Shown piece after piece: positions 1-64,000 of a stretch of 64,000 bases of DNA. Location: NCBI GenBank assembly GCA_028291515.1, contig JAQGHU010000077.1:1-64000 (forward strand), read 5' to 3'. A program made the translations under genes and the position numbers. Under the pieces are notes generated by a model. The model was not told where the DNA came from. It ran no database searches and saw only the letters and a list, made by a program, of their open reading frames with translations. Origin of the DNA: Schlesneria sp. GTDB lineage: Bacteria > Planctomycetota > Planctomycetia > Planctomycetales > Planctomycetaceae. Position 1 is the first letter of the stretch. The number at the start of each line of letters is the position of its first letter.

Positions 1-291
1 ACCGACCCCCCACAGCATTGTCTCCAAGCCTGCGGGACCATTCTCGCCGAACAAATCACCACAATTTTCTGCAAAAGCCGCGTATTGGACTTTCCAGAAT
101 CGAATAGAGCAAAAAACTCACGGCCTCAGAGTACTGAATACTATCCACCTCGCCCCTTACTCCTCGGTCGTCACGTTCTGTCGGACGTGGCCGCAAGTTC
201 CCACGGTCAACGATTACACTCTGCTGTCGCAGTGGTTACAGTAGCGTCATGAGATCAAAAATCAGCGGCGCGGCGACTGGCGGATAGTCAC
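1..291. other. Leading intergenic stretch, no gene seen
   Basis: No reading frame here looks like a real gene, and I see no RNA gene or strong hairpin. The last bases hold a GGCGGAT stretch about 6 bases ahead of the first gene's ATG at 292, a plausible ribosome binding site. The upstream end of this region is cut by the window, so a promoter or the end of a preceding gene could be missing. Confidence 0.5.
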
Positions 292-3192
292 ATGAAGCAA
301 TATTTGTTTGTCGGATTGGTCCTGTGCTACGCGGGGCTCTTCGTTCTTGATGCCGTTGCGGAAGACAACGCGGATCAACAGTTGCAAACGGCTCGCGAAC
401 ACATTCAACGCGGACGGTATGACGAAGCTCTGGAAATCCTGGAACCGTTGGCCAAAGGCAAGGATCCAGATGTCGTCGAACTGACGCTGGCTCGATGTAC
501 TGCCCTTCACGAGCAGGGGCAACTGGAAGCGGCCGACGAACTCCTGACCGCGGCCCTAAAAACACATCCCAAGGTCGCATCCCTGCACGCTCTGCTATCG
601 CAATTGCACTTTGAACGAGGTCGATGGAAAGAAGCCACCGCATCTGTCGAAGCAGCGCTGCGAGTCGACTCGGACCAACTTCTGGCGCGGCTGATCCAGG
701 CCCATCTCTGGGCCGAACAGGGCGAGATTAAGCTCGCCGATGACGGCTATCGCTGGTTCGTCCGTTACTACAATCGGCGGCAGCCGCACGATGCCGAATC
801 GCTGCTGCAGGTCTGCCGCGGGGCGTCGCAGTATGCCCGCTGGCATAGTGTCACGCAGATCTTCGACTTTTGCGTCAACACACTCTGCGTGGACGCGCTC
901 AAAGTCGACAAGGAATCATGGCAGGCTCACTACCTTGCCGGGAAACTGCTGCTGGAAAAATACAACAAGGCGCAGGGCCAACCTGAGCTGAAGACCGCGT
1001 TGTCGATCAACCCCCGTGCCACAGAAACGCTGGTGGCTCTCGGCCAGGCCGCCGTTAAGGAATATGACTGGGACGAAGCCGAAACCCGTGCCCATGCAGC
1101 CTTAGAAATCTCGCCCAAGTTGCCCGGAGCACTCCGAGTCCTCGCCGAAGCGAAACTCTATTTTCGCGAACTCGACGAGGCTGAAAAGCTGCTGACAGAC
1201 GCTCTGTCGGTCAACGCGGTCGATCAAGCGACGCTCGCTCTGATGGCGACCTTACGTCTGATGCAGGACGGGTGGCCTGATCTGGATCGCCTGAAACAGA
1301 TCGTCAGCCACCTGGACCACATCGCCGATTTGAAATTGGAATCGCCAACGCGGTTCGAGCAGATCATGATTGACATGGCGACTCGCAATCCCAAACCAGG
1401 CTACTTTCTGACAACGCTTGGAGAGCAAGTCGATCGCTTTCGACAACACTCCGTCGCGGAACCGCTGTTTCGCCAAGCGATCCTGCTGATGCCACAACTC
1501 TCAGAACCGAAGACGGCGTTGGGTCAGCTCTATATGCAGACCGGTCGCATGGACGACGCCCGCCGACTTCTAGACGAAGCATTCAAGGCGGACCCTTACC
1601 ATGTTCGCGTCAGCAACATGCGTAAGGTGCTGAAGGTTCTCGACGAATACGATGCCGTCACGACCGATCATTTCGTTGTTCGAGCCGACAGCAAACTCGA
1701 CAAACTGTTGGCCCGTTACATGGCAGAGTACCTTGAAGAAGTCTATCCCGAACTGACAACTCTATATGGCTTCGAGCCCGACAGCCGCACGCAGATTGAA
1801 CTCTATAACTCGGCCAAGGGACTGTCGGCACATCAATGGTTTAGCGCCCGCATGGTCGGTCTCCCCTGGGTCCAGACGATCGGGGCATCAACCGGCGTGA
1901 TCATCGCGATGACCAGCCCCTCCAGCCTGGAAGAACCCTTGAACTGGGCTCGCGTGATGAAGCACGAATACGTGCATATCCTGACGCTGCAGCAAACCAA
2001 CTTCAATATTCCGCACTGGTACACCGAGGCCCTCGCCGTCCGGTCCGAGGGTTATCCCCGACCGGTAGAATGGAACAAGCTGCTGCTGGATCGAGTCCCC
2101 AAGGGCGAGTTGAAGAACCTCGATAACCTCAGCATGGGTTTCATTCGCGCAGGCAACCAGGCCAACTGGAATTTCGCTTACTGCCAGAGCGTGCTCTATG
2201 CCGAGTACATGGTCGCCAGGTTCGGCGAACCATCACTGGCTAAGTTGCTGGATGCCTACCGCCGCAATCGAACGACCGATCAGGCCATTCCGGAAGTCTT
2301 CGGCGTCGAGAAGGCCGACTTCGAGAAAGGGTATCGCGAGTATCTGGACAAAGTCGTCGCCGAAATCCGCCAGACCGAAGACGAGCCAGAAATCAAACCG
2401 AATCAGATCGAACGGAACTACGAAAAGAACAAGAAAGACCCCGAAGCGGCGGCTCAATACGCGCAGCTTTTACTGTTCATCAAGAAACGAGACGAAGCAA
2501 AAAAGATTGCCGAAGAGGTTTTGAAAAAGCATCCGCAGAACGCGATCGCGGCGTTCGTCGTCGGAGCACTTCTCGTACGCGACGAGAAACCCCGCGATGC
2601 TGTCGGCGTCCTCGAACCGGCCTTGAATGCCGACCATCCCAATCGCCGAATCCTGGAACTGCTACTGCGAGCCCGTCTGAAGTTGAAAGAAACCGACGAG
2701 GCATTCAAGCTGTGTGAATTAGGCAAGAAGCACTTCCCTTATCACAGCGACTGGTGGAAGGGAATCGCCGCCGCTGCCAAGCAGTCAGGGGAAACTCAAA
2801 AGCGACAAGACGCCTTGATCACGCTGACCCGAATCGAAGCGGATGACCCCGCGCCGCGCAAAGCACTCGCGGAAATGGCCCTGGCCGATGGCAACTACGA
2901 TGATGCCTACAAGTACGGCCGAATGACAATTCATATCGATGTACTGGATGCGGAAGTCCATCGCATTCTGGGTGCCGCCCTGTTGGGACTCAAACAACTC
3001 CCACGTGCGATCGCAGAATTCGAAACCGGCCTCGAACTGAAGCCCGGAGACATCGCATTGCAGCTAGGCCTCGCCGAGACTTTGATCGCGTCCGAACGTA
3101 AATCAGACGCCAGAAAGCTGATCGACAACGTTTTATCGAAAGACGCCGACAACGAGAAAGCAAAGCAACTGGCATCAATGATTAAAGAATAG
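292..3192 (+). CDS. Exported TPR protein with peptidase-MA-like metalloprotease core
   Basis: This 966-residue protein starts with a signal peptide (about 1-23, ending near VAEDN). It is then mostly helical TPR-like repeats at about 30-460 and 710-966. Between them, at about 470-700, lies a gluzincin-type peptidase region: H558-E559-x-x-H562 (HEYVH), then E579 in WYTEALAV. HExxH with a downstream Glu is the zinc-site pattern of the peptidase MA-like family (family knowledge). The TPR blocks would serve as protein-binding arms around the protease. Substrate and localisation beyond export are unknown. It stands alone on the plus strand, with repeat-containing sequence behind it and a DinB gene 152 bases downstream. 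The zinc motif is intact, so activity is plausible, but similar planctomycete proteins are only annotated as TPR proteins. Confidence 0.85.
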   Translation: MKQYLFVGLVLCYAGLFVLDAVAEDNADQQLQTAREHIQRGRYDEALEILEPLAKGKDPDVVELTLARCTALHEQGQLEAADELLTAALKTHPKVASLHALLSQLHFERGRWKEATASVEAALRVDSDQLLARLIQAHLWAEQGEIKLADDGYRWFVRYYNRRQPHDAESLLQVCRGASQYARWHSVTQIFDFCVNTLCVDALKVDKESWQAHYLAGKLLLEKYNKAQGQPELKTALSINPRATETLVALGQAAVKEYDWDEAETRAHAALEISPKLPGALRVLAEAKLYFRELDEAEKLLTDALSVNAVDQATLALMATLRLMQDGWPDLDRLKQIVSHLDHIADLKLESPTRFEQIMIDMATRNPKPGYFLTTLGEQVDRFRQHSVAEPLFRQAILLMPQLSEPKTALGQLYMQTGRMDDARRLLDEAFKADPYHVRVSNMRKVLKVLDEYDAVTTDHFVVRADSKLDKLLARYMAEYLEEVYPELTTLYGFEPDSRTQIELYNSAKGLSAHQWFSARMVGLPWVQTIGASTGVIIAMTSPSSLEEPLNWARVMKHEYVHILTLQQTNFNIPHWYTEALAVRSEGYPRPVEWNKLLLDRVPKGELKNLDNLSMGFIRAGNQANWNFAYCQSVLYAEYMVARFGEPSLAKLLDAYRRNRTTDQAIPEVFGVEKADFEKGYREYLDKVVAEIRQTEDEPEIKPNQIERNYEKNKKDPEAAAQYAQLLLFIKKRDEAKKIAEEVLKKHPQNAIAAFVVGALLVRDEKPRDAVGVLEPALNADHPNRRILELLLRARLKLKETDEAFKLCELGKKHFPYHSDWWKGIAAAAKQSGETQKRQDALITLTRIEADDPAPRKALAEMALADGNYDDAYKYGRMTIHIDVLDAEVHRILGAALLGLKQLPRAIAEFETGLELKPGDIALQLGLAETLIASERKSDARKLIDNVLSKDADNEKAKQLASMIKE

Positions 3193-3230
3193 CTCCTACC
3201 AATTCAAAGAACAGTCCCTACCATATCCCT

Positions 3231-3276
3231 CATTCCCGCGACCATATTGGTCATTCCCGCGCAGGCGGGAATCCAG
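3231..3276. repeat. Palindromic intergenic repeat (family E), one full and one partial unit
   Basis: CATTCCCGCG occurs at 3231-3240 and again at 3252-3261. The second copy continues as a short hairpin, ATTCCCGC-GCAG-GCGGGAAT, at 3253-3272, followed by CCAG. A degenerate copy lies at 59090-59113. This is the kind of short palindrome scattered between bacterial genes (REP-like). It lies between two plus-strand genes and could also act as a weak transcription stop or mRNA stabiliser. Confidence 0.7.
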
Positions 3277-3344
3277 TGATTTGCAAATGAAGTCCATCAA
3301 ACGAACCAATCCCTAACCCTGACAGACTCCAGAAGGAACAGTGC

Positions 3345-3836
3345 ATGAACGCCAAGGACGCCATCAACGGCAGCATGGATTTCGGTTACTCCGTCTTGAA
3401 ACAATATTTCTCCGACATGGACGACGCCGAACTGATGATTCGTCCTGCCCCCGGATGCAATCATCTGGCTTGGCAGTTGGGGCATTTGATTTCGTCTGAA
3501 GTCGGGCTGTTGAACCAGGTCTGCCCAGGATCGGGCCCCGAGTTACCAGCCGGGTTCGCAGATGCGCACAAGAAGGACAAGTCCGACTGCAATGATGCTT
3601 CGAAGTTCGGCACCAAGCAGCAGTACATCGACCTGCTCGACAAAGTCCGAGACACCACGAAAGCCGCCCTCGCGAAACTTCCTGATGCCGATCTGGACAA
3701 ACCGGGCCCCGAAGAAATGCGCAGCTTCTGCCCCACCGTCGGATCGTTCTTCACCCTGATCGCCACGCACCCGATGATGCACGCTGGCCAATTCGTCCCG
3801 GTTCGCCGAGCACTTGGTAAGCCGATCGTGATGTAA
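3345..3836 (+). CDS. DinB-family four-helix metal-binding protein
   Basis: The 163-residue product matches the size and helical pattern of the DinB/YfiT superfamily. The candidate metal-binding histidines are H47 in LAWQLGHLISSE and H142/H146 in HPMMHAGQF near the C-terminus. Members often use three histidines to hold a metal and act as thiol-dependent transferases or hydrolases, but the substrate cannot be read from sequence. The start is well supported by AAGGAAC about 7 bases before the ATG. No signal peptide is seen, so it is likely cytoplasmic. It is convergent with the membrane-protein gene ending at 3987, with a large palindrome between them. Confidence 0.85.
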   Translation: MNAKDAINGSMDFGYSVLKQYFSDMDDAELMIRPAPGCNHLAWQLGHLISSEVGLLNQVCPGSGPELPAGFADAHKKDKSDCNDASKFGTKQQYIDLLDKVRDTTKAALAKLPDADLDKPGPEEMRSFCPTVGSFFTLIATHPMMHAGQFVPVRRALGKPIVM

Positions 3837-3848
3837 GGCAGAAGAGGT

Positions 3849-3974
3849 AGCCACGGATTGACACGGATGAGCACAGATCAGAATTAAAAGAATTCTGCAG
3901 CCAGTGAACTCCAGCATCGATTACCCATCAGCCACTTCCTCACCCGTGTTTCATCAGTGTTCATCCGTGGCTAA
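3849..3974. repeat. Large imperfect palindrome (family A) between convergent genes
   Basis: The outer arms are an exact 11-base inverted repeat: TAGCCACGGAT at 3849-3859 against ATCCGTGGCTA at 3964-3974. The similarity continues inward imperfectly for about 20 more bases around a CACGGATGA-type core. The roughly 60-base centre shows no coding signal. Repeats built on CACGGAT/ATCCGTG blocks recur between genes in Planctomycetes and Verrucomicrobia, as far as I recall. It sits exactly between the stop codons of two convergent genes, where a bidirectional transcription stop would be useful. Confidence 0.75.
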
Positions 3975-3986
3975 ACTCGCCTGCTC

Positions 3987-5996
3987 TTAGTCAGGCTCAA
4001 CCGGCTCGATTTCATAAACATCCAGTTGATGCTCTTCATCGGCCGTCACCCACGCCCAACGGAACTTGGTCAGTGGGTGTTGCCAGACATCATCACGAGT
4101 GGCAAATGTTCGTTTGACGACGACGAAACGAGCCTGACAGACGTTCAGATCCTTCAGTCCCTGACTGTCCCAGGGAAACATCTTGAGTTGCGTCCCATCT
4201 CGCTGCAGCTTTTCCTTCAGGTCCACAAAGTGACGCGGAAAGAACCCTGAGTAACCGTTGACCAGAGGTCGGCCATGCATCGTCCCCCAATACATCCATA
4301 ACGATGTTTCCTGATAGTCACCGACAGTGTAGCCCGTCGGAAATGGGAGACAGACAACCGCTTCATCCGGCTGCGAATTCTCACGCAGCCACATGATCCA
4401 GACAGGAGTTCCCAGCGATTGATGATGATACATCGACTGCCGCGGCGGCCAGACTTCGACGATCAACACCAAGCTATACCAAACCATTACCCCCAGCAGG
4501 ATCACTTGAAGAATGACCAACAGGTCCGATGGCGGCGGATTCCGCAACGCGGGGTGCACGTAGGGAACGCTTGGGTCGACGAAGGTTGTAGGCTCTTCAA
4601 GCAAAGGTTCCGGTGGCCTCTTGAATGGTCGATTCCACCATCGCCACGGATTCAGCAGGTCGAGTGCTTCCACGCTTAACCAGACCACCGCCAATTGAAC
4701 GAAGAGCGCGAATCGAAAGGGGCTGCGGATCAGCTTGAAGCCCGGGACATGTTGCTGCAACCACTCGTACGGATTCTCACCACCAATTCTGGGAATCGAG
4801 GGATGAATCATCACAGTTGGCCCCAGAGACAACCCGAAAGCAAGGAGGGCAAACGTCGCGGCAAACAATCCCCAGCGACGCCTCCCTCGAACAAACAGTG
4901 ACGCAATTAAGCCCACTGGAACCAGCAACAGTTTGAGAGTCCCCCCACCCAGCGGCCAGACGTTCTCACGAGTTGCCTCGGGGAACTCAAGTTGAGGGAC
5001 CCACGACCAGACGACAGGTGCCGGCGGATCATCTGACCTATCACCATCATCTTGGGCCGCCGGAATCGTTCGTTCATGAGCTGGCGGCGTGGCGGGCGTG
5101 TCCACGAAATCGCGAGCATGCGCCGATAGGTCGCGAATCCAGCTTTGATCGCGACTCCATTGATGTTCCGCAGCCAACGATCGTTGCACAGTGACCAGCG
5201 GCCACAGCAACAAAGCCGAAAGTAGACCACCAACAACCAGCGGAACCCAAAAGCGCAGTCGCAATAAATTGAAGTTCCACAGCCAGACGGAACTGGGGAC
5301 CAGCAGCAGCGTCAGAAACAGGCCCCAGTAGTTGCACATCAGGTACGTTAGGCAGAACGCTCCTCCCAGCCTTAAACCACGGAGAACAAGCTGGAGGATC
5401 GACGTGACAGGTACAGTGTCGGCGTCGTTCCTCAATGTCGGCACATCGAACACATCCAGCAAGGTGTGAATCGTCCACACAATTCCGAACAACGTCGTGA
5501 GTTGCACCACACCCGATTGCCACCAGATAAATGGCAGCATCTGACACAGCACCCCACCGACAAAAGCCAGCCACGATTGATGCCCGACACGTCGAAACAG
5601 ACAGCAACTGCTATAGCCATTCAATGACAAGATCAGCAGCAGATAGACGTTGTAGGCCAGAATTCGGCTGCCCGTCAGCCAGACAATCGGTGACATCAGC
5701 ACCATCGTCGGCTGTGCCTCCGAAAAGGCGAATGCCCCTGTCGTCGGGTAGAAAATCGGTGCATCCCAGTAGCCGCGAAATCCCCCGGCCGTCCGATCCG
5801 CGTTCCACCACAACGTCCAGACGTTCAGCAGAGGAACGGTCGCTTCGTTCTCAAAACCGATTGAGATCGTCGAAGTCGGTGCCAGGCACAGCGGCCACGA
5901 AGCGTAGATCGCGATTGCCAGATAGACGCACCAGCAACCGAACTCGCGACGCCACAGGCGTCGCCAATTTCGGTAGGATGGTTCGCAGTCCGGCAT
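3987..5996 (-). CDS. Polytopic membrane protein, GT-C glycosyltransferase-like
   Basis: The 669-residue protein has about ten to twelve hydrophobic helices spread over roughly residues 20-520, with an arginine-rich cytoplasmic N-terminus. A more soluble C-terminal part (about 545-669) contains WIMWLRENSQPDEAVVCLP, a pattern common at the end of bacterial GT-C or YfhO-like proteins. Such proteins typically move sugars from lipid carriers at the membrane; the donor and acceptor are unknown here. A second large protein of similar type lies two genes upstream (7281-9524), so the two may serve the same glycan pathway. No obvious ribosome site precedes the ATG. I see no assigned catalytic residue, so the enzyme class is inferred from architecture only. 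Confidence 0.75.
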   Translation of the reverse strand: MPDCEPSYRNWRRLWRREFGCWCVYLAIAIYASWPLCLAPTSTISIGFENEATVPLLNVWTLWWNADRTAGGFRGYWDAPIFYPTTGAFAFSEAQPTMVLMSPIVWLTGSRILAYNVYLLLILSLNGYSSCCLFRRVGHQSWLAFVGGVLCQMLPFIWWQSGVVQLTTLFGIVWTIHTLLDVFDVPTLRNDADTVPVTSILQLVLRGLRLGGAFCLTYLMCNYWGLFLTLLLVPSSVWLWNFNLLRLRFWVPLVVGGLLSALLLWPLVTVQRSLAAEHQWSRDQSWIRDLSAHARDFVDTPATPPAHERTIPAAQDDGDRSDDPPAPVVWSWVPQLEFPEATRENVWPLGGGTLKLLLVPVGLIASLFVRGRRRWGLFAATFALLAFGLSLGPTVMIHPSIPRIGGENPYEWLQQHVPGFKLIRSPFRFALFVQLAVVWLSVEALDLLNPWRWWNRPFKRPPEPLLEEPTTFVDPSVPYVHPALRNPPPSDLLVILQVILLGVMVWYSLVLIVEVWPPRQSMYHHQSLGTPVWIMWLRENSQPDEAVVCLPFPTGYTVGDYQETSLWMYWGTMHGRPLVNGYSGFFPRHFVDLKEKLQRDGTQLKMFPWDSQGLKDLNVCQARFVVVKRTFATRDDVWQHPLTKFRWAWVTADEEHQLDVYEIEPVEPD

Positions 5997-6128
5997 GATC
6001 GAATCGCCCGTGGGGATTTAAGATCGAGCCCGGATGTTGCGCTGTCCCTGTCGACTTCCGCACTTGCCATCCACGATGACGACGGATCGCCGAGCTACGA
6101 TCGTTCGTCATTCATCGCCAGGCCATCT

Positions 6129-7127
6129 CTACGGCTCGAGAACAATCTTGCCCCGCAGCGTCCCCTGCTTCGTGATCGTGTTCTCTTCCTGAAGCTGGTG
6201 AGCCGCCGCCGCTTCGCTCAATGGCATGACCTTGCCGATATGTGGTCGCCATCGGTTCAGTTCGTACAACGCGTTCAAACCCTCGGCCGCATGTCGCTGT
6301 TCTTCCGGCGTTCCGTTGAACATGGAAAATCCGATCAATCGCAGATCTTTCACGTAGAACGGTCCGACGGGAAGCTCGGGACGAGCCTGGCGCCCAGCCA
6401 TCAACATGATGCGACCCCGCGGTGCCATCAGGCTGATGGTCCGATCCAAGGTCGGCTCGCGTTGCGTTTCGACCCAGAGCTGGATCCCGCCGTGCGGTAG
6501 ACTGAAGGCACGCAGTTGATCGTCGATATTCGGGGCATGATAGTTCAAGGCCAAATCGGCTCCCAGCTTCTTGCAAATCGCCAGGCTTTCGTCGTTGCCA
6601 CCCGTCGTCACCACAAACGCACCCGTGGCCTTCGCCAGTTGCACCACGCACGAACCCACTCCGCCCGCTCCGCCGTTGACGAAGACAACTTCACCGGGAC
6701 GCAAATCGGCGTGCTGGAACAGACCCAAGTGAGCCGTCAATCCGACTAGAGCCCCCGCAGCCGCTTCCTGATCGGTCATCCCCGGCGGGGTGCGATACAG
6801 CCAGCGTTCATCGACGGAGGCGAACTCGGCGAAGGTTCCCTGGCGGCCGAAGAGCCCCTGGTTGCTCCCCCAGACTCGCTCACCGACACTAAATCGCTTG
6901 GCTTCGCTGCCGACCTTGACGACTGTTCCCGCCAGGTCGCATCCGATGATGTACGGAAACTTACTCGCCATCGCCACCTGTCCGGCCCGGATATAGGTGT
7001 CGATCGGGTTCACCGAAACCGCACCGACCTTGACCAAGACTTCATTAGCCCGAGGTTCCGGAGTCGGCAATTCACCATATTCAATGACCGATGGTGTGCC
7101 TGTTTCGCGAATAAACGCAGCCTTCAT
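6129..7127 (-). CDS. Zinc-independent NADPH:quinone oxidoreductase-like MDR protein
   Basis: The 332-residue protein matches the medium-chain dehydrogenase/reductase family. It has an N-terminal GroES-like half (GELPTPEPRANEVLVKVG, about 19-36) and a Rossmann half with NGGAGGVGSCVVQLAKATG at about 150-168. The structural zinc cysteines of alcohol dehydrogenases are absent, which points to the quinone oxidoreductase/zeta-crystallin branch, NADPH-dependent reduction of quinones or enones in the cytoplasm. CGGAG lies about 10 bases before the ATG. It sits between the two large membrane-protein genes with gaps of 132 and 153 bases, so it need not share their function. Confidence 0.88.
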   Translation of the reverse strand: MKAAFIRETGTPSVIEYGELPTPEPRANEVLVKVGAVSVNPIDTYIRAGQVAMASKFPYIIGCDLAGTVVKVGSEAKRFSVGERVWGSNQGLFGRQGTFAEFASVDERWLYRTPPGMTDQEAAAGALVGLTAHLGLFQHADLRPGEVVFVNGGAGGVGSCVVQLAKATGAFVVTTGGNDESLAICKKLGADLALNYHAPNIDDQLRAFSLPHGGIQLWVETQREPTLDRTISLMAPRGRIMLMAGRQARPELPVGPFYVKDLRLIGFSMFNGTPEEQRHAAEGLNALYELNRWRPHIGKVMPLSEAAAAHQLQEENTITKQGTLRGKIVLEP

Positions 7128-7280
7128 ACTTCAAACTCCGACTAAACGCGGACACCCGCGAGAACTAGCTGTGATTTGGACCCGCCGTGATTGTATCGGC
7201 GATGCTCGCCAGTCGGAATCGACGGCGGTTGATCACGCCTGACGAATTTGCTCTTGCCATTCTACACATGTCTCTGAGCT

Positions 7281-9524
7281 TTAAGAGCCCAATCGGCCAA
7301 GGACTCGATCCAACCAAGTCCGATGCCAGAATCGAAGGTGCCCCATCACAGCGAGAATGAACAGCGTCGAAAGAGTGACGATCAAACCGAACCGGACGCT
7401 CCACGGTCGGTAGTTCCAGACAACCTCGTGCGTCCCTTCGGCAACCTCAACCTCGCGGAACGCTCCTCGCGATGAATCTGCCGCGGTGTTGCCGTCGATC
7501 GCGACACTCCAACCCGGATATTCCAACTCTCTTGCCAAGAGTATCGAATTCTCAGGCGCGTCAACCTTCACAAGAAATCGATTGGCTTCGCGCTGCGCTG
7601 GTGCTTCCGCGCGACTATTTGCAGCATCCGTCAACAATGTCGCGCGGCCCACCGTGTCGTTCAGTTTGAAGAGGTAGATCGGCTCAGGCCCGCGTCCCCA
7701 GGCGGAATTGAGGAGCGGATCAACGCCCTGCCACAACGGTATAGCTTTCCACGAGGCCTCATCCAACGGAGTAAAACTCAGGATGTGAGTCACGCCGCTG
7801 TCCCGCAACCATTTGCTGAAATTAGGATCAGCCTTCAGTGGCCCCTGCGAGTCATCGGCTTTCGGCATGCCGTCACCGGCAAACAACCGATCGGCGTACT
7901 CGGCCGGGGCAATGCCCAGGTAGACGGGCAAGCAGGAAACCCCCAGCAGATTTCCCAAGTTCTGACCCGGTGCGTAGAGTCGCGGCAACGTTACTTCATC
8001 GAGCAACAATTTCCGCACAGGACTTTGGTCGCGAAGAGCAATGGGAGGCCGCGACACCATCACCGCATACGTGACCATGCGCGACACCAGCCACAGATCG
8101 CCGACCGTCGACCAAAAGACAAAGCAGAAGATCGCGCTTCGAGCAGCCATCGAGCGATGCTGAACCAGACTCTGCAATCCGCGACCAGCAAGGATCGCGA
8201 CCGCCAACGTCGTGACGATCCCATAGCGACCTGGGCCACGAAAGAAATTGAATCCGGGAATGTATCGACCAACCGGCAGTAGCCAGCCGGTCGCATAGAT
8301 CAGTGCCAGTACGCCCGCAATCACCCAAAACCAGGCTTCACCGCTGAGTGGCAACGTCGACTTCGCCTCGCTAAATGCGATCGCCGTTGATTGTTTCTTT
8401 CCTGTGGCGTGACCTGCGGACTGTATCACGCCCCCCCGCCGACGTCCCCAGCAAAACCACCACACGGCCAGAGCTAGCGGGATCAACCCGCAATACAAAT
8501 GAGCTTCCACCTTGTTCGTTGCGACATCCGTCAAACCACCTGCTCGCGACTGCATCAGCGATTCATCCAGTGCCCGATGTGGGCCGAACCAATGCCAGGG
8601 AGCAGCCAGTTCGGCTAGGTTTCGGATGGCGTCGTCACCGTCAATTTCCAGAGGGCTATACCACAGCCACGGTGCGATCATCTGCGAGGCGTACAATGGT
8701 GGCAGGTGTCCGTAAGACGGTTCGTGATCACGTCCCACCGTGGCTCGAGAACTACGAGTCTTCAGCTCCCACGCAGGAACAAGTTGCACCGCCGCGATCA
8801 AGAATCCGGTAACAATTGAAAGAGTTAGCGGCACGGCCAGAGCATAGCGATTCCGTTTCGGCACCTCAGCTTGTGGAATTGATTGATCAGGCTGTCGCCC
8901 CATCGAGTAAATCCGCCACGAGCCATACGCCACGATCAGCAGTTGCGTGATAAATGCCAGATGAAAATGCCCTGCCAGTAACTGCAACCCGAGCACGATG
9001 CTCAGCCCGATGGCATACCGCCAACAGCGAGTCTGAATAAACGACTCGACACACCACAGGGCTAGCGGCAACCACGCCCCAGTCACAATCGCCCATTCCA
9101 GGCATGATCGAGGTGGGAACCAACCGTACGTGAAGACGACCGCCGTCAGAATCGCGCCACTGATCCCCAGGCCGATGCGCCGCGCGAACAACCACGTCCC
9201 CAAGAAGCACACCACATAGTGCGTCAAGTGTTGAAAGTTGTACGCGGTGTTCACCGGCAACAAGTAATAAGCCAGCAAATAGGGTGGATAGGCGGCACCC
9301 GTCTGGCTCTCACCCAGCACCGGATAGCCAAAGCCAGTCAAGTTATTCCAGAGGGGAAATTCGCCCGCGTGCAGGCGATCAGCGAGAAAGGTCTTCTGTG
9401 GAAAGAAGTACGGATACAGGTCGCCGCCGATGAACCCATAACCCAACCACAGCGGCCCCCAGAACAGGACCGTCATCAGCAGAGCCAGCAACAGGATCGC
9501 GATACTGATTTGAATGTGTCGCAA
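7281..9524 (-). CDS. YfhO-like polytopic membrane protein
   Basis: The 747-residue protein has an N-terminal membrane segment and about twelve or more helices up to about residue 490, plus a closing helix near 715-735 (LIVTLSTLFILAVMGHLRF). The segment near residues 20-60 contains GPLWLGYGFIGGDLYPYFFP and FPLWNNLTGFGYPVLGE, the kind of N-terminal loop seen in YfhO-type proteins. The long extracytoplasmic part near 500-710 ends with LEYPGWSVAIDGN, also typical of that family. Members are linked to glycosylation of lipoteichoic acid or other envelope glycans in other phyla (family knowledge); the target here is unknown. The open frame begins with TTG at 9524, with AGCAGG upstream. A large palindrome lies immediately upstream of the start. 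Confidence 0.8.
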   Translation of the reverse strand: MRHIQISIAILLLALLMTVLFWGPLWLGYGFIGGDLYPYFFPQKTFLADRLHAGEFPLWNNLTGFGYPVLGESQTGAAYPPYLLAYYLLPVNTAYNFQHLTHYVVCFLGTWLFARRIGLGISGAILTAVVFTYGWFPPRSCLEWAIVTGAWLPLALWCVESFIQTRCWRYAIGLSIVLGLQLLAGHFHLAFITQLLIVAYGSWRIYSMGRQPDQSIPQAEVPKRNRYALAVPLTLSIVTGFLIAAVQLVPAWELKTRSSRATVGRDHEPSYGHLPPLYASQMIAPWLWYSPLEIDGDDAIRNLAELAAPWHWFGPHRALDESLMQSRAGGLTDVATNKVEAHLYCGLIPLALAVWWFCWGRRRGGVIQSAGHATGKKQSTAIAFSEAKSTLPLSGEAWFWVIAGVLALIYATGWLLPVGRYIPGFNFFRGPGRYGIVTTLAVAILAGRGLQSLVQHRSMAARSAIFCFVFWSTVGDLWLVSRMVTYAVMVSRPPIALRDQSPVRKLLLDEVTLPRLYAPGQNLGNLLGVSCLPVYLGIAPAEYADRLFAGDGMPKADDSQGPLKADPNFSKWLRDSGVTHILSFTPLDEASWKAIPLWQGVDPLLNSAWGRGPEPIYLFKLNDTVGRATLLTDAANSRAEAPAQREANRFLVKVDAPENSILLARELEYPGWSVAIDGNTAADSSRGAFREVEVAEGTHEVVWNYRPWSVRFGLIVTLSTLFILAVMGHLRFWHRTWLDRVLGRLGS

Positions 9525-9568
9525 ACCTGCTACCCGATCCAGCTCACCAAATGGCCGTGTATTGGTGT

Positions 9569-9654
9569 TTGGGAGGGCGAGGCTCCTGCCGAGCCGCGCG
9601 TGTTATTGTGAGACGATCGACATGCGCGGCTTGGCAGGAGCCTCGCCCTCCCAA
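9569..9654. repeat. Long near-perfect palindrome (family B)
   Basis: The arms of about 34 bases (9569-9602 and 9621-9654) match with only two mismatches, both G-T compatible in RNA. The arm core reads GGGAGGGCGAGGCTCCTGCC. The loop is about 18 bases. When translated, the arms give peptides containing EGEAPAEP, a phrase I recognise from spurious short ORFs in planctomycete genomes, so this is a dispersed genomic element rather than a gene. It fills the gap between the YfhO-like gene start and the PhyH gene stop, both on the minus strand. Confidence 0.9.
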
Positions 9655-9677
9655 TCGGAGTTCCAACCCGTCGTGCG

Positions 9678-10520
<843 letters not shown>

Positions 10521-10630
10521 GGTCAGATTCCTGAAGAGTCAACGTGGCAGATCCCGGGCCATGCAGTATACCGCTCTTCGGCAGAGACTCAATTTCGTTT
10601 GCGACAATGCCGCATGAGGCATCAGATCCG

Positions 10631-10768
10631 TAAGAGAAGAGTTTTCACGCGAAGCCGCGGAGTCGCGAAGGAAGAAGTAAACAAATAGAGAGATGAATGT
10701 CCCCGGATTTCTCCCTGCTTAGATCTCTCTTCGCGTCTCCGCGGCTTCGCGTGGAAACCTCTTTCTTA
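10631..10768. repeat. Large palindrome (family C) overlapping the MFS stop codon
   Basis: The left arm (about 10631-10673) and right arm (about 10726-10768) form an inverted repeat of roughly 43 bases with few mismatches. The best block, CGCGAAGCCGCGGAG, at 10649-10663, is matched by CTCCGCGGCTTCGCG at 10737-10751. The centre is about 50 bases. The outer end of the right arm includes the TAA stop codon (10766-10768) of the MFS gene, so the repeat abuts the reading frame exactly. Function unknown; a folded transcript here would resemble a terminator or mRNA 3-prime end structure. Confidence 0.85.
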
Positions 10769-12169
10769 GATTTCTCGTTCCGGAGGTCGGTAGAACAAAG
10801 CCACGGGCAGCATCAAAAGTGCCGCAAACCCAAATAGCGATGCGGGTGGCAGTTCCAGCCAGTTGATGAGGATGAGCTGACCGACGAAATAAACTCCCCC
10901 TGAGCCTGCGATTCCGATCCAGTTCAGGAGATTCATGGCTCCGATGATGCGACCCTTCTGATCGCTGGGAGCGGCCGCTTGCAGATAGACCTGCAGTGGT
11001 ACGCTGAAGAATCCCGCAAACAATCCAACCGAGATCAGAGCCACCACGCTGCCATAGGGGCCCAGTAGAGACCCGCGCCGAAACGGGTCGACTTTGGCGA
11101 CTGCCGCAGGCTCCGACTTTGTTTTCGAGCTGTCAGCCGCCTGCACTTTCTGCGACACCGCTTGTTTCGCTTGCCGAATCTCGTCGCGAACAGCATCGAA
11201 TCCCGGCCCAGGCAAGCAAAGTGCCGCCAGGCTTGCGGTTAATCCCCACGCTCCCATGCGAATCATCCAGCCCCGGACGCGGTTTTTCGAGAGCATTCCC
11301 GCCAAAACGCAGCCGACCGCAATTCCGAGCCCCGTCGTGGCCGCCATGATCCCCGTTGTCAGATCGTTCAGCCCCAGTTGCTTCTTCCCGAATGCGTTAA
11401 TGGCGGGAGGATAGACCGTCCCTCCGACAAACCAAAACACCGACGACATCAGCAGCACGCCGAGTAGCGTCCGATCCTTCATCAATAGTTTTCGCGTCTC
11501 CGTCGGAATCGCGACCGATGTCCAGTCGAACCGAAGCCCCGGCTGCGCGACGGGCGTCGGCCGAATGAGCAGCGAAGTCGCCAGGCCCGTCACCGCGATG
11601 ATCAGACAGGGCAGGCTCGCGATCCACAAGTGATCGTTAAAGGCATGCTTCGCGGCCCCGGCGGCGGACAGTCCGAAAATGATTGCCAGAAATGTCGCCA
11701 TCAGCATCGAACCATTGGCCCGCGGCAAATCGCTCGTCCGCAGTAATTCTGGCAAAATGCCATATTTGGAAGGACCGAAGAACGCGCTGTGAACCCCCAT
11801 CAGGCAGAGCACACCCATCAAGACCGAGAGATTTCCGGACATGAAGCCAGCCATTCCCAGCAGCACGATCACAAATTCTGCCGCTTTGCACAGCACAATG
11901 ATCGTACGTTTGCTGTATCGATCCGACAGAAACCCTGCAAAACCGGAAAAGGCGATAAACGGCCAGGCAAACAGGATCATCGCCAGCCCCTGAGCGTCAC
12001 TTCCCCCCTCGCGAGCTCGATCGATACACAACAGCAGCACGAGTTGCTTAAACAGATTGTCGTTGAAGGCCCCCAGAAACTGAGTCAGGTTCAGCCCCCA
12101 GAACGACCGGTCCTGCAGGAGGGGCGGATGGGAATTGTCCTGATCGGCGGGAAGCGTCGTGCTGGCCAT
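10766..12169 (-). CDS. MFS transporter, LplT-like arrangement
   Basis: The 467-residue polytopic protein has about 12 hydrophobic helices. The start is soluble and the first helix contains FWGLNLTQFLGAFNDNLFKQ, a signature I associate with the MFS branch containing lysophospholipid transporter LplT. A soluble loop of about 45 residues (KQAVSQKVQAADSSKTKSEP region) separates the two six-helix halves. The exact substrate is uncertain; lysophospholipid flipping is one option, drug or solute export another. I chose the ATG at 12169 over an in-frame TTG two codons upstream. The stop codon lies inside palindrome C. It is divergent from the TPR gene at 12442. Confidence 0.85.
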   Translation of the reverse strand: MASTTLPADQDNSHPPLLQDRSFWGLNLTQFLGAFNDNLFKQLVLLLCIDRAREGGSDAQGLAMILFAWPFIAFSGFAGFLSDRYSKRTIIVLCKAAEFVIVLLGMAGFMSGNLSVLMGVLCLMGVHSAFFGPSKYGILPELLRTSDLPRANGSMLMATFLAIIFGLSAAGAAKHAFNDHLWIASLPCLIIAVTGLATSLLIRPTPVAQPGLRFDWTSVAIPTETRKLLMKDRTLLGVLLMSSVFWFVGGTVYPPAINAFGKKQLGLNDLTTGIMAATTGLGIAVGCVLAGMLSKNRVRGWMIRMGAWGLTASLAALCLPGPGFDAVRDEIRQAKQAVSQKVQAADSSKTKSEPAAVAKVDPFRRGSLLGPYGSVVALISVGLFAGFFSVPLQVYLQAAAPSDQKGRIIGAMNLLNWIGIAGSGGVYFVGQLILINWLELPPASLFGFAALLMLPVALFYRPPEREI

Positions 12170-12441
12170 GATCAATCCGTTGAGTTTGAGGCGTCGCCGG
12201 GACGACCGAATCGCCGCCGATTCGGTGCTGCGTGCCCACTATCCACGATCCGTCCACGACTATCTACTGCACCGGCCGGTCCGGGAATCCTGTCGAGACG
12301 TTCAAATCGACGAAAGAAGCTTGCGAAGTCGACGCGGGCGCGGTTTATTCTGTAGTAGCAAGTCTTTAACGAGTCCACTGAGGCGGAAGCGTCATCCCTC
12401 AGCCGACTCCAATCATCTTTGACCTGATGGAAAGCCAGCCG

Positions 12442-15400
12442 ATGAAATCACGGTTGCTTGCAGTAGCCACCACCCTGGTGTGGCTCGCCAGTACGAATAT
12501 CTCTTTCGCCGTAGAACCCTATCTGGACTTCGTGCAGGGATTGCGTGATCGACAATATTACGATTACGCACTGATCTATCTGGACCAGATTTCCGCCAAG
12601 GACAGCACGCCTGCCGAAATCAAGCAGGTCGTCCCTTACCAGAAGGCCATCATCCTTCAGGAAAGTGCCCGGACGAACCGCTCGGCCGATCGGCAACTGG
12701 AGCAGTTGAATCAGGCCGAAGCCTATCTCGAAGAGTTCGTGAAGGCGAATCCAAATCATCCCAGCGCGGCCGACGCCAACTCGGATCGAGCCACCATTCT
12801 GCTCGACAAAGGCCGCGCGGAAGTCTTGCAGTCCAAGGCTCCTTCCAATCAGGGGACAAAACGCGACTTCCAGAACAAGGCTCGCGAAACAATCGCCAAA
12901 GCCCGCACCGTCTTCCAAACCGCCTACGACCAGCACGAAGCCAACTTCAAGAAGTTTCCGTCCTTCATTGAACAGCAGAAGGATCCACAACTGTACGCGG
13001 CTCGAGCCAAGACCGAGCAGAACCTGATCACCGCCTCGCTGATGCTGGGGCGCTGTACTTACGAGGAAGCGCAGACTTACGAGCCAGATTCGAACGACTT
13101 CAAGCAACTGCTGAGCAAAGCGGCCGAAGAGTTCGAAAAGATGCATCAGAAATATCGCAGCCAGGTCGGCGGCTTGTATGCACGAGCCTACCAGGGCAAA
13201 TGCTACGAAGAACAGCGCGACCTGCAGAAAGCGATGGGGATCTACAAGGAACTGCTGGACCATCCCGGCAACGATGCCTCCTTGTCTGCACTGAAAACAC
13301 AGACGCTCTACTTCATGTTGATCTGCCTCAACAGCAAGGAACGGCACGACTACGAGTTAGCCTCCAACCTGGCCGAAGAGTGGTTGAAGAAGCATCCCGG
13401 TGAAGCCAATTCACAATACGGATTGGGTATTCAGTGGGAACAGGCGCGAGCGTACGAGGCCCTCGGCGACAACCGCGAACTGGTCAAGATCGATCAGGAA
13501 CGCTACTGGAAACAGGCACGCAATGCGGCTAACCAGATCCAAAAACTGCAGAGTGAGTATCGGGATCTGGCGAATTCGCTGAATCAGCGGATGACGGTGA
13601 AGTTGGGCGGCAAGGAAAAGGCCCCCGCCGATTTCGACACAGCCGTCGGGTTGGCCCGTCAGGCATTCTCCACCGCGCAGGACATCAAAAAGGAACTCGA
13701 CGCCGAAGTCGCGAGAAAGGCACCTGCCGAAGATATCGCGAAGCTGAAGACCGACTGGACGAACGAACTGAATGACGCCTTGCACAACTTCGAATTGGCG
13801 TTTGCACTCGCCAAGCCAAGCGATGCCAAGAAGGATTTGCTGCAGGCTCGCTTGTTTTATGCGTACACGAATTACTGGCTGCATAGAAACTACGAAGCGG
13901 CCGTGTTGGCTCAATTCGTCGCGCGAACGGCCGACAAAGAGGACAGCACCCTCGGCTTGGATGCGGCCTACATCGCCATGGCCGCCTTCGTGCAGGCCTA
14001 CAACGAGAACAAAGCGCCGATCGATCAAAAGACAGACGATCTGAAGCTGATCGTCAAAGCGAGTAATCTGATCGCCGACCGCTGGCCCTCCAGCGATAAG
14101 GCCAGCGAAGCAGAAATGATTCTGGGACGCATGCTGAGCGTCCAGAAAAAGCCTGCTGAAGCCGCACTTCACTTCGGTAAGATCCCCGCGTCCGACCCTA
14201 AATACCCGGAAGCTCAATTGGCCGCCGGTCAGGCTTATTGGACCGCGTATCTCAGTGACAGCCGCAAGACTGGTTCAGACAAGCCGACTCCCGAAAAACT
14301 GGCTGACTGGCTGAAATCGGCTCAGGAACACTTGGCGAACGGTATCAAGAAGATGACGGAAACCACCCCTAAAGAAGGGGTTCCGCCCGCCGAGTTGATT
14401 GCCGCCAAGATGTCGCTGGCTCAAATCCTGATTAGTCAGGGTAAAGATGCAGACTCGCTTAAGCTGATGCTCGAAGATCCACACTCGGTCGTTAAGGCAG
14501 TGCAGATCGCTGATGAAGCCAATCGGCCAGAGAATGGGGTGACCAGCCGTAAGTTCGCGATGGAATCCTACAAGCTGATCCTGCGATCCTACATCGGTAT
14601 GGGCAATCTCGATAAAGCCCGCGACACCATGCAGACCTTGGAAAAAATCGCCGCTGCTGGCGGAGTCGAAGGGGGTGCCGAAGTTACTGAGTTGTACGTC
14701 GGCCTTGGCAAACTGCTGAAAGACGAACTGGAACGCCTGCGAAATAACGGCGAGGCTGAACGCTCCGATAAGCTGATGACATCGTTTGAAACGTTCCTGA
14801 ATGACATGGCCAGCCGTAAAGACGGGCAGACGTTCGGAACGCTCAGTTGGATCGGCGAAACGTATTTCGCACTCGGTGAAACCGTCACCGGAGACACCGC
14901 GAAGTCAAACTCGTTCTACGAAAAAGCCGGCATCGCATTTACCGAGATTCTGAACCGCACGAAAGCAGATCAGAACTTTGCCTCACCAGCGCAACTCTAT
15001 GGGGTCAAGCTTCGACAGGTCTACGTCCTGCGGTTGAAAAAAGAATTCGAACCCGCCGAAGGCCTGATCAACGATGTGTTGAAAGAGAACCCTAACATCC
15101 TGAAAGTCCAGACGGCTGCCGCCGAACTTTATCAAGACTGGGGTACTAGCGGTCAGGCCGACAGCGTTAACAAGCTGGTCAACGCGATCCAGGGGACGAC
15201 GAAGATCAAGGGCCTGGCTTGGGGTTGGAGTCAGATTGCCGGTAAACTGCAGAAATCGACTGAGTACCCCTCTAATCCAGTCTACCTCGAGGGCGTCTTG
15301 AACGCGCGCTACAATAGCTCGTTCTGTCGCTACAAATTCGCCCGCGAACAGACGACGAAAGACAAGCAAAAGTTTCTCGAAGAATGCCGGACCGGGCTGA

Positions 15401-15993
15401 TCGGCACCTCCATCGTGACGAAGGATATGCCCGACGAGTGGTACCAGAAATACAACGCTCTTTACGGCGATGTACTTAAAGATCTGGGTCAGCACGTGGC
15501 CGATCTACCCCGCAGCGCGGCGGATGCACCTGCGGCGGCGGCCCCGACCCAACAAACGGAAGAGCCGACTCCTGGCAAGACCGATGCTTCGAAGACTGGC
15601 GATGTTCCCGTTGCCGTGAAACCACCAGAGTCAGGTGGACTTAGCACCACGACCTGGATTCTGTTCTTCGGCTGCCTCCTGGGCGGGGCGGGTTATATCG
15701 CCTGGACGTTCATCAAGAAGCCGACGACCAAGAAAAAAGGTTACCGAGCAAAAGCGACGGCTGGACCGGCGACATTCGGCGGAATCGACGTTGGCGAGGC
15801 TCAGGTACCAGTCACCTTTGCGGCACCTCCACCAAAACCAAAACCGCGTCCGGCCGCGTCCGCCGGAACCGCGGGGACCACGGCAACAAAGCCAGCAGCC
15901 AAGCCGACGGCCAAGCCAGCCACGAAAGCCGCGGCCCCTGGAACGGCACCCCCCAAACCAAAACCGAAACCACCAGCCCCTCCTGCCGGTTAA
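12442..15993 (+). CDS. Large exported TPR protein with C-terminal membrane anchor and Lys/Pro-rich tail
   Basis: From the second ATG (12442) the protein has 1183 residues. An in-frame ATG at 12427 would add MESQP ahead of the signal peptide and is less natural. Features in order: signal peptide at about 1-24 (ends SFA-VEP), a long series of helical TPR-like repeats at about 30-1030, an Ala/Pro/Thr linker, a single membrane helix at about 1070-1090 (WILFFGCLLGGAGYIAW), then a very basic tail with KKPTTKKKG and PKPKP-type repeats. By the positive-inside rule the tail is cytoplasmic and the TPR domain is outside the inner membrane. It begins a cluster with a second TPR protein, ExbB and two ExbD genes, so it is likely a periplasmic partner or scaffold for that energised complex. 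Function unproven. Confidence 0.85.
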   Translation: MKSRLLAVATTLVWLASTNISFAVEPYLDFVQGLRDRQYYDYALIYLDQISAKDSTPAEIKQVVPYQKAIILQESARTNRSADRQLEQLNQAEAYLEEFVKANPNHPSAADANSDRATILLDKGRAEVLQSKAPSNQGTKRDFQNKARETIAKARTVFQTAYDQHEANFKKFPSFIEQQKDPQLYAARAKTEQNLITASLMLGRCTYEEAQTYEPDSNDFKQLLSKAAEEFEKMHQKYRSQVGGLYARAYQGKCYEEQRDLQKAMGIYKELLDHPGNDASLSALKTQTLYFMLICLNSKERHDYELASNLAEEWLKKHPGEANSQYGLGIQWEQARAYEALGDNRELVKIDQERYWKQARNAANQIQKLQSEYRDLANSLNQRMTVKLGGKEKAPADFDTAVGLARQAFSTAQDIKKELDAEVARKAPAEDIAKLKTDWTNELNDALHNFELAFALAKPSDAKKDLLQARLFYAYTNYWLHRNYEAAVLAQFVARTADKEDSTLGLDAAYIAMAAFVQAYNENKAPIDQKTDDLKLIVKASNLIADRWPSSDKASEAEMILGRMLSVQKKPAEAALHFGKIPASDPKYPEAQLAAGQAYWTAYLSDSRKTGSDKPTPEKLADWLKSAQEHLANGIKKMTETTPKEGVPPAELIAAKMSLAQILISQGKDADSLKLMLEDPHSVVKAVQIADEANRPENGVTSRKFAMESYKLILRSYIGMGNLDKARDTMQTLEKIAAAGGVEGGAEVTELYVGLGKLLKDELERLRNNGEAERSDKLMTSFETFLNDMASRKDGQTFGTLSWIGETYFALGETVTGDTAKSNSFYEKAGIAFTEILNRTKADQNFASPAQLYGVKLRQVYVLRLKKEFEPAEGLINDVLKENPNILKVQTAAAELYQDWGTSGQADSVNKLVNAIQGTTKIKGLAWGWSQIAGKLQKSTEYPSNPVYLEGVLNARYNSSFCRYKFAREQTTKDKQKFLEECRTGLIGTSIVTKDMPDEWYQKYNALYGDVLKDLGQHVADLPRSAADAPAAAAPTQQTEEPTPGKTDASKTGDVPVAVKPPESGGLSTTTWILFFGCLLGGAGYIAWTFIKKPTTKKKGYRAKATAGPATFGGIDVGEAQVPVTFAAPPPKPKPRPAASAGTAGTTATKPAAKPTAKPATKAAAPGTAPPKPKPKPPAPPAG

Positions 15994-16088
15994 ACATCAC
16001 TCAACCCGGCGATCGGCTGCTCGAACATCAATCAAACGACGAATTCAACAAAGTGCAATCAACCGGAAATCGGTCAGGAGTCTTGTCC

Positions 16089-17132
16089 ATGACACGTCAA
16101 GCTTGGGTCGTTGCCGCAATGGCCACGCTCGTCTGCTCTCAGGCCTTTGCCATCGATATCATCACTCGCAAAAGCGACGGCAAAAAGGTCAGCGGTCAGA
16201 TCTCGGAAATGACCCGCAATGAGATTACTCTGAAGAAGGCCGTCGGCGAACCCGATGTCGTTCAGGCCAACGACGTGGCGGCGTTTCAGTGGGATTCGGG
16301 TGGACCAGAACTGCCACTTGGTTATTCGGACGAAAACAACGGCAAGTTCGAAAGCGCGATTAAGCGCTACACGAAAGCTCGCGATGATGCCAAGAATCCC
16401 AGCGACTATCTGAAAGCGGAATTCGAGTATGTGATCGCCCGCGCCACGGCTCAGATGGCCCTGGCCGATCCTGAAAAACAGAAGACCGCAGTCGCCATGC
16501 TCGAAAAAGCCCAGAAATCACGTCCAGAACATTTTCGGTATTACGATTCGATGAACCTGCTCGGCAAGGTTCAATTGGAGATGGGCGATTTCGCCGCCGC
16601 ACGAGCCACCTTCGAACAACTCAACAAGGCCCCATGGCCCGACTACAAGTTGCTGGCGAAGATCGCTTCAGGTCGAGTTTCTGTTCGTGAAGGAAACCTC
16701 GACAAGGCTGCTCAGGAATTTGCCGAAGCCGCCGCCGCCGCCACAGATTCGCCCGCCGATCAGGCCCGGAAGTATGAAGCCATGCTGGGGCAGGCCCGGG
16801 CTCTGATCACGCAAAGCAAGTTCGAAGAGGCATTGACCACTTTGGAAACTGTCACCGAAAAGGGGCCGGCCGACGAATCCGCTTTGCAGTCCGAAGCCTT
16901 CGTTCTCCAGGGAAATGCCCTGCAGGCACTGGGTCGGGCGAAAGAAGCAGCACTGGCTTATCTGCACGTCGATATTTTGTTCCCCCGTGAAAGCGCGATG
17001 CATGCCGAGGCGCTGTACAACCTCAGCAAGACTTGGAAGCTGGTTCAGCAAGAAGATCGCAGCTCTGCCGCAGGGGGAAAACTGGTTCAACTCTACCCGA
17101 ATAGTGCCTGGAGAAAGAAACTGGCACAATAA
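16089..17132 (+). CDS. Exported TPR protein upstream of ExbB
   Basis: The 347-residue protein starts at the ATG at 16089, which has AGGAG eight bases upstream and begins the signal peptide MTRQAWVVAAMATLVCSQAFA. A GTG twelve codons earlier is possible but lies before the ribosome site. After export, residues about 22-65 form a small beta-rich domain (SDGKKVSGQISEMTRNEITL), followed by helical TPR repeats at about 90-345. It lies 95 bases after the large TPR gene and 141 bases before ExbB, all on one strand. The most likely role is a periplasmic adaptor of the ExbB-ExbD complex. I know of no functional assignment for this type. Confidence 0.85.
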   Translation: MTRQAWVVAAMATLVCSQAFAIDIITRKSDGKKVSGQISEMTRNEITLKKAVGEPDVVQANDVAAFQWDSGGPELPLGYSDENNGKFESAIKRYTKARDDAKNPSDYLKAEFEYVIARATAQMALADPEKQKTAVAMLEKAQKSRPEHFRYYDSMNLLGKVQLEMGDFAAARATFEQLNKAPWPDYKLLAKIASGRVSVREGNLDKAAQEFAEAAAAATDSPADQARKYEAMLGQARALITQSKFEEALTTLETVTEKGPADESALQSEAFVLQGNALQALGRAKEAALAYLHVDILFPRESAMHAEALYNLSKTWKLVQQEDRSSAAGGKLVQLYPNSAWRKKLAQ

Positions 17133-17273
17133 CCTCTGGAAACAGCGGGCACCGCTCCTTAGAATCTGCGCTGCGTTACAAACCGCCAAAGCTACCTAGA
17201 CTCACGGCGGTTCAACTCAACTCAGGCTCACGACTATCGGTTCGAACCGGACCGGTAACTCAAGGACGGTAAC

Positions 17274-18128
17274 TTGAAAGGGATTGAATTGAATCGCTCG
17301 AACGGATTCGGCAGTGTCTGGGGTGCGGTATTGGCCGCGTTCTTTTGTCTCTTCCTGGTTGGCGGCACAGAGTCGATTAGCTTCGCTCAAGAGGACGAGA
17401 CTGTCACGCCCGCCCCCACTTTTGACAGGATGCCTGAATCCCGCCACCACAGGGAATCATTTCTGGCATCCATGATCCACGCGTCGGGGATCTTTGGGTT
17501 TTTGATCATGCTGGTGTCGGTCGTGATGATCGCCATCATCATGATTCTCGGCCTGCAACTGCGTCGCGACAACTACCTGCCCCCCTCGCTCCTTGAACAG
17601 TTCGAGCAGCGGTTGCAGGCGAGAGACTATCAGGGGGCCTACGACGCGGCGAAGGACAGTGAATCTTTTATTGGCCGTATTCTGGCTGCCGGGATGTCAC
17701 GCTGGCCCCGCTTTGAAGAGGCCGAATCGCGTATGCAGCAAGTTGGCGAAGACGAAACGATGGCCATGGAACACAAGATCGGTTACCTGGCCCTGATCGG
17801 CTCGATCGCCCCGATGCTGGGACTGCTCGGTACCGTCCAGGGGATGGTGTACAGCTTTCAGGTTATTGCGAACTCAAGCACCTCGCCAAAGCCAGCCGAT
17901 CTTGCTGACGGCATCGCGACGGCGTTGTTCACGACCTTGGAAGGTCTGGTCGTCGCGATTCCGGCGATTGTCTTCTATGCCCTCTTCAAGAACCGACTGG
18001 ACCGCTTCCTGATGGAATGCGGATTCGTCGCCGACAACTTGTTGAAAGATTTCCAAAGCGTGGGCCAGTCGGCCGCCAAGGCTGGTGGTGCCGCAGCAAC
18101 GGGTGTTCACGCCGCGCGCCAGGAATAG
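17274..18128 (+). CDS. MotA/TolQ/ExbB-family proton channel subunit
   Basis: The 284-residue protein belongs to the pentameric ExbB/TolQ family, which with ExbD/TolR turns proton flow into mechanical work across the envelope. It has an N-terminal hydrophobic segment resembling a signal peptide (about 12-39), a first membrane helix at about 70-95, and the conserved channel region with LALIGSIAPMLGLLGTVQGM near 170-190 and ALFTTLEGLVVAIPAIVFYA near 221-240. The two Thr-containing helices match the family pore. The start is TTG at 17274, preceded by AAGGACGG; no ATG would keep the N-terminal hydrophobic segment. It is followed by two ExbD genes. Confidence 0.93.
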   Translation: MKGIELNRSNGFGSVWGAVLAAFFCLFLVGGTESISFAQEDETVTPAPTFDRMPESRHHRESFLASMIHASGIFGFLIMLVSVVMIAIIMILGLQLRRDNYLPPSLLEQFEQRLQARDYQGAYDAAKDSESFIGRILAAGMSRWPRFEEAESRMQQVGEDETMAMEHKIGYLALIGSIAPMLGLLGTVQGMVYSFQVIANSSTSPKPADLADGIATALFTTLEGLVVAIPAIVFYALFKNRLDRFLMECGFVADNLLKDFQSVGQSAAKAGGAAATGVHAARQE

Positions 18129-18254
18129 CTGCTCGCGATCGTGAACGGAATGCCGGTACGACCGATGTTATGCTGAAGCATAACCTACGCGAGCCAGGCA
18201 GGAAATTAGCACTGATCGAGGCCGCTGGCATTGTTTCGCCGTTGAGGATGCTTC

Positions 18255-18734
18255 ATGAAGACCCGCAAGATCGAACTGGGGTTCACTGGCCCCAATATGA
18301 TACCGATGATCGATATCGTATTTCAGCTCGTGATGTTCTTCATGATCGCCATCACTTTTGAAAACTCGAAGGCCGATGAACGTGTCAAGCTTCCACGCGA
18401 CATGCTCGCCAAGCCGCCCGAAGTGAAGCCCGAACACGAACTGGTTCTGAACTTCGGATACCAACGCGACAAGAACGGAAACAAGATCAATGCCGTTCCA
18501 ACCGTGTTCTATAACGATCGCGATTTCGAAGTGGGAGAACTGACGCGAGTTCTTGACGCAGAGAAACGCGTACTGGAAGAAACTCAGGGAAGGGATGTCA
18601 TCGAGAAGGTGACAGTGCAGATTCGTGCGGACTCCGAAGTCGCCAATGGGCTCGTGCAGCAGCTCATCAAGAAATGTCAGGACAGCGGCTTCACGAAGGT
18701 GTCAGTCGTCGACCGCGGCCGAAAGGGTCTGTAA
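18255..18734 (+). CDS. ExbD/TolR-family protein 1 (Asp present)
   Basis: This 159-residue ExbD-type subunit has a short cytoplasmic N-terminus, one membrane helix and a periplasmic domain. The helix reads NMIPMIDIVFQLVMFFMIAI; D20 (codon 18312-18314) is at the position of the proton-carrying Asp of ExbD/TolR (family knowledge). The periplasmic part ends with a typical small alpha/beta domain carrying KVTVQIRADSEVANGLVQQL and VSVVDRGRKG. GAGGATG lies about 5 bases before the ATG. Its stop overlaps the next start by one base (TAATG), so the two ExbD proteins are translationally coupled and probably made in similar amounts. Confidence 0.94.
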   Translation: MKTRKIELGFTGPNMIPMIDIVFQLVMFFMIAITFENSKADERVKLPRDMLAKPPEVKPEHELVLNFGYQRDKNGNKINAVPTVFYNDRDFEVGELTRVLDAEKRVLEETQGRDVIEKVTVQIRADSEVANGLVQQLIKKCQDSGFTKVSVVDRGRKGL

Positions 18735-19231
18735 TGAAGTTCGCGAACAGCACGGTGCCGACGAAAATCGTCATTCCAATGGCGCCGATGATCAATGTCA
18801 TCTTCCTGTTGCTGATCTTCTCGATGCTCAGCATGAAGATCGTTTCGCCGGAAGCGAACTTCAATATCAACCTGCCAGTCACCGCCCCTTCGCACGCGCA
18901 GTCCCATGCCAGCCTGCCTGTTATCAAAGTGGGCCTGGAGTCAGACCGGGATGGCAACCTGACTCAATTGACACTGGGGGGCACCAACCTTGGCAACGAC
19001 GAAGCCGCTTTCGACCGACTGAACAAGGAACTCCTCTTGCTCATCGGACGCCCGGGACACCCGCACACCAAGGATATCGAAGTCGAACTCGATGCCGACT
19101 ACGAGTGCCAGTACCAGTATGTCGCGAAGGCGATCTCACTCTGCACAGGCAAGTCCGATCCACAAACTCAGCAAGGGGCCCGGTATGTCGAAAAGATCAA
19201 GTTCGCGCCGCCGCATAAACCCAAGAGCTGA
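18734..19231 (+). CDS. ExbD/TolR-family protein 2 with Asn at the proton-relay position
   Basis: The 165-residue protein starts with the ATG overlapping the stop of ExbD1; an upstream extension in the same frame is an artefact of that overlap. The architecture matches ExbD: helix at about 12-35 ([20 protein letters not shown]) and a periplasmic domain to residue 165. Where ExbD1 has D20, this protein has N21 (codon AAT, 18794-18796), so the usual proton-carrying Asp is missing. The periplasmic domain also holds two cysteines (CQYQY and SLC). It probably pairs with ExbD1 as a heterodimer in which only one subunit carries protons. ExbD-family identity is clear; the working model is inference. 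Confidence 0.9.
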
Positions 19232-19767
19232 TCGATCCACTCGTCCTGTTTTCGCGCTCGTTTTGTCCCAATTTGTCCTGGGGTGTCACTCACCAAGCCC
19301 AACCCAAGGCGACGCCTTGGCCCGTCCGACCAACCTGCGCACCCGCCCGCCGAGAAATCCAAGACACCCCGTTTTCCCTGCCATGGACTGACAAATCCTG
19401 CCAAATCGTGAGGAAAGCTCTCGCAAGGGCTGGCAGCCGCACTCCGAATAATCGGCAGGAATTGATGGAACTGGGCCCGCTGGTCGTGTCGAGCGGCACG
19501 CAAACTGAGCCACAAAGCATTTCGCGCCAAGCAACATTCACAGCGTGTCTTTCCGACTACTCCCTATCCCCTACCCCCAATTCCCTTCAGCCAAACAACT
19601 TACCGCAACCCCGTCGCACACCAAGCCTTGATTCGCGCCGACCTCGCGATACCACTCGTCCGGCAATCTCTGCCGGACCTGCCATTGACGTTTTTTGCCG
19701 ATTCACGCATAGTTTCGGCCCTTCCTCGTTCCACAAGCCTTTTGCCGACAGACAGAAACCGCGACCG
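19232..19767. other. Intergenic region between exbD2 and lysS
   Basis: No convincing gene. A reading frame continuous with lysS covers 19273-19767, but its predicted protein is low-complexity and unlike any synthetase N-terminus. At 19304-19320 a 17-base palindrome (CCAAGGCG-A-CGCCTTGG) may mark the end of the exbD transcript, although no T-run follows. The last 90 bases hold a candidate promoter for lysS, listed separately. Confidence 0.5.
19685..19713 (+). promoter_or_regulatory. Candidate sigma70-type promoter for lysS
   Basis: TTGACG at 19685-19690, a 17-base spacer, then CATAGT at 19708-19713. The -35 box matches five of six consensus bases and the -10 box four of six. It would give a leader of about 50 bases before the lysS ATG. 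Confidence 0.4.
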
Positions 19768-21234
19768 ATGTCCGAGACGCCCGATCGTTTAGAAGCCGCC
19801 CGACTGGAAAAACTCGCCAAGATTGAGGCGTTAGGTCTCGATCCCTGGGGTCAGCGTTTTGACGGCCACATCGCCATTGAAAAAGCCCGCGATCTCTGTC
19901 CTGCTGAATCGGGGTCTGACGGCGAAACGGTTCGCGTCGCCGGACGCATTCTGCGTTGGAACGACAAGGGAAAGCTGCACTTCATTCACATCCAGGACCA
20001 CACGGGTCGCATCCAGTTGATGCTGTCTCGCAAGGACGCCTCGGATGAAATGTGGGCGCTGCTCGAATGCCTCGATCTGGGTGACTTGATCGGTGTCGAC
20101 GGCCGCACGCGGATGTCCAATTCCGGCGAAAAGACCATCGCAGTCACCGGATTGACGATCCTCTGCAAGTCGCTCGCTCAGCCACCCGAAAAGTTCCACG
20201 GCATCCAGGACAAGGAAGCCCTGCTTCGCCAGCGATACGTCGACCTGATCTACTCCGAAGGCGTCCTCGAGCGGATGCTCAAGCGATTGCGCATCCTCGA
20301 TTCGATCCGCCAGACGCTGCGCGGTGAAAGCTTCTTCGAAGTGGAAACACCGGTGTTGCACGCCATCGCCGGTGGTGCGGCTGCTCGTCCGTTCAAGACA
20401 CATCACAACGCCCTCGACATTCCGCTGTTCCTGCGGATTGCGCTCGAACTGCATCTCAAGCGATTGATGGTCGGCGGGATCGAACGCGTCTACGAAATCG
20501 GCCGCGTCTTCCGTAACGAAGGTGTCGACGGCACTCATAACCCTGAATTCACGATGATCGAACTCTATCAGGCGTATGGCGACTACCATGCGATGATGGA
20601 CCTGGCCGAGAAGATCATCTGCAACGCCGCGATCGCCGCGAACGGAACGGCTGTGCTGCCGTGGGGCGAGAAGACCGTCAATTTCAATCCGCCCTTCCAG
20701 CGAGCGAAGTACGGCGACTTGTTCCGCGAACATGCTGGCTGTGACATGCAGGACGCCGAAGCGGTCTCTGCCGTGGCGAAGAAGCTGCACATCGAAACGG
20801 CCGGGCGTCATCCGGACGTGATCGTGAACGATGTGTTCGAGGTGACAGTCGAAGACAAGCTGGTGGGCCCAGTCTTCGTGTACGACTACCCTTCATCCAT
20901 GTGTCCACTGACCAAGCGCAAGCGATCCGATCCCAGTATCGCCGAGCGATTCGAATTGTTCGTCGACGGGATGGAACTCGCGAACGCCTACACGGAACTA
21001 AACGACCCGCGCCTGCAGGAAGAACTGTTCCGCACGCAGTTGGACGGCTTGGCCGAAGAGGATTCGATGGCCAAGATGGATCACGACTTCGTCCGAGCCC
21101 TTAAGGTGGGGATGCCACCCGCGGGCGGAATGGGGATCGGAATCGATCGCCTGGTCATGCTGCTGACCAACACCACAAGTATCCGCGACGTGATTTTCTT
21201 CCCGTTGCTGAAGCCGGAACAACCGACGACGTAG
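19768..21234 (+). CDS. lysS: Lysyl-tRNA synthetase, class II
   Basis: The 488-residue product has the normal length for class II LysRS, which charges tRNA-Lys with lysine in the cytoplasm. An N-terminal OB-fold anticodon-binding domain at about 30-140 contains [21 protein letters not shown]. The catalytic core follows, with motif 2 around [18 protein letters not shown] and motif 3 as [15 protein letters not shown] near the C-terminus. I start at the ATG at 19768 (MSETPDRL); the upstream in-frame extension is not protein-like. A candidate promoter lies 55-83 bases upstream. The next gene starts 29 bases downstream with a strong ribosome site. Confidence 0.96.
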
Positions 21235-21263
21235 AGTGACGCAGAATCGCCAAGGAGGGCGAT

Positions 21264-22358
21264 GTGACGACTGCAATCATAACGACGATTCGACAACAGC
21301 TTCGCAAGCGTTGGGTGCGCGGGATAGCGTGCCTTGGTTTGATGCTGGTGACGTACGTCGCGAGCGCGGGTCAGATCAGCGGGTTAGCGTTCAGTCCATT
21401 CGTCAACAGAACGTTTCCGTTGGATCATCGACTGCAATGTGGAGTCATACGATTCTACGAGCCAGTATTCATCGTGGCCGGGTCGGACTGGTGCCCCCGT
21501 TTGATTCCTTCCTTTATCTCTTTTTGCATGGGAACCCAAAGGAAGGCCGTCGCCATTGAACTGAATCAGATGGCTCGCGACGCAATAGGAGAAGCGCGAC
21601 TTGAGCGAGCGCGCCAGCTAGCGATGTTCTCCGAGAAGCTACGTGTGCAGTACGGAATATTTGATGATCGTCCTGAGCTCATCATAGCCGAAGTGAAACA
21701 TCGCTTTGCAGACCAAGTTCCTCTGCAATCATTTGTGATGACGCCCGATCCTATTGTCATCCGTTGGAACGAGCTGACGTGTGAAGATTGGAAGCGCATT
21801 GACGGGGAGATTCTCCAAGCTCAGGGTGTAACGATCCTATACCCAGACGACATCGATTGGTTAGTGCCGGAATCCAAAGACGACGATGGCGATTATGTTG
21901 TATGCGATCCTCTGCAAGTTAGTTGCATTCCCGAAGATGATGTGACCGCGACGCCTGTCACGACGTACCACAACCTTGGCAACACGAAGTTGCAGTGCTT
22001 TGAAGACAGGCCGGATCTGATCCTGACCGACTTGGATAGTGTTCAATCCGTCGAACTCCCTGCGCAACGACCGTTTAGTGTGGGTGTGATCGATCTCCGC
22101 GACGAGCAAGACCTTTCTGACGCGTCACCACGTACTCGAGATCAAGCCCCCGTCTATACATTCAGAGTCGCTCATCCTGAACTGCTTCTCGATGAATCAC
22201 ACATAGTACAACTGCAATGTTCCACTCACGCATCCGATGAAGACGAGAATGCACGAATCTTCGCGGATGTACGCAATCGTATTTTCTGTCAAAAAGAATT
22301 CCCGCGACGCGAAGACCAATTGAACGTGTGGAGTTTTTCGCTGGGCTTCAATCGATAA
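21264..22358 (+). CDS. Orphan exported protein of unknown function
   Basis: The 364-residue protein starts at a GTG with AAGGAGGG a few bases upstream. An N-terminal hydrophobic stretch at about 18-36 (GIACLGLMLVTYVASAG) looks like a signal peptide. The remainder is soluble and unlike any family I recognise: an alpha-helical patch at about 90-125 (Arg/Glu-rich), then beta-rich sequence with clusters of acidic residues and five or six cysteines. Codon choice differs from neighbours (ATA, TTA and GTA are used more, and GC appears lower), which may mean recent acquisition or fast evolution. It sits 32 bases before the LolC-like gene and could be co-transcribed with it. Confidence 0.7.
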   Translation: MTTAIITTIRQQLRKRWVRGIACLGLMLVTYVASAGQISGLAFSPFVNRTFPLDHRLQCGVIRFYEPVFIVAGSDWCPRLIPSFISFCMGTQRKAVAIELNQMARDAIGEARLERARQLAMFSEKLRVQYGIFDDRPELIIAEVKHRFADQVPLQSFVMTPDPIVIRWNELTCEDWKRIDGEILQAQGVTILYPDDIDWLVPESKDDDGDYVVCDPLQVSCIPEDDVTATPVTTYHNLGNTKLQCFEDRPDLILTDLDSVQSVELPAQRPFSVGVIDLRDEQDLSDASPRTRDQAPVYTFRVAHPELLLDESHIVQLQCSTHASDEDENARIFADVRNRIFCQKEFPRREDQLNVWSFSLGFNR

Positions 22359-22390
22359 CCGAACTCACCTTCAACGCCAAGGATTGGCAC

Positions 22391-23944
22391 ATGTACAAAC
22401 TACTTCTCTGTCAGCGATATCTGCGTTCTCGGTACATCGCTCTGGCGAGCATCATCAGCGTCACGCTGGGTGTCGCGACGATGATCGTCGTCAATGCTGT
22501 GATGGCCGGGTTCAGCAGTGAGATGCGGTTGCGGATCCAGGGGATCCTGTCCGACATCATCATTGAAACTCGCAGCTATGACGGCGAGGCGGATGCCGAA
22601 CTGCATAAGCAGATGATCGAGCGACTGATCGGCCCTTACGTTGCCGGTGTGACTTCCACAGTGGAAGTCTATGGGATGCTGAGCTTCGAATATGGCGGCC
22701 AGTACATCCATCATCCGGTCACGCTGATCGGGATCGACCCCGGCAGCAAGTCCGAAGTCGGTCCGCTGATGGACTACCTGCAAAGCTATCACAAACAGGA
22801 CAACGGACCTGACAGTGCTAAAGCCGAACGAACCAAGGACCACAAGCCAGACTGGTCGTTGACCCCGGGTGCCAATGACTATCGTCAACACATCGCCGCC
22901 TTGGCTCGCGACAAGGCGATCTTCCTGAAAGAGCTCAAGCAACAACGTCACGGTGGTGCCGAACAGGGTGGCGAAGCACCTGCCGCCCCCAATAGTGAAG
23001 ATCCCTTCAATGGGATGGAACGTGAAGAAGGTAATGCCGTCGTGGCCGAGGCCAATTTGGGCGAGTTGCAAACGGGACGCCTGTACGTCGGCAGCAACCT
23101 GATCAGCTTTCCTCACATGGACGAGGCGACCAATCAGACTCGCACGATTTACATGGTTCGCCCCGGCAATGATGTGAAGGTCAGCACAGTCACTGCCGGA
23201 ACTCCCAAGCCAGCCTACTTCGATGCCACAGTCGTCGATGTCTTCAAGAGTGGAATGAGCGAGTACGATTCGAACCTAGTCTTCTGCAATCTGGAATATC
23301 TGCAGCACGTTCGCAAGATGGTCACGCCGAATCCAGATGGTACGGAATCGCGCGCGATCACTTCGGTGCAGATCAAGTTGAAGGATTACCACGACTCCGA
23401 CAAAGTGATGAAGATCCTGCGGAACGAATTCCCCGCCGATCGCTACACGGTCCGAACATGGGAGCAAAAGCAGGGTCCACTGCTGGCGGCGGTCGACGTT
23501 GAATCATCGATCCTGAATATCCTGCTGTTCCTGATTATCGCGGTGGCGGGATTTGGGATCCTCGCGATCTTCTTCATGATCGTCGTCGAAAAGACTCGCG
23601 ATATTGGTATTCTGAAGGCTCTCGGAGCCAGTTCAACTGGTGTGATGTCGATCTTCCTGAGCTACGGTCTGTCGCTGGGAATCGTCGGCAGCGGAGTCGG
23701 TGTGATGGCGGGTCTGCTGTTCGTCTACTACATCAACCAGATTGAAGCCTTCATCACGTTTGTGACCGGCCGAAAGGTCTTCGACGAAAAGATCTACTAT
23801 TTCAAAACGATTCCGACTCATATCGATGCCTTAACGATCTTCTGGGTCGCAGTGGGAGCGATCACGATTGCGGTTCTCGCCAGCGTCCTGCCAGCTCGTC
23901 GAGCCGCCCGGTTGCAGCCTGTCCGCGCCTTGCGATACGAATAG
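22391..23944 (+). CDS. LolC/LolE/MacB-type ABC transporter permease
   Basis: The 517-residue membrane protein has the four-helix layout of lipoprotein-export permeases: one N-terminal helix (ALASIISVTLGVATMIVVNA), a large extracytoplasmic domain (about 45-370), then three C-terminal helices, ending in the classic LPARRAARLQPVRALRYE. It is longer than E. coli LolC or LolE because the periplasmic domain has an insertion at about 130-230, rich in charged and Gln/Gly residues. With the ATPase downstream it likely extracts lipoproteins from the inner membrane; as a single permease gene it may form a homodimer. The start is ATG 22391; the longer upstream frame overlaps the preceding gene. Confidence 0.9.
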   Translation: MYKLLLCQRYLRSRYIALASIISVTLGVATMIVVNAVMAGFSSEMRLRIQGILSDIIIETRSYDGEADAELHKQMIERLIGPYVAGVTSTVEVYGMLSFEYGGQYIHHPVTLIGIDPGSKSEVGPLMDYLQSYHKQDNGPDSAKAERTKDHKPDWSLTPGANDYRQHIAALARDKAIFLKELKQQRHGGAEQGGEAPAAPNSEDPFNGMEREEGNAVVAEANLGELQTGRLYVGSNLISFPHMDEATNQTRTIYMVRPGNDVKVSTVTAGTPKPAYFDATVVDVFKSGMSEYDSNLVFCNLEYLQHVRKMVTPNPDGTESRAITSVQIKLKDYHDSDKVMKILRNEFPADRYTVRTWEQKQGPLLAAVDVESSILNILLFLIIAVAGFGILAIFFMIVVEKTRDIGILKALGASSTGVMSIFLSYGLSLGIVGSGVGVMAGLLFVYYINQIEAFITFVTGRKVFDEKIYYFKTIPTHIDALTIFWVAVGAITIAVLASVLPARRAARLQPVRALRYE

Positions 23945-24012
23945 CGTTCATTTCCCGTCACCGAGTTCGATAGGCTCACGCGTGATCTGATCACGAACCA
24001 GGAGTGGCAGCC

Positions 24013-24786
24013 ATGCCGACGGTTACCAGCAAGTTCACCAGTCCGAAGTCCGCGTCGCTCCGAGAGACATTCCCCATGCCAGAACCGCAAATCGCCGCGT
24101 TTTCTGTCGAGAAAGCTTACCGCAAAGGGGATCACCTGGTCCCTGTCTTACACGGCGTTGACGTGTCGGTTCGCAAAGGTGAGTTCCTCTCGATCGTGGG
24201 CCAGTCGGGATCAGGAAAAAGCACCCTGCTCCATTTGCTGGGGCTACTGGATGCACCGGACATTGGCGAAGTGCAACTTGACGGCCAGCGAATTGATGAC
24301 CTGCCATCGCGAACTCGGGACGAACTTCGTAACCGCGTGTTCGGGTTCGTCTTTCAGTTCTACCACTTGCTGCCCGAACTGAGCTTGATGGAGAACGTAC
24401 TCAGCCCGCTGATGATCCGGCATTCGATCTGGGGTTATTGGAAGCGTCGACGCGAATACCAGGACCGAGCCCGCGAGATGATTGATCGCGTTGGACTCGG
24501 TCACCGCCTGACTCATAAACCTTCGGAATTGTCAGGCGGCGAGATGCAACGAGCCGCCATCGCCCGATCGCTGGTCGCGCATCCCGAAATCCTGCTGGCA
24601 GACGAACCGACTGGCAACCTGGACGCCCGGACGGGGCGAGAGATCATTGACCTGCTCTGCAAGTTGAATGAGCAGGAACAGTTGACTATTATCATGGTGA
24701 CGCATGATCAGGCGATCGCGGCGCAAGCCCATCGCACTGTCAAACTGTGCGAAGGTCGGATCGTCCCAATGTCGGATGCCGCCTGA
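24013..24786 (+). CDS. lolD: LolD-type ABC transporter ATP-binding protein
   Basis: The 257-residue ATPase has Walker A GQSGSGKST (about 63-71), signature LSGGEMQRAAIARSL, Walker B ILLADEPTGNLD and the switch His in MVTHDQ. These are the features of the LolD/MacB ATPase family that powers lipoprotein release or efflux through the neighbouring permease. The ATG at 24013 has AGGAG eight bases upstream. A GTG at 24004 lies inside that site, and an ATG at 24076 (MPEPQIAAF) would give the family's usual short N-terminus, so the true start is uncertain by 21 residues. It is followed by a clear terminator at 24936-24968. Confidence 0.92.
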   Translation: MPTVTSKFTSPKSASLRETFPMPEPQIAAFSVEKAYRKGDHLVPVLHGVDVSVRKGEFLSIVGQSGSGKSTLLHLLGLLDAPDIGEVQLDGQRIDDLPSRTRDELRNRVFGFVFQFYHLLPELSLMENVLSPLMIRHSIWGYWKRRREYQDRAREMIDRVGLGHRLTHKPSELSGGEMQRAAIARSLVAHPEILLADEPTGNLDARTGREIIDLLCKLNEQEQLTIIMVTHDQAIAAQAHRTVKLCEGRIVPMSDAA

Positions 24787-24935
24787 GAATAGGGCGACAG
24801 CGGCACGCGGCGTCTGGCGAACCTCGACCCACTTTACGGTGTCAATTTAGTCGCCAGGCTTCCTGCTGGCCGATCTTTGTGAATAATTGCAGTGAGTCGA
24901 ACGACCCTTGGTGGCGAGTTCCAAGCGATGAAGTA

Positions 24936-24968
24936 GAAGCCCGGCTTTAGAAAAGGCCGGGCTTCTTT
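24936..24968 (+). terminator. Intrinsic terminator after lolD
   Basis: GAAGCCCGGC at 24936-24945 pairs with GCCGGGCTTC at 24956-24965, followed by TTT. The ten-base GC-rich stem has a short A-rich loop. It ends the lolC-lolD transcript just ahead of the aminotransferase gene. Confidence 0.85.
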
Positions 24969-24984
24969 GTCAGGGTGATGCGAA

Positions 24985-25848
24985 ATGGGATTGAAGATTT
25001 ATCTCGCCGGTAAGATCGTCGATGAAGCCGATGCCAAGATCAGCGTGTTCGATCACGGTCTGCTGTACGGCGATGGAGTGTTCGAAGGGATCCGCATTTA
25101 CGGCGGCAAGGTCTTCCTGCACCAGCAACATATCGATCGGCTGTACGAAAGCGCTAAGGCGATCCGCCTGACCATTCCGCTGAAGCCGGCAGAAATGATT
25201 GCTGCCGTCGAAGCGACAGTCAAAGCCAATAATCTGACCGATGGTTATGTGCGCCTGGTGGTGACTCGTGGTGCGGGCAGCCTGGGTCTGGATATCCGCA
25301 AGACCAGCAATCCGCAGGTCATCATCATCGCCGATACGATCTCGCTGTACCCCCCTGAGACCTATACCAGGGGAATGCACCTGGTCACGGCGAGCACGAT
25401 CCGCAATCATTCGGCGGCACTCAGCCCGCGCATTAAATCATTGAACTACCTGAACAACATCATGGCTCGCATCGAAGGAACCGATGCCGGCATGGTTGAA
25501 GCCCTGATGCTGAATCACAAAGGTGAAGTGGCCGAGTGTACCGGCGATAACATCTTCATCGTGAAGCATGGAGTGCTGCAAACACCTTCGCGCGACGCCG
25601 GCATTCTGGAAGGGATCACTCGCAACGCCGTCATAGACCTGGCACGCGAAGCCGGATACCGAGTCGAAGAATGCTCGCTGACGCGTCACGACCTGTACGT
25701 CGCCGACGAAATGTTCCTGACCGGAACTGCTGCGGAAGTGGTCGCCGTCGTGTCATTGGACGGACGTTCGATCGGCAACGGCGAACCTGGTCCGATCACG
25801 CGCAATTTGCTTGCACTCTTTCAGAAGCTCACTCGTTCGGGTGCGTAG
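24985..25848 (+). CDS. ilvE: Class IV branched-chain amino acid aminotransferase
   Basis: The 287-residue fold-type IV PLP enzyme most likely transfers amino groups between branched-chain 2-oxo acids and glutamate, in valine, leucine and isoleucine metabolism. The N-terminal region VFDHGLLYGDGVFEGIRIYGG fits the family. The PLP lysine is K151 in RIKSLNYLNNIMARIEG, and the phosphate-binding region GDNIFIV and GITRNAVIDLAREAG follow. The close relatives D-amino acid aminotransferase and ADC lyase are less likely given the YGDGVFEGIR pattern. AGGGTGAT lies about 5 bases before the ATG. The gene lies between two terminators and is probably its own transcript. Confidence 0.9.
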   Translation: MGLKIYLAGKIVDEADAKISVFDHGLLYGDGVFEGIRIYGGKVFLHQQHIDRLYESAKAIRLTIPLKPAEMIAAVEATVKANNLTDGYVRLVVTRGAGSLGLDIRKTSNPQVIIIADTISLYPPETYTRGMHLVTASTIRNHSAALSPRIKSLNYLNNIMARIEGTDAGMVEALMLNHKGEVAECTGDNIFIVKHGVLQTPSRDAGILEGITRNAVIDLAREAGYRVEECSLTRHDLYVADEMFLTGTAAEVVAVVSLDGRSIGNGEPGPITRNLLALFQKLTRSGA

Positions 25849-25862
25849 TCCGCAAAGTAGAA

Positions 25863-25884
25863 GGCATACTCCGTATGCCGTTTT
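25863..25884 (+). terminator. Bidirectional terminator between ilvE and a small membrane gene
   Basis: The perfect stem GGCATAC-TCC-GTATGCC at 25863-25879 is followed by GTTTT on the plus strand and by TTCTACTTT on the minus strand. It lies between the stop of the aminotransferase (25848) and the stop of the minus-strand 80-codon gene (25907), so it can serve both. Confidence 0.75.
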
Positions 25885-25906
25885 GTGTTGCTGAAGAGTC
25901 ATTCGC

Positions 25907-26149
25907 CTACCGAGGTCGCGTATCGCCGATCTCGGATGATTTCTCTTCGCGCATTTCGTAATGATGCAGATTCCCTGCCTCATTCGACAGAGTCTGAATG
26001 CGACCCATTGCCAGGACGATGACGAGGAAGAATCCCAAGACGACCATCCCGCCCACCAAGTAGCCTACGCCGCGATCGATCCCACTTTTCTTCAGGTAGA
26101 CGGCTTCGTCGGTGTCTGACAGGTTGTCCAACATGATCGCCAGGCTCAT
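25907..26149 (-). CDS. Small single-span membrane protein
   Basis: The 80-residue product has a soluble N-terminus (about 1-28), one strong membrane helix at about 29-50 (YLVGGMVVLGFFLVIVLAMG) and a charged C-terminus ending KSSEIGDTRPR. I do not recognise the family. Support for a real gene: the helix is well placed, the frame is intact, and a shared bidirectional terminator stands at its 3-prime end. Against: no strong ribosome site precedes the ATG, and an ATG five codons further in is possible. The surrounding genes give no clear hint of role. Confidence 0.55.
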   Translation of the reverse strand: MSLAIMLDNLSDTDEAVYLKKSGIDRGVGYLVGGMVVLGFFLVIVLAMGRIQTLSNEAGNLHHYEMREEKSSEIGDTRPR

Positions 26150-26495
26150 TTCAAAATGGCTCGGTCACTCCGAGGCGCGGGCACGAGATTAGAATAACAT
26201 AGCTTGCGAATACGCAACTATCGGGCCACGCACCCGCGCGGTCCGTGGATGACCGCAAGTCGCTTCTATCAGTATGGGCTGCACCGATTGCACCACCTTT
26301 ACGGCCCTCTCACATCCAAGCCTCCGTGAAGCGATGTTGACATCTTGATTCGGGTGCGTTGTGATTTTGAAACAAGGTGCGAGGTTAAGGGGACGGCGTC
26401 CGGATGAGAATGGGCCCTATTTCACATCGCGGTATTAGCTATGCTGCATGCGTGAACGAACCCCGACATCCCCATACGCGGCTTGCGGAGAGATC
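26150..26495. other. Divergent intergenic region
   Basis: About 346 bases separate the small minus-strand gene from the plus-strand YHS gene. Stretches rich in A and T near 26186-26220 (for example TAGAAT at 26190-26195) may belong to a promoter, but no well-spaced -35 box is visible. No gene, RNA or large repeat is seen. Confidence 0.4.
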
Positions 26496-27236
26496 ATGCC
26501 TGACAGCTTTCGATTGCTCGCAACTTGGATGGTAGTCACCATCGGCATCCTCGCCGCAGGCTCATACTTCGTCATCCAAGCGGAAGAACCCCAGCCGAAG
26601 CCGGCATCCAAAGCCGCCACGATTGACGCCCTGCGCGAATTCAACGGGCTCGTCGGCAGTTGGCGTGGGATCGGACAGGTCAAACGTGGCTCATCACAAG
26701 GGGCCTGGCAGGAAAAGGCCGAGTTCGTCTGGGAACTGAAGCCGAAGAGTACCGGCATTCGCATCAACGTCGAAGACGGTAAGGAATGGAAATCGGCCCT
26801 GCTGAATTTCGATGAGGCTACTAAGCAACTCACGCTCACGGCCAAGCTACTCGACGATTCCACACGGACGCATCACGGCAAGTTTGAAGATAAACGCCTC
26901 GTGATGGAAGGAGTCGACGACAAGAAAGAGGTCCATCGGCTGACGCTGACCGTACTAAACGAGAATCGCTTACTGATCCTGTTTGAGAAGCGACCTGAGC
27001 AGCAGTCCTTTTTCACGCGGACGGGTGAAGTCGGATACCAGCGTCAGGGAACAAAGATCGCGGCCGTTAACGGAACGGGGCCGATCTGCGTGGTGACTGG
27101 CGGAGCTGGAACGATCCCCGTCACGCACAAGGGAAAGACGTACTACGTCTGCTGCACCGGCTGTCGCGATGCCTTCAACGATGATCCTGAAGGAACCATT
27201 GCCGCTTATGAAAAGCAGAAGACCGAATCGAAATAG
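26496..27236 (+). CDS. Membrane-anchored or exported protein with C-terminal YHS-type metal domain
   Basis: The 246-residue protein starts at the ATG at 26496, with GGAG about 6 bases upstream; a frame extension of 16 codons lacks such a site. A hydrophobic N-terminal segment at about 5-26 is a signal peptide or anchor. Residues about 40-170 form a beta-rich domain (FNGLVGSWRGIGQVKRG) that resembles lipocalin-like DUF1579-type folds. The C-terminal 50 residues carry GPICVVTGG and YYVCCTGCRDAF, the Cys pattern of YHS/TRASH domains that bind copper or other soft metals. A periplasmic metal-sensing or metal-carrying role is possible but unproven. Confidence 0.75.
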   Translation: MPDSFRLLATWMVVTIGILAAGSYFVIQAEEPQPKPASKAATIDALREFNGLVGSWRGIGQVKRGSSQGAWQEKAEFVWELKPKSTGIRINVEDGKEWKSALLNFDEATKQLTLTAKLLDDSTRTHHGKFEDKRLVMEGVDDKKEVHRLTLTVLNENRLLILFEKRPEQQSFFTRTGEVGYQRQGTKIAAVNGTGPICVVTGGAGTIPVTHKGKTYYVCCTGCRDAFNDDPEGTIAAYEKQKTESK

Positions 27237-27359
27237 GCCAAGCTTTCTGACCGGATTGACCGACTTCAGGTGCCCGTGTCCTCGATCAAAGACACGGCCA
27301 TGTCGAGGACTCCAAGTCCGTGGCACCCGATGGCCGCGATTCCGAATTCGACCGGTTCG

Positions 27360-27388
27360 GTGACGCTACGTCATCCGCTGGCTATAAT
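27360..27388 (+). promoter_or_regulatory. Candidate promoter for argG
   Basis: A perfect -10 box TATAAT at 27383-27388 lies 17 bases after GTGACG (27360-27365), which matches the -35 consensus TTGACA at four of six positions. Predicted leader length to the argG ATG is about 70 bases. Confidence 0.55.
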
Positions 27389-27463
27389 CTTGGCCCCTGC
27401 CCACTCAATCGGCCGTGATGTTCGGCCGTGAAGGTTCACTCTTGTTCTCGATTGGAATCGTTC

Positions 27464-28678
<1,215 letters not shown>

Positions 28679-28695
28679 GATTTCATGTTGAAACG

Positions 28696-28728
28696 AAGCA
28701 GGCGGAGCATTGTGCTCCGCCTGCTTTT
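28696..28728 (+). terminator. Intrinsic terminator after argG
   Basis: AAGCAGGCGGAGC at 28696-28708 pairs with GCTCCGCCTGCTT (28713-28725) around the loop ATTGT-like bases, followed by a T-run (TTTTG). It lies between convergent argG and the minus-strand hydrolase (stop at 28737) and may serve both. Confidence 0.9.
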
Positions 28729-28736
28729 GTTTGACG

Positions 28737-29567
28737 TTATTCCAACCCAAGCTCTTTCACGATGAAGTCGACAGCGGGTGTCGGATCATCCAAGCCGTGA
28801 GGGTGATGTTTCAGGCCGGGCTTCACGATCACGTGAATCTTGCCTCCGAGCTTTTCGTAGCGCTCTTTCAGGATGACGGTGTTCTCTGCATAGGGAACCA
28901 CTTCATCTGCATCGCCGCAGATGTGCAGGAGCGGGACTTTGGCCTTGGCGAGCGGCGCGAGGTTGTCGACCGGATTCTTATCGTAGGCGAGTGCCTCGGC
29001 TTCGTCTTTGAAGCCGTAATCCTGGATCAGCTTTTTCCAATCCCCGGCACTGCCGGGGCCTTTCCCTTTTCCGCCTGGCCAACTCTTGAAGTCAAGAACC
29101 GGATTGTCCGCGAGAATCACACCCACTTGATCCGGATGCGCGGCACCCCAGTTGTAGACATAGAGCCCACCGCGACTCAGTCCTTCCAGAACCGGCTTTT
29201 TGGAGAAGCCGTATTTCTCGGTAAGCAATTTGTAGAACTCGTCAAAGTGCTTCATCGCGCTGGGGCAGCCGAACGTATTGCCGACGTTCATATACGCGAG
29301 ATGGAAGCCTCTCTTGACGAGAGCCAGATCGATCTCGGGACGATGATCGAAAAACTCAGCTCGCCAGATCCAAGGCTTTCCTTTTGCCGCCACGAACGGG
29401 GTGACGACCATACAGTGCTGGCCGTCTACTTCGAAGTCATAGCGAACGAAGCCGTGATAGTCGCTTTTTGTCCCCGGGAACGGCGAGGCCTCTTCCGCAC
29501 TGACAATGTTGCCCATCAATGCCAAAGCCGAGAACAGAACCAACCGGAGTACGGGGTGAGACATCAT
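28737..29567 (-). CDS. Exported alpha/beta hydrolase
   Basis: The 276-residue secreted protein starts at ATG 29567, with AAAGG about 8 bases upstream. Its signal peptide is about 1-23 (LRLVLFSALALMGNIVSA). The nucleophile elbow is GLSRGG in LEGLSRGGLYVYNWG. A later Asp (HICGDADEVVPY) and a C-terminal His (KHHPHGLDDP) complete a plausible catalytic triad of the alpha/beta-hydrolase fold, closest to prolyl-oligopeptidase or esterase-like members of Planctomycetes. Ester or peptide hydrolysis outside the cytoplasm is expected; the substrate is unknown. Downstream, divergent, are a sulfatase and a lyase, so it may belong to glycan or plant-polymer breakdown. Confidence 0.85.
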   Translation of the reverse strand: MMSHPVLRLVLFSALALMGNIVSAEEASPFPGTKSDYHGFVRYDFEVDGQHCMVVTPFVAAKGKPWIWRAEFFDHRPEIDLALVKRGFHLAYMNVGNTFGCPSAMKHFDEFYKLLTEKYGFSKKPVLEGLSRGGLYVYNWGAAHPDQVGVILADNPVLDFKSWPGGKGKGPGSAGDWKKLIQDYGFKDEAEALAYDKNPVDNLAPLAKAKVPLLHICGDADEVVPYAENTVILKERYEKLGGKIHVIVKPGLKHHPHGLDDPTPAVDFIVKELGLE

Positions 29568-29721
29568 TGATGACCTTTGAACGGACGGAGGGCGCGAAGG
29601 TCGACGCATCGTACCCGAGGACCGTGTACCGCTCAATCGGTTCCCTTAGGCCGCGGAATGGTACCGAAGAGATTCGCTTACTAGACTGGTGACAGAAATT
29701 GCACCTCTCGCGAGATCCACC

Positions 29722-31410
29722 ATGAAAGTTTGGTCGTACTTCACGCTGGCCATCGTATTCAGTAGCTCCTTGCTGGCCGCGGAGACGCCCGCCGCTCGCA
29801 AACCGAACATCATCTTTATCCTAGCCGATGACTTGGGTTACTCGGACTTGGGCTGTTACGGCAGCGAGATTGAAACGCCGAATCTAGACGCATTGGCGGC
29901 GAATGGTCTGCGCTTCACGCAGTTCTATAACACGGCTCGTTGTTGGCCGTCGCGCGCGGCGTTGATGACGGGCTACTATGCTCAGCAGGTCAATCGAGAT
30001 CCCCAGGGACCGCGTCCCAAGTGGGCGGCTTTACTTCCCCAACTACTCAAAGAGTCGGGATACAAGTCGTATCACTCGGGGAAGTGGCACATTGACGGCA
30101 AGATCCTGGATGCCGGTTTTTCGCGATCTTATCACACCACGGACCACGATCGATTCTTTTCGCCGAAGCATCATCAACTGGACGACCAACCTTTGCCGCC
30201 CCCTGCTGCCGGCGAACGCTACTATGCGACGACGGCCACGGCTCAGCGAGCACTACAGTGGTTGAGCGAACATGAATCGGACCACAAAGAGCAGCCGTTC
30301 TTTCTCTACCTGGCATTCATCGCTCCGCACTTTCCGTTGCAGGCGCTTCCAGAAGACATTGAGAAATATAAAGACCGCTATCAGGCGGGCTGGGACGAGA
30401 TCCGCGCCAAGCGTTGGGCGCGGATGCAGCAGATGGGCCTTGTTGCTGGTGACCTATCTGATCCCGAACCGATGACGGCCCCCAGTTGGAACCTGAGCGA
30501 GCAAGAACTGCAGAAACGAATTGGCCCTGGGGAATCGGGACTTGCTGTCCCGTGGAATGAACTGACCGCCGACCAGCGTTTTTTTCAGGCTCAGAAAATG
30601 GCCATTCACGCCGCGATGATCGATCGGATGGACCGCGAGATCGGCCGCGTGTTTGAAAAGCTGCGGGCGATGAATGCGTGGGATGACACCCTGATTTTCT
30701 TCGCTTCAGATAATGGAGCCAGTGCCGAGCAAATCATTCGTGGTGATGGTCATACGATTGGATCAGCGCCAGGGTCTGCTCAAAGCTATTTGGGATTGGG
30801 CCCTGGCTGGTCGACGGTCTCGAACACTCCGTTCCGTCGCCACAAGTCATGGAATCATGAAGGAGGTGTCTCCACGCCGCTAATCGCTCACTGGCCACGT
30901 CGAATTCAACCGCGTGGTACCTTGGTGAACGATCCCGGGCACTTGGTTGATATCGCCCCAACGATCTTCGAGATCGCCAATGTCACTCCACCCACGAAAT
31001 GGAATGAGGAATCGCGGCCAACTCTTCCAGGAAGAAGTTTGGTGTCGTTCCTGGATTTGACTGACCCCAGCAAACCGGCACTGAAGGAAGTTTCACGGCC
31101 GAACCCCGGCGAATTGCGGGTGCCCGGAGTATTCCCGAGTCGCCCCCACTTTGGACTTCCGTTGGAAAAGCAGAAGCCGATTTTCTTCAAGCACATCGAG
31201 AATCGAGGCCTGCGGGTTAATAACTGGAAGATCGTGGCTTCCGGAAAGAACGCACCTTGGGAATTGTACGACCTCACCGAAGATCGGGCGGAATCTAAAA
31301 ATCTCGCAGTGGAGTATCCCGGCACGGTCGAAGAGTTGGTCAAGATCTGGAATGCTCTCGATGCGGAGTATGCTCAGCAAGGAGCCACCGGCAAGCCCGC
31401 TGCTCAATAG
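29722..31410 (+). CDS. Exported type I sulfatase
   Basis: The 562-residue secreted enzyme has a signal peptide at about 1-20 (ends SLLAA). The sulfatase core begins with NIIFILADDLGYSDLG, whose Asp pair (D36, D37) binds Ca2+. C74 in TARCWPSRAALMTG is the C-x-P-S-R cysteine converted to formylglycine by an anaerobic or aerobic maturase not present in this window. Later FFASDNGASAEQ completes the metal site. Such enzymes remove sulfate esters from glycans or small aryl sulfates, and planctomycetes carry dozens. The start is ATG 29722, where the signal peptide begins; an upstream GTG frame extension is disfavoured. A lyase gene follows 51 bases downstream, so they may be co-transcribed. Confidence 0.93.
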   Translation: MKVWSYFTLAIVFSSSLLAAETPAARKPNIIFILADDLGYSDLGCYGSEIETPNLDALAANGLRFTQFYNTARCWPSRAALMTGYYAQQVNRDPQGPRPKWAALLPQLLKESGYKSYHSGKWHIDGKILDAGFSRSYHTTDHDRFFSPKHHQLDDQPLPPPAAGERYYATTATAQRALQWLSEHESDHKEQPFFLYLAFIAPHFPLQALPEDIEKYKDRYQAGWDEIRAKRWARMQQMGLVAGDLSDPEPMTAPSWNLSEQELQKRIGPGESGLAVPWNELTADQRFFQAQKMAIHAAMIDRMDREIGRVFEKLRAMNAWDDTLIFFASDNGASAEQIIRGDGHTIGSAPGSAQSYLGLGPGWSTVSNTPFRRHKSWNHEGGVSTPLIAHWPRRIQPRGTLVNDPGHLVDIAPTIFEIANVTPPTKWNEESRPTLPGRSLVSFLDLTDPSKPALKEVSRPNPGELRVPGVFPSRPHFGLPLEKQKPIFFKHIENRGLRVNNWKIVASGKNAPWELYDLTEDRAESKNLAVEYPGTVEELVKIWNALDAEYAQQGATGKPAAQ

Positions 31411-31461
31411 ACGTTCGCGTTGCAACTTCATTGCCTTAATCACCTCTTGGACGCACCGACA

Positions 31462-32373
31462 ATGACTCGACTGAAACTCACCGGACTGGTTGCTGCCACT
31501 CATACACCGTTTCACGATGACGGATCATTGAACCTCGATATCGTGGCGAAGCAAGCAGAGCATCTACAGCGGAATGGGGTCAACACCGCCTTTATTGGCG
31601 GCAGCACTGGTGAGAGTCATTCCTTAAATGTGGACGAGCGCCGACAGCTCACGACACGCTGGATGGAAGTGACTGCCGGAACAGAAATGAAAGTCATCGT
31701 CCATGTCGGGTCGAATTGCCTGGTTGATGCTGCCGCACTGGCCAAGCATGCGCAGCAATCAAAAGCCTGTGCCGTGGCCGCTTTGTCGCCGTCGTACTTC
31801 AAGCCGCGATCCGTTGAGGTTCTGGTTGACTGTGCCGCGCAGGTCGCCTCGGCAGCACCAGACACACCGTTCTATTTCTACGACATTCCGGTGCTCACTG
31901 GCGTCAGCTTGCCGATGCCAGAGTTCCTCGAATTGGGTCGGAAGGTGATTCCCAATCTGGCGGGATTGAAGTTCACCAATCCCGATCTGATGGCCTTCCA
32001 ACTTTGCCTGCGAGCCGGTGACAGATCGTTTGACGTGCCGTGGGGCTGCGATGAATTTCTGTTGGCGGCGGCGGCTCTCGGCGCGACGGGTGCGGTTGGC
32101 AGTACCTACAACTTCGCCGCCCCGATCTATCACCGAGTGCTCAAGGCGTTCGCCGCTGGTGACCTCGCAACGGCACGCAACGAGCAGTTCCGAGCGGTCC
32201 AGATGATTCAGATCATTGTCCGATACGGTTTCATCGGCTCGACAAAAGCGATCATGAAGATGCTGGGCGTGGATGTTGGCCCTGGCCGGTTGCCCAATCC
32301 AAAGATGTCGGCCGAAGCCACGAAGTCATTGCACGCCGACCTGGAAAAGATCGGCTTCTTCGGCTGGATCTAG
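31462..32373 (+). CDS. Dihydrodipicolinate synthase/N-acetylneuraminate lyase family protein
   Basis: The 303-residue (beta/alpha)8 class I aldolase has its Schiff-base lysine at K170 in LAGLKFTNPD, the tyrosine at Y140 in FYFYDIPVLTG, and the carboxylate-binding loop GGSTGES at about 46-52. The YDIP pattern and the neighbouring sulfatase favour a lyase such as N-acetylneuraminate lyase rather than DapA, but substrate choice in this family cannot be read reliably. It is cytoplasmic (no signal). Its start is ATG 31462; no strong ribosome site is visible, so it may depend on coupling to the sulfatase transcript. Confidence 0.87.
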   Translation: MTRLKLTGLVAATHTPFHDDGSLNLDIVAKQAEHLQRNGVNTAFIGGSTGESHSLNVDERRQLTTRWMEVTAGTEMKVIVHVGSNCLVDAAALAKHAQQSKACAVAALSPSYFKPRSVEVLVDCAAQVASAAPDTPFYFYDIPVLTGVSLPMPEFLELGRKVIPNLAGLKFTNPDLMAFQLCLRAGDRSFDVPWGCDEFLLAAAALGATGAVGSTYNFAAPIYHRVLKAFAAGDLATARNEQFRAVQMIQIIVRYGFIGSTKAIMKMLGVDVGPGRLPNPKMSAEATKSLHADLEKIGFFGWI

Positions 32374-32393
32374 TCCGCTACATCCTTCTTCAT

Positions 32394-32456
32394 CTCTGTG
32401 CCTCTGTGTTTCACATCTCTTCAGAAGAAAGAATTTTGAAACACAGAGGCACAGAG
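32394..32456. repeat. Perfect 20-base palindrome pair (family D)
   Basis: The 20-base arm CTCTGTGCCTCTGTGTTTCA at 32394-32413 is exactly complementary to 32437-32456, around a 23-base loop. It lies in the 169-base gap between the lyase stop and the giant fusion-protein start. Short sequences of the type CAGAGGCACAGAGG recur between genes in many bacteria of this group (from memory). It could stop transcription or protect mRNA ends; no run of T follows on the plus strand. Confidence 0.85.
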
Positions 32457-32542
32457 GACACGGAGAGGGGTGAGCGTCGTTAGTAGTGCTCTTCGATTTC
32501 AGTGATCTCGGCGTTCGTGGCCTGGTCTTTAAAGGGGATAGA

Positions 32543-35500
32543 ATGTCTCAACGCCTGTTCGCTGCAATGACGCTACTGGTTCTACTGGTAAGTTCGCACT
32601 GGTCGCTAATAGCAGCCGAGCCTGACTCGACGGGGTTGTTCGCCAGGAAGAACCTGGTCGCGTGGTGTATCGTCCCGTTTGATTCGAAGAAGCGTGGGCC
32701 GGAAGAACGCGCGGCGATGCTTGAGAAGCTGGGCTTCACGCACTTTGCCTATGACTATCGAACGGAGCATATCCCGACCTTCGATGCCGAGATCGAAGCG
32801 CTGAAGCGACATCATGTGGAACTGTCGGCGTGGTGGTTTCCGGCGTCGCTGAACGACGAAGCCAAAATGACCCTGGCTGTTTTCGCCAAGCACAAAGTCA
32901 CGCCGCAACTCTGGGTCACCGGCGGCGGTGGTCCGACCAAGGATGAGGCCGATCAACGAGCCCGTGTGATCTCCGAAGCGGCGCGAATTCGCCCGATCGC
33001 TGATGCGGCAGCTGCCGTGGGGTGCAAGGTGGCCCTCTACAATCATGGCGGCTGGTTTGGTGATCCCGAGAATCAGATCGCGATCATTCAAGAGTTGAAG
33101 CTCGACAATGTCGGCATCGTCTACAACCTGCATCACGGCCATGATCACCTGAGCCGGTTCCCGGAACTGCTGCAAAAGATGAAGCCGTACCTCTACACGT
33201 TGAACTTGAACGGCATGGTTGACGATGGCGAGCGTAAGGGGCAGAAGATCCTGCAACTGAGTGAAGGGGATCTCGACCTGAAGTTGTTAAAGACGATTCG
33301 CGACAGTGGATATGCCGGACCGATCGGAATCCTGGGGCATACGCAGGACAATGCTGAAGATCGTCTGCACGACAATCTGGACGGACTCGATTGGCTGTTG
33401 CCGCAACTGAATGGCCAACCGGCTGGACCAAAGCCAAAGATGCGGACGCCGGTCCCGCGCGCTATTGCCGCGATTCCTGCAGCAGCCGCGAATAAGCCGC
33501 TTGTCGACGGAAAGTTCGGGCAGGCCCTCGACGGCCGGGCGGGTGGGGCGTTCGTGGCAGGGCGAGATGAATTTCACCAGTTCCCGATCACCGTCGAATG
33601 CTGGACGAAACTGACTGACAAATCCAGCTACAACATTCTGATCGCGAACGAATTGAAGTCGTCGGGGACGCACTGGGAACTGTTCTCGATGGCGGGCACC
33701 GGCAATTTGACCGCTTACGTTCCCGGCTTCGCGCCCGATCACTGTAATTCCAATGCAATGATCTGCGACGGGCAGTGGCATCACGTCGCGATGGTGTTAG
33801 AACCTGCTCGCGTCCGCCTGAATCTTGATGGCAAGCAGGTGGCTGATCAAACCCACGAGCGAACTGACAAGACGACCGAATCCGGTGGTTTGGCATTGGC
33901 GAGCCTCATCGATCGAGCGATTGGCTGTGGCGGGCTAGTCGACGAAGTTCGGATCTCGAAGGGCATCAGGTCGATCACCTCGATTCCCGACAAGCCTTTT
34001 GCAATTGATGAATCGACAATCGCCCTGTGGCACCTTGATGAGATTGTCGAGCAGAAGCGGTTGGAAGACGCTGGGCCGAAGAAAAGTCCCGCAGTCTTGG
34101 GTCAAGCGGACCCGGCAAAGCCGATTCCGCTGAAAGGGCCATCGCAAGTCGGCAAGATCGAAGGTCACTGGGGCGAAGACGCGGTCGGGTTTCGCTGGAC
34201 CGAAGCGGACTCGCGCGATGATCGGTTTGGCCAAGTCGACTTTGGCACGTTCTTCAGCGGATCGATCACCGGTGCGGGAGGACCGGTCTACAAGGGAATC
34301 GTCGTACGCATCGGCGATCAGCGTGAAGCGTCAGTCTGTTACGACACCGAACTTCTGCGAGTGGCCGCCGGTTGGAATGGATTTCTGAAGTTCGATCCGG
34401 CCCGCTTCGGCATCATTGTCCCCCCGCGAGTCGATGGTGAGCCCACCTTTACGACGCCGCGTTTTCCCGGAGTTTCTCTGCAGGAGCAGTTCTCCAACTT
34501 TCGCGAGGCGAATCCGTACGGACCGCTCCCGAAGGACGTGGCTCACTACGAAGGATTGTATCGGCACGGATCGCGCGTGGTGGTCAAATACACGGTCGGT
34601 CCGAACGGCAAGGACTCGTCAGTCACGACGATCCTGGAATCTCCCTGGCTGGAGACTCGCAATGGAGTCACCGCGATGATTCGGACTATGCGGATCAGCC
34701 CCTCGGCTGTTCCCATTCGAATCATGATCGCAGAAGCGTCGGCAAACGTTCGACTTAGCTCGGGATCGGCCGGGGGATCGATCGTCGAACAACCGGGGCT
34801 GGGTCAAGTCCTGCTGATCGCACCGCACGACACGCCCGTCGCGCTGAAGGTTCTGATCGCGTCCGTCGGCACGAACGAAGCGGCATTCGATGAGTTGGCT
34901 GTTGCTTCGCCCGCGCCGGAGGACCTGTTGCCACTGATTGAAGCCGGCCCGTCGCGCTGGGGCCAACCACTGGTGACAACAGGGGGCGTGGCGAGTACTC
35001 CCGCAACCGAGCCTTATGTAGTCGACACAATCACACTCCCTTTCGACAATCCGCATCGCGCCCTGTTCTTTTGCGGGGGTCATGACTTTCTCGCCGACGG
35101 GCGAGCCGCCGTTTGTACGCTGCATGGAGATGTCTGGCTGGTCGGCGGAATCGACGACTCACTGAAGAAGGTCACGTGGCAACGATTCGCAACGGGTCTG
35201 TTTCAGCCGTTAGGACTGAAGGTGCTGAAGGATGAAATTTACGTCGTTGGCCGTGATCAAATCACTCGCTTACGAGACTTGAACAACGATGGCGAAGCCG
35301 ATGTCTATGAGAACTTCAACAACGACGCACACGTCACATTGAACGGCCACGAATATGTGACGTGCCTTGAAACAGACCGGGCGGGAAACTTCTACTACGT
35401 CAAAGGGAACTGCAATTCGCAGACACCGCATGATGGTAGTCTGCTGCGAGTCTCTGCCAATGGGTCCCAGCTGGAGGTGTTTGCCACCGGCTTCCGTAAC

Positions 35501-38458
35501 CCCAACGGCATCGGTATGGGTCCAAATGATGAAATTACTATTGCGCCGCAAGAAGGGGAATGGACTCCGGCGTCAGGGGTCTTTCTGGTTCGAGAAGGAG
35601 GCTTTTACGGCGGGATGATGTCGCATCACCGTGCCGTACCGCCGACCGATTTCGAACGACCGTTGGTCTGGTTTCCGCGACTGGCGGACAACAGTTCGGG
35701 TGGCCAGGTCTGGACGACTGGCGATCGTTGGGGACCGTTGTCCAATCAGCTATTGCACATGTCTTACGGTCAGTGCCGACTTCGACTGATCCTGCGCGAT
35801 AGTGGGCAACTTCCAGAACTAGCGTTGAACAACGGTGTTTCTATCGAGTTGCCGCTTCGTTTCACATCGGGAATTCATCGCGGCAGGATGAACCCGCATG
35901 ATGGGCAGTTGTATGTGACCGGGCTGAAGGGCTGGACCACTAGCGCCGTACATGATGGCTGCTTCCAACGCGTTCGCTATACCGGCAAATCATTGAGGAT
36001 GCCGATCGGCTTGGAGACGTATCAAAACGGGGTGGCGCTGAGGTTTTCGTGTGCGCTCGATCGTAGCGCTGCCCAGGATACGGCGAATTATCAGTTGGAA
36101 GCTTGGAACTACAAGTGGTCTGCCGCTTATGGCTCGCCCGAATACAAGCCGTCAGCCCCCGGACAAACAGGCCGTGATGAAATGGAGGTGCGTTCGGCCA
36201 CGTTGCTGGACAAGCAGACGGTGTTCCTCGAACTCTCCAATCTGAAGCCGGTCGATCAATTGGCGATCAGTTACACTCTGTTGTCCACCGACAATAAGGA
36301 GCTCGATCAGTCAGCGATTCTGACATTGAACTCGATTTCGAAGGATGTCTTTTCAGAGAAGGAGCTGTATCGCCAGCCAGAAGACTTGGAACGCGCGAAG
36401 CTGGTGGCATCGCTTGTTCCCGGAGTCGATGTTGTCGAGCGATTTGCCGATCTCGGTATTCAAACCCAAGTCCTCAATATTCGTGACGTCCAGAGAATGA
36501 TTTCCTGGGATCGGCCTGCTCTGCGTGGGAAAAGTTCGCTTCGTAAGATCGATGCTCAAGGCTGGATTAAAATCCCGAGAACGGGCCGCTACCGATTCTA
36601 TGGTGAAGACCCTGCGCGGCCTCCGCTGAATCGAAAGGGGACTGGTGCGAGACCTGTCAGAACGGATTCGACGAGAGTTGTGAATCCGTATAGCACCTTT
36701 CTGAGTATCGGGAAGAACCCGGCAGTTGAAGTTCCTATGGATGGATTGGAATTGTCCCTGAGCCGCGGAGTCCACCCGTTCTCACTCGAATACTTCGTGA
36801 AGACGGACAGCGACGTGCACTACCGATTGCTCTGGGAGAGCGGCCGATTTCCGCGAGAGGCAATCCCGGCCAGTGTTTTGTTTCATCAGCCAGCCACCGA
36901 TCCAGTGCCGAGCCAGCGACAATCAGGCGGGATGCTATTTGAAAAACTGCGCTGCGCGAACTGTCACGAAACACCTGTCCTGCACGAGACACCAAAACAT
37001 CAGTCAGGAAGTGATCAAGCTTTTGTCCAAATCCTCAGATCGACGCCGCGTCTGGATGGAATTGGACTACGACTACAGCCGACATGGATCGCACACTGGT
37101 TGCGCCAGCCGCAGCGACTGCGCAGCGACACGAAGATGCCGGCATTACTCGACCCGGATGATCATGGGACGGCCAATGACATTGCGGCCTATCTGTCGAC
37201 GTTAGGGAAAGAGACATCGGTGGGTGTTCCACCTGTTCCGACACCGTCCGAGGCAGAGACCCTCTTTCGAACGGGTGCCGAACTTTACGAGCAGTTGGGG
37301 TGCATCGCTTGTCATTCCACGACAGATCCCAATCAGCCGGACGAATGGCATCGCGTCTCATTGCACTACGTGAACAGCAAATTTCAACGGCATTCTCTGA
37401 TCGAGTATTTACGTGATCCACACCGCCACCATCCCAATAGTCCGATGCCCGACTTTCGGCTGACAGAGACGGAAGTTCAGGCGTTGGCAGAATACCTTCG
37501 ACGCGAAGCGCGGGGTCAATTGGAGGTGACGGAAGGGGAACCTGGCAATGCCGAACGGGGCCGATTGGCGTTTGCGAAGCATCGTTGTGCCAATTGCCAC
37601 TCGATGGAAAACACGGGCACATTGGCCAAGGCGAATGTGCCGGCAATCAAGTGGAACGGCAAAGAAAAATCCGGCGCACTGGGTTGTCTCGATTCGATCT
37701 TGAAAGACTCTCCAAAATCTCCGCTCTTCAATCTGACTGACACGGACAGAGGTGAGCTCGGTCAGTTTTTGGGATCTCGAACAGATCCCAAGCTAGCCGT
37801 AGGTCCGACGCGTTCCGTCGATCTTTGGCTGAGAGAATTGCGCTGCCAAGCGTGTCACTCGCGAGATTCACGGCAGTCATCCTGGCCGGAGATCATCGCG
37901 GAAGAAGGGTCTGGCAAGGCTGCGGAATCGATTCCTCAACTGACTTGGGTCGGCGAAAAATTGCAGGGGCCTTGGATCGAAAAGCTGCTGAAGGGGAAGA
38001 TCAAGCAGAAGCCACGGCCGTGGGTGAAAGCTCGGATGCCAGCATTCCCGGCGTATGCCAATCTGATCGCACATGGGATGGCGGAAGAACATGGAGTGCT
38101 CTTTGAGGAGCCTGTTCCGTCAAAGTTGAATCCATCGCATGTTGACCTGGGCCGTCGCCTCACGATGCGCGAAGGTCTTGATTGCCGTCAATGTCATGGC
38201 GTCGGCAGTGAGCAACCGCGAGGTGATGCGTCCACTCAGATTGCACTCGGCATTAACTTCGCAATGACCCGCGATCGTCTGCGGCCGGAATTCGCGCTGC
38301 GTCAGATGCTGGATCCGTCGCGATACGACTTTGGATCGAGGATGCCCCGCTTCGCCCCCGACCTGAAGACAACGGCGGCGAAGCAAATCGAAGGGGGAGA
38401 TGCTCGGAAGCAGTTTGAACTGCTGAAAGAGTTTATCTGGTCAATCAAAGACGACTAG
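32543..38458 (+). CDS. Giant exported fusion protein with TIM-barrel, LamG, beta-propeller, PA14-like and five-haem region
   Basis: The 1971-residue protein has a signal peptide at about 1-24. Domains by sequence style: a sugar-phosphate-isomerase-like TIM barrel (about 25-290), a LamG/concanavalin-like domain (about 340-475, ITVECWTKLTDKSSYN), a beta-rich region as in DUF6797-type planctomycete proteins (about 535-815), a glucose/sorbosone-dehydrogenase-like propeller (about 825-1150), an Ig-like segment (1155-1255), a PA14-like domain (1280-1455), and a C-terminal part with five CxxCH haem sites at C1471, C1587, C1682, C1768 and C1881. Proteins of this style are linked to extracellular oxidation of sugars with electrons passed to haems. 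The start is ATG 32543, with AAAGGGG upstream. It follows a sulfatase and an aldolase. Domain edges are estimates. Confidence 0.88.
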   Translation: MSQRLFAAMTLLVLLVSSHWSLIAAEPDSTGLFARKNLVAWCIVPFDSKKRGPEERAAMLEKLGFTHFAYDYRTEHIPTFDAEIEALKRHHVELSAWWFPASLNDEAKMTLAVFAKHKVTPQLWVTGGGGPTKDEADQRARVISEAARIRPIADAAAAVGCKVALYNHGGWFGDPENQIAIIQELKLDNVGIVYNLHHGHDHLSRFPELLQKMKPYLYTLNLNGMVDDGERKGQKILQLSEGDLDLKLLKTIRDSGYAGPIGILGHTQDNAEDRLHDNLDGLDWLLPQLNGQPAGPKPKMRTPVPRAIAAIPAAAANKPLVDGKFGQALDGRAGGAFVAGRDEFHQFPITVECWTKLTDKSSYNILIANELKSSGTHWELFSMAGTGNLTAYVPGFAPDHCNSNAMICDGQWHHVAMVLEPARVRLNLDGKQVADQTHERTDKTTESGGLALASLIDRAIGCGGLVDEVRISKGIRSITSIPDKPFAIDESTIALWHLDEIVEQKRLEDAGPKKSPAVLGQADPAKPIPLKGPSQVGKIEGHWGEDAVGFRWTEADSRDDRFGQVDFGTFFSGSITGAGGPVYKGIVVRIGDQREASVCYDTELLRVAAGWNGFLKFDPARFGIIVPPRVDGEPTFTTPRFPGVSLQEQFSNFREANPYGPLPKDVAHYEGLYRHGSRVVVKYTVGPNGKDSSVTTILESPWLETRNGVTAMIRTMRISPSAVPIRIMIAEASANVRLSSGSAGGSIVEQPGLGQVLLIAPHDTPVALKVLIASVGTNEAAFDELAVASPAPEDLLPLIEAGPSRWGQPLVTTGGVASTPATEPYVVDTITLPFDNPHRALFFCGGHDFLADGRAAVCTLHGDVWLVGGIDDSLKKVTWQRFATGLFQPLGLKVLKDEIYVVGRDQITRLRDLNNDGEADVYENFNNDAHVTLNGHEYVTCLETDRAGNFYYVKGNCNSQTPHDGSLLRVSANGSQLEVFATGFRNPNGIGMGPNDEITIAPQEGEWTPASGVFLVREGGFYGGMMSHHRAVPPTDFERPLVWFPRLADNSSGGQVWTTGDRWGPLSNQLLHMSYGQCRLRLILRDSGQLPELALNNGVSIELPLRFTSGIHRGRMNPHDGQLYVTGLKGWTTSAVHDGCFQRVRYTGKSLRMPIGLETYQNGVALRFSCALDRSAAQDTANYQLEAWNYKWSAAYGSPEYKPSAPGQTGRDEMEVRSATLLDKQTVFLELSNLKPVDQLAISYTLLSTDNKELDQSAILTLNSISKDVFSEKELYRQPEDLERAKLVASLVPGVDVVERFADLGIQTQVLNIRDVQRMISWDRPALRGKSSLRKIDAQGWIKIPRTGRYRFYGEDPARPPLNRKGTGARPVRTDSTRVVNPYSTFLSIGKNPAVEVPMDGLELSLSRGVHPFSLEYFVKTDSDVHYRLLWESGRFPREAIPASVLFHQPATDPVPSQRQSGGMLFEKLRCANCHETPVLHETPKHQSGSDQAFVQILRSTPRLDGIGLRLQPTWIAHWLRQPQRLRSDTKMPALLDPDDHGTANDIAAYLSTLGKETSVGVPPVPTPSEAETLFRTGAELYEQLGCIACHSTTDPNQPDEWHRVSLHYVNSKFQRHSLIEYLRDPHRHHPNSPMPDFRLTETEVQALAEYLRREARGQLEVTEGEPGNAERGRLAFAKHRCANCHSMENTGTLAKANVPAIKWNGKEKSGALGCLDSILKDSPKSPLFNLTDTDRGELGQFLGSRTDPKLAVGPTRSVDLWLRELRCQACHSRDSRQSSWPEIIAEEGSGKAAESIPQLTWVGEKLQGPWIEKLLKGKIKQKPRPWVKARMPAFPAYANLIAHGMAEEHGVLFEEPVPSKLNPSHVDLGRRLTMREGLDCRQCHGVGSEQPRGDASTQIALGINFAMTRDRLRPEFALRQMLDPSRYDFGSRMPRFAPDLKTTAAKQIEGGDARKQFELLKEFIWSIKDD

Positions 38459-38488
38459 CGTTTACGTCTACTCCAATGGTTGCCGCGT

Positions 38489-39280
38489 TTAAGCACCCGG
38501 AGGAAGCAGCAGTGGGACTGTGGCCGACGACGATTCCGGTTGAACCGATGCGGGAAGGGATTCCATTTTCGGTGGGGACACAGGAACAAAGACCTCGGTC
38601 GAGATCGGATCAGGGTGCTTTCGCAAATGAACGGCCGGCCGCTGAGTCACCGAACGGTTTGCGTATGGCCAATTCTCGATGGGAGCACTTTGCCCAGGGG
38701 CATATTGGTATCCCGGTGTAATCACCGGACCCGTGTACGAATCATCGAGTGAGGGTGGATTCAGGTTCTGGGCCGAGGCGACAGGTGCTGACTGGCGTGG
38801 CGATGCGATCTCGCGATTGGAGGGAGTCCAACGGACGATCTCTGGTTTCGTCGACAGGGCGGGCGGCTTGCTCTCGAGAATAGCTTGCTGCTTGGCTATT
38901 TCAGTCCTCAAGGGACGATCTTCTGACTTGGGCTCTTTGCGATTGAGGAAGCTCATCGGGCGTAGCGCCCACGGTGCCTTCGAGGCTGTGGCGTTGTCGC
39001 CTGTTGGCAATGCCGCTGAATCGTCCGGTGCTGGCGGTGGCGGATCGGTCGGTACTGTATGGCCTGGGGCTGGCAGGTTCGGAACCGCCTCCAGTCGCGG
39101 AGCCATCTCGGGCCGATGGAGATACGTGTCGTCGGGCGGGTCATATCCGTAAGGGGGGGCCGGGGGAGCAATCGAAGGTGCCACCGTCGACCGTGTCGAA
39201 ATCTGCTTGCAACCGGACATTCCCAATACAGCTAACGCCACAAACGCCCAGGCAAACCGGTTGATGTTGAAACGAATCAT
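38489..39280 (-). CDS. Proline-rich lipoprotein of unknown function
   Basis: The 263-residue protein starts at ATG 39280 (MIRFNINRFAW). Its signal peptide ends in the lipobox LGMSGC with the lipidated Cys at position 24. After the signal it is low-complexity: Pro-rich stretches (APPAPPYGYDPPDD and TDPPPPAPDDS), then polar sequence to the end. No domain is recognised. An outer-surface or cell-envelope location is likely. A longer frame to 39373 lacks a signal-like start and is not preferred. The stop nearly abuts that of the convergent fusion-protein gene (30 bases apart), and no terminator-like hairpin stands between them. Confidence 0.75.
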   Translation of the reverse strand: MIRFNINRFAWAFVALAVLGMSGCKQISTRSTVAPSIAPPAPPYGYDPPDDTYLHRPEMAPRLEAVPNLPAPGHTVPTDPPPPAPDDSAALPTGDNATASKAPWALRPMSFLNRKEPKSEDRPLRTEIAKQQAILESKPPALSTKPEIVRWTPSNREIASPRQSAPVASAQNLNPPSLDDSYTGPVITPGYQYAPGQSAPIENWPYANRSVTQRPAVHLRKHPDPISTEVFVPVSPPKMESLPASVQPESSSATVPLLLPPGA

Positions 39281-40071
39281 GGGAGAGCTGCCTTCCGGCC
39301 CGGAAGTGGATGACGTTGCCGCACAGAAATGGGCGACGAACATATTGATCGGCTGAAGCTGCCGAACAACCACTTCGAATCAACGGTGTCGAAACTCGAT
39401 TCTTCACTCAATTCGTCATGCGAGCGGGCCGAAGCGGATACGGCTTCGTTTCGATCTACGAAAGCTATGCAGGCCAGGCGCGTCGTGCCAAATTTAATGA
39501 GAAACCGGCCGACATCGTTGGCTGAGTTTGCCAGATATGCCGAGCAGCGAAGAAATGCCGACAACAAACAAAACGACCTTTGGCAGCAGTGCTGGCCAAA
39601 GGTCGTTGCGGTTGTCAGTTCTCGGATGTCTTGCTCGCTCGGATCGCGTTCACCCTGGATTATTGAGGGCCTGATCTCTGCGTACTCCGGTCGCTCCTGC
39701 CGTGCAGGCGAGAATCCAGCGAACCGTGGCACATCAACAAGTTCATCCACCTACTTGGGTTGTACCTGGCCGAATTCATCATCGCCAACTACGGAGGCGA
39801 CTGACACGAGTCACCGGACGGGATGTCCACCGTCATTCAGACACCGACCCACTTCCACCAACTCCAACCGTTCCACAAAGTCTACAAACGGATCACGGAA
39901 GGAGATGAGTATCCTTTAGTGTTCTATTTCTCAACGTTCATCCCGCAAGTGCTGGCCTCCGAGTAGACAATGTGACGATGGTTCGTCGACAATCGTTTCA
40001 CCCGTCGCGAACAAATTCCCTTGACCGTTCGGGGTTTCTACACGCGTCCCAAAAACGAAAGCAATATCTTG
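39281..40071. other. Gene-poor 0.8 kb region with one strong hairpin
   Basis: No reading frame here looks real: plus-strand frames such as 39329-39919 have compositions unlike protein, and minus-strand frames overlap without homology that I recognise. The region holds one perfect 13-base stem-loop (39572-39607, listed separately). The rest, 39610-40071, shows nothing I can name. It could be a decayed gene or a non-coding RNA locus. Confidence 0.5.
39572..39607 (-). terminator. Perfect stem-loop with T-rich tail on the minus strand
   Basis: AACGACCTTTGGC (39572-39584) pairs perfectly with GCCAAAGGTCGTT (39595-39607) around a 10-base loop. Read on the minus strand, the stem is followed by TTTGTTTGTTG, so it looks like an intrinsic terminator for a transcript coming from the right, but no minus-strand gene is visible within the preceding 1.2 kb. 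It may end an unrecognised small RNA, or act as an insulator for the lipoprotein gene. Confidence 0.6.
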
Positions 40072-40737
40072 ATGACCATGACACCCCACCTCCGCAAGTT
40101 TGCGCTCACTGCGCATATCACTTCATCGGTTGGCTGGTTCGGCGCGGTCGCGGGCTTTCTGGCTCTCGCCATCGCTGGTCTGACCAGTCAGGATGCTCAA
40201 AGGGTGCATACCGCGTATCTCGCGATGGAGTTGACCGCTTGGTTTGTCATCGTCCCATTGAGCCTCGCTTCGCCACTGACCGGTGTGGTGCAGTCACTGG
40301 GCACGCCGTGGGGCTTGTTTCGGCACAATTGGATCGTGGCGAAACTCTTGATCACCATTCCAGCCACCCTCATTTTGTTTTTGCACATGCGGCCAATCGG
40401 CCACCTGGCAGCTGTCGTCGCAGAGACGACATTGGCCAAGGGCGACCTCGCCGGGCTGCGGATACAACTCGTGGCCAGTTCCGGTGCCGCCCTGGTGGTG
40501 TTGCTCGTCGCCACGGCGCTGTCGGTGTACAAACCTGGAGGCATGACCTGGTACGGGCGGCGTAGGCTGAACGAGCAGGGGGTTGCCGGCGAGGGTCGCT
40601 GCCGCGAATTGACGACCAGCACCCAACACTGGGTGGACGTGTGCGGGATCATCGCCATCGTCTTGGTCCTGCTGTTTGTCATCTTGCACCTCATGGGCGG
40701 CGGCCTTGGGGGCCACACGGGCGGTCATCGCCATTGA
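40072..40737 (+). CDS. Integral membrane protein of unknown function
   Basis: The 221-residue protein from ATG 40072 has about five membrane helices: roughly 9-33, 47-72, 86-108, 130-150 and 190-212. It ends in a His/Gly-rich tail (GGGLGGHTGGHRH) on one face of the membrane. I recognise a general resemblance to DUF2269/CopD-like small integral membrane proteins, but no family-defining residues. The His-rich tail might bind metal. An ATG two codons downstream is equally possible; neither has a strong ribosome site. It is convergent with frr, 100 bases away. Confidence 0.7.
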   Translation: MTMTPHLRKFALTAHITSSVGWFGAVAGFLALAIAGLTSQDAQRVHTAYLAMELTAWFVIVPLSLASPLTGVVQSLGTPWGLFRHNWIVAKLLITIPATLILFLHMRPIGHLAAVVAETTLAKGDLAGLRIQLVASSGAALVVLLVATALSVYKPGGMTWYGRRRLNEQGVAGEGRCRELTTSTQHWVDVCGIIAIVLVLLFVILHLMGGGLGGHTGGHRH

Positions 40738-40837
40738 CCCCGCTCTTTTCGTCGCCACGAGATGGTCCGGTCATTCCTTCCGTTTCGATCGGACCAAACT
40801 CTGTGATGTCCCTCTCACATGGCGTGAATAATCCGCG

Positions 40838-41398
40838 TTAAGACTCCATGATGTCCTTTTCCTTGGCATCGGCCAGGGCGTTGATCTGTCCTTCGTATTG
40901 CTTCGTCAACTCTTGAACCGATTCTTTCGTTTCATCGTGAAGATCTTCACTCATCGCCTTATCTTTAAGTGCCGTGTCTGTGTGCTTGTTTGCATCGCGG
41001 CGGATATTGCGAACGGCGACTCGTCCGTCTTCGGCGAGGTCCTTCAGACGCGAGACCAGTTGCTTGCGGCGTTCAGTGGACAACGGAGGGATGTTCAGTC
41101 GAATCACGCGTCCATCGGAATTCGGGGCCAGCCCGACGTCGCTCGATTGAATCGCCTTGGCAATATCGTTCAGCGTCCCCTGATCGAAGGGGCGGATCAT
41201 GATCTGTTGCGGTTCTGGGCAACTGATCGTGGCGATCTGCTTGAGCGGCGTGGGGGATCCATAGTATTCGACGCGGATGGCATCGACGAGCCCCGGCGTG
41301 GCGCGGCCGGTGCGGAGGCCTTGAAGCTGGCCCTGCACATTTCTCACGGCCTTTTCCATACGCTCTTCGGCGTCCATCAAAATCTCGTCCTGGTCCAT
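40838..41398 (-). CDS. frr: Ribosome recycling factor
   Basis: The 186-residue protein has the standard size and the family pattern: LRTGRATPGLVDAIRVEYYG near 29-48, and IRLNIPPLSTERRKQLVSRL near 98-117. RRF with EF-G splits post-termination ribosomes so that they can be reused. It is the last gene of the rpsB-tsf-pyrH-frr set, the order found in many bacteria, 108 bases after pyrH. It is convergent with the plus-strand membrane gene and no clear terminator is visible in the 100-base gap. Confidence 0.97.
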   Translation of the reverse strand: MDQDEILMDAEERMEKAVRNVQGQLQGLRTGRATPGLVDAIRVEYYGSPTPLKQIATISCPEPQQIMIRPFDQGTLNDIAKAIQSSDVGLAPNSDGRVIRLNIPPLSTERRKQLVSRLKDLAEDGRVAVRNIRRDANKHTDTALKDKAMSEDLHDETKESVQELTKQYEGQINALADAKEKDIMES

Positions 41399-41506
41399 AG
41401 CCAGTGCTCCTGCGCTCAGATAATCAACGAAAATTTACGAGGAATAGACAGTCACGGTAGCGACTTGGGTCACAAGTGTGAAGCAGCGTTTGCCTGCCAG
41501 TAAAGG

Positions 41507-42241
41507 TCAGATGCTGGGGCCAACTCGCGTTCCCAGTCGCTCGCCAGCAATTGCCCGTTCAATGTTGCCGGGCTTTTGATAGTTGAGTACGACGATCGGG
41601 ATGTTGTGTTCCATGCAGTGATGAATAGCCTGTGCATCCATCACCTGCAGATTCTGACGGAGCACGTCCTGGTACGTGAGTTCCGAGTAGCGGACAGCGT
41701 GCGGGTTTTTCAATGGGTCATCGGAATAGATACCATCGACGCGCGTGGCTTTCACGACGACATCGGCGTCGATTTCGCGAGCTCGCAGCGCAGCGGCAGT
41801 ATCCGTCGTGACGAAGGGACTGCCTGTTCCGGCAGCCAGGATGACTACGCGGCCTTTTTCCAGGTGCCGGATGCACCGACGACGGATAAATGGCTCGGCG
41901 ACGGGAGGAATCGGAATCGCACTCTGGACGCGAGTTGGAATGCCGAAATGTTCCATTACGTCTTGCAGAGCAAGTGCGTTGATGGCCGTCGCCAGCATTC
42001 CCATGTAGTGAGCGGTTGCTGGTGCAACGACCGAGTTTGTCGAAGAGAATTCACGCCCACGCAGAATATTGCCACCGCCGCAGACGATTGCCAGTTGAAC
42101 ACCCGCTTCGACGACCCGCTTGATCTGCTCGCAGATAACCTGAACTTCGGAAACACTGATCCCGGATTCACCCGGACGAGCGAAGCTTTCGCCGCTCAGC
42201 TTCAGCAGAACTCGCTTATATCGCGGACCGGTTGCAGTCAT
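41507..42241 (-). CDS. pyrH: UMP kinase
   Basis: The 244-residue amino-acid-kinase-fold enzyme phosphorylates UMP to UDP with ATP. It has LLKLSGESF near the N-terminus, [12 protein letters not shown] for the glycine loop, and [12 protein letters not shown] in the core. The start is ATG 42241, where AAGGAGAG stands about 6 bases upstream; a longer frame to 42427 overlaps the tsf gene region and has no homology. It shares the translation operon with tsf (167-base gap, holding a perfect palindrome) and frr. Confidence 0.97.
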
Positions 42242-42314
42242 TGCAGATCTCTCCTTTTGAAGGAAGCGATTCGTGGTGATAATACAGAGTGATGTTTGGG
42301 GTCTCAAAGCGAAA

Positions 42315-42336
42315 CGGGGGGCGAATTCGCCCCCCG
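42315..42336 (-). terminator. Perfect 22-base palindrome between tsf and pyrH
   Basis: C-GGGGGG-CGAATTCG-CCCCCC-G is fully self-complementary. On the minus strand it is followed by TTTCGCTTTG, so part of the transcription from rpsB-tsf may stop here or be cleaved, separating pyrH-frr levels from ribosomal ones. A tight fold with no unpaired loop bases is less typical for an intrinsic terminator, so I keep confidence moderate. Confidence 0.55.
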
Positions 42337-42408
42337 CCTGAATCATGCTGCGTTTCAATCGGTGCGCCAAGGACTGGTCGGTCCGAGGCACCCTTTGGTT
42401 GGGCGAGA

Positions 42409-43245
42409 TCAGTTGCCGAGCAACCAACGTGTGAACTTCTTCGCCTTCAGACCGGCCTCTGCCAAAGCCTGACTGACGGTCTTGGCTTGGTCTTTGGCAA
42501 ATCCCTGGTGCGTCAAAACGCCAGTTTCGCCGTAGTAAGTCTTCATGCGTCCATCGACGATTTTTTCGAGGATGTTCGCTGGCTTACCCGATGCGGCGGC
42601 TTCTGCAGTCAGCTTTGTTCGCTCCGCGGCAACTTGTTCGGCTGGCAGCTCTTCGGGATGGGTGACGATCGGCCTCAACGCGGCGACGTGCATGGCCACG
42701 TCCTTCAGGACTGGGGAGTCCTTCTTGTCACCTTCCGCTTCGAACAGCACGCCGGTCTTGCCATCGTGGTGTGCGTAGGCTCCAACCGGACCATCCACGC
42801 GCAGAACGCGAGCGATCACCATCTTTTCGCGAATCTTGCCGACGACTTCTTCGAGTAATTCGCCGATCTTCTGGCCCGGACGATCGGGAACGGGCTGGGC
42901 GAGCAGTTCTTCGGGAGTTGCGGCGCCAGGACCAGTCAACAGTTGCTTGATGCACTGGTCAGCCAGAAAGACGAAATCGTCTGCTTTGGCGACCGGAGCT
43001 GATTCGCACTGAATTTCGACCATTGCCCCGCGTGAACCATCTGCGGAAATGCCAACGCGAACAAGTCCTTCTGACGTGGCATTCTCGAGCCGCTTCAACA
43101 TGACTTTCTTGTTGCGTTCTTTCAGCAGTTCGATTGCTCGAGCTTGGTCGCCGTCTGCGTCCACAAGTGCCTTCTTGACATCCATCATCGGCAGATCGGT
43201 CAGATCGCGCAGTTCCTTGACTGCTTGCGCTGTGATCGCGGCCAT
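42409..43245 (-). CDS. tsf: Elongation factor Ts
   Basis: The 278-residue guanine-exchange factor recharges EF-Tu with GTP. An N-terminal UBA-like helix pair includes [20 protein letters not shown]; most bacteria have TGAGMMDCKKAL here, so the loop is TDLP instead of TGAG, a variant I would regard as lineage-specific. The dimerisation domain and a C-terminal helix ([20 protein letters not shown]) are present. GAAGGAG stands about 7 bases before the ATG. It is the second gene of the rpsB operon. Confidence 0.97.
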
Positions 43246-43284
43246 GATATGTACTCCTTCGTCGACTCTGGAAAACAGAAATCG

Positions 43285-43320
43285 GCGGCTGAGTTTGAGG
43301 ATCGCCTCAAACCCAGCCGC
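43285..43320 (-). terminator. 16-base stem-loop between rpsB and tsf
   Basis: GCGGCTGAGTTTGAGG (43285-43300) pairs with 43305-43320 with a single G-U pair, around the tetraloop ATCG. On the minus strand the hairpin is followed by CGATTTCTGTTTTC. This is a good fit for an attenuator or partial terminator inside the operon, making rpsB expression higher than tsf. Confidence 0.7.
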
Positions 43321-43347
43321 TCGATGAGAATTAAGAATGCCAGCCGT

Positions 43348-44097
43348 TTACGATTGGATCGACGGCACAGCCTTGTATTGCTCTTCTTCAACGGCTTGAA
43401 CCGACTCCTTCGGCAATGCGGCGCGGCCTTCGATGATCGCAGCCGTCAAATGCTTCAGGACCAGTTGAATGGACCGAATGCTGTCATCGTTGCCTGGGAT
43501 TGGCAGGTCGATGTCGTCCGGATCGCAATCCGTATCGAGCAACGCGATGACCTTGATGCCAACCAACCGGGCTTCGTGAACGGCGTTATGTTCCTTGCGA
43601 GGATCGATCACAACGATCGCTTCTGGCAGGCGGTTCATTTGACGCAAACCATTGATATTACGCAGCATACGCTTATGCTCACGCAACAAATTGGACTGCA
43701 TCTTCTTCGAGTACGTCTCGATTTCACCGGAATTGAAGATATGGTCGAGTTCTTCGAGTCGCTTCATCCGGCTGCGGATGGTGCGGAAGTTCGTAAAGAT
43801 CCCACCCAGCCAACGATAATCGACGTAGGGCATGCCGCAAGCGGTTGCCGATTCGCGGATGGTGTCGGCGGCTTGCTTCTTGGTTCCGCAGAACAGCACG
43901 AGGCTGCCCTGAGCGGAAACCTTCTGCAGGTATCGCTTTGCACGCAACAGGCCGCGAACTGATTCCTTCACGTCAATAATGTGGATCAGATTTCGGCGCC
44001 CGTAAATATATGGACGCATTTTCGGATTCCACCGGCTTGTCCGGTGTCCGTAATGAATACCTGCTTCCAGGAAATCCTTCACCACGATCTCTGACAC
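43348..44097 (-). CDS. rpsB: 30S ribosomal protein S2
   Basis: The 249-residue protein carries the S2 signatures [23 protein letters not shown] (split by position: [15 protein letters not shown] then NPKMRPYI), a conserved [10 protein letters not shown] stretch and [20 protein letters not shown]2 binds the 30S near the platform. I place the start at GTG 44097 because an AAGGAG lies eight bases upstream; the GTG at 44115 that would give six extra residues overlaps this ribosome site. A promoter with near-consensus boxes lies about 100 bases upstream. The operon continues with tsf, pyrH and frr. Confidence 0.96.
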
Positions 44098-44197
44098 GTT
44101 GCCGACTCCTTGCACACCTCGAGAGGCGACTCGTTAATAATTGCCTACTGGCTTTGGGCCAGCAATGTGCCGACCACAACCCACTTCGGGACGGAGC

Positions 44198-44226
44198 ATC
44201 GTAACTTCCGCGTTGAATCGCGTCAA
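44198..44226 (-). promoter_or_regulatory. Promoter for the rpsB operon
   Basis: On the minus strand TTGACG (44226-44221), a 17-base spacer, then TACGAT (44203-44198): five of six and four of six matches to sigma70 boxes with ideal spacing. The leader to the rpsB GTG is about 95 bases and contains a short stem CTGGC-CCAAA-GCCAG, where S2-type autoregulation would act if conserved. Confidence 0.65.
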
Positions 44227-44281
44227 ACCACTCGATTTTCGCAAATCCAGACTCACGCAACAGCTACTGCCGATCCATCTG

Positions 44282-45841
44282 CTAAGTTCCCTGCTTGACA
44301 GGCTTTTCGACCGCTTCGTCATCCGCAAAGAGCTCTTTCAACTCCTCCAGAACCGCCAGCCGTTTGTCTTCACTCAGATATTGTTTGATTAATTCTGTCA
44401 TCTCGTCGCACATCCGCTTGATGCGAACTTCGCCTGCTCGATCCTTTCTCGATTGCGCTATCTTGATCGAGGGGATGCGAATGGCGGTCACGCGATCGAG
44501 ATAAACTTGAGCGTCCGGCAGCTTCTTTAGGTCCGCAACGGCCTGCTTTGCCCGAGTCGCGTCGTTCTTCTTGATGGCGATCCGAACAGCGGCCGCGGCG
44601 GTATTTCGAGCGGCGACCGCTTCGACCAACTCCCCCTGCAGCATGTACAAGTCCGACTCGGCAGCCAGTCGCGCCGAGTCATCAGGAACCTCTAACTTCA
44701 TCGTGGCGGCGATGCCCGGAACTGTGGGGACACGTGCCAGCAGGTGATTGCCGCTATACGCAAACAGCCAGATCACATCCTCGGACGATCCCGCCGGGAT
44801 GACCACGTGGCCGCGACGATCAGTCAGCAAAACTTTGATCAGACGATCATCATTGTCGCGCGATTCATCTGGCTTGGGGAATTCCCCTGTCTTACGCAAT
44901 TCGATGCGATGCGCGACCAGCGGGAGTGATGGCCTGGCTTGAGTGGCCAGTTCCAGTTGGCTGTTCGGAAATGAGGATTTGACGCCGATCGCCAGCGTTT
45001 CGACTCGCCCATTTTTCTTGCTGCCGATTGCAGAACGAATTCCGCTGTGAACATCGCAGGTCAGTCGAGCACCGTCTGTTTCAGTCACGGAAAGGAATGT
45101 CCAGGGAATCGGTTGCAGTCGATCGATCGTTTTGTCCCGTTTGCGACTGGCCAGCACCGGAATGAATAACGTCGCGGCTTTCGAGAGAGCAAACGATTCA
45201 TCAGGAACGGCCAATACCCCGGCTCGCAACAACACCGTCACCTGTTTCCCGTCAACATTGTCAATGACACCGACAGGCCGAAAGGCCGCATATGACAGGC
45301 GAAGCACGGTCAGTGCCAGTTCGGAGCGATCAGAACAGTCGGCACTGACGACCTCCGACTCGACGGCGACGTTTGGTTGCCAGGATCGAACGGCGACACG
45401 CCAGCCAGCCCCGGCCGTTCGCACGGTTGCCACCTGCCAGACATCGACTTGATCTGTCGCTGGCGGCGAATGTTCGAGGACTTTCGCCATGCTCAGTCGT
45501 GCCAATCCCGTTGCGGAGGCTGGTTGCAACCAAGCTGCTTCGTTAAGAGTCACCAACCATTGCGAGCCAACGCACCGCGCAGCGGTCTGTCGAATCTCGT
45601 CCAGTAGTTCCTGCTTCCCCTCCGTCCCCATTAGCGGCGTATCAAATGCGACAAGCGTTTGAACTTCGTAGGCCTTTAGTTCCAGCGGCAATTCGTCTGG
45701 AATCGCCGCGACCACGACCGGACAGGAGATCAACGACAACACGCACATTCGAACACTGCACACCAATAACGACACGATCCTTCGAGCGGCGATCTCCAAT
45801 CGCCATTCGCAACATTCTTGATGTCGTGCGATGATTCTCAT
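44282..45841 (-). CDS. Exported protein of unknown function at the end of a five-gene envelope cluster
   Basis: The 519-residue protein has an N-terminal hydrophobic stretch at about 22-46 (SLLVCSVRMCVLSLISCPV) that serves as signal peptide or anchor, with a basic leader before it. The body is mixed alpha/beta with no domain that I recognise; residues near 325-345 (VLLTDRRGHVVIPAG) have the look of a carboxypeptidase-regulatory-like beta fold. The C-terminal 130 residues are helical and charged. GGAAGGAC precedes the ATG by about 3-8 bases. It lies 15 bases after the solute-binding-like gene, so it is co-transcribed with it. Function unknown. Confidence 0.75.
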   Translation of the reverse strand: MRIIARHQECCEWRLEIAARRIVSLLVCSVRMCVLSLISCPVVVAAIPDELPLELKAYEVQTLVAFDTPLMGTEGKQELLDEIRQTAARCVGSQWLVTLNEAAWLQPASATGLARLSMAKVLEHSPPATDQVDVWQVATVRTAGAGWRVAVRSWQPNVAVESEVVSADCSDRSELALTVLRLSYAAFRPVGVIDNVDGKQVTVLLRAGVLAVPDESFALSKAATLFIPVLASRKRDKTIDRLQPIPWTFLSVTETDGARLTCDVHSGIRSAIGSKKNGRVETLAIGVKSSFPNSQLELATQARPSLPLVAHRIELRKTGEFPKPDESRDNDDRLIKVLLTDRRGHVVIPAGSSEDVIWLFAYSGNHLLARVPTVPGIAATMKLEVPDDSARLAAESDLYMLQGELVEAVAARNTAAAAVRIAIKKNDATRAKQAVADLKKLPDAQVYLDRVTAIRIPSIKIAQSRKDRAGEVRIKRMCDEMTELIKQYLSEDKRLAVLEELKELFADDEAVEKPVKQGT

Positions 45842-45856
45842 GCTGTCCTTCCTCGA

Positions 45857-48760
45857 TCACGGAGTATCCTGGGGATACCACGACTGGACCGTCCACCGCT
45901 CAATATCGTCATAGGCATGCATTGGTCGTACGGGGATGCCGTTGACGTTCTTGCGTGCGACCAGAAACTCGTCGACTTCCCACAGCGGAATGTATCGCGC
46001 TTCGATCTGCTGATTGGCGAGCAACCGATGCAACAGCTTCGTTGCGGTGGTCCAGTCGCCAATGCGTTCCAGTTCCAGCAGATTGCGCCGAGTGGATTCT
46101 GGCAGCGACTGCAATCCTTCCACTCGGGCCGATTCCTGCAGAGTTAACAGCGGCCAGATATCCATTAACGGTTCGATCGATTTGATCATCCGATAGCAGA
46201 GATCCCAGTCCGGTGACGCCTGGTCGACAAGCTCGACATCAATCCCGATGCGTTTCCATTCGTCGATCATCGCACCGGAGACTGCTCGCGCGGTGGGATC
46301 GTTGGGGCAGATCAACTTGAGCATCGGCAGCACGCCACCAAGTTGCTTCTTGCCCGTTAACGCCAGCGCGGCCGCCAATGGCGGATCGTATTCCGCTTGC
46401 GGCAGCAATCGGTTGTAGCCATAGCTGGTCGTGGCAAACGGACAGGTCACGAGCCTTGCGTGAGCTCCTGAGACGTCTTTCAGAACGACCTCCTTTAGTA
46501 ATCGTTCGCGAGGTATCCCATGCAGCAGCGCGCGACGCAGCTGACCGTCGTTGAGTGCTTTCGTCCGCGGGTTGAACATCAGGACATGTGACCTGGGCAG
46601 TGCGTAAGGAACGATGTTGAAGCGTCCGTCGTCCTGCAGCAGCTTTAAGTCCTGCAACGCAGCCACCGGTGACATCGAGATTTCGCCGCGTAACAGAGCT
46701 TGCAGGATGCGATCCCACGAAGGGTATCGCACCTCATCTACTTCTTCGACACGCCGCTGGCGCGTTGACGTGGGTTGAGGGCGAACTCTAGTAAACTGAA
46801 TTTCATCGCGGCCTTTGGGAGCCGGCTGGAACCGCAAACGACCGAGGGAGATGGCGGGGTTGGTGATCTCTTCGTTCAGTGAAAGTGTCGCACCTTCCAC
46901 GGGAACGGTCATTTGCCACAACGATTCCGGTCGCAAAGGCTGCTGGCGAAAGCTGACCACGAATTCCGAGGGGCTCTGCACCGTGATCCCGTTGACGAAA
47001 CCCGCCAGCCGCTCATTGTAATGGATCGATTGTGGATCGATTTGCGACATCACTTCTGCATGGATATCGGCTGCCGTAATCAGTGGCCGCGCCTCCCAAT
47101 CGGCACGTTTCAGTTTCACGCTGAACTGGACACGTCGGCCCAGATCGGTCGGCTCCCAGGAACTGAAATAGCTGGAACGATATCGGACGCCGTGCTCCGA
47201 GATCCCGATCGGCTCGAATAACTTCGACTCGGCTAACCAGCGTTCTCGTTCGGCAGCAATGGAAGGGAGATCTGGCTGTGTGGAGTCGCTTCCAAGTTCC
47301 AAAACTCCGACTCGCAGGATCTGATAGCGTTCGCAGAGTTCGCGATGAGCGTCTTTCAGTCCACTCGCGTCAGGCCAGATGCGAGCGGCCAAGTCCACTG
47401 TTCGCGCGGCGGCTGCTAGATCACCTTGCGAAGCCAATGTGCGAGCTTGCTGGATTGTCGCGACGGCCTTTTGTCCCAGATCTTGCTTCCACTTATCGAC
47501 GACAGAACTCGACGGAACTCGCGACGACAGATCGCCCAGAAAGTGACGCGCCTGACGGTAGTCCTGAAGCGTCACGAAGTCCGCGATCAGTCCGTCGGCG
47601 ACACGGCCGAGTCGTGCCGCCAGCTCGGGGTTTTCCGCGTTCGGCTTCCAGAGTTCTTCCAGTAATCGCAGCGATTCTCGAGCGTTGCCGCGTTTCAGTT
47701 GCTCGTCGGCATCTTGAAATACCAACCGCTGATAAAGGTCTTCGAATCGCGGCCACGCCGACAGCAATAGATCGTCCTTGCGTGGCGGTTCTGGATTTGG
47801 AAAATCGCGAGGCCGCTGAAAACGCAGCTTGAATCGCAGCGCCTTTAGATCGTCATCCAGATCTTTAATCTCGCCCGCAATCGCGACGATCGTCTTTTCC
47901 ACTGCCGTCAGCCGCATCTTGGCGGCTGATGAATTCCTGTTCTTTGGCGCGGCAAGATCATCGCGTAACTTGCGTAGTTCGGCTCGCTCATCCTCTAACG
48001 CCTTCATCTGTGAGATCAAACTTCGCTCTTCGGCCTCCAGTTCGGCACGAATGGGAGCGATGTCATCTCGATAGCGTCGGGCGACCAGCAGCAACAAATC
48101 GTAGGCGAGCGGCGTTCGCCCCTCAGCAATCAGCTTGTCCACTCGGCGAAGAAGCAAATCTTCAAAGTAGACAACCGATTCCAGATGGCGTAACTCCAGC
48201 GTGTAGTCAGGATCGATGCTGCCATCTCGCAGCGTGATCTGTATTTTGGAAGTGGCCGGTTTGAGAGATTCCGATCGTTCGCGTGCGGCATCCAGTTCCT
48301 GCTTGAGTTGAGCTTCGCGCGCATCGATGTCTTTAAGTTTTTCAGCATCCTTGGTGAACTGCCGCAAGCTGGCTAATTCCGCTTCTTTGTATGGCTTGTG
48401 CTTCAGAATTCGGCCATAGGTATGCATCGCCATGTCATGACGAATCGCGGTCACCCCCAGGATGTCTGGACGAACCAACAACGGCTCGACCACCAGCACG
48501 TCGGTGCCCCTTAACAACAGCCAATCAAACGGACGCGAGCGCAGCAGTTCTTCCGCATCCGGCAATGGCATGTCGGCCAGTTTGGGAAGTGTCGCTTGCT
48601 CTTCCCGTGGGGGTGGATTGGTTACGACCGGTTTCTCGTCCTGAGCGACTAGCGACGAGGCGATGCCGAGCCAAAGAGCGATTACCATCAGCCGCGGCGC
48701 AAAACCAACACGGCGCTCGCCAGCGTCTCTTTTCGTCGATCGTCTCGCGAACTCGGGCAC
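45857..48760 (-). CDS. Exported coiled-coil/TPR protein fused to a family-5 solute-binding domain
   Basis: The 967-residue protein starts at GTG 48760, with GGAG about 10 bases upstream. It has a long basic leader and a signal peptide at about 24-40 (LMVIALWLGIASSLVAQ). Residues about 135-320 are strongly charged and helical, probably coiled coil. A helical repeat region at about 330-470 follows. The last 470 residues match the style of SBP_bac_5 peptide/nickel-binding proteins (SHVLMFNPRTKALNDGQLRRAL and the CPNDPTARAVSGAMIDEWKRIG block). Such proteins normally feed an ABC importer, but no permease gene is nearby, so here it may be a structural or sensing module. It begins 3 bases after the FHA-propeller gene. 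Confidence 0.8.
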   Translation of the reverse strand: MPEFARRSTKRDAGERRVGFAPRLMVIALWLGIASSLVAQDEKPVVTNPPPREEQATLPKLADMPLPDAEELLRSRPFDWLLLRGTDVLVVEPLLVRPDILGVTAIRHDMAMHTYGRILKHKPYKEAELASLRQFTKDAEKLKDIDAREAQLKQELDAARERSESLKPATSKIQITLRDGSIDPDYTLELRHLESVVYFEDLLLRRVDKLIAEGRTPLAYDLLLLVARRYRDDIAPIRAELEAEERSLISQMKALEDERAELRKLRDDLAAPKNRNSSAAKMRLTAVEKTIVAIAGEIKDLDDDLKALRFKLRFQRPRDFPNPEPPRKDDLLLSAWPRFEDLYQRLVFQDADEQLKRGNARESLRLLEELWKPNAENPELAARLGRVADGLIADFVTLQDYRQARHFLGDLSSRVPSSSVVDKWKQDLGQKAVATIQQARTLASQGDLAAAARTVDLAARIWPDASGLKDAHRELCERYQILRVGVLELGSDSTQPDLPSIAAERERWLAESKLFEPIGISEHGVRYRSSYFSSWEPTDLGRRVQFSVKLKRADWEARPLITAADIHAEVMSQIDPQSIHYNERLAGFVNGITVQSPSEFVVSFRQQPLRPESLWQMTVPVEGATLSLNEEITNPAISLGRLRFQPAPKGRDEIQFTRVRPQPTSTRQRRVEEVDEVRYPSWDRILQALLRGEISMSPVAALQDLKLLQDDGRFNIVPYALPRSHVLMFNPRTKALNDGQLRRALLHGIPRERLLKEVVLKDVSGAHARLVTCPFATTSYGYNRLLPQAEYDPPLAAALALTGKKQLGGVLPMLKLICPNDPTARAVSGAMIDEWKRIGIDVELVDQASPDWDLCYRMIKSIEPLMDIWPLLTLQESARVEGLQSLPESTRRNLLELERIGDWTTATKLLHRLLANQQIEARYIPLWEVDEFLVARKNVNGIPVRPMHAYDDIERWTVQSWYPQDTP

Positions 48761-48763
48761 GAC

Positions 48764-51700
48764 TTATCGCTCCGCCAGATTGAGTCGGTATAGCGTCCCG
48801 TCGCAAGCGACTGCGAACCATCGATCATCCAGCTTCTTGAGCCCCATCGTCAGAGATTGAGGCACATGCAGTCGACGAGTCTCGGCCCCGGATTGTGAGT
48901 TCACACCAATCACGGTGCCATCGCGACAAGCAATCCAGATCAGATCGCCGTCTTGAACTGGTTCGCCGGCGATACTGAGTCCCTTCAGATCGAATGACCA
49001 GCGAACTGGCAGATCGCGTCCGTCGGTCAGCAGAATCAGTTTGCTATCGCCGGACCAGACCAGCCAGGAACTCTCCAGAGGCCATGTTCCACGAATTGGT
49101 GCCGCCAATTGTCGCTTTCCTTCCTGATCGAAAGTTCGCCAATTCAGCAGCAAGACGTTACCCGCCGCATCCGCCACCAGCAGATAGTCGCCGCGCAGTC
49201 CGGGGGGAGTATCAATCGACTCGGTCAGTTGGAGCTTGGCTGCTTCGGCCAGATGTGGAACGTCAGTCGTACGGACCTGGATGCGGGTTAGCAGCCCATC
49301 TTCAAATCCCGCCAGTAGTTCATCGCCATCCAATCGGACAAGAAATCGACATACCGGTGGCGACTTGCCGTCGGCCGGCACCAGCCAATCCTGGGTCGCT
49401 TTCCGACCCGAAGTCAGGGGAATCACTTTCAATCGGCCAGAGCTTGGAATCACCAGCCCCTCGTCCAGCAAAATGGCCCCTGCTTGAACGGTATCAGTTT
49501 TTCCCAGCTTCGTAATCAACTCCAGTTGTCCACCCAGACCAACGATCCACACTTGTATCGCCGGACCGACCGCCGCGACAAAAATTCGGCCGTCGTGAAG
49601 CTGCGATGTCACCAGAGGCTGGTTAATACCGGCGGGCATCTCGAGTTCCACCGCCGCCTTCAGATCGAGACCACCTTGCCGCAGACGATCCGAGCCAAGG
49701 ATTACAATCTGGCCTGCTTCAGAGACGCCAACGGCACCCCCGTTGCGGCCTGGCACCACCTGCATCAGTTGCGACCCCAACACGGCACGCCAGGGAATGA
49801 CCATGCGATCGCGATCCACGGCCGAGAAAGTCACCGCATCGTTGAACGCCGCCTTGCGCCCGACATAAAACTGATCACCGATTGCTTGCAGTCGCTGTGA
49901 GGCAATGCCGGATGCGACCGTTTTTGAGTCCAGGTGGATCGCATCGGTGCCGATCTCCAGTCGCCGAAATGCAGAACTCGCAGTCCAGAACTGACGATCT
50001 GGACCCAGTGCCACATACAGAGGAACTCGCGGGCCGGTGTTTGCGACTGGAACAGGTTTCTCTGGCGATAGGCCTGCCTCTGCAGACTGTTTCTGATTCT
50101 GGTCATCGCTTTCCTGGACTCGGTATTGTCCGATCGGCGCGAGTCCTTCGCGTCCGACATCGTCGGTGACAGAGAAGGCGGCAAGCTGCTCGCCGGTGGA
50201 AGGGACGACCAGCTGGTTTCCGCGCAGAACAGGAGCTTCGCGGACCTGGCCTCGCACTCGAATGGACTTCGTCGTCAATTCGACGAGCGGCGATTTCGGT
50301 TTGCCTGCATCCCACAAACGTAAGGCCGCGGAATCCGATTTGTCGTTTTCACACAATAGATAGAGCTTGCCCAGACCAAGCGGCGGTGCCTGGATGGCAC
50401 CTGCCGCGTGATCGGTAAACGTCATCGCCGCTGCGGCCAAAGGTCGCATCGACAGCGCATAGATCATGGCGGCTTCACCAGGGACCAGCAAATGATTTCC
50501 ATCGACGGTCAGCGTTGGCGGCCCCTGGATGTTTTGCGAGAACGAAATTCGCTCGGTCAATCGGCCCGTTTCGACATCGATTCGACACAAGGATCGATCA
50601 TTGGTCGGCAGGTAGATCTGACCTTCGTGAATCAGTGGGGCCGAACGTGGGCGCGCGTCCAGCTTCTGTCTCCAGATCAGCTTTCCGGTCAATGGCTGAC
50701 AACAGACGAGGGACTGAAGATTGGCATCGTAGATCAGCACGCCCGCTTGCGATGCCGAAACGGTGACGGGAAAGAACGGGGTATCAAACCCAATCGCACG
50801 ACGCCAGACCAGTTCTCCCGTCACGGCATCGACAGCGTAACAACAATCCTTCGCCAGCACGTAAGCCACGGTCCCCTGCGTTGTCTCGTCCGTTCGCGTA
50901 CGAGTATGAAACAGCCCCAGCGACACGGGCTCATCGGGCGGGGGGACATCTGTTGTTTCGGCGGGGCGCTCTCGATCATCGGCGACGATGACGGACCGTT
51001 CAAGATCCAACGCTTTCTGCAGCGCCTCTTTCACTCGTTTCTGGCTCGCAATTCCCTCGAAGGCTCTGACCAGTTTCTCCCGTTCCGCAAGTGCGACCAT
51101 TGGCTTCTTGGCAGCCAGTGCAGCATCAACAGCGGCCATTCCGTCGTTAAAGATCGTCTGTTTGCCAATTGCAATCACGGCGGCCACACGAGCGACTTTA
51201 ATGCGCGCGATCGCAGCGGCGGGAGGTGCATTGGCATCGGCAAATCGTTCCAACACGACTTGAGCATCTTCGGATACGGTCAGCAAATCCTGATTGCGAG
51301 TCGATTCGGCCGTCCTCGCCGATCCCAGTGAAATCTCTTCGGCATAGCGATGGATCTGCGGATGCATTTCCGCAAAATCGGGTTCGTTCCGATGATTGGC
51401 AATTAACGTTTGCAGTTGCTCCAGACCGCGCTTCCACGTGGGAGTCGCTCCAGAGATTTCGCGTTGGACGAGCGACCGATCCAGGCCTCGTTCGGCCTGG
51501 CGACGCATAGAATGTCCTGGGTATTGCTGCCGGAACTGCTCGAACGAAGAGATCGACTGCGCGTACTGTCCGTCATTCAGTTCCGCCATGGCTCGATCAT
51601 AAAGCCGAGACGCTTGTTCGCGCCCGATCAGGAACCAGAACACTCCCGTCACCAGCACAAGGACAATTCCAGTCACGCTGAGTCCAAGGACCAACGGCGA

Positions 51701-52381
51701 CCGGAAGATGTCCTGTTCCCCAGGGCGAGTTCGGGTTTGCAGACCGCGCAGGCCGGTGTCGATCGGTTTTTCCGGGGGGCGGCGCGGCGAGGGAATGTCG
51801 TGTGCAGGTTCGACTCGCGACGGATTCGTCGCGGCCGGTGCAGGCTTGGCGGGTACTACTTCGGCCTTGTGGACCAGATCCCCTGCCTCATACGCGGCGA
51901 TCACTTGTGATTCGGTGTAAACCGGGCCTTGAAATACCGACAGATCCTCAACCGCCTGCTGTGCGGGAGATTCCTTTCCCTTCGCAGGCCGTTCCGGTCG
52001 TGCGGGAGCTTTGGGTTTCTCGGTGATCCGGGCTGTTTCTACGTGGTCGATCGCTTTGAAGACCAGCGACGATTCTTCGAGAGCTGCTGTTGCAGTCTCG
52101 TCGATATAAACCAGGTCCAGGCTGCCCACGCGGATAATGTCGCCCAGATTCAAGTGAATGTGCGCGACCGATGTCCCATTCACTTCGACACCTTGGGCTG
52201 TAGCGGAGGTGACTTCGAAGGCCGTCTTGTTCCACAGCACCCGACACTGCATCGCCGCCACATCAGCATCGGGGACACAAATATCGTTAAACGATTGTCG
52301 GCCGATTGTCAGTGGTTGAGTTCGCGACAACACACGCGTTTCAATGCTGCCATCGACATGATGCAATTCGAGAGCTGGCAT
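48764..52381 (-). CDS. FHA-like domain, membrane helix and PQQ-type beta-propeller fusion
   Basis: The 1205-residue protein starts at ATG 52381; a GTG four codons upstream is possible. Residues about 1-95 form an FHA-like domain (TIGRQSFNDICVPDADV), but the usual Ser-x-x-His after the GR strand is replaced by AAMQCRV, so phosphothreonine binding is doubtful. A proline-rich linker and a membrane helix at about 225-248 (LGLSVTGIVLVLVTGVFWFL) follow, then TPR-like helices (250-480) and, to the end, PQQ-type propeller blades (for example YAVDAVTGELVWRRAIGFDT). The propeller lies outside the inner membrane and the FHA-like part inside, so it can transmit a state across the membrane. The cluster partners are its likely binding targets. 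Confidence 0.85.
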   Translation of the reverse strand: MPALELHHVDGSIETRVLSRTQPLTIGRQSFNDICVPDADVAAMQCRVLWNKTAFEVTSATAQGVEVNGTSVAHIHLNLGDIIRVGSLDLVYIDETATAALEESSLVFKAIDHVETARITEKPKAPARPERPAKGKESPAQQAVEDLSVFQGPVYTESQVIAAYEAGDLVHKAEVVPAKPAPAATNPSRVEPAHDIPSPRRPPEKPIDTGLRGLQTRTRPGEQDIFRSPLVLGLSVTGIVLVLVTGVFWFLIGREQASRLYDRAMAELNDGQYAQSISSFEQFRQQYPGHSMRRQAERGLDRSLVQREISGATPTWKRGLEQLQTLIANHRNEPDFAEMHPQIHRYAEEISLGSARTAESTRNQDLLTVSEDAQVVLERFADANAPPAAAIARIKVARVAAVIAIGKQTIFNDGMAAVDAALAAKKPMVALAEREKLVRAFEGIASQKRVKEALQKALDLERSVIVADDRERPAETTDVPPPDEPVSLGLFHTRTRTDETTQGTVAYVLAKDCCYAVDAVTGELVWRRAIGFDTPFFPVTVSASQAGVLIYDANLQSLVCCQPLTGKLIWRQKLDARPRSAPLIHEGQIYLPTNDRSLCRIDVETGRLTERISFSQNIQGPPTLTVDGNHLLVPGEAAMIYALSMRPLAAAAMTFTDHAAGAIQAPPLGLGKLYLLCENDKSDSAALRLWDAGKPKSPLVELTTKSIRVRGQVREAPVLRGNQLVVPSTGEQLAAFSVTDDVGREGLAPIGQYRVQESDDQNQKQSAEAGLSPEKPVPVANTGPRVPLYVALGPDRQFWTASSAFRRLEIGTDAIHLDSKTVASGIASQRLQAIGDQFYVGRKAAFNDAVTFSAVDRDRMVIPWRAVLGSQLMQVVPGRNGGAVGVSEAGQIVILGSDRLRQGGLDLKAAVELEMPAGINQPLVTSQLHDGRIFVAAVGPAIQVWIVGLGGQLELITKLGKTDTVQAGAILLDEGLVIPSSGRLKVIPLTSGRKATQDWLVPADGKSPPVCRFLVRLDGDELLAGFEDGLLTRIQVRTTDVPHLAEAAKLQLTESIDTPPGLRGDYLLVADAAGNVLLLNWRTFDQEGKRQLAAPIRGTWPLESSWLVWSGDSKLILLTDGRDLPVRWSFDLKGLSIAGEPVQDGDLIWIACRDGTVIGVNSQSGAETRRLHVPQSLTMGLKKLDDRWFAVACDGTLYRLNLAER

Positions 52382-52699
52382 TGTTACTCGCACTGCCCCT
52401 GTCGAGTCACGAGGCGAATTCTTCGTACGCCGCCGCCGCTTGCCGCATCGATCGCGGAGATCAGCCTGGCCAATTCCATGGGCGAGTTGCTCCGAGCTTG
52501 TGAGTTGAGTGGGCGAATGTCAGATCAGAAAGTGAACGGGACGAACCGCGCAGATGGAGTATATCGAGTGACCACGTTGGTCGGTATCAAACGCTGCGTC
52601 GTCACTCCAGTCGCATAAACGCAGAAGTGGATCCATCTTCAACAGTCCGCGGACGAAATATGAATTTCGCAAGAACGATTAGTAAACCCTCCACCGGCT
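52382..52699. other. Intergenic region upstream of the FHA-propeller gene
   Basis: 318 bases between two minus-strand genes. No gene or recognised RNA is seen. A short A/T-rich patch (52660-52690) could hold a promoter for the gene reading leftward, but I cannot point to well-spaced boxes. Confidence 0.4.
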
Positions 52700-53593
52700 T
52701 TATTGCAGGTAGATCTGCCGGACCACCGTGAACTGGTAACCCTGACCACTCGGTTCTACTGCGAAGTACGTCCGGCGGATCTGTTTCGCTGGCCGGCCGC
52801 GATAGTCCACTTCCAAGCGAGCCAGTTGCGACTCGGTCTCTTTGGGATAGAAATGAAAGATGACTGTGTCGGCCTGAACAGTGACGCCAGCTCGCTTAAA
52901 GAGCTCAACATCGGCGACGCGTCGATCTCCCCCTTGCCAAGTCATGTACAGGCGTTGTTCGCCGGCACCGCTTGCGGCATACCGAACTGGGGGGGCGGGA
53001 TCCGTCAGTTTTGATGCATAAGCCAGCCGTCCATCAGGTAACAGAGCCCCCAGTTCGATGCCAAAGAACTGCAATTGCTTGGCATAGTCATCAACGCCAG
53101 CTCGATCTCCGAATCGAACAAACCATCTTTGTTCGCGGGGCATTCCACCCGTACCAGGGCCGATCCCCAAGCCTTTTTTTCCCGTCCCCTTGGCACTTCC
53201 CGGCTTGCCGGTGTTCTGAATGCCGGTATCGAATTGTTGCTGGATCTGCTGAGCGACCCCGTCCGAGGACTCGACGACTGATTCCAACGCCTCCGCGATC
53301 TCGGTCTGGTCCGAAGGCATGTCAGCGGCCGAGGCATCGTGAATTTCGGGATACGGCGAATCGACTCGCAGGGTTTCGTCTGGCGATCCATCTTCGAAGC
53401 CGCCTGGCATCTCTACCAGTTCGACGGGAACGGCGGTCGGTGGCACCGGAAGACGAGTTGTGATCCACGCCGCGACGACGCAAAAACAGATCGCCGCCGC
53501 CCACAGGAACAGCGCGATCGTCCACGAGCTGACGCGGTCATACAGCGTGTCCCGCAGGACTGGACCTGCGACGGATCGAACCTTGGCCGACAT
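52700..53593 (-). CDS. TonB-like single-span envelope protein
   Basis: The 297-residue protein has a cytoplasmic N-terminus, one membrane helix at about 28-46 (ALFLWAAAICFCVVAAWIT), then a Pro/acid-rich region (PVPPTAVPVELVEMPGGF) and a long Gly/Lys linker with IQNTGKPGSAKGTGKKG. A C-terminal globular domain (about 155-297, REQRWFVRFGDRAGVDDYAK) ends QGYQFTVVRQIYLQ. This is the layout of TonB/TolA-type proteins, but the C-terminal domain is not one I recognise. It may act as the mechanical arm for an ExbB-ExbD motor (inference). No strong ribosome site precedes the ATG, and a 6-base inverted repeat lies 18-32 bases upstream. Confidence 0.7.
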   Translation of the reverse strand: MSAKVRSVAGPVLRDTLYDRVSSWTIALFLWAAAICFCVVAAWITTRLPVPPTAVPVELVEMPGGFEDGSPDETLRVDSPYPEIHDASAADMPSDQTEIAEALESVVESSDGVAQQIQQQFDTGIQNTGKPGSAKGTGKKGLGIGPGTGGMPREQRWFVRFGDRAGVDDYAKQLQFFGIELGALLPDGRLAYASKLTDPAPPVRYAASGAGEQRLYMTWQGGDRRVADVELFKRAGVTVQADTVIFHFYPKETESQLARLEVDYRGRPAKQIRRTYFAVEPSGQGYQFTVVRQIYLQ

Positions 53594-53610
53594 CGATACC
53601 GTTTATTTCT

Positions 53611-53625
53611 AGTGCTGATAGCACT
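53611..53625. promoter_or_regulatory. Short inverted repeat upstream of the TonB-like gene
   Basis: AGTGCT-GAT-AGCACT forms a perfect 6-base inverted repeat 18-32 bases ahead of the start codon at 53593, a plausible operator position. Its length is short enough to occur by chance. Confidence 0.25.
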
Positions 53626-53701
53626 TACGTGTCGCGTTGAAACATGGGTTAGACTAAGTGGTTTTCTGCTCGCGGGACGCCACAGTCACGTGGGATGCGT
53701 T

Positions 53702-55426
53702 CTAGGGTTTGGGTTTCAGTTGCGTGCGATCGTCACGTTCATCGTAGGGACGAACTTTCATATACCAATCGGTCCAACCCCGGGTCGATTCTTTTCGCCA
53801 GGTCTCCAGATGTTTCGCTCGCTGATTGTCAGAGGCCTCATCTGACAGTCCTTCGATCGGATCGGTCGGTAAACCGCAGCCATTGGGACGCCGACTGAGA
53901 ATGCACAGCCCGACACTGGCTTCGCGAGCGATCGATTCGTCGCCGTCCGATAAACCGCGGATCAGGTACGGCGCGACAGTGATATTGCCGGTCCGCCCCA
54001 AAGCCCACATCGCTGTTCGTCGCACTTCGACTCGCTTGTCCGTCGCCAATCGCTTCAATCGTTCGACCTGTCCGATTAGCTGTTCAGGGTTATCCAGTTG
54101 GATCGCTTCGACGACAGCCTCTTGTGCTTCTTCCACTTTAGCTCCGGAAGATTTTTCCAGCTCTGCCAACAGCCCGTCCACTGCACCATGAATCTTCCGC
54201 TTAGAGACTTCGCCCTCTTTGATTTTGATCGCATCCAGATTGTCGGGGAGGCCGCGACCTCCCACCAGCAAGCCGCCTCCGATGACAACGGCGCGAACTT
54301 TGGGTGTTTTATTGATGATGCTTGATGTGGCCTTCGTCAGGAACAGAATTGTCAATGCCGTCGCGGGTGCTGCACCGCAGCTATCGTTCCAACTGCCGTC
54401 GTTTAACTGCCGACGCAACAGTTCGTCCGCCCCTTCGTTGTACCAATCGTGCGTCTTGATTTTTTCCACATCGAGTAACGCTCCCATGCGTTCGATGCCA
54501 TAAAAATAGTAGTTGCCGTAAGAGGCGAGCGCTGCGGGTTCTGCGAAGTGATCTCCGGTCCAATTCATGCCTTCTTTGATCGCCTTGTCGAACGCGGCTG
54601 CCGACATCGTCGCATTCGCTTTTGTCTTAGCCTTCGCTTTCTTTTCTTTATCATCCACCATTCGATCCAGCACGCCGAACCTCTTAGTGCTGACAGGTGC
54701 CGCCACCTCGGGCCGCGGACTTTCGTCGATCGCGGTGTCGCGAAATAGGACGTGACGAATGACCAGCAACGAACCTGTCCCCGCGACAGTCATTGTTGGC
54801 ATCGCGTCGTTATTAACTCCTCCCAGCCTTGGATCCACCGGGTGATAGCCAAACCCGCCGTCACGACGCTGCGTCATCAACAACCATTTCCCCGCGCGCT
54901 CCCAGATTTCGATCGGAATCTCGACATCGGCGCGGGCCGCAGCCCACAATCCCAGGATGGCATACTGCGTGATACTCGTGTCACCAAACTCCCCTCCGCC
55001 AATCTCGATCTGGTAGTACCACGCACCGTGAGGACGCTGCCTGCCGATCAAGAACTGAGCAATCATTTCCAGTTGCGGCTTATATTTTTCGCGGTTAGCC
55101 GCCTCGAGCAGCATCGCATCGACGCCCGCCTCGTAGTTGTAGTGACTTCCAGGGACATAGCCGGTCGTGCGGCATTTGCCGACCACTTCCTGAACACATC
55201 GTTGAATGTCGGGATGCTCTTTGTCGACGCCGGATTTGATCAGGCTGTAACAGGCTAAGCTGCCCGCAGCCGAGCTTTTGCTCTGACTGAGCAAGTACTT
55301 TTTCGCACGTTCGACCGCCTGATCGATTTTCGCAACATCAGCCGCAAAGACGCCGGTCCCCGAAATCACGAGGACTCCGAGGAGAACTGCGATGCGGAGT
55401 CTGATCCCTGGCGGGGAACGGAACAT
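53702..55426 (-). CDS. Exported cyclase-fold (squalene/prenyltransferase repeat) protein with HEAT repeats
   Basis: The 574-residue protein has a signal peptide at about 1-28 (IAVLLGVLVISGTGVFA) from ATG 55426; alternative ATGs up to 55474 are in frame. The main part (about 35-440) is an alpha/alpha toroid with repeats such as MTQRRDGGFGYHPVD, GRQRPHGAWYYQIE and LNDGSWNDSCG, as in squalene-hopene cyclases and prenyltransferase beta subunits. The catalytic DxDD motif of triterpene cyclases is not visible, so it is probably a binding protein. A C-terminal HEAT-like segment (about 455-530, RRTAMWALGRTGNITVAPYL) follows. It is the first gene of the five-gene minus-strand cluster ending at 44282. 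Confidence 0.82.
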   Translation of the reverse strand: MFRSPPGIRLRIAVLLGVLVISGTGVFAADVAKIDQAVERAKKYLLSQSKSSAAGSLACYSLIKSGVDKEHPDIQRCVQEVVGKCRTTGYVPGSHYNYEAGVDAMLLEAANREKYKPQLEMIAQFLIGRQRPHGAWYYQIEIGGGEFGDTSITQYAILGLWAAARADVEIPIEIWERAGKWLLMTQRRDGGFGYHPVDPRLGGVNNDAMPTMTVAGTGSLLVIRHVLFRDTAIDESPRPEVAAPVSTKRFGVLDRMVDDKEKKAKAKTKANATMSAAAFDKAIKEGMNWTGDHFAEPAALASYGNYYFYGIERMGALLDVEKIKTHDWYNEGADELLRRQLNDGSWNDSCGAAPATALTILFLTKATSSIINKTPKVRAVVIGGGLLVGGRGLPDNLDAIKIKEGEVSKRKIHGAVDGLLAELEKSSGAKVEEAQEAVVEAIQLDNPEQLIGQVERLKRLATDKRVEVRRTAMWALGRTGNITVAPYLIRGLSDGDESIAREASVGLCILSRRPNGCGLPTDPIEGLSDEASDNQRAKHLETWRKESTRGWTDWYMKVRPYDERDDRTQLKPKP

Positions 55427-55520
55427 TCTCGAATCCATCCCGAGTTGGTGCAGAACTGCAACGACCGATGCCATGATCGTAGCGCCGCGAAGGGCCGTTC
55501 GTCAATTCGCGAACTGAAGG

Positions 55521-55838
55521 CTACGGTTTCGCACTGATATCGCAACGACATAAAAACTGTCTGCAACCGGGGCAGCCGCTTCCATACTTCTGACGCACCG
55601 CCGCCTCCAGGTCGACTCCGGCGACATTCGCGATGGTGGCCAACCAGGCCAGCACATCTGCGAACTCCAGCGTCAGTGCCTGGTGATCACCCTCCCGCAG
55701 TGCCGCAGATAATTCGCCGACTTCTTCCATCAGCCACATGAATGTCCCTTCGACACCGCGAGCCTCGTCTTTGGCTCCATACATCTGGCGAATCAGGGAC
55801 TGCAGATCTCGCAATGACAAGGGTGCTGGTTCGGTCAT
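55521..55838 (-). CDS. MazG-like nucleotide pyrophosphohydrolase
   Basis: The 105-residue protein has the MazG/dUTPase-related helical core: EEVGELSAALREGD at about 38-51 (the E-E-x-x-E metal cluster) and EFADVLAWLATIANVAGVD at 58-76. It likely hydrolyses non-canonical NTPs to NMP and PPi. The C-terminus carries a compact cysteine cluster, CPGCRQFLCRC, at about 89-99, which may bind zinc; I recall related archaeal proteins having similar tails. It sits 32 bases after YdcF on the same strand. Cytoplasmic. Confidence 0.87.
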   Translation of the reverse strand: MTEPAPLSLRDLQSLIRQMYGAKDEARGVEGTFMWLMEEVGELSAALREGDHQALTLEFADVLAWLATIANVAGVDLEAAVRQKYGSGCPGCRQFLCRCDISAKP

Positions 55839-55870
55839 GGTTTCTCGTGAATTTTAGATGAAAACTCGCA

Positions 55871-56932
55871 TCAATTCGGATTCAGATAGTACCACCAAAG
55901 TGCCGCAACTTCGCGCAGCATGGACCATTCCTGGTTGTACATCCGATTCGAATCGACGGCCGGTACCGTCCAGACTTCCCACCCGGAGCGCCGAAAACAG
56001 AGCTTGATTCGAGGGAGGTGATAAAAGTTACTCACCGTCAGAACTCGTGGCTGTGACGAAACGCCTTGGTATCGCTCGACAAGATTGTGAACCGTCGCCT
56101 GAGTATTCAGCCCGTCGCGATCCATTTCGATTGCCTCGGCGGGAACCCCCAGTTCTATGGCCAGGTTCCGCATCGCCTCCGTTTCATGAACATCGCCATC
56201 CCCGGGCCCGCCTGAAAAGAGCAGTCGATCGGCGAAGCCGGCGTGGAAGAGTTCGACTCCCGTGGCCACTCGATCCCCCAATGCCATCGACGGTCGGCCA
56301 CTCGCCAGAGCGCGACACCCGAACACGACAATCAAGTCGGCGGGGCGTCGATAGTCAGTCAGTCCGAAGTAGTACATCTGAGCCAGCGGGAACAACAACG
56401 AGGACAACGCGACTGTCGAAGTCATTGCTAGGCGGTCCAAAAGAAATGGCGCTTTGGCACTGGTTCGAAATAACACTCCCCACAGGATGAATCCCAAGAC
56501 GCCAACGACGACCGCGGATAAAGGGACAATCGCTCGCGACTGCACGACATGCGCCGCAATAATTCGGTGAAAAGTCCACCAGTTACAAGCGGCTGCGGAA
56601 ATCAGCACTGCAAGCAGAGATCCCAGTCCCCATCCACGCAGCGGGGCGAATCGAGGTCGCATCGCAAACGTGATCAAGGCGATTCCGGCAGCCAACATCA
56701 GCGACTTGTTGAGCGTTCGGTTGGCAAACCTCAAGTCAATCCACCACAAGTTGGCGTCGAAGCTGGGGTTCCGCAGTTCACCCAAGACGTTCAGCAACGC
56801 GAACGTGCCGAGCAACAAGGCCAACCCCCGTGCGGCTGCGAATGCGATTCTGAATCGACGCGAGGGTAACGGGGCGATCGGAACCGGGCTTGGTTCGTTA
56901 ACGACGATCTGCCTGTTTGTCGAAGCGTCCAC
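55871..56932 (-). CDS. YdcF-family (DUF218) membrane protein
   Basis: I start at GTG 56932, giving 353 residues; the frame opens as far as 57100 but that overlaps apt. Helices at about 30-55, 70-90, 95-120, 130-155 and 175-195 precede a C-terminal DUF218 domain with DLIVVFGCRALASGRPSMAL and the acidic stretch SGGPGDGDVHETEAM, common in YdcF/ElyC-type proteins. Such proteins are linked to envelope biogenesis (for example ElyC in peptidoglycan synthesis), but molecular activity is not clear. It follows apt by 29 bases, so the two are co-transcribed. Confidence 0.82.
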   Translation of the reverse strand: MDASTNRQIVVNEPSPVPIAPLPSRRFRIAFAAARGLALLLGTFALLNVLGELRNPSFDANLWWIDLRFANRTLNKSLMLAAGIALITFAMRPRFAPLRGWGLGSLLAVLISAAACNWWTFHRIIAAHVVQSRAIVPLSAVVVGVLGFILWGVLFRTSAKAPFLLDRLAMTSTVALSSLLFPLAQMYYFGLTDYRRPADLIVVFGCRALASGRPSMALGDRVATGVELFHAGFADRLLFSGGPGDGDVHETEAMRNLAIELGVPAEAIEMDRDGLNTQATVHNLVERYQGVSSQPRVLTVSNFYHLPRIKLCFRRSGWEVWTVPAVDSNRMYNQEWSMLREVAALWWYYLNPN

Positions 56933-56961
56933 GTCTTCAAGCCCGTTCGCTAGCGATCCTG

Positions 56962-57486
56962 CTACGTTTCTCCGTCGTACTTGATCAAACTGAACACGTC
57001 GCAGCCTTTGAGGCGTTCGCGTCCATTCAGAAATGTCAGTTCGACCAGGAAACCACTGCCAACCACTTCGGCCCCGCACTGCTCGGCCAGTTGCTTGCAC
57101 GCGCCAATGGTGCCGCCGGTCGCGAGCAAGTCATCGATCAAGAGGACCCGACTGCCGTCCGGCAATGCATCGATGTGTATCTCCAGCGTGTCGGTCCCGT
57201 ACTCCAGTTCGTACTCGAATCGATGTTTATCGAAGGGCAGCTTTCCAGGCTTGCGAACGGGAACGAAGGCGATTCCCAGTTCCAGAGCCAGCGGAGCCCC
57301 GAACAGGAATCCGCGCGATTCCGCTGCCAGGATCGCAGTCGGCTTCATCGCACTGAAATGATCAGCAAACTGACGAATCGAGTAACGGAAAGCAGCCGGA
57401 TGCGACAACAGCGGGGTGATGTCGCGGAACAGAATTCCCGGCTTGGGAAAGTCCGGTACGTTGCGAATATAGTCTTTGAGGTTCAA
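56962..57486 (-). CDS. apt: Adenine phosphoribosyltransferase
   Basis: The 174-residue enzyme converts adenine and PRPP to AMP. The PRPP motif [13 protein letters not shown] lies at about 114-126, and the N-terminal [12 protein letters not shown] and [14 protein letters not shown] are typical. The start is TTG 57486, with AAGGAA about 6 bases upstream. Its upstream gap holds a strong stem-loop (57508-57536) that probably ends the SDR transcript, so apt has its own promoter. Confidence 0.95.
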
Positions 57487-57507
57487 TTGAATTCCTTGGC
57501 ATGAAAG

Positions 57508-57536
57508 GAGCGGGCACGTGTTCCACTTGCCCGCTC
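57508..57536 (-). terminator. Stem-loop between SDR gene and apt
   Basis: GAGCGGGCA at 57508-57516 pairs with TGCCCGCTC at 57528-57536, and inner GTG/CAC can extend the stem. On the minus strand it is followed by CTTTC. It terminates the SDR gene transcript (stop at 57584). Confidence 0.7.
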
Positions 57537-57583
57537 ATCAATTCGATTTCAATTCGCGACTACGCGAACAGTCACGTCATCAA

Positions 57584-58366
57584 TCAGAGACTTCCATCGG
57601 ATCGAGACGACCACCACGGCAAGCTGACGCCACCATCCACCGTGATCGTGCTGCCGGTCATATAGTCTGCATCACTGCTGGAAATGAACGCGACACTCTT
57701 GCCGATCTCGTCCGGTCGCCCCAATCGCTTCCAAGGGAGTTTGGCTCCGCCCGCGGCGAGTTGTTCCTCGGTGAAGAACTTTCGCTCACCCGGTGTATCG
57801 ATCCAACCTGGGTGAACAATGTTGACTCGGATACGGTGCTCAGCCAGTTCAATCGCGGCCGTACGCGCCATATGATCGATGGCCGCTTTCGCCATGTTGT
57901 AGGCCATGGCTGTGGGGATCGGAATCACTGCATGCGGCGAACTGATGATGACGATCGAGCCCCCATTGCCCTGCTTGACCATCTGCATTGCGGCAGCACG
58001 CATTCCGTAGAACGCGCCCCACATCCCCACATCGATGGTTCGCTTAAAGCCTTCGAGGTCCGCTTCCAGCATCAGTTGGCGATCGCTATAGACCGCGTTG
58101 GAGACGAACAGATCCAGGCTACCGAAGGCGGCGGCGGTTTCAGCCACCATCGCTTCGACGCGTTCGCGGCTGGAGACATCGCCTTGCAGGATGATCGCTT
58201 TCACGCCGAAGCCGTGGGCTTCCTCGGCGACCGATTCGGCCTCGCCAGCGTGCGAGAAATAGTTGATCGCGACGTTCGCACCGGCCCGAGCCATCTCGAT
58301 CGCGCACCCCTTGCCAATCCCGCGCGAAGACCCTGTCACCAGCGCGTTCCGACCTTTTAGATCCAT
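57584..58366 (-). CDS. Short-chain dehydrogenase/reductase
   Basis: The 260-residue protein has the NAD(P)-binding GSSRGIG at 12-18, VSNAVYS for the NNAG position, active-site S142/S143 in VIISSPHA and Y156-x-x-x-K160 in AYNMAKAA. The ending ITVDGGVSLPWW is typical of 3-oxoacyl-ACP reductase and glucose 1-dehydrogenase-like members. NADPH-dependent reduction of a keto group is likely, but the substrate cannot be told. Ribosome and start are plain, with terminators on both sides (57508 and 58400), so it is a single-gene unit. Confidence 0.9.
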   Translation of the reverse strand: MDLKGRNALVTGSSRGIGKGCAIEMARAGANVAINYFSHAGEAESVAEEAHGFGVKAIILQGDVSSRERVEAMVAETAAAFGSLDLFVSNAVYSDRQLMLEADLEGFKRTIDVGMWGAFYGMRAAAMQMVKQGNGGSIVIISSPHAVIPIPTAMAYNMAKAAIDHMARTAAIELAEHRIRVNIVHPGWIDTPGERKFFTEEQLAAGGAKLPWKRLGRPDEIGKSVAFISSSDADYMTGSTITVDGGVSLPWWSSRSDGSL

Positions 58367-58399
58367 TGCACGTCCTTCCCGTCGCCACAGTCAACAAGA

Positions 58400-58428
58400 A
58401 AACCCGGCTTGACCGACAAGCCGGGTTT
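58400..58428 (-). terminator. Intrinsic terminator after the IscA/ErpA gene
   Basis: AAACCCGGCTTG at 58400-58411 pairs with CAAGCCGGGTTT at 58417-58428 around a five-base loop. On the minus strand it is followed by TCTTGTTG, so it ends the transcript of the gene at 58460-58792. Confidence 0.85.
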
Positions 58429-58459
58429 AATGATTCATCCACAAACGACACGCACCAGA

Positions 58460-58792
58460 TCAGGCCGAGAAACTGCTGCCACAGCCACACGACTTGACGA
58501 CGTTCGGATTGTTGAATTTGAAGCCACGTTGATTCAGTTCGTCCATAAAATCGAGCGTTGTACCGTCGAGGTACAGCGAACTCTTCTTGTCGACGGCGAC
58601 CTTGATCCCGTGCTGATCACTGACGGCATCCTTGGCGGAATCGGTCGTGGTGTCGAAGCCCAGTGAATATTGGAAGCCGCTGCAACCGCCAGCTGCCACA
58701 CCAATCCGCAGAACGGAGGTTTCAGGAAGCTTCTGCTCGGTCATGACGCGCTTGATTTCGCCAGCGGCCTTTTCGGTCAACATGATAGACAT
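58460..58792 (-). CDS. IscA/ErpA-type iron-sulfur carrier
   Basis: The 110-residue A-type carrier has the three conserved cysteines C37 (GGCSGFQY), C102 and C104 (SCGCGSSF) that hold a [2Fe-2S] or [4Fe-4S] cluster for transfer to target enzymes. The start is ATG 58792, with GAGGAG about 10 bases upstream; a frame extension of twelve codons is not family-like. No isc or suf genes are adjacent. A candidate promoter with a perfect -10 box lies about 65 bases upstream. Confidence 0.93.
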
Positions 58793-58854
58793 TGAAACAT
58801 CTCCTCTTCGATGGGGGCACAGGGACAACTGTGTCCGCTGCAGCAGTACGGGGG

Positions 58855-58884
58855 ATTATACGCGAACCCAGCTAAAAACAACAA
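58855..58884 (-). promoter_or_regulatory. Candidate promoter for the IscA/ErpA gene
   Basis: On the minus strand, a perfect -10 box TATAAT (58860-58855) lies 18 bases after TTGTTG (58884-58879). Predicted leader length to the ATG is about 60 bases. The -35 match is weak (three of six). Confidence 0.45.
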
Positions 58885-59089
58885 CGGCCCTCGCCGTATG
58901 AGAGTGACTACCCGAATTATTCGTCGACTTAACAGAGAAACTGGCAGAATTCGACCGCAGTTTGAGGATAACCCGCAAGATCGCCGTCAGCCAGCGAATT
59001 AAACTCTTTGGCTGGACATGCTTTCCGAAGAGAATGACCACTTATGGGAAACCGCCATTGCAGTGAGGGCAACAGGTCCCTTCTCCCGC

Positions 59090-59113
59090 CATTCCCGCGC
59101 AGCCGGGAGTCCA
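59090..59113. repeat. Degenerate family-E repeat
   Basis: CATTCCCGCGCAGCCGGGAGTCCA-like sequence at 59090-59113 aligns with the unit at 3252-3275 with two changes in the right arm. It lies in the untranslated region before the WD40 lipoprotein. Confidence 0.6.
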
Positions 59114-59274
59114 CCGATGTCTGGGGGTACCGCTTTCAGGAGATCCATCCTCCGAAAACGACACCGTTTCCCATTTTGGACAGTGAATCCACACAACCGT
59201 GGTCTAACTGGTACGATCAGGCTGCTCTTTGTCCATCAGAGACTTCAACATCAATTCAGCACTGGGAACCGGTG

Positions 59275-61956
59275 ATGCGTCCTCGTTCAAAGCAAGTCTC
59301 GTTGATTTACTGGCGGTCGGCGCGCGTGTCCCTCGCCTTCGTCGTGCTCGCTTCAATGACGAGCGGTGGTTGCGGTACTAAGCCCCCAATATCGGCCACG
59401 GCCGGTGCTCAGGCGTCCGAATCGGCAGTCAAGTTAACATCCACAACCACCGATGCGACTGCGGAGCCCGCTCAAGCTCAGGCAACAGCACCCGAAACCA
59501 AGGCCGCGATACCGGCTGTAACCACGAAGCCACAGGCTACCAACGTCGGAAAACCGATCACGGAGGCGGTCCCCAAGCCTCCGGTCAAACCTTCGCCGGA
59601 ACAAATTGCCAAATGGGGCCTCATCGACTTCGAACCGCTGCACCTCCTGGCCTGTTACGACGGGTTTGGCGATGGCTTTCTGCAGGCGATGGCCATCAGT
59701 CCCGATGGAAAGCAATTTGTGGTGGGCGGGGCCAAGTTATCACTCTGGAAGACCAGCGAGTCGCAACCCGGCGAGGATCTGCTGGCCGATGTCAAAACCG
59801 ATTATCTGGGACGCCCGATTCGATCGGTCGCGATCTCGCCCGACGGTAGTCGTCTCGCCGCGGGTGATGATAAAGGTTGGCTTCATCTCTGGTCACTGTC
59901 GAACCCCAGCGACGTGACGGTTGTTCGGGCTCACGACAGCCATCTGACCGAAATGGCTTTTTCACCTGACTCACAAACGCTCGCCACCACAAGTTACTCG
60001 GGCGAAGTTCGCTTGTGGAATGCGATGGACGGCAAGAAACTCAAGAGCTTGAAGGTCTCCGATCAGGAAGTGAAGGGTTTGGCATTTCTGTCCAACACCC
60101 GACTCGCGACTGCCAGTAAGGAAGTCAGCGTCTGGAACGTCGAAAGCGGAACGAAAGAGACCTCTTTGACCACAGGCTATGTCCGCGGTCCAGCCCTCGG
60201 CATTTCGCACGATCTGCGGTGGCTCGCCTTCAACAACGCCGAATCCAAAACCTGTCTGTGGGATGTCGAGAACTCCATGCCAACCGACATCGTCTTCCAG
60301 GACGCCGCTGGTCTGATGGACTTCTCAGACGACGGTAAGTGGATCGCAACCTACTCGGGCGACTCCAATATTCGCATCGTCGACGCGAAGACGGGAAAGA
60401 CCGCTCAAGTCATTGACGCCGATGGCGGCCGTACCGTGGCACTCAATTGGTTACCCGAGAGCAACGCGCTGATCATCGCCTCGGAACTCGGACGAGTCCG
60501 CATCTGGGGGACCACCGAGACCGCCAAGACACTCGGCATCGAGCCACTGGAACTGCCATCGGTCGGGCCGCTCGCTGCGGATTCTCACAAATCGATGACA
60601 CCCGCCCAACTCCAAAAAGTGGTGGATCTGCGATCGCTGCCGAGGTTGCCCGGTGCAGTCCAGCAATGCGACTTTGGAATGTGTGCGTACAATGCCCCCA
60701 GTACAGAGCAAGATGCCATTCGGTTCTATCGCTATGTCCTTGATAAAGCGGGCTGGACAGAAGCCGCGACCCCCGCGCAAGGCGGCTTCGTCTTTCGCAA
60801 AGAGGGCTGCGAACTTAACCTCACATTCAATGCGGCACCACCAGTTCCGGGTCAGGCACCCGGTCTGCAAGTCAGCCTGCATTTCGCCGGCAACTACAAC
60901 GTAGGCTGGCTCCCAAAAATCGCAGAGATCGATTCCAAGGGGAATTGGAGTTCGTTTTCGTCCACCTCCTATCGAACTAAGGAAGACCTCACCAGCGTCG
61001 AGGTTTCCATTTTGAAGCAGTTCCATGAAGCAGGCTGGACCGCCTACACGAGACTAAACTCTGCTGGCAACGAAGAACCCAACGTCCGCAGGATTTCAAT
61101 GCTGCAGGGGGGCTGTGATCTGACGATTTCGATCGGCTATCCCGCGGATTCGACCCAAGAACTGGTCGTACAGACCAACATCAGCGTGTCGAACAAGTCC
61201 TTGCCCATTCCAAGCGATGCCGGCTGGATTGAATACGATTCCTCGACGAACCTGCTGCTCGTCGCCAACACCAAACTGGATCTGAAGCAGACAGCTGAGT
61301 TCTTTGACACCGAAATGGCGTCCGCAGGTTGGCTGTCTCGAGTAACCGGCCGTCAATTCAAAGACGAGAAAGCGTGGTTGCCGTACATCCGCGGACAACA
61401 GGATGTTCTCATCCGGCTTGTCGCTCTTCCCGAAGGAAAAACACGCATCCTGGTCGGCGATGTCGAACGCTCATCCTGGCAATTGAAGAAGCCGGATTCC
61501 CCTGACAAGAAGAAGGAAAAGCCCGGCATCGAAGCCGCCGATTTCACGTTGCCCAAGGGGGCCGCTGCAATCAAATATGATGTCGATCAGAAGCAGATCG
61601 AATACGAACTGTCCGGAGCGACCCCCGGGAAGCTGAGCGACCAATTTGTCGAGCAGTTGGAAACGCTGGGATGGACCCGCGAAAAGTCCGGCGTGATCAG
61701 TGACGAGTACGTCTTCATCACGTTCAGCAAAGTCCGCAGCGAAGTCCAACTGCGAGCCCGCGCCGAACCCAAAAAAGCGACCGCCGTGATCAGCGGCGAC
61801 GGCCTCCTCTGGACCAAGCCACTCCCCACGGCCCCCGTCAGAATCTCCTACGCCACCTGGCTCCGCCGCGAACACAAAGACGCCTCGCTGGACCACCTGA
61901 AAGACTTCGCCGAAGAGATGCGCAGGATCCCGGCGGCCGGCAAGAGCAGCAAGTAG
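59275..61956 (+). CDS. WD40-repeat lipoprotein
   Basis: The 893-residue protein starts at ATG 59275. Its signal peptide ends in the lipobox MTSGGC with lipidated Cys33. A Thr/Ala-rich linker (about 36-100) leads to WD40-like repeats at about 130-420 (for example PDSQTLATTSYSGEVRLWN and ISPDGSRLAAGDDKGWLHLW), about seven blades. The remaining 450 residues contain three or four similar soluble modules (DKAGWTEAATPAQGG, EMASAGWLSRVTGRQF, LETLGWTREKSGVI), each ending with a GWT/GW-type turn; these look like internal repeats of a small domain unknown to me. A surface or periplasmic scaffold is likely. A stem-loop lies just after the stop. Confidence 0.83.
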   Translation: MRPRSKQVSLIYWRSARVSLAFVVLASMTSGGCGTKPPISATAGAQASESAVKLTSTTTDATAEPAQAQATAPETKAAIPAVTTKPQATNVGKPITEAVPKPPVKPSPEQIAKWGLIDFEPLHLLACYDGFGDGFLQAMAISPDGKQFVVGGAKLSLWKTSESQPGEDLLADVKTDYLGRPIRSVAISPDGSRLAAGDDKGWLHLWSLSNPSDVTVVRAHDSHLTEMAFSPDSQTLATTSYSGEVRLWNAMDGKKLKSLKVSDQEVKGLAFLSNTRLATASKEVSVWNVESGTKETSLTTGYVRGPALGISHDLRWLAFNNAESKTCLWDVENSMPTDIVFQDAAGLMDFSDDGKWIATYSGDSNIRIVDAKTGKTAQVIDADGGRTVALNWLPESNALIIASELGRVRIWGTTETAKTLGIEPLELPSVGPLAADSHKSMTPAQLQKVVDLRSLPRLPGAVQQCDFGMCAYNAPSTEQDAIRFYRYVLDKAGWTEAATPAQGGFVFRKEGCELNLTFNAAPPVPGQAPGLQVSLHFAGNYNVGWLPKIAEIDSKGNWSSFSSTSYRTKEDLTSVEVSILKQFHEAGWTAYTRLNSAGNEEPNVRRISMLQGGCDLTISIGYPADSTQELVVQTNISVSNKSLPIPSDAGWIEYDSSTNLLLVANTKLDLKQTAEFFDTEMASAGWLSRVTGRQFKDEKAWLPYIRGQQDVLIRLVALPEGKTRILVGDVERSSWQLKKPDSPDKKKEKPGIEAADFTLPKGAAAIKYDVDQKQIEYELSGATPGKLSDQFVEQLETLGWTREKSGVISDEYVFITFSKVRSEVQLRARAEPKKATAVISGDGLLWTKPLPTAPVRISYATWLRREHKDASLDHLKDFAEEMRRIPAAGKSSK

Positions 61957-61968
61957 TCGGTTTCAGCA

Positions 61969-61999
61969 CGGCGAAAGAACTCACGCCATTCTTTCGCCG
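61969..61999 (+). terminator. Stem-loop after the WD40 lipoprotein gene
   Basis: CGGCGAAAGAA at 61969-61979 pairs with TTCTTTCGCCG at 61989-61999, an 11-base perfect stem with a 9-base loop. No T-run follows, so stopping activity may depend on other factors. Confidence 0.55.
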
Positions 62000-62014
62000 A
62001 ATGCCACCGCCCGA

Positions 62015-62020
62015 TAGAAT
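62015..62020 (+). promoter_or_regulatory. -10 box of the tRNA-Arg gene
   Basis: TAGAAT at 62015-62020 lies 11 bases before the mature tRNA start. No good -35 box is seen at the usual spacing because the terminator stem fills that region, so confidence is limited. Confidence 0.4.
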
Positions 62021-62031
62021 CTCAGTCACTC

Positions 62032-62105
62032 GCTCCCGTAGCTCAGCTGGATAGAGCGGAGCTTTCCTAAAGCTCAGGTCGCAGGTTCGACTCCTGCCGG
62101 GGGTA
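62032..62105 (+). tRNA. tRNA-Arg (anticodon CCU)
   Basis: All cloverleaf arms fold: acceptor GCTCCCG/CGGGGGT, D arm GCTC..GAGC, anticodon stem GAGCT/AGCTC with loop TTCCTAA (anticodon CCT at 62066-62068), T arm GCAGG-TTCGACT-CCTGC, discriminator A. The variable loop is five bases and no CCA is encoded. It reads the AGG arginine codon. It is followed by a T-rich hairpin terminator and lies just after the WD40 gene. Confidence 0.95.
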
Positions 62106-62124
62106 CTTGGACGATTCTGAAAAC

Positions 62125-62164
62125 GCCCTGTTTTGTAGGATTTCCTGCGATTCAGGGCTTTTTT
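62125..62164 (+). terminator. Intrinsic terminator after tRNA-Arg
   Basis: GCCCTG at 62125-62130 pairs with CAGGGC at 62153-62158, an inner GTAGGA/TCCTGC pairing extends the fold, and TTTTTT follows immediately. Confidence 0.75.
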
Positions 62165-62572
62165 ATTGAGTTTCGCAATTTCCATATTCCGGCCAGATGC
62201 GCTCTCGTCTGCGTCGTTTTTCCCCATGGCTCGTCAAAATCGGAGTCGCGAATCTGCAGCTCGTGTTTCTTGGCCGTCTTCATCGAATTACCGAGCCAGG
62301 CTACCACGATGCAAAGCGGGTAGAGTCACAAACAGGGAGTGACGGGTTCCCGATGCGAAGCGGAAACACGTAACCGAGTGAACGCCTGTTTCTTTTCAGG
62401 AGCGTCATTTCCTGTAGTCGAGCCTTTTGCGGCCCCGCACCGAACTGCGCCTGATCGAGGCTGACAGCCGTTCATCGGTGACTCAGGTACCTTTAAGGAG
62501 CTGGAACTGATAGATTTCAGGCCAGGTTTTTGCCAGTTGGAATATGATTGACCGCTCGGAGCGAACTTTACT
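62165..62572. other. Intergenic region before the multi-PAS gene
   Basis: About 400 bases with no gene. A minus-strand frame here and over the tRNA is the familiar spurious antisense-tRNA ORF. No repeat or RNA structure is evident. The final bases contain GGAG 11 bases before the TTG used as start of the next gene. Confidence 0.45.
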
Positions 62573-64000
62573 TTGAATTACTCACAGCTGTTCGAGCGGG
62601 CCATTGTCGGTGTCTTTCAGTCATCGGTGGAAGGACGATATCTCTGTGCGAATCCGGCGTTCGCGAAGATGCTGGGCTACGAATCGTCGGAAGACTTGAT
62701 CGCTTCGGTGACCGACATCGGTACTCAGATTTACGCCGACCCGAGCCAGCGAGCCGTTGTCGTGAAATGCTTGGCCGAGCGGGAATCGATAGTCGACTTC
62801 GAGTGTGAATGTCGACGCAAGGACGGGACGCGGATCTGGGTTCGGGAGGATTCGTATGCCGTTCGTGACGAGTGCGGGACGCTGCTGTATTTTGAAGGAT
62901 TTGTTCATGACATTTCCGAGCGAATAAAGTCCGACGAAGCGTTGCGGCTGACTCGGTTCACTGTCGACCATGCCACAGTCGAGGTCTTCTGGATTCGACC
63001 GGACGCCAGCATTGCCGACGTCAACGAAACCGCCTGTAAGACGCTGGGATATTCGCGTGACGAACTGCTGGCGTTGCGAGTTGGCGACATCGATGTTGAT
63101 CATCCGCTCGAAGGCTGGGCCGATCACTGGGACGAACTGCGTCGAGCCGGGACGGTGACATTTCCCAGCCGCCAGCGTCGCAAAGATGGCAGCCTGCTGG
63201 ATGTCGAGGTCACGGCGAATTTCTTGAAGTACGACGATCAGGAATTGAACTGTGCGTTTGTCAGAGACATCACCGAGCAGAAGCGCTCGGCGGAAGAACG
63301 GGACCGGCTTTGGAATATGTCGGTAGATCCGATGTGCCTCGCGGGATTCGACGGCTATTTCAAGCAGGTCAACCCTGCGTGGATTAAGGCCCTAGGCTGG
63401 TCCGAGGCCGAGTTGCTCAGTTTTCCGTGGTTGCACTTCGTTCATGTCGACGACCACGCCGCGACGAACGAGGCGGTCGTGACACTGCTGCGCGGCGAGC
63501 CCGTGAACTTGTTCGAGAACCGTTATCGCGACAAGCAGGGCGGCTATCACTGGTTCTCCTGGACCGGTATCGCATTGCAAGAATCGCAAGTGATCCTGGC
63601 TGCGGTTCGCGACATTACCGAGCAGAAGCGGCTGTCGGGGGACCTCGAAAAACTGCTCGCTCTTTCGCCCGACTTGATCTGTTCCGTTCGCCAGGACGGG
63701 TTCTGCCATCAAGTCAACAAGGCATTCACAACGACACTCGGTTGGACGGAAGAAGAATTGCGATCTCGACGTATGTCAGAGATCGTTCACCCTGATGACC
63801 GAGAGCAATCTCGACAGTCACTGGCGATGTTGTTCGAAGGGGCGCCGGTCGCCGAACACGAGGTTCGTGTCCTCTGCAAGAATGGTGCATATCGGTGGGT
63901 CCAGTGGCGTGTTTCTGCGGTGATCGACAATGGATTGTTATTCGCCATCGGTCGAGACATCACCGACCGCCGACAGGAAGTCCAGTTGCTGCGTGATGTC
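62573..64000 (+). CDS. Multi-PAS sensor protein (5-prime part, truncated by the window)
   Basis: 476 codons are visible and the frame is open to the edge; an in-frame stop at 62549-62551 limits the start, and there is no ATG, so TTG at 62573 with GGAG 11 bases upstream is the best start. The sequence is a chain of four PAS domains. Each of the first three ends in the PAC-type motif D-I-S/T-E (VHDISERIKSDEAL, VRDITEQKRSAEER, VRDITEQKRLSGDL), and the fourth ends GRDITDRRQEVQLL near the edge. No membrane helix is seen. Most such proteins end in a histidine kinase or GGDEF domain, which would lie beyond the window. The signal each PAS domain senses is unknown. Confidence 0.85.
   Translation, partial: MNYSQLFERAIVGVFQSSVEGRYLCANPAFAKMLGYESSEDLIASVTDIGTQIYADPSQRAVVVKCLAERESIVDFECECRRKDGTRIWVREDSYAVRDECGTLLYFEGFVHDISERIKSDEALRLTRFTVDHATVEVFWIRPDASIADVNETACKTLGYSRDELLALRVGDIDVDHPLEGWADHWDELRRAGTVTFPSRQRRKDGSLLDVEVTANFLKYDDQELNCAFVRDITEQKRSAEERDRLWNMSVDPMCLAGFDGYFKQVNPAWIKALGWSEAELLSFPWLHFVHVDDHAATNEAVVTLLRGEPVNLFENRYRDKQGGYHWFSWTGIALQESQVILAAVRDITEQKRLSGDLEKLLALSPDLICSVRQDGFCHQVNKAFTTTLGWTEEELRSRRMSEIVHPDDREQSRQSLAMLFEGAPVAEHEVRVLCKNGAYRWVQWRVSAVIDNGLLFAIGRDITDRRQEVQLLRDV

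Follow-up and report, generated by a model that had tools for sequence, protein, structure and literature searches.

An ExbBD-type motor operon of Schlesneria in which one of two ExbDs carries Asn at the proton site

The 5:2 motors of the ExbBD/TolQR/MotAB type (PF01618 plus PF02472) are recognized by conserved pore threonines in the channel subunit and by an Asp in each axle subunit, and the rotary model, in the available parts of PMC9389320 and PMC12215075, lets the two Asp alternate at one proton per 36 degrees. The locus analysed here lies in a stretch of 64,000 nucleotides from Schlesneria sp. (the window) and encodes one ExbB and two different ExbDs, of which the first has the Asp and the second has Asn, raising the question of how such a half-neutral pair arose and what the motor might still do. 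In the portions available of the further sources, ExbD(D25N) is described as inactive (PMC11658791), the two TolR Asp are said to exchange protonation states (PMC12905483), and one model assumes rotation only when both Asp are protonated (PMC10659934). A literature search, which covered little of the subscription literature and saw sources in part, found no report of a natural Asp-less ExbD or TolR, nor of a heterodimeric ExbD. The genes follow the order TPR1-TPR2-ExbB-ExbD1-ExbD2 in the raw sequence of the window, all on the plus strand, with the following features:

12427..15993, plus strand: TPR1, 1188 aa, with a signal-like N-terminus, TPR repeats, one late membrane helix and a basic Pro/Ala/Lys-rich tail (topology by eye)
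16089..17132, plus strand: TPR2, 347 aa from the ATG at 16089; a longer form from a GTG start at 16053 is possible
17274..18128, plus strand: ExbB/TolQ-like channel subunit, TTG start as listed; PF01618 102.2 bits, cut-off 22.9
17832..17834, plus strand: ExbB pore Thr, ORF residue 192, aligned to the Thr of GTVWG in ExbB 7ajq/6ye4
17931..17936, plus strand: ExbB Thr pair, ORF residues 225-226, of which 226 is aligned to the second conserved Thr of ExbB 7ajq/6ye4
18255..18734, plus strand: ExbD1, 159 aa, proton-site Asp retained; PF02472 57.3 bits, curated cut-off 25.4
18312..18314, plus strand: ExbD1 D20, codon GAT in the raw sequence, motif MIDIVF
18734..19231, plus strand: ExbD2, 165 aa; PF02472 46.2 bits, curated cut-off 25.4
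18794..18796, plus strand: ExbD2 N21, codon AAT, motif MINVIF; orthologues have Asp at the same site

The positions and codons that the initial annotation gave for D20 and N21, as well as the one-base overlap between the two genes, are exact in the raw sequence, where the last A of the ExbD1 stop codon TAA (18732-18734) is the first base of the ExbD2 ATG. Its claim that ExbD2 is without the proton-site Asp and ExbD1 has it is borne out by the orthologue alignments, in which D20 and N21 sit in the Asp column of their respective families. A sequencing or assembly error at N21 is unlikely, because AAT is also present in the assemblies of two other species (G142 and G141); the G142 ExbD2, 93% identical to that of the window species (G000), likewise has AAT at the site.

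Both ExbDs score above the curated PF02472 cut-off. The AlphaFold2 model of ExbD2 (mean pLDDT 71) has a membrane helix at residues 17-37, which holds N21, followed by a mixed ExbD-like periplasmic domain, and its best PDB match is the ExbD periplasmic domain 8vgc_A, with a TM-score by target of 0.76 and a weak E of 0.018; the ExbD2 alignment, used as query against PDB chains, gave no match at 0.01. The window ExbB aligns with ExbB chains from solved structures, and the role of the pore Thr in the channel subunit is taken from the available part of PMC12215075. The NCBIfam scores stay below cut-off for tolR (24.5 bits for ExbD1 and 24.0 for ExbD2 against 127.3) and for ExbD_1 (22.9 for ExbD1 against 152.95), and no operon protein matched the TolQ, TolR, ExbB or ExbD equivalogs of NCBIfam at cut-off. 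Judged by these profiles, the motor is related to those of Ton and Tol and is assigned to neither.

Compared with the ExbBD/TolQR/MotAB motors, the complex shares an ExbB-like channel with both conserved pore threonines (Thr 192 and 226) and axle subunits of the ExbD family, whereas it has two different ExbDs instead of one and Asn at the proton site of one of them (D20 is present, N21 replaces the Asp). The TPR-tolQ-tolR-tolR-vWA cluster of PVC bacteria is also similar: it too occurs in planctomycetes and places TPR genes ahead of a single ExbB and a pair of unlike ExbDs. The window operon may differ from it in the vWA gene, none being seen by eye downstream of ExbD2 in the ORF list for 19231-28000, where the next ORF resembles lysyl-tRNA synthetase (named by eye); the available part of the paper on that cluster makes no mention of Asn in the tolR-like pair. 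The AglR-AglQ-AglS gliding motor of Myxococcus, likened here by description and not by sequence, likewise combines a channel subunit with two distinct MotB-like proteins, whose association as hetero- or homodimers the available text of PMC9389320 leaves open; nothing in the present analysis points to gliding.

TPR2 matches TPR_16 in Pfam at 48.3 bits against a cut-off of 32.7, and TPR1 has three TPR profile matches, each under cut-off. The initial annotation had named the two upstream TPR proteins as candidate periplasmic partners, and the TPR genes do occur together with the motor genes: both genes are present in 15 of 15 genomes tested (the best TPR1 matches in the other 14 having 42-94% identity), and they are unlinked to the motor genes in G008 and G009. 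Elsewhere in the window, where three proteins besides the five of the operon were scanned for domains, an ORF at 52700-53593 on the minus strand, 33 kb away from the motor genes, combines an N-terminal membrane helix, a Pro/Gly-rich linker and a C-terminal domain in a layout that is TonB-like by eye, with no Pfam match at 0.01, and a 1209 aa protein at 48764-52393 on the minus strand carries an FHA domain, a PQQ/BamB-like propeller and, as judged by eye, an intervening membrane helix.

At E 1e-8, ExbD2 was matched in 149 of the 170 genomes of the order (21 had no match), and the survey covers 138 of them, the other 11 being left out. The 151 ExbD2 copies in these 138 genomes have D (142), N (3), A (2), G (2) or R (2) at the site, although the two copies scored R (G139_2 and G147_2) have no membrane helix, so that the site is absent there. 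Among 136 ExbD1 genes, 132 have D, two A and one V, and the last, from G147, is truncated and was scored as a gap that cannot be judged. The initial annotation had asked whether Asn is conserved in ExbD2 orthologues, naming a prevalence of Asp as the sign of a local mutation, and whether ExbD1 always keeps its Asp. Asn is not conserved, and the mutation proves local, although not the accident of one strain, for two species share it and a third seems to have gained it independently; the constancy of the ExbD1 Asp holds for all genes except those with A or V and the truncated one. By comparison of the orthologues, Asn at position 21 of ExbD2 is a local, derived state.

A degenerate DNA pattern of the motif with Asn matched in 4 of the 170 genomes of the order, three matches being ExbD2 of G000, G141 and G142 and the fourth a non-ExbD frame. 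Asn as a wider planctomycete variant was not found by a looser pattern in 392 genomes of the phylum: it matched in 22, one of them the window, and none of the 19 read among the other 21 (L249 and L250 were left out of frame reading) was ExbD-like by eye. Such patterns miss variants: in their Asp version they would recover 97 of 142 ExbD2 and 116 of 136 ExbD1 locus labels, four of the ExbD2 labels being second loci of a genome.

In the 130 genomes with all three motor genes on one locus, the ExbD1/ExbD2 state is D/D in 123 and D/N in three, the rest being A/A, A/G and V/G in one genome each and a truncated ExbD1 with D in one. The D/N genomes (G000, G142 and G141) all belong to one genus and keep the ExbD1 Asp, and loss of Asp from ExbD1 alone was seen in 0 of 130 genomes, with the truncated G147 ExbD1 not judgeable. 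These counts speak for a tentative reading, the main rival of the one preferred below, in which an ExbD1-ExbD2 heterodimer sits in an ExbB pentamer, the Asn is permanently neutral and each proton yields a single stroke at the ExbD1 Asp; the axle might then ratchet or oscillate rather than alternate. Its other supports are the intact ExbB threonines (192 and 225-226 are unchanged in six of six Asp-loss genomes) and the one-base overlap, which suits equal production of the two ExbDs, while the published models, as far as their available text goes, alternate two Asp, and one needs both protonated.

General Asp loss in the ExbDs of this organism is ruled out. Its genome has nine PF02472 matches, namely the two of this operon, six other membrane-anchored ExbDs, all of which keep Asp, and one with only the ExbD-like end. 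In the six genomes G140, G141, G142, G007, G008 and G009, 31 of 44 PF02472 matches lie outside this system, and the 29 that were read all have Asp; of the remaining two, one in G141 was unread and the other, in G142, matches in part only and has no helix. Two regular-expression matches with Ala (L269 and L271) lie inside other, by eye ExbB-like, ORFs and were excluded from the count. As far as the matches were read, Asp loss is confined to this system. ORFs of 326-352 aa with an ExbD-like periplasmic end only and no axle helix were seen at L009 622-1641 (own genome, contig C63), L160 (G139) and L124 (G147), that of the own genome scoring 24.2 bits, slightly below the Pfam cut-off.

Three genomes in two lineages, G140 and the pair G008/G009, are Asp-less in both ExbDs (A/A, A/G and V/G) and keep the ExbB pore threonines:

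L083 (G140), plus strand: ExbD1 ORF 1794-2372 and ExbD2 ORF 2311-2877, no Asp at either site
L179 (G008), plus strand: ExbD ORFs 7104-7598 and 7394-8152, no Asp at either site
L180 (G009), reverse strand: two ExbDs, no Asp at either site

Motor and TPR genes lie apart in G008 and G009, and the 14.0 and 13.0 kb read at the TPR genes contain no Asp-bearing copy. That relatives without any Asp keep these genes under selection is the main reason for preferring, at a probability of roughly 0.5, a derived weakening of the proton drive in a complex that would still be needed for another job. It also tells against a motor running on one remaining site, for in these relatives the genes persist without any. 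It speaks against a weakened drive that the D/N species have kept both the ExbD1 Asp and the ExbB threonines, neither of which an undriven motor would need.

In a concatenated tree of 19 genomes, G000 and G142 are placed with G139 and G147, both of which have D in ExbD2 (support 70 for G139 with G147), and G141 is placed with G143, G145 and G146, all D/D (support 100). The tree of the synthetase-like protein, named by eye, again puts G141 with G143, G145 and G146 (support 100), and has G000 and G142 beside G139 and then G147. With Asp kept in ExbD2 of G139 and G147, the nearest relatives of the window species, the simplest account is two separate ExbD2 changes from D to N, one in the G000 and G142 lineage and the other in G141. 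A twofold origin of Asn would suit a motor with one working site. Since the ExbD1 Asp was never lost alone, there is at most a hint that ExbD2 loses its Asp first, and this order is non-significant (0.25, with only two single-loss events), which weighs on the other side. A further point against a weakened drive is that the replacement in each D/N lineage is Asn, which of all residues comes closest to a protonated Asp; yet Asn is also one outcome of a single base change from GAT or GAC, which can give A, E, G, H, V and Y as well.

Selection on the genes after the loss was estimated by Nei-Gojobori counting, with a binomial P that treats changes as independent. Between G000 and G142, dN/dS is 0.107 for ExbB, 0.240 for ExbD1 and 0.236 for ExbD2 (P against neutrality 2e-16, 3e-4 and 2e-4), and the 24 helix codons of ExbD1 as well as those of ExbD2 show 0 amino-acid changes. 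The corresponding dN/dS values are 0.098 for TPR1, 0.028 for TPR2 and 0.040 for the synthetase-like protein. Between G008 and G009, for codons aligned by tblastn to the window, it is 0.011 for ExbB (205 codons), where the very low value reflects the aligned core, 0.141 for ExbD1 (132 codons) and 0.072 for ExbD2 (156 codons); an earlier run on whole stop-to-stop frames, non-coding and overlapping stretches included, gave 0.131, 0.145 and 0.238, all well below 1. The Asp-less estimate comes from this pair, G140 having no Asp-less sister to compare. ExbB, ExbD1 and ExbD2 are still under purifying selection after Asp loss, and such ratios tell that the proteins are needed and say nothing of what for. 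Purifying selection and unchanged helices in G000 and G142 are also what a motor with one live site would call for.

The ExbD value of 0.24 for G000 and G142 is the highest among seven pairs (0.06-0.14 in D/D pairs with a defined value), though these two are the least diverged pair in the ExbDs and low divergence itself can raise dN/dS; constraint on their ExbDs looks eased yet present. This excess, the unlinking of the motor from the TPR genes in G008 and G009, and the conserved columns broken in the window proteins might be taken as decay, with the motor becoming non-functional in this lineage and Asn an early step. The window species breaks 1 of 45 conserved columns in ExbB, 4 of 31 in ExbD1 and 5 of 25 in ExbD2 (N21 included), and as many or more are broken by 29, 2 and 2 of the 123 D/D genomes, respectively. 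Decay is nonetheless improbable, as no frame is interrupted, each of the three genes departs significantly from neutrality, and the Asn is common to two species with a dS of 0.15-0.50 between them. Conserved residues just ahead of the ExbD1 helix are changed as well (D17N and T19I in ORF numbering), which argues against an ExbD1 that still delivers a stroke per proton.

Branch lengths were fitted to a fixed topology of 19 genomes. On the stem of G000 and G142, the motor proteins are long-branched (ExbB 0.33, ExbD1 0.36 and ExbD2 0.32 versus 0.08-0.22 on the G139 and G147 tips) and the TPR proteins ordinary (TPR1 0.28 and TPR2 0.22 versus 0.22-0.41). The stem of G008 and G009 has 0.94, 2.0 and 1.08 for ExbB, ExbD1 and ExbD2, versus 0.27, 0.29 and 0.13 on the tip of the D/D relative G007, and 0.36 and 0.24 for the TPR proteins versus 0.27 and 0.32. 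Among 29 branches (6 of 35, including the G000 and G142 tips, were left out as too short), the motor-to-TPR rate ratio is 4.85 on the G008 and G009 stem (rank 1), 1.89 for G141 (rank 3) and 1.51 on the G000 and G142 stem (rank 4), and the chance of these three all falling in the top four is 0.001 in a post hoc test. In a separate run with partial TPR2 data, G140 has a ratio of 1.81, and seven tips without known Asp loss range over 0.42-0.73, with G136 at 2.35. Motor-specific acceleration accompanies Asp loss and is not exclusive to it, because G136 (L082), with an ExbD2 motif of MLDIAL, keeps both Asp at a ratio of 2.45 (rank 2).

The rates of ExbD1 and ExbD2 covary at 0.48, which falls to 0.13 once the Asp-loss branches are removed, so that covariation is no independent sign of their pairing. 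Tandem duplicates of ExbD2 stand beside a single ExbB and ExbD1 in 9 of the 130 loci (L035, L071, L073, L084, L087, L105, L115, L118 and L154), and the copy number is therefore not fixed at 1:1. Both observations would fit an axle that is not mixed at all, with ExbD1 forming normally working D/D homodimers and ExbD2 residing in separate complexes or serving as a non-motor subunit, where loss of its Asp would be cheap. Such an arrangement seems rather unlikely, given that Asp in 142 of 151 copies implies that ExbD2 normally needs its proton site; the order ExbB>ExbD1>ExbD2, the same in 130 of 130 genomes, is consistent with a heterodimer and does not itself demand one. At L087 (G062), the third ExbD-like ORF, on the reverse strand, is a tandem second ExbD2 with Ala, and the neighbouring ExbD1 and ExbD2 both have Asp.

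In sum, the relatives commonly have Asp in both ExbDs of the conserved TPR1-TPR2-ExbB-ExbD1-ExbD2 system, and in the window species and its sister G142 the ExbD2 Asp gave way to Asn on a branch along which the three motor proteins, unlike the TPR proteins, evolved fast. Under the preferred reading of a weakened proton drive, and by analogy with the Ton/Tol/Mot family, ExbD1 and ExbD2 would form one mixed axle in the ExbB pentamer, which would leave a single site able to take up and release a proton. Because published rotary models need two Asp to alternate, such a D/N axle would be expected to stall or idle, with proton-driven turning weak or absent. The complex may then be kept mainly for a job that can do without full power, perhaps that of tethering the TPR proteins to the inner membrane and the wall.

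A bolder claim, which is possible though doubtful, is that within one bacterial family an ExbBD-type complex has repeatedly shed proton sites (one site in two lineages and both in two others) with its genes still under selection, and that the D/N form of the window represents a stable natural motor working with just one ion site. If true, this would break the rule of two alternating sites in 5:2 motors and show a proton-independent role of ExbBD. Half-neutral and fully neutral versions occur naturally in genomes whose relatives keep both sites, and a comparison within one family of complexes in the D/D, D/N and Asp-less states would offer a direct test of the need for alternation and of a possible second job.
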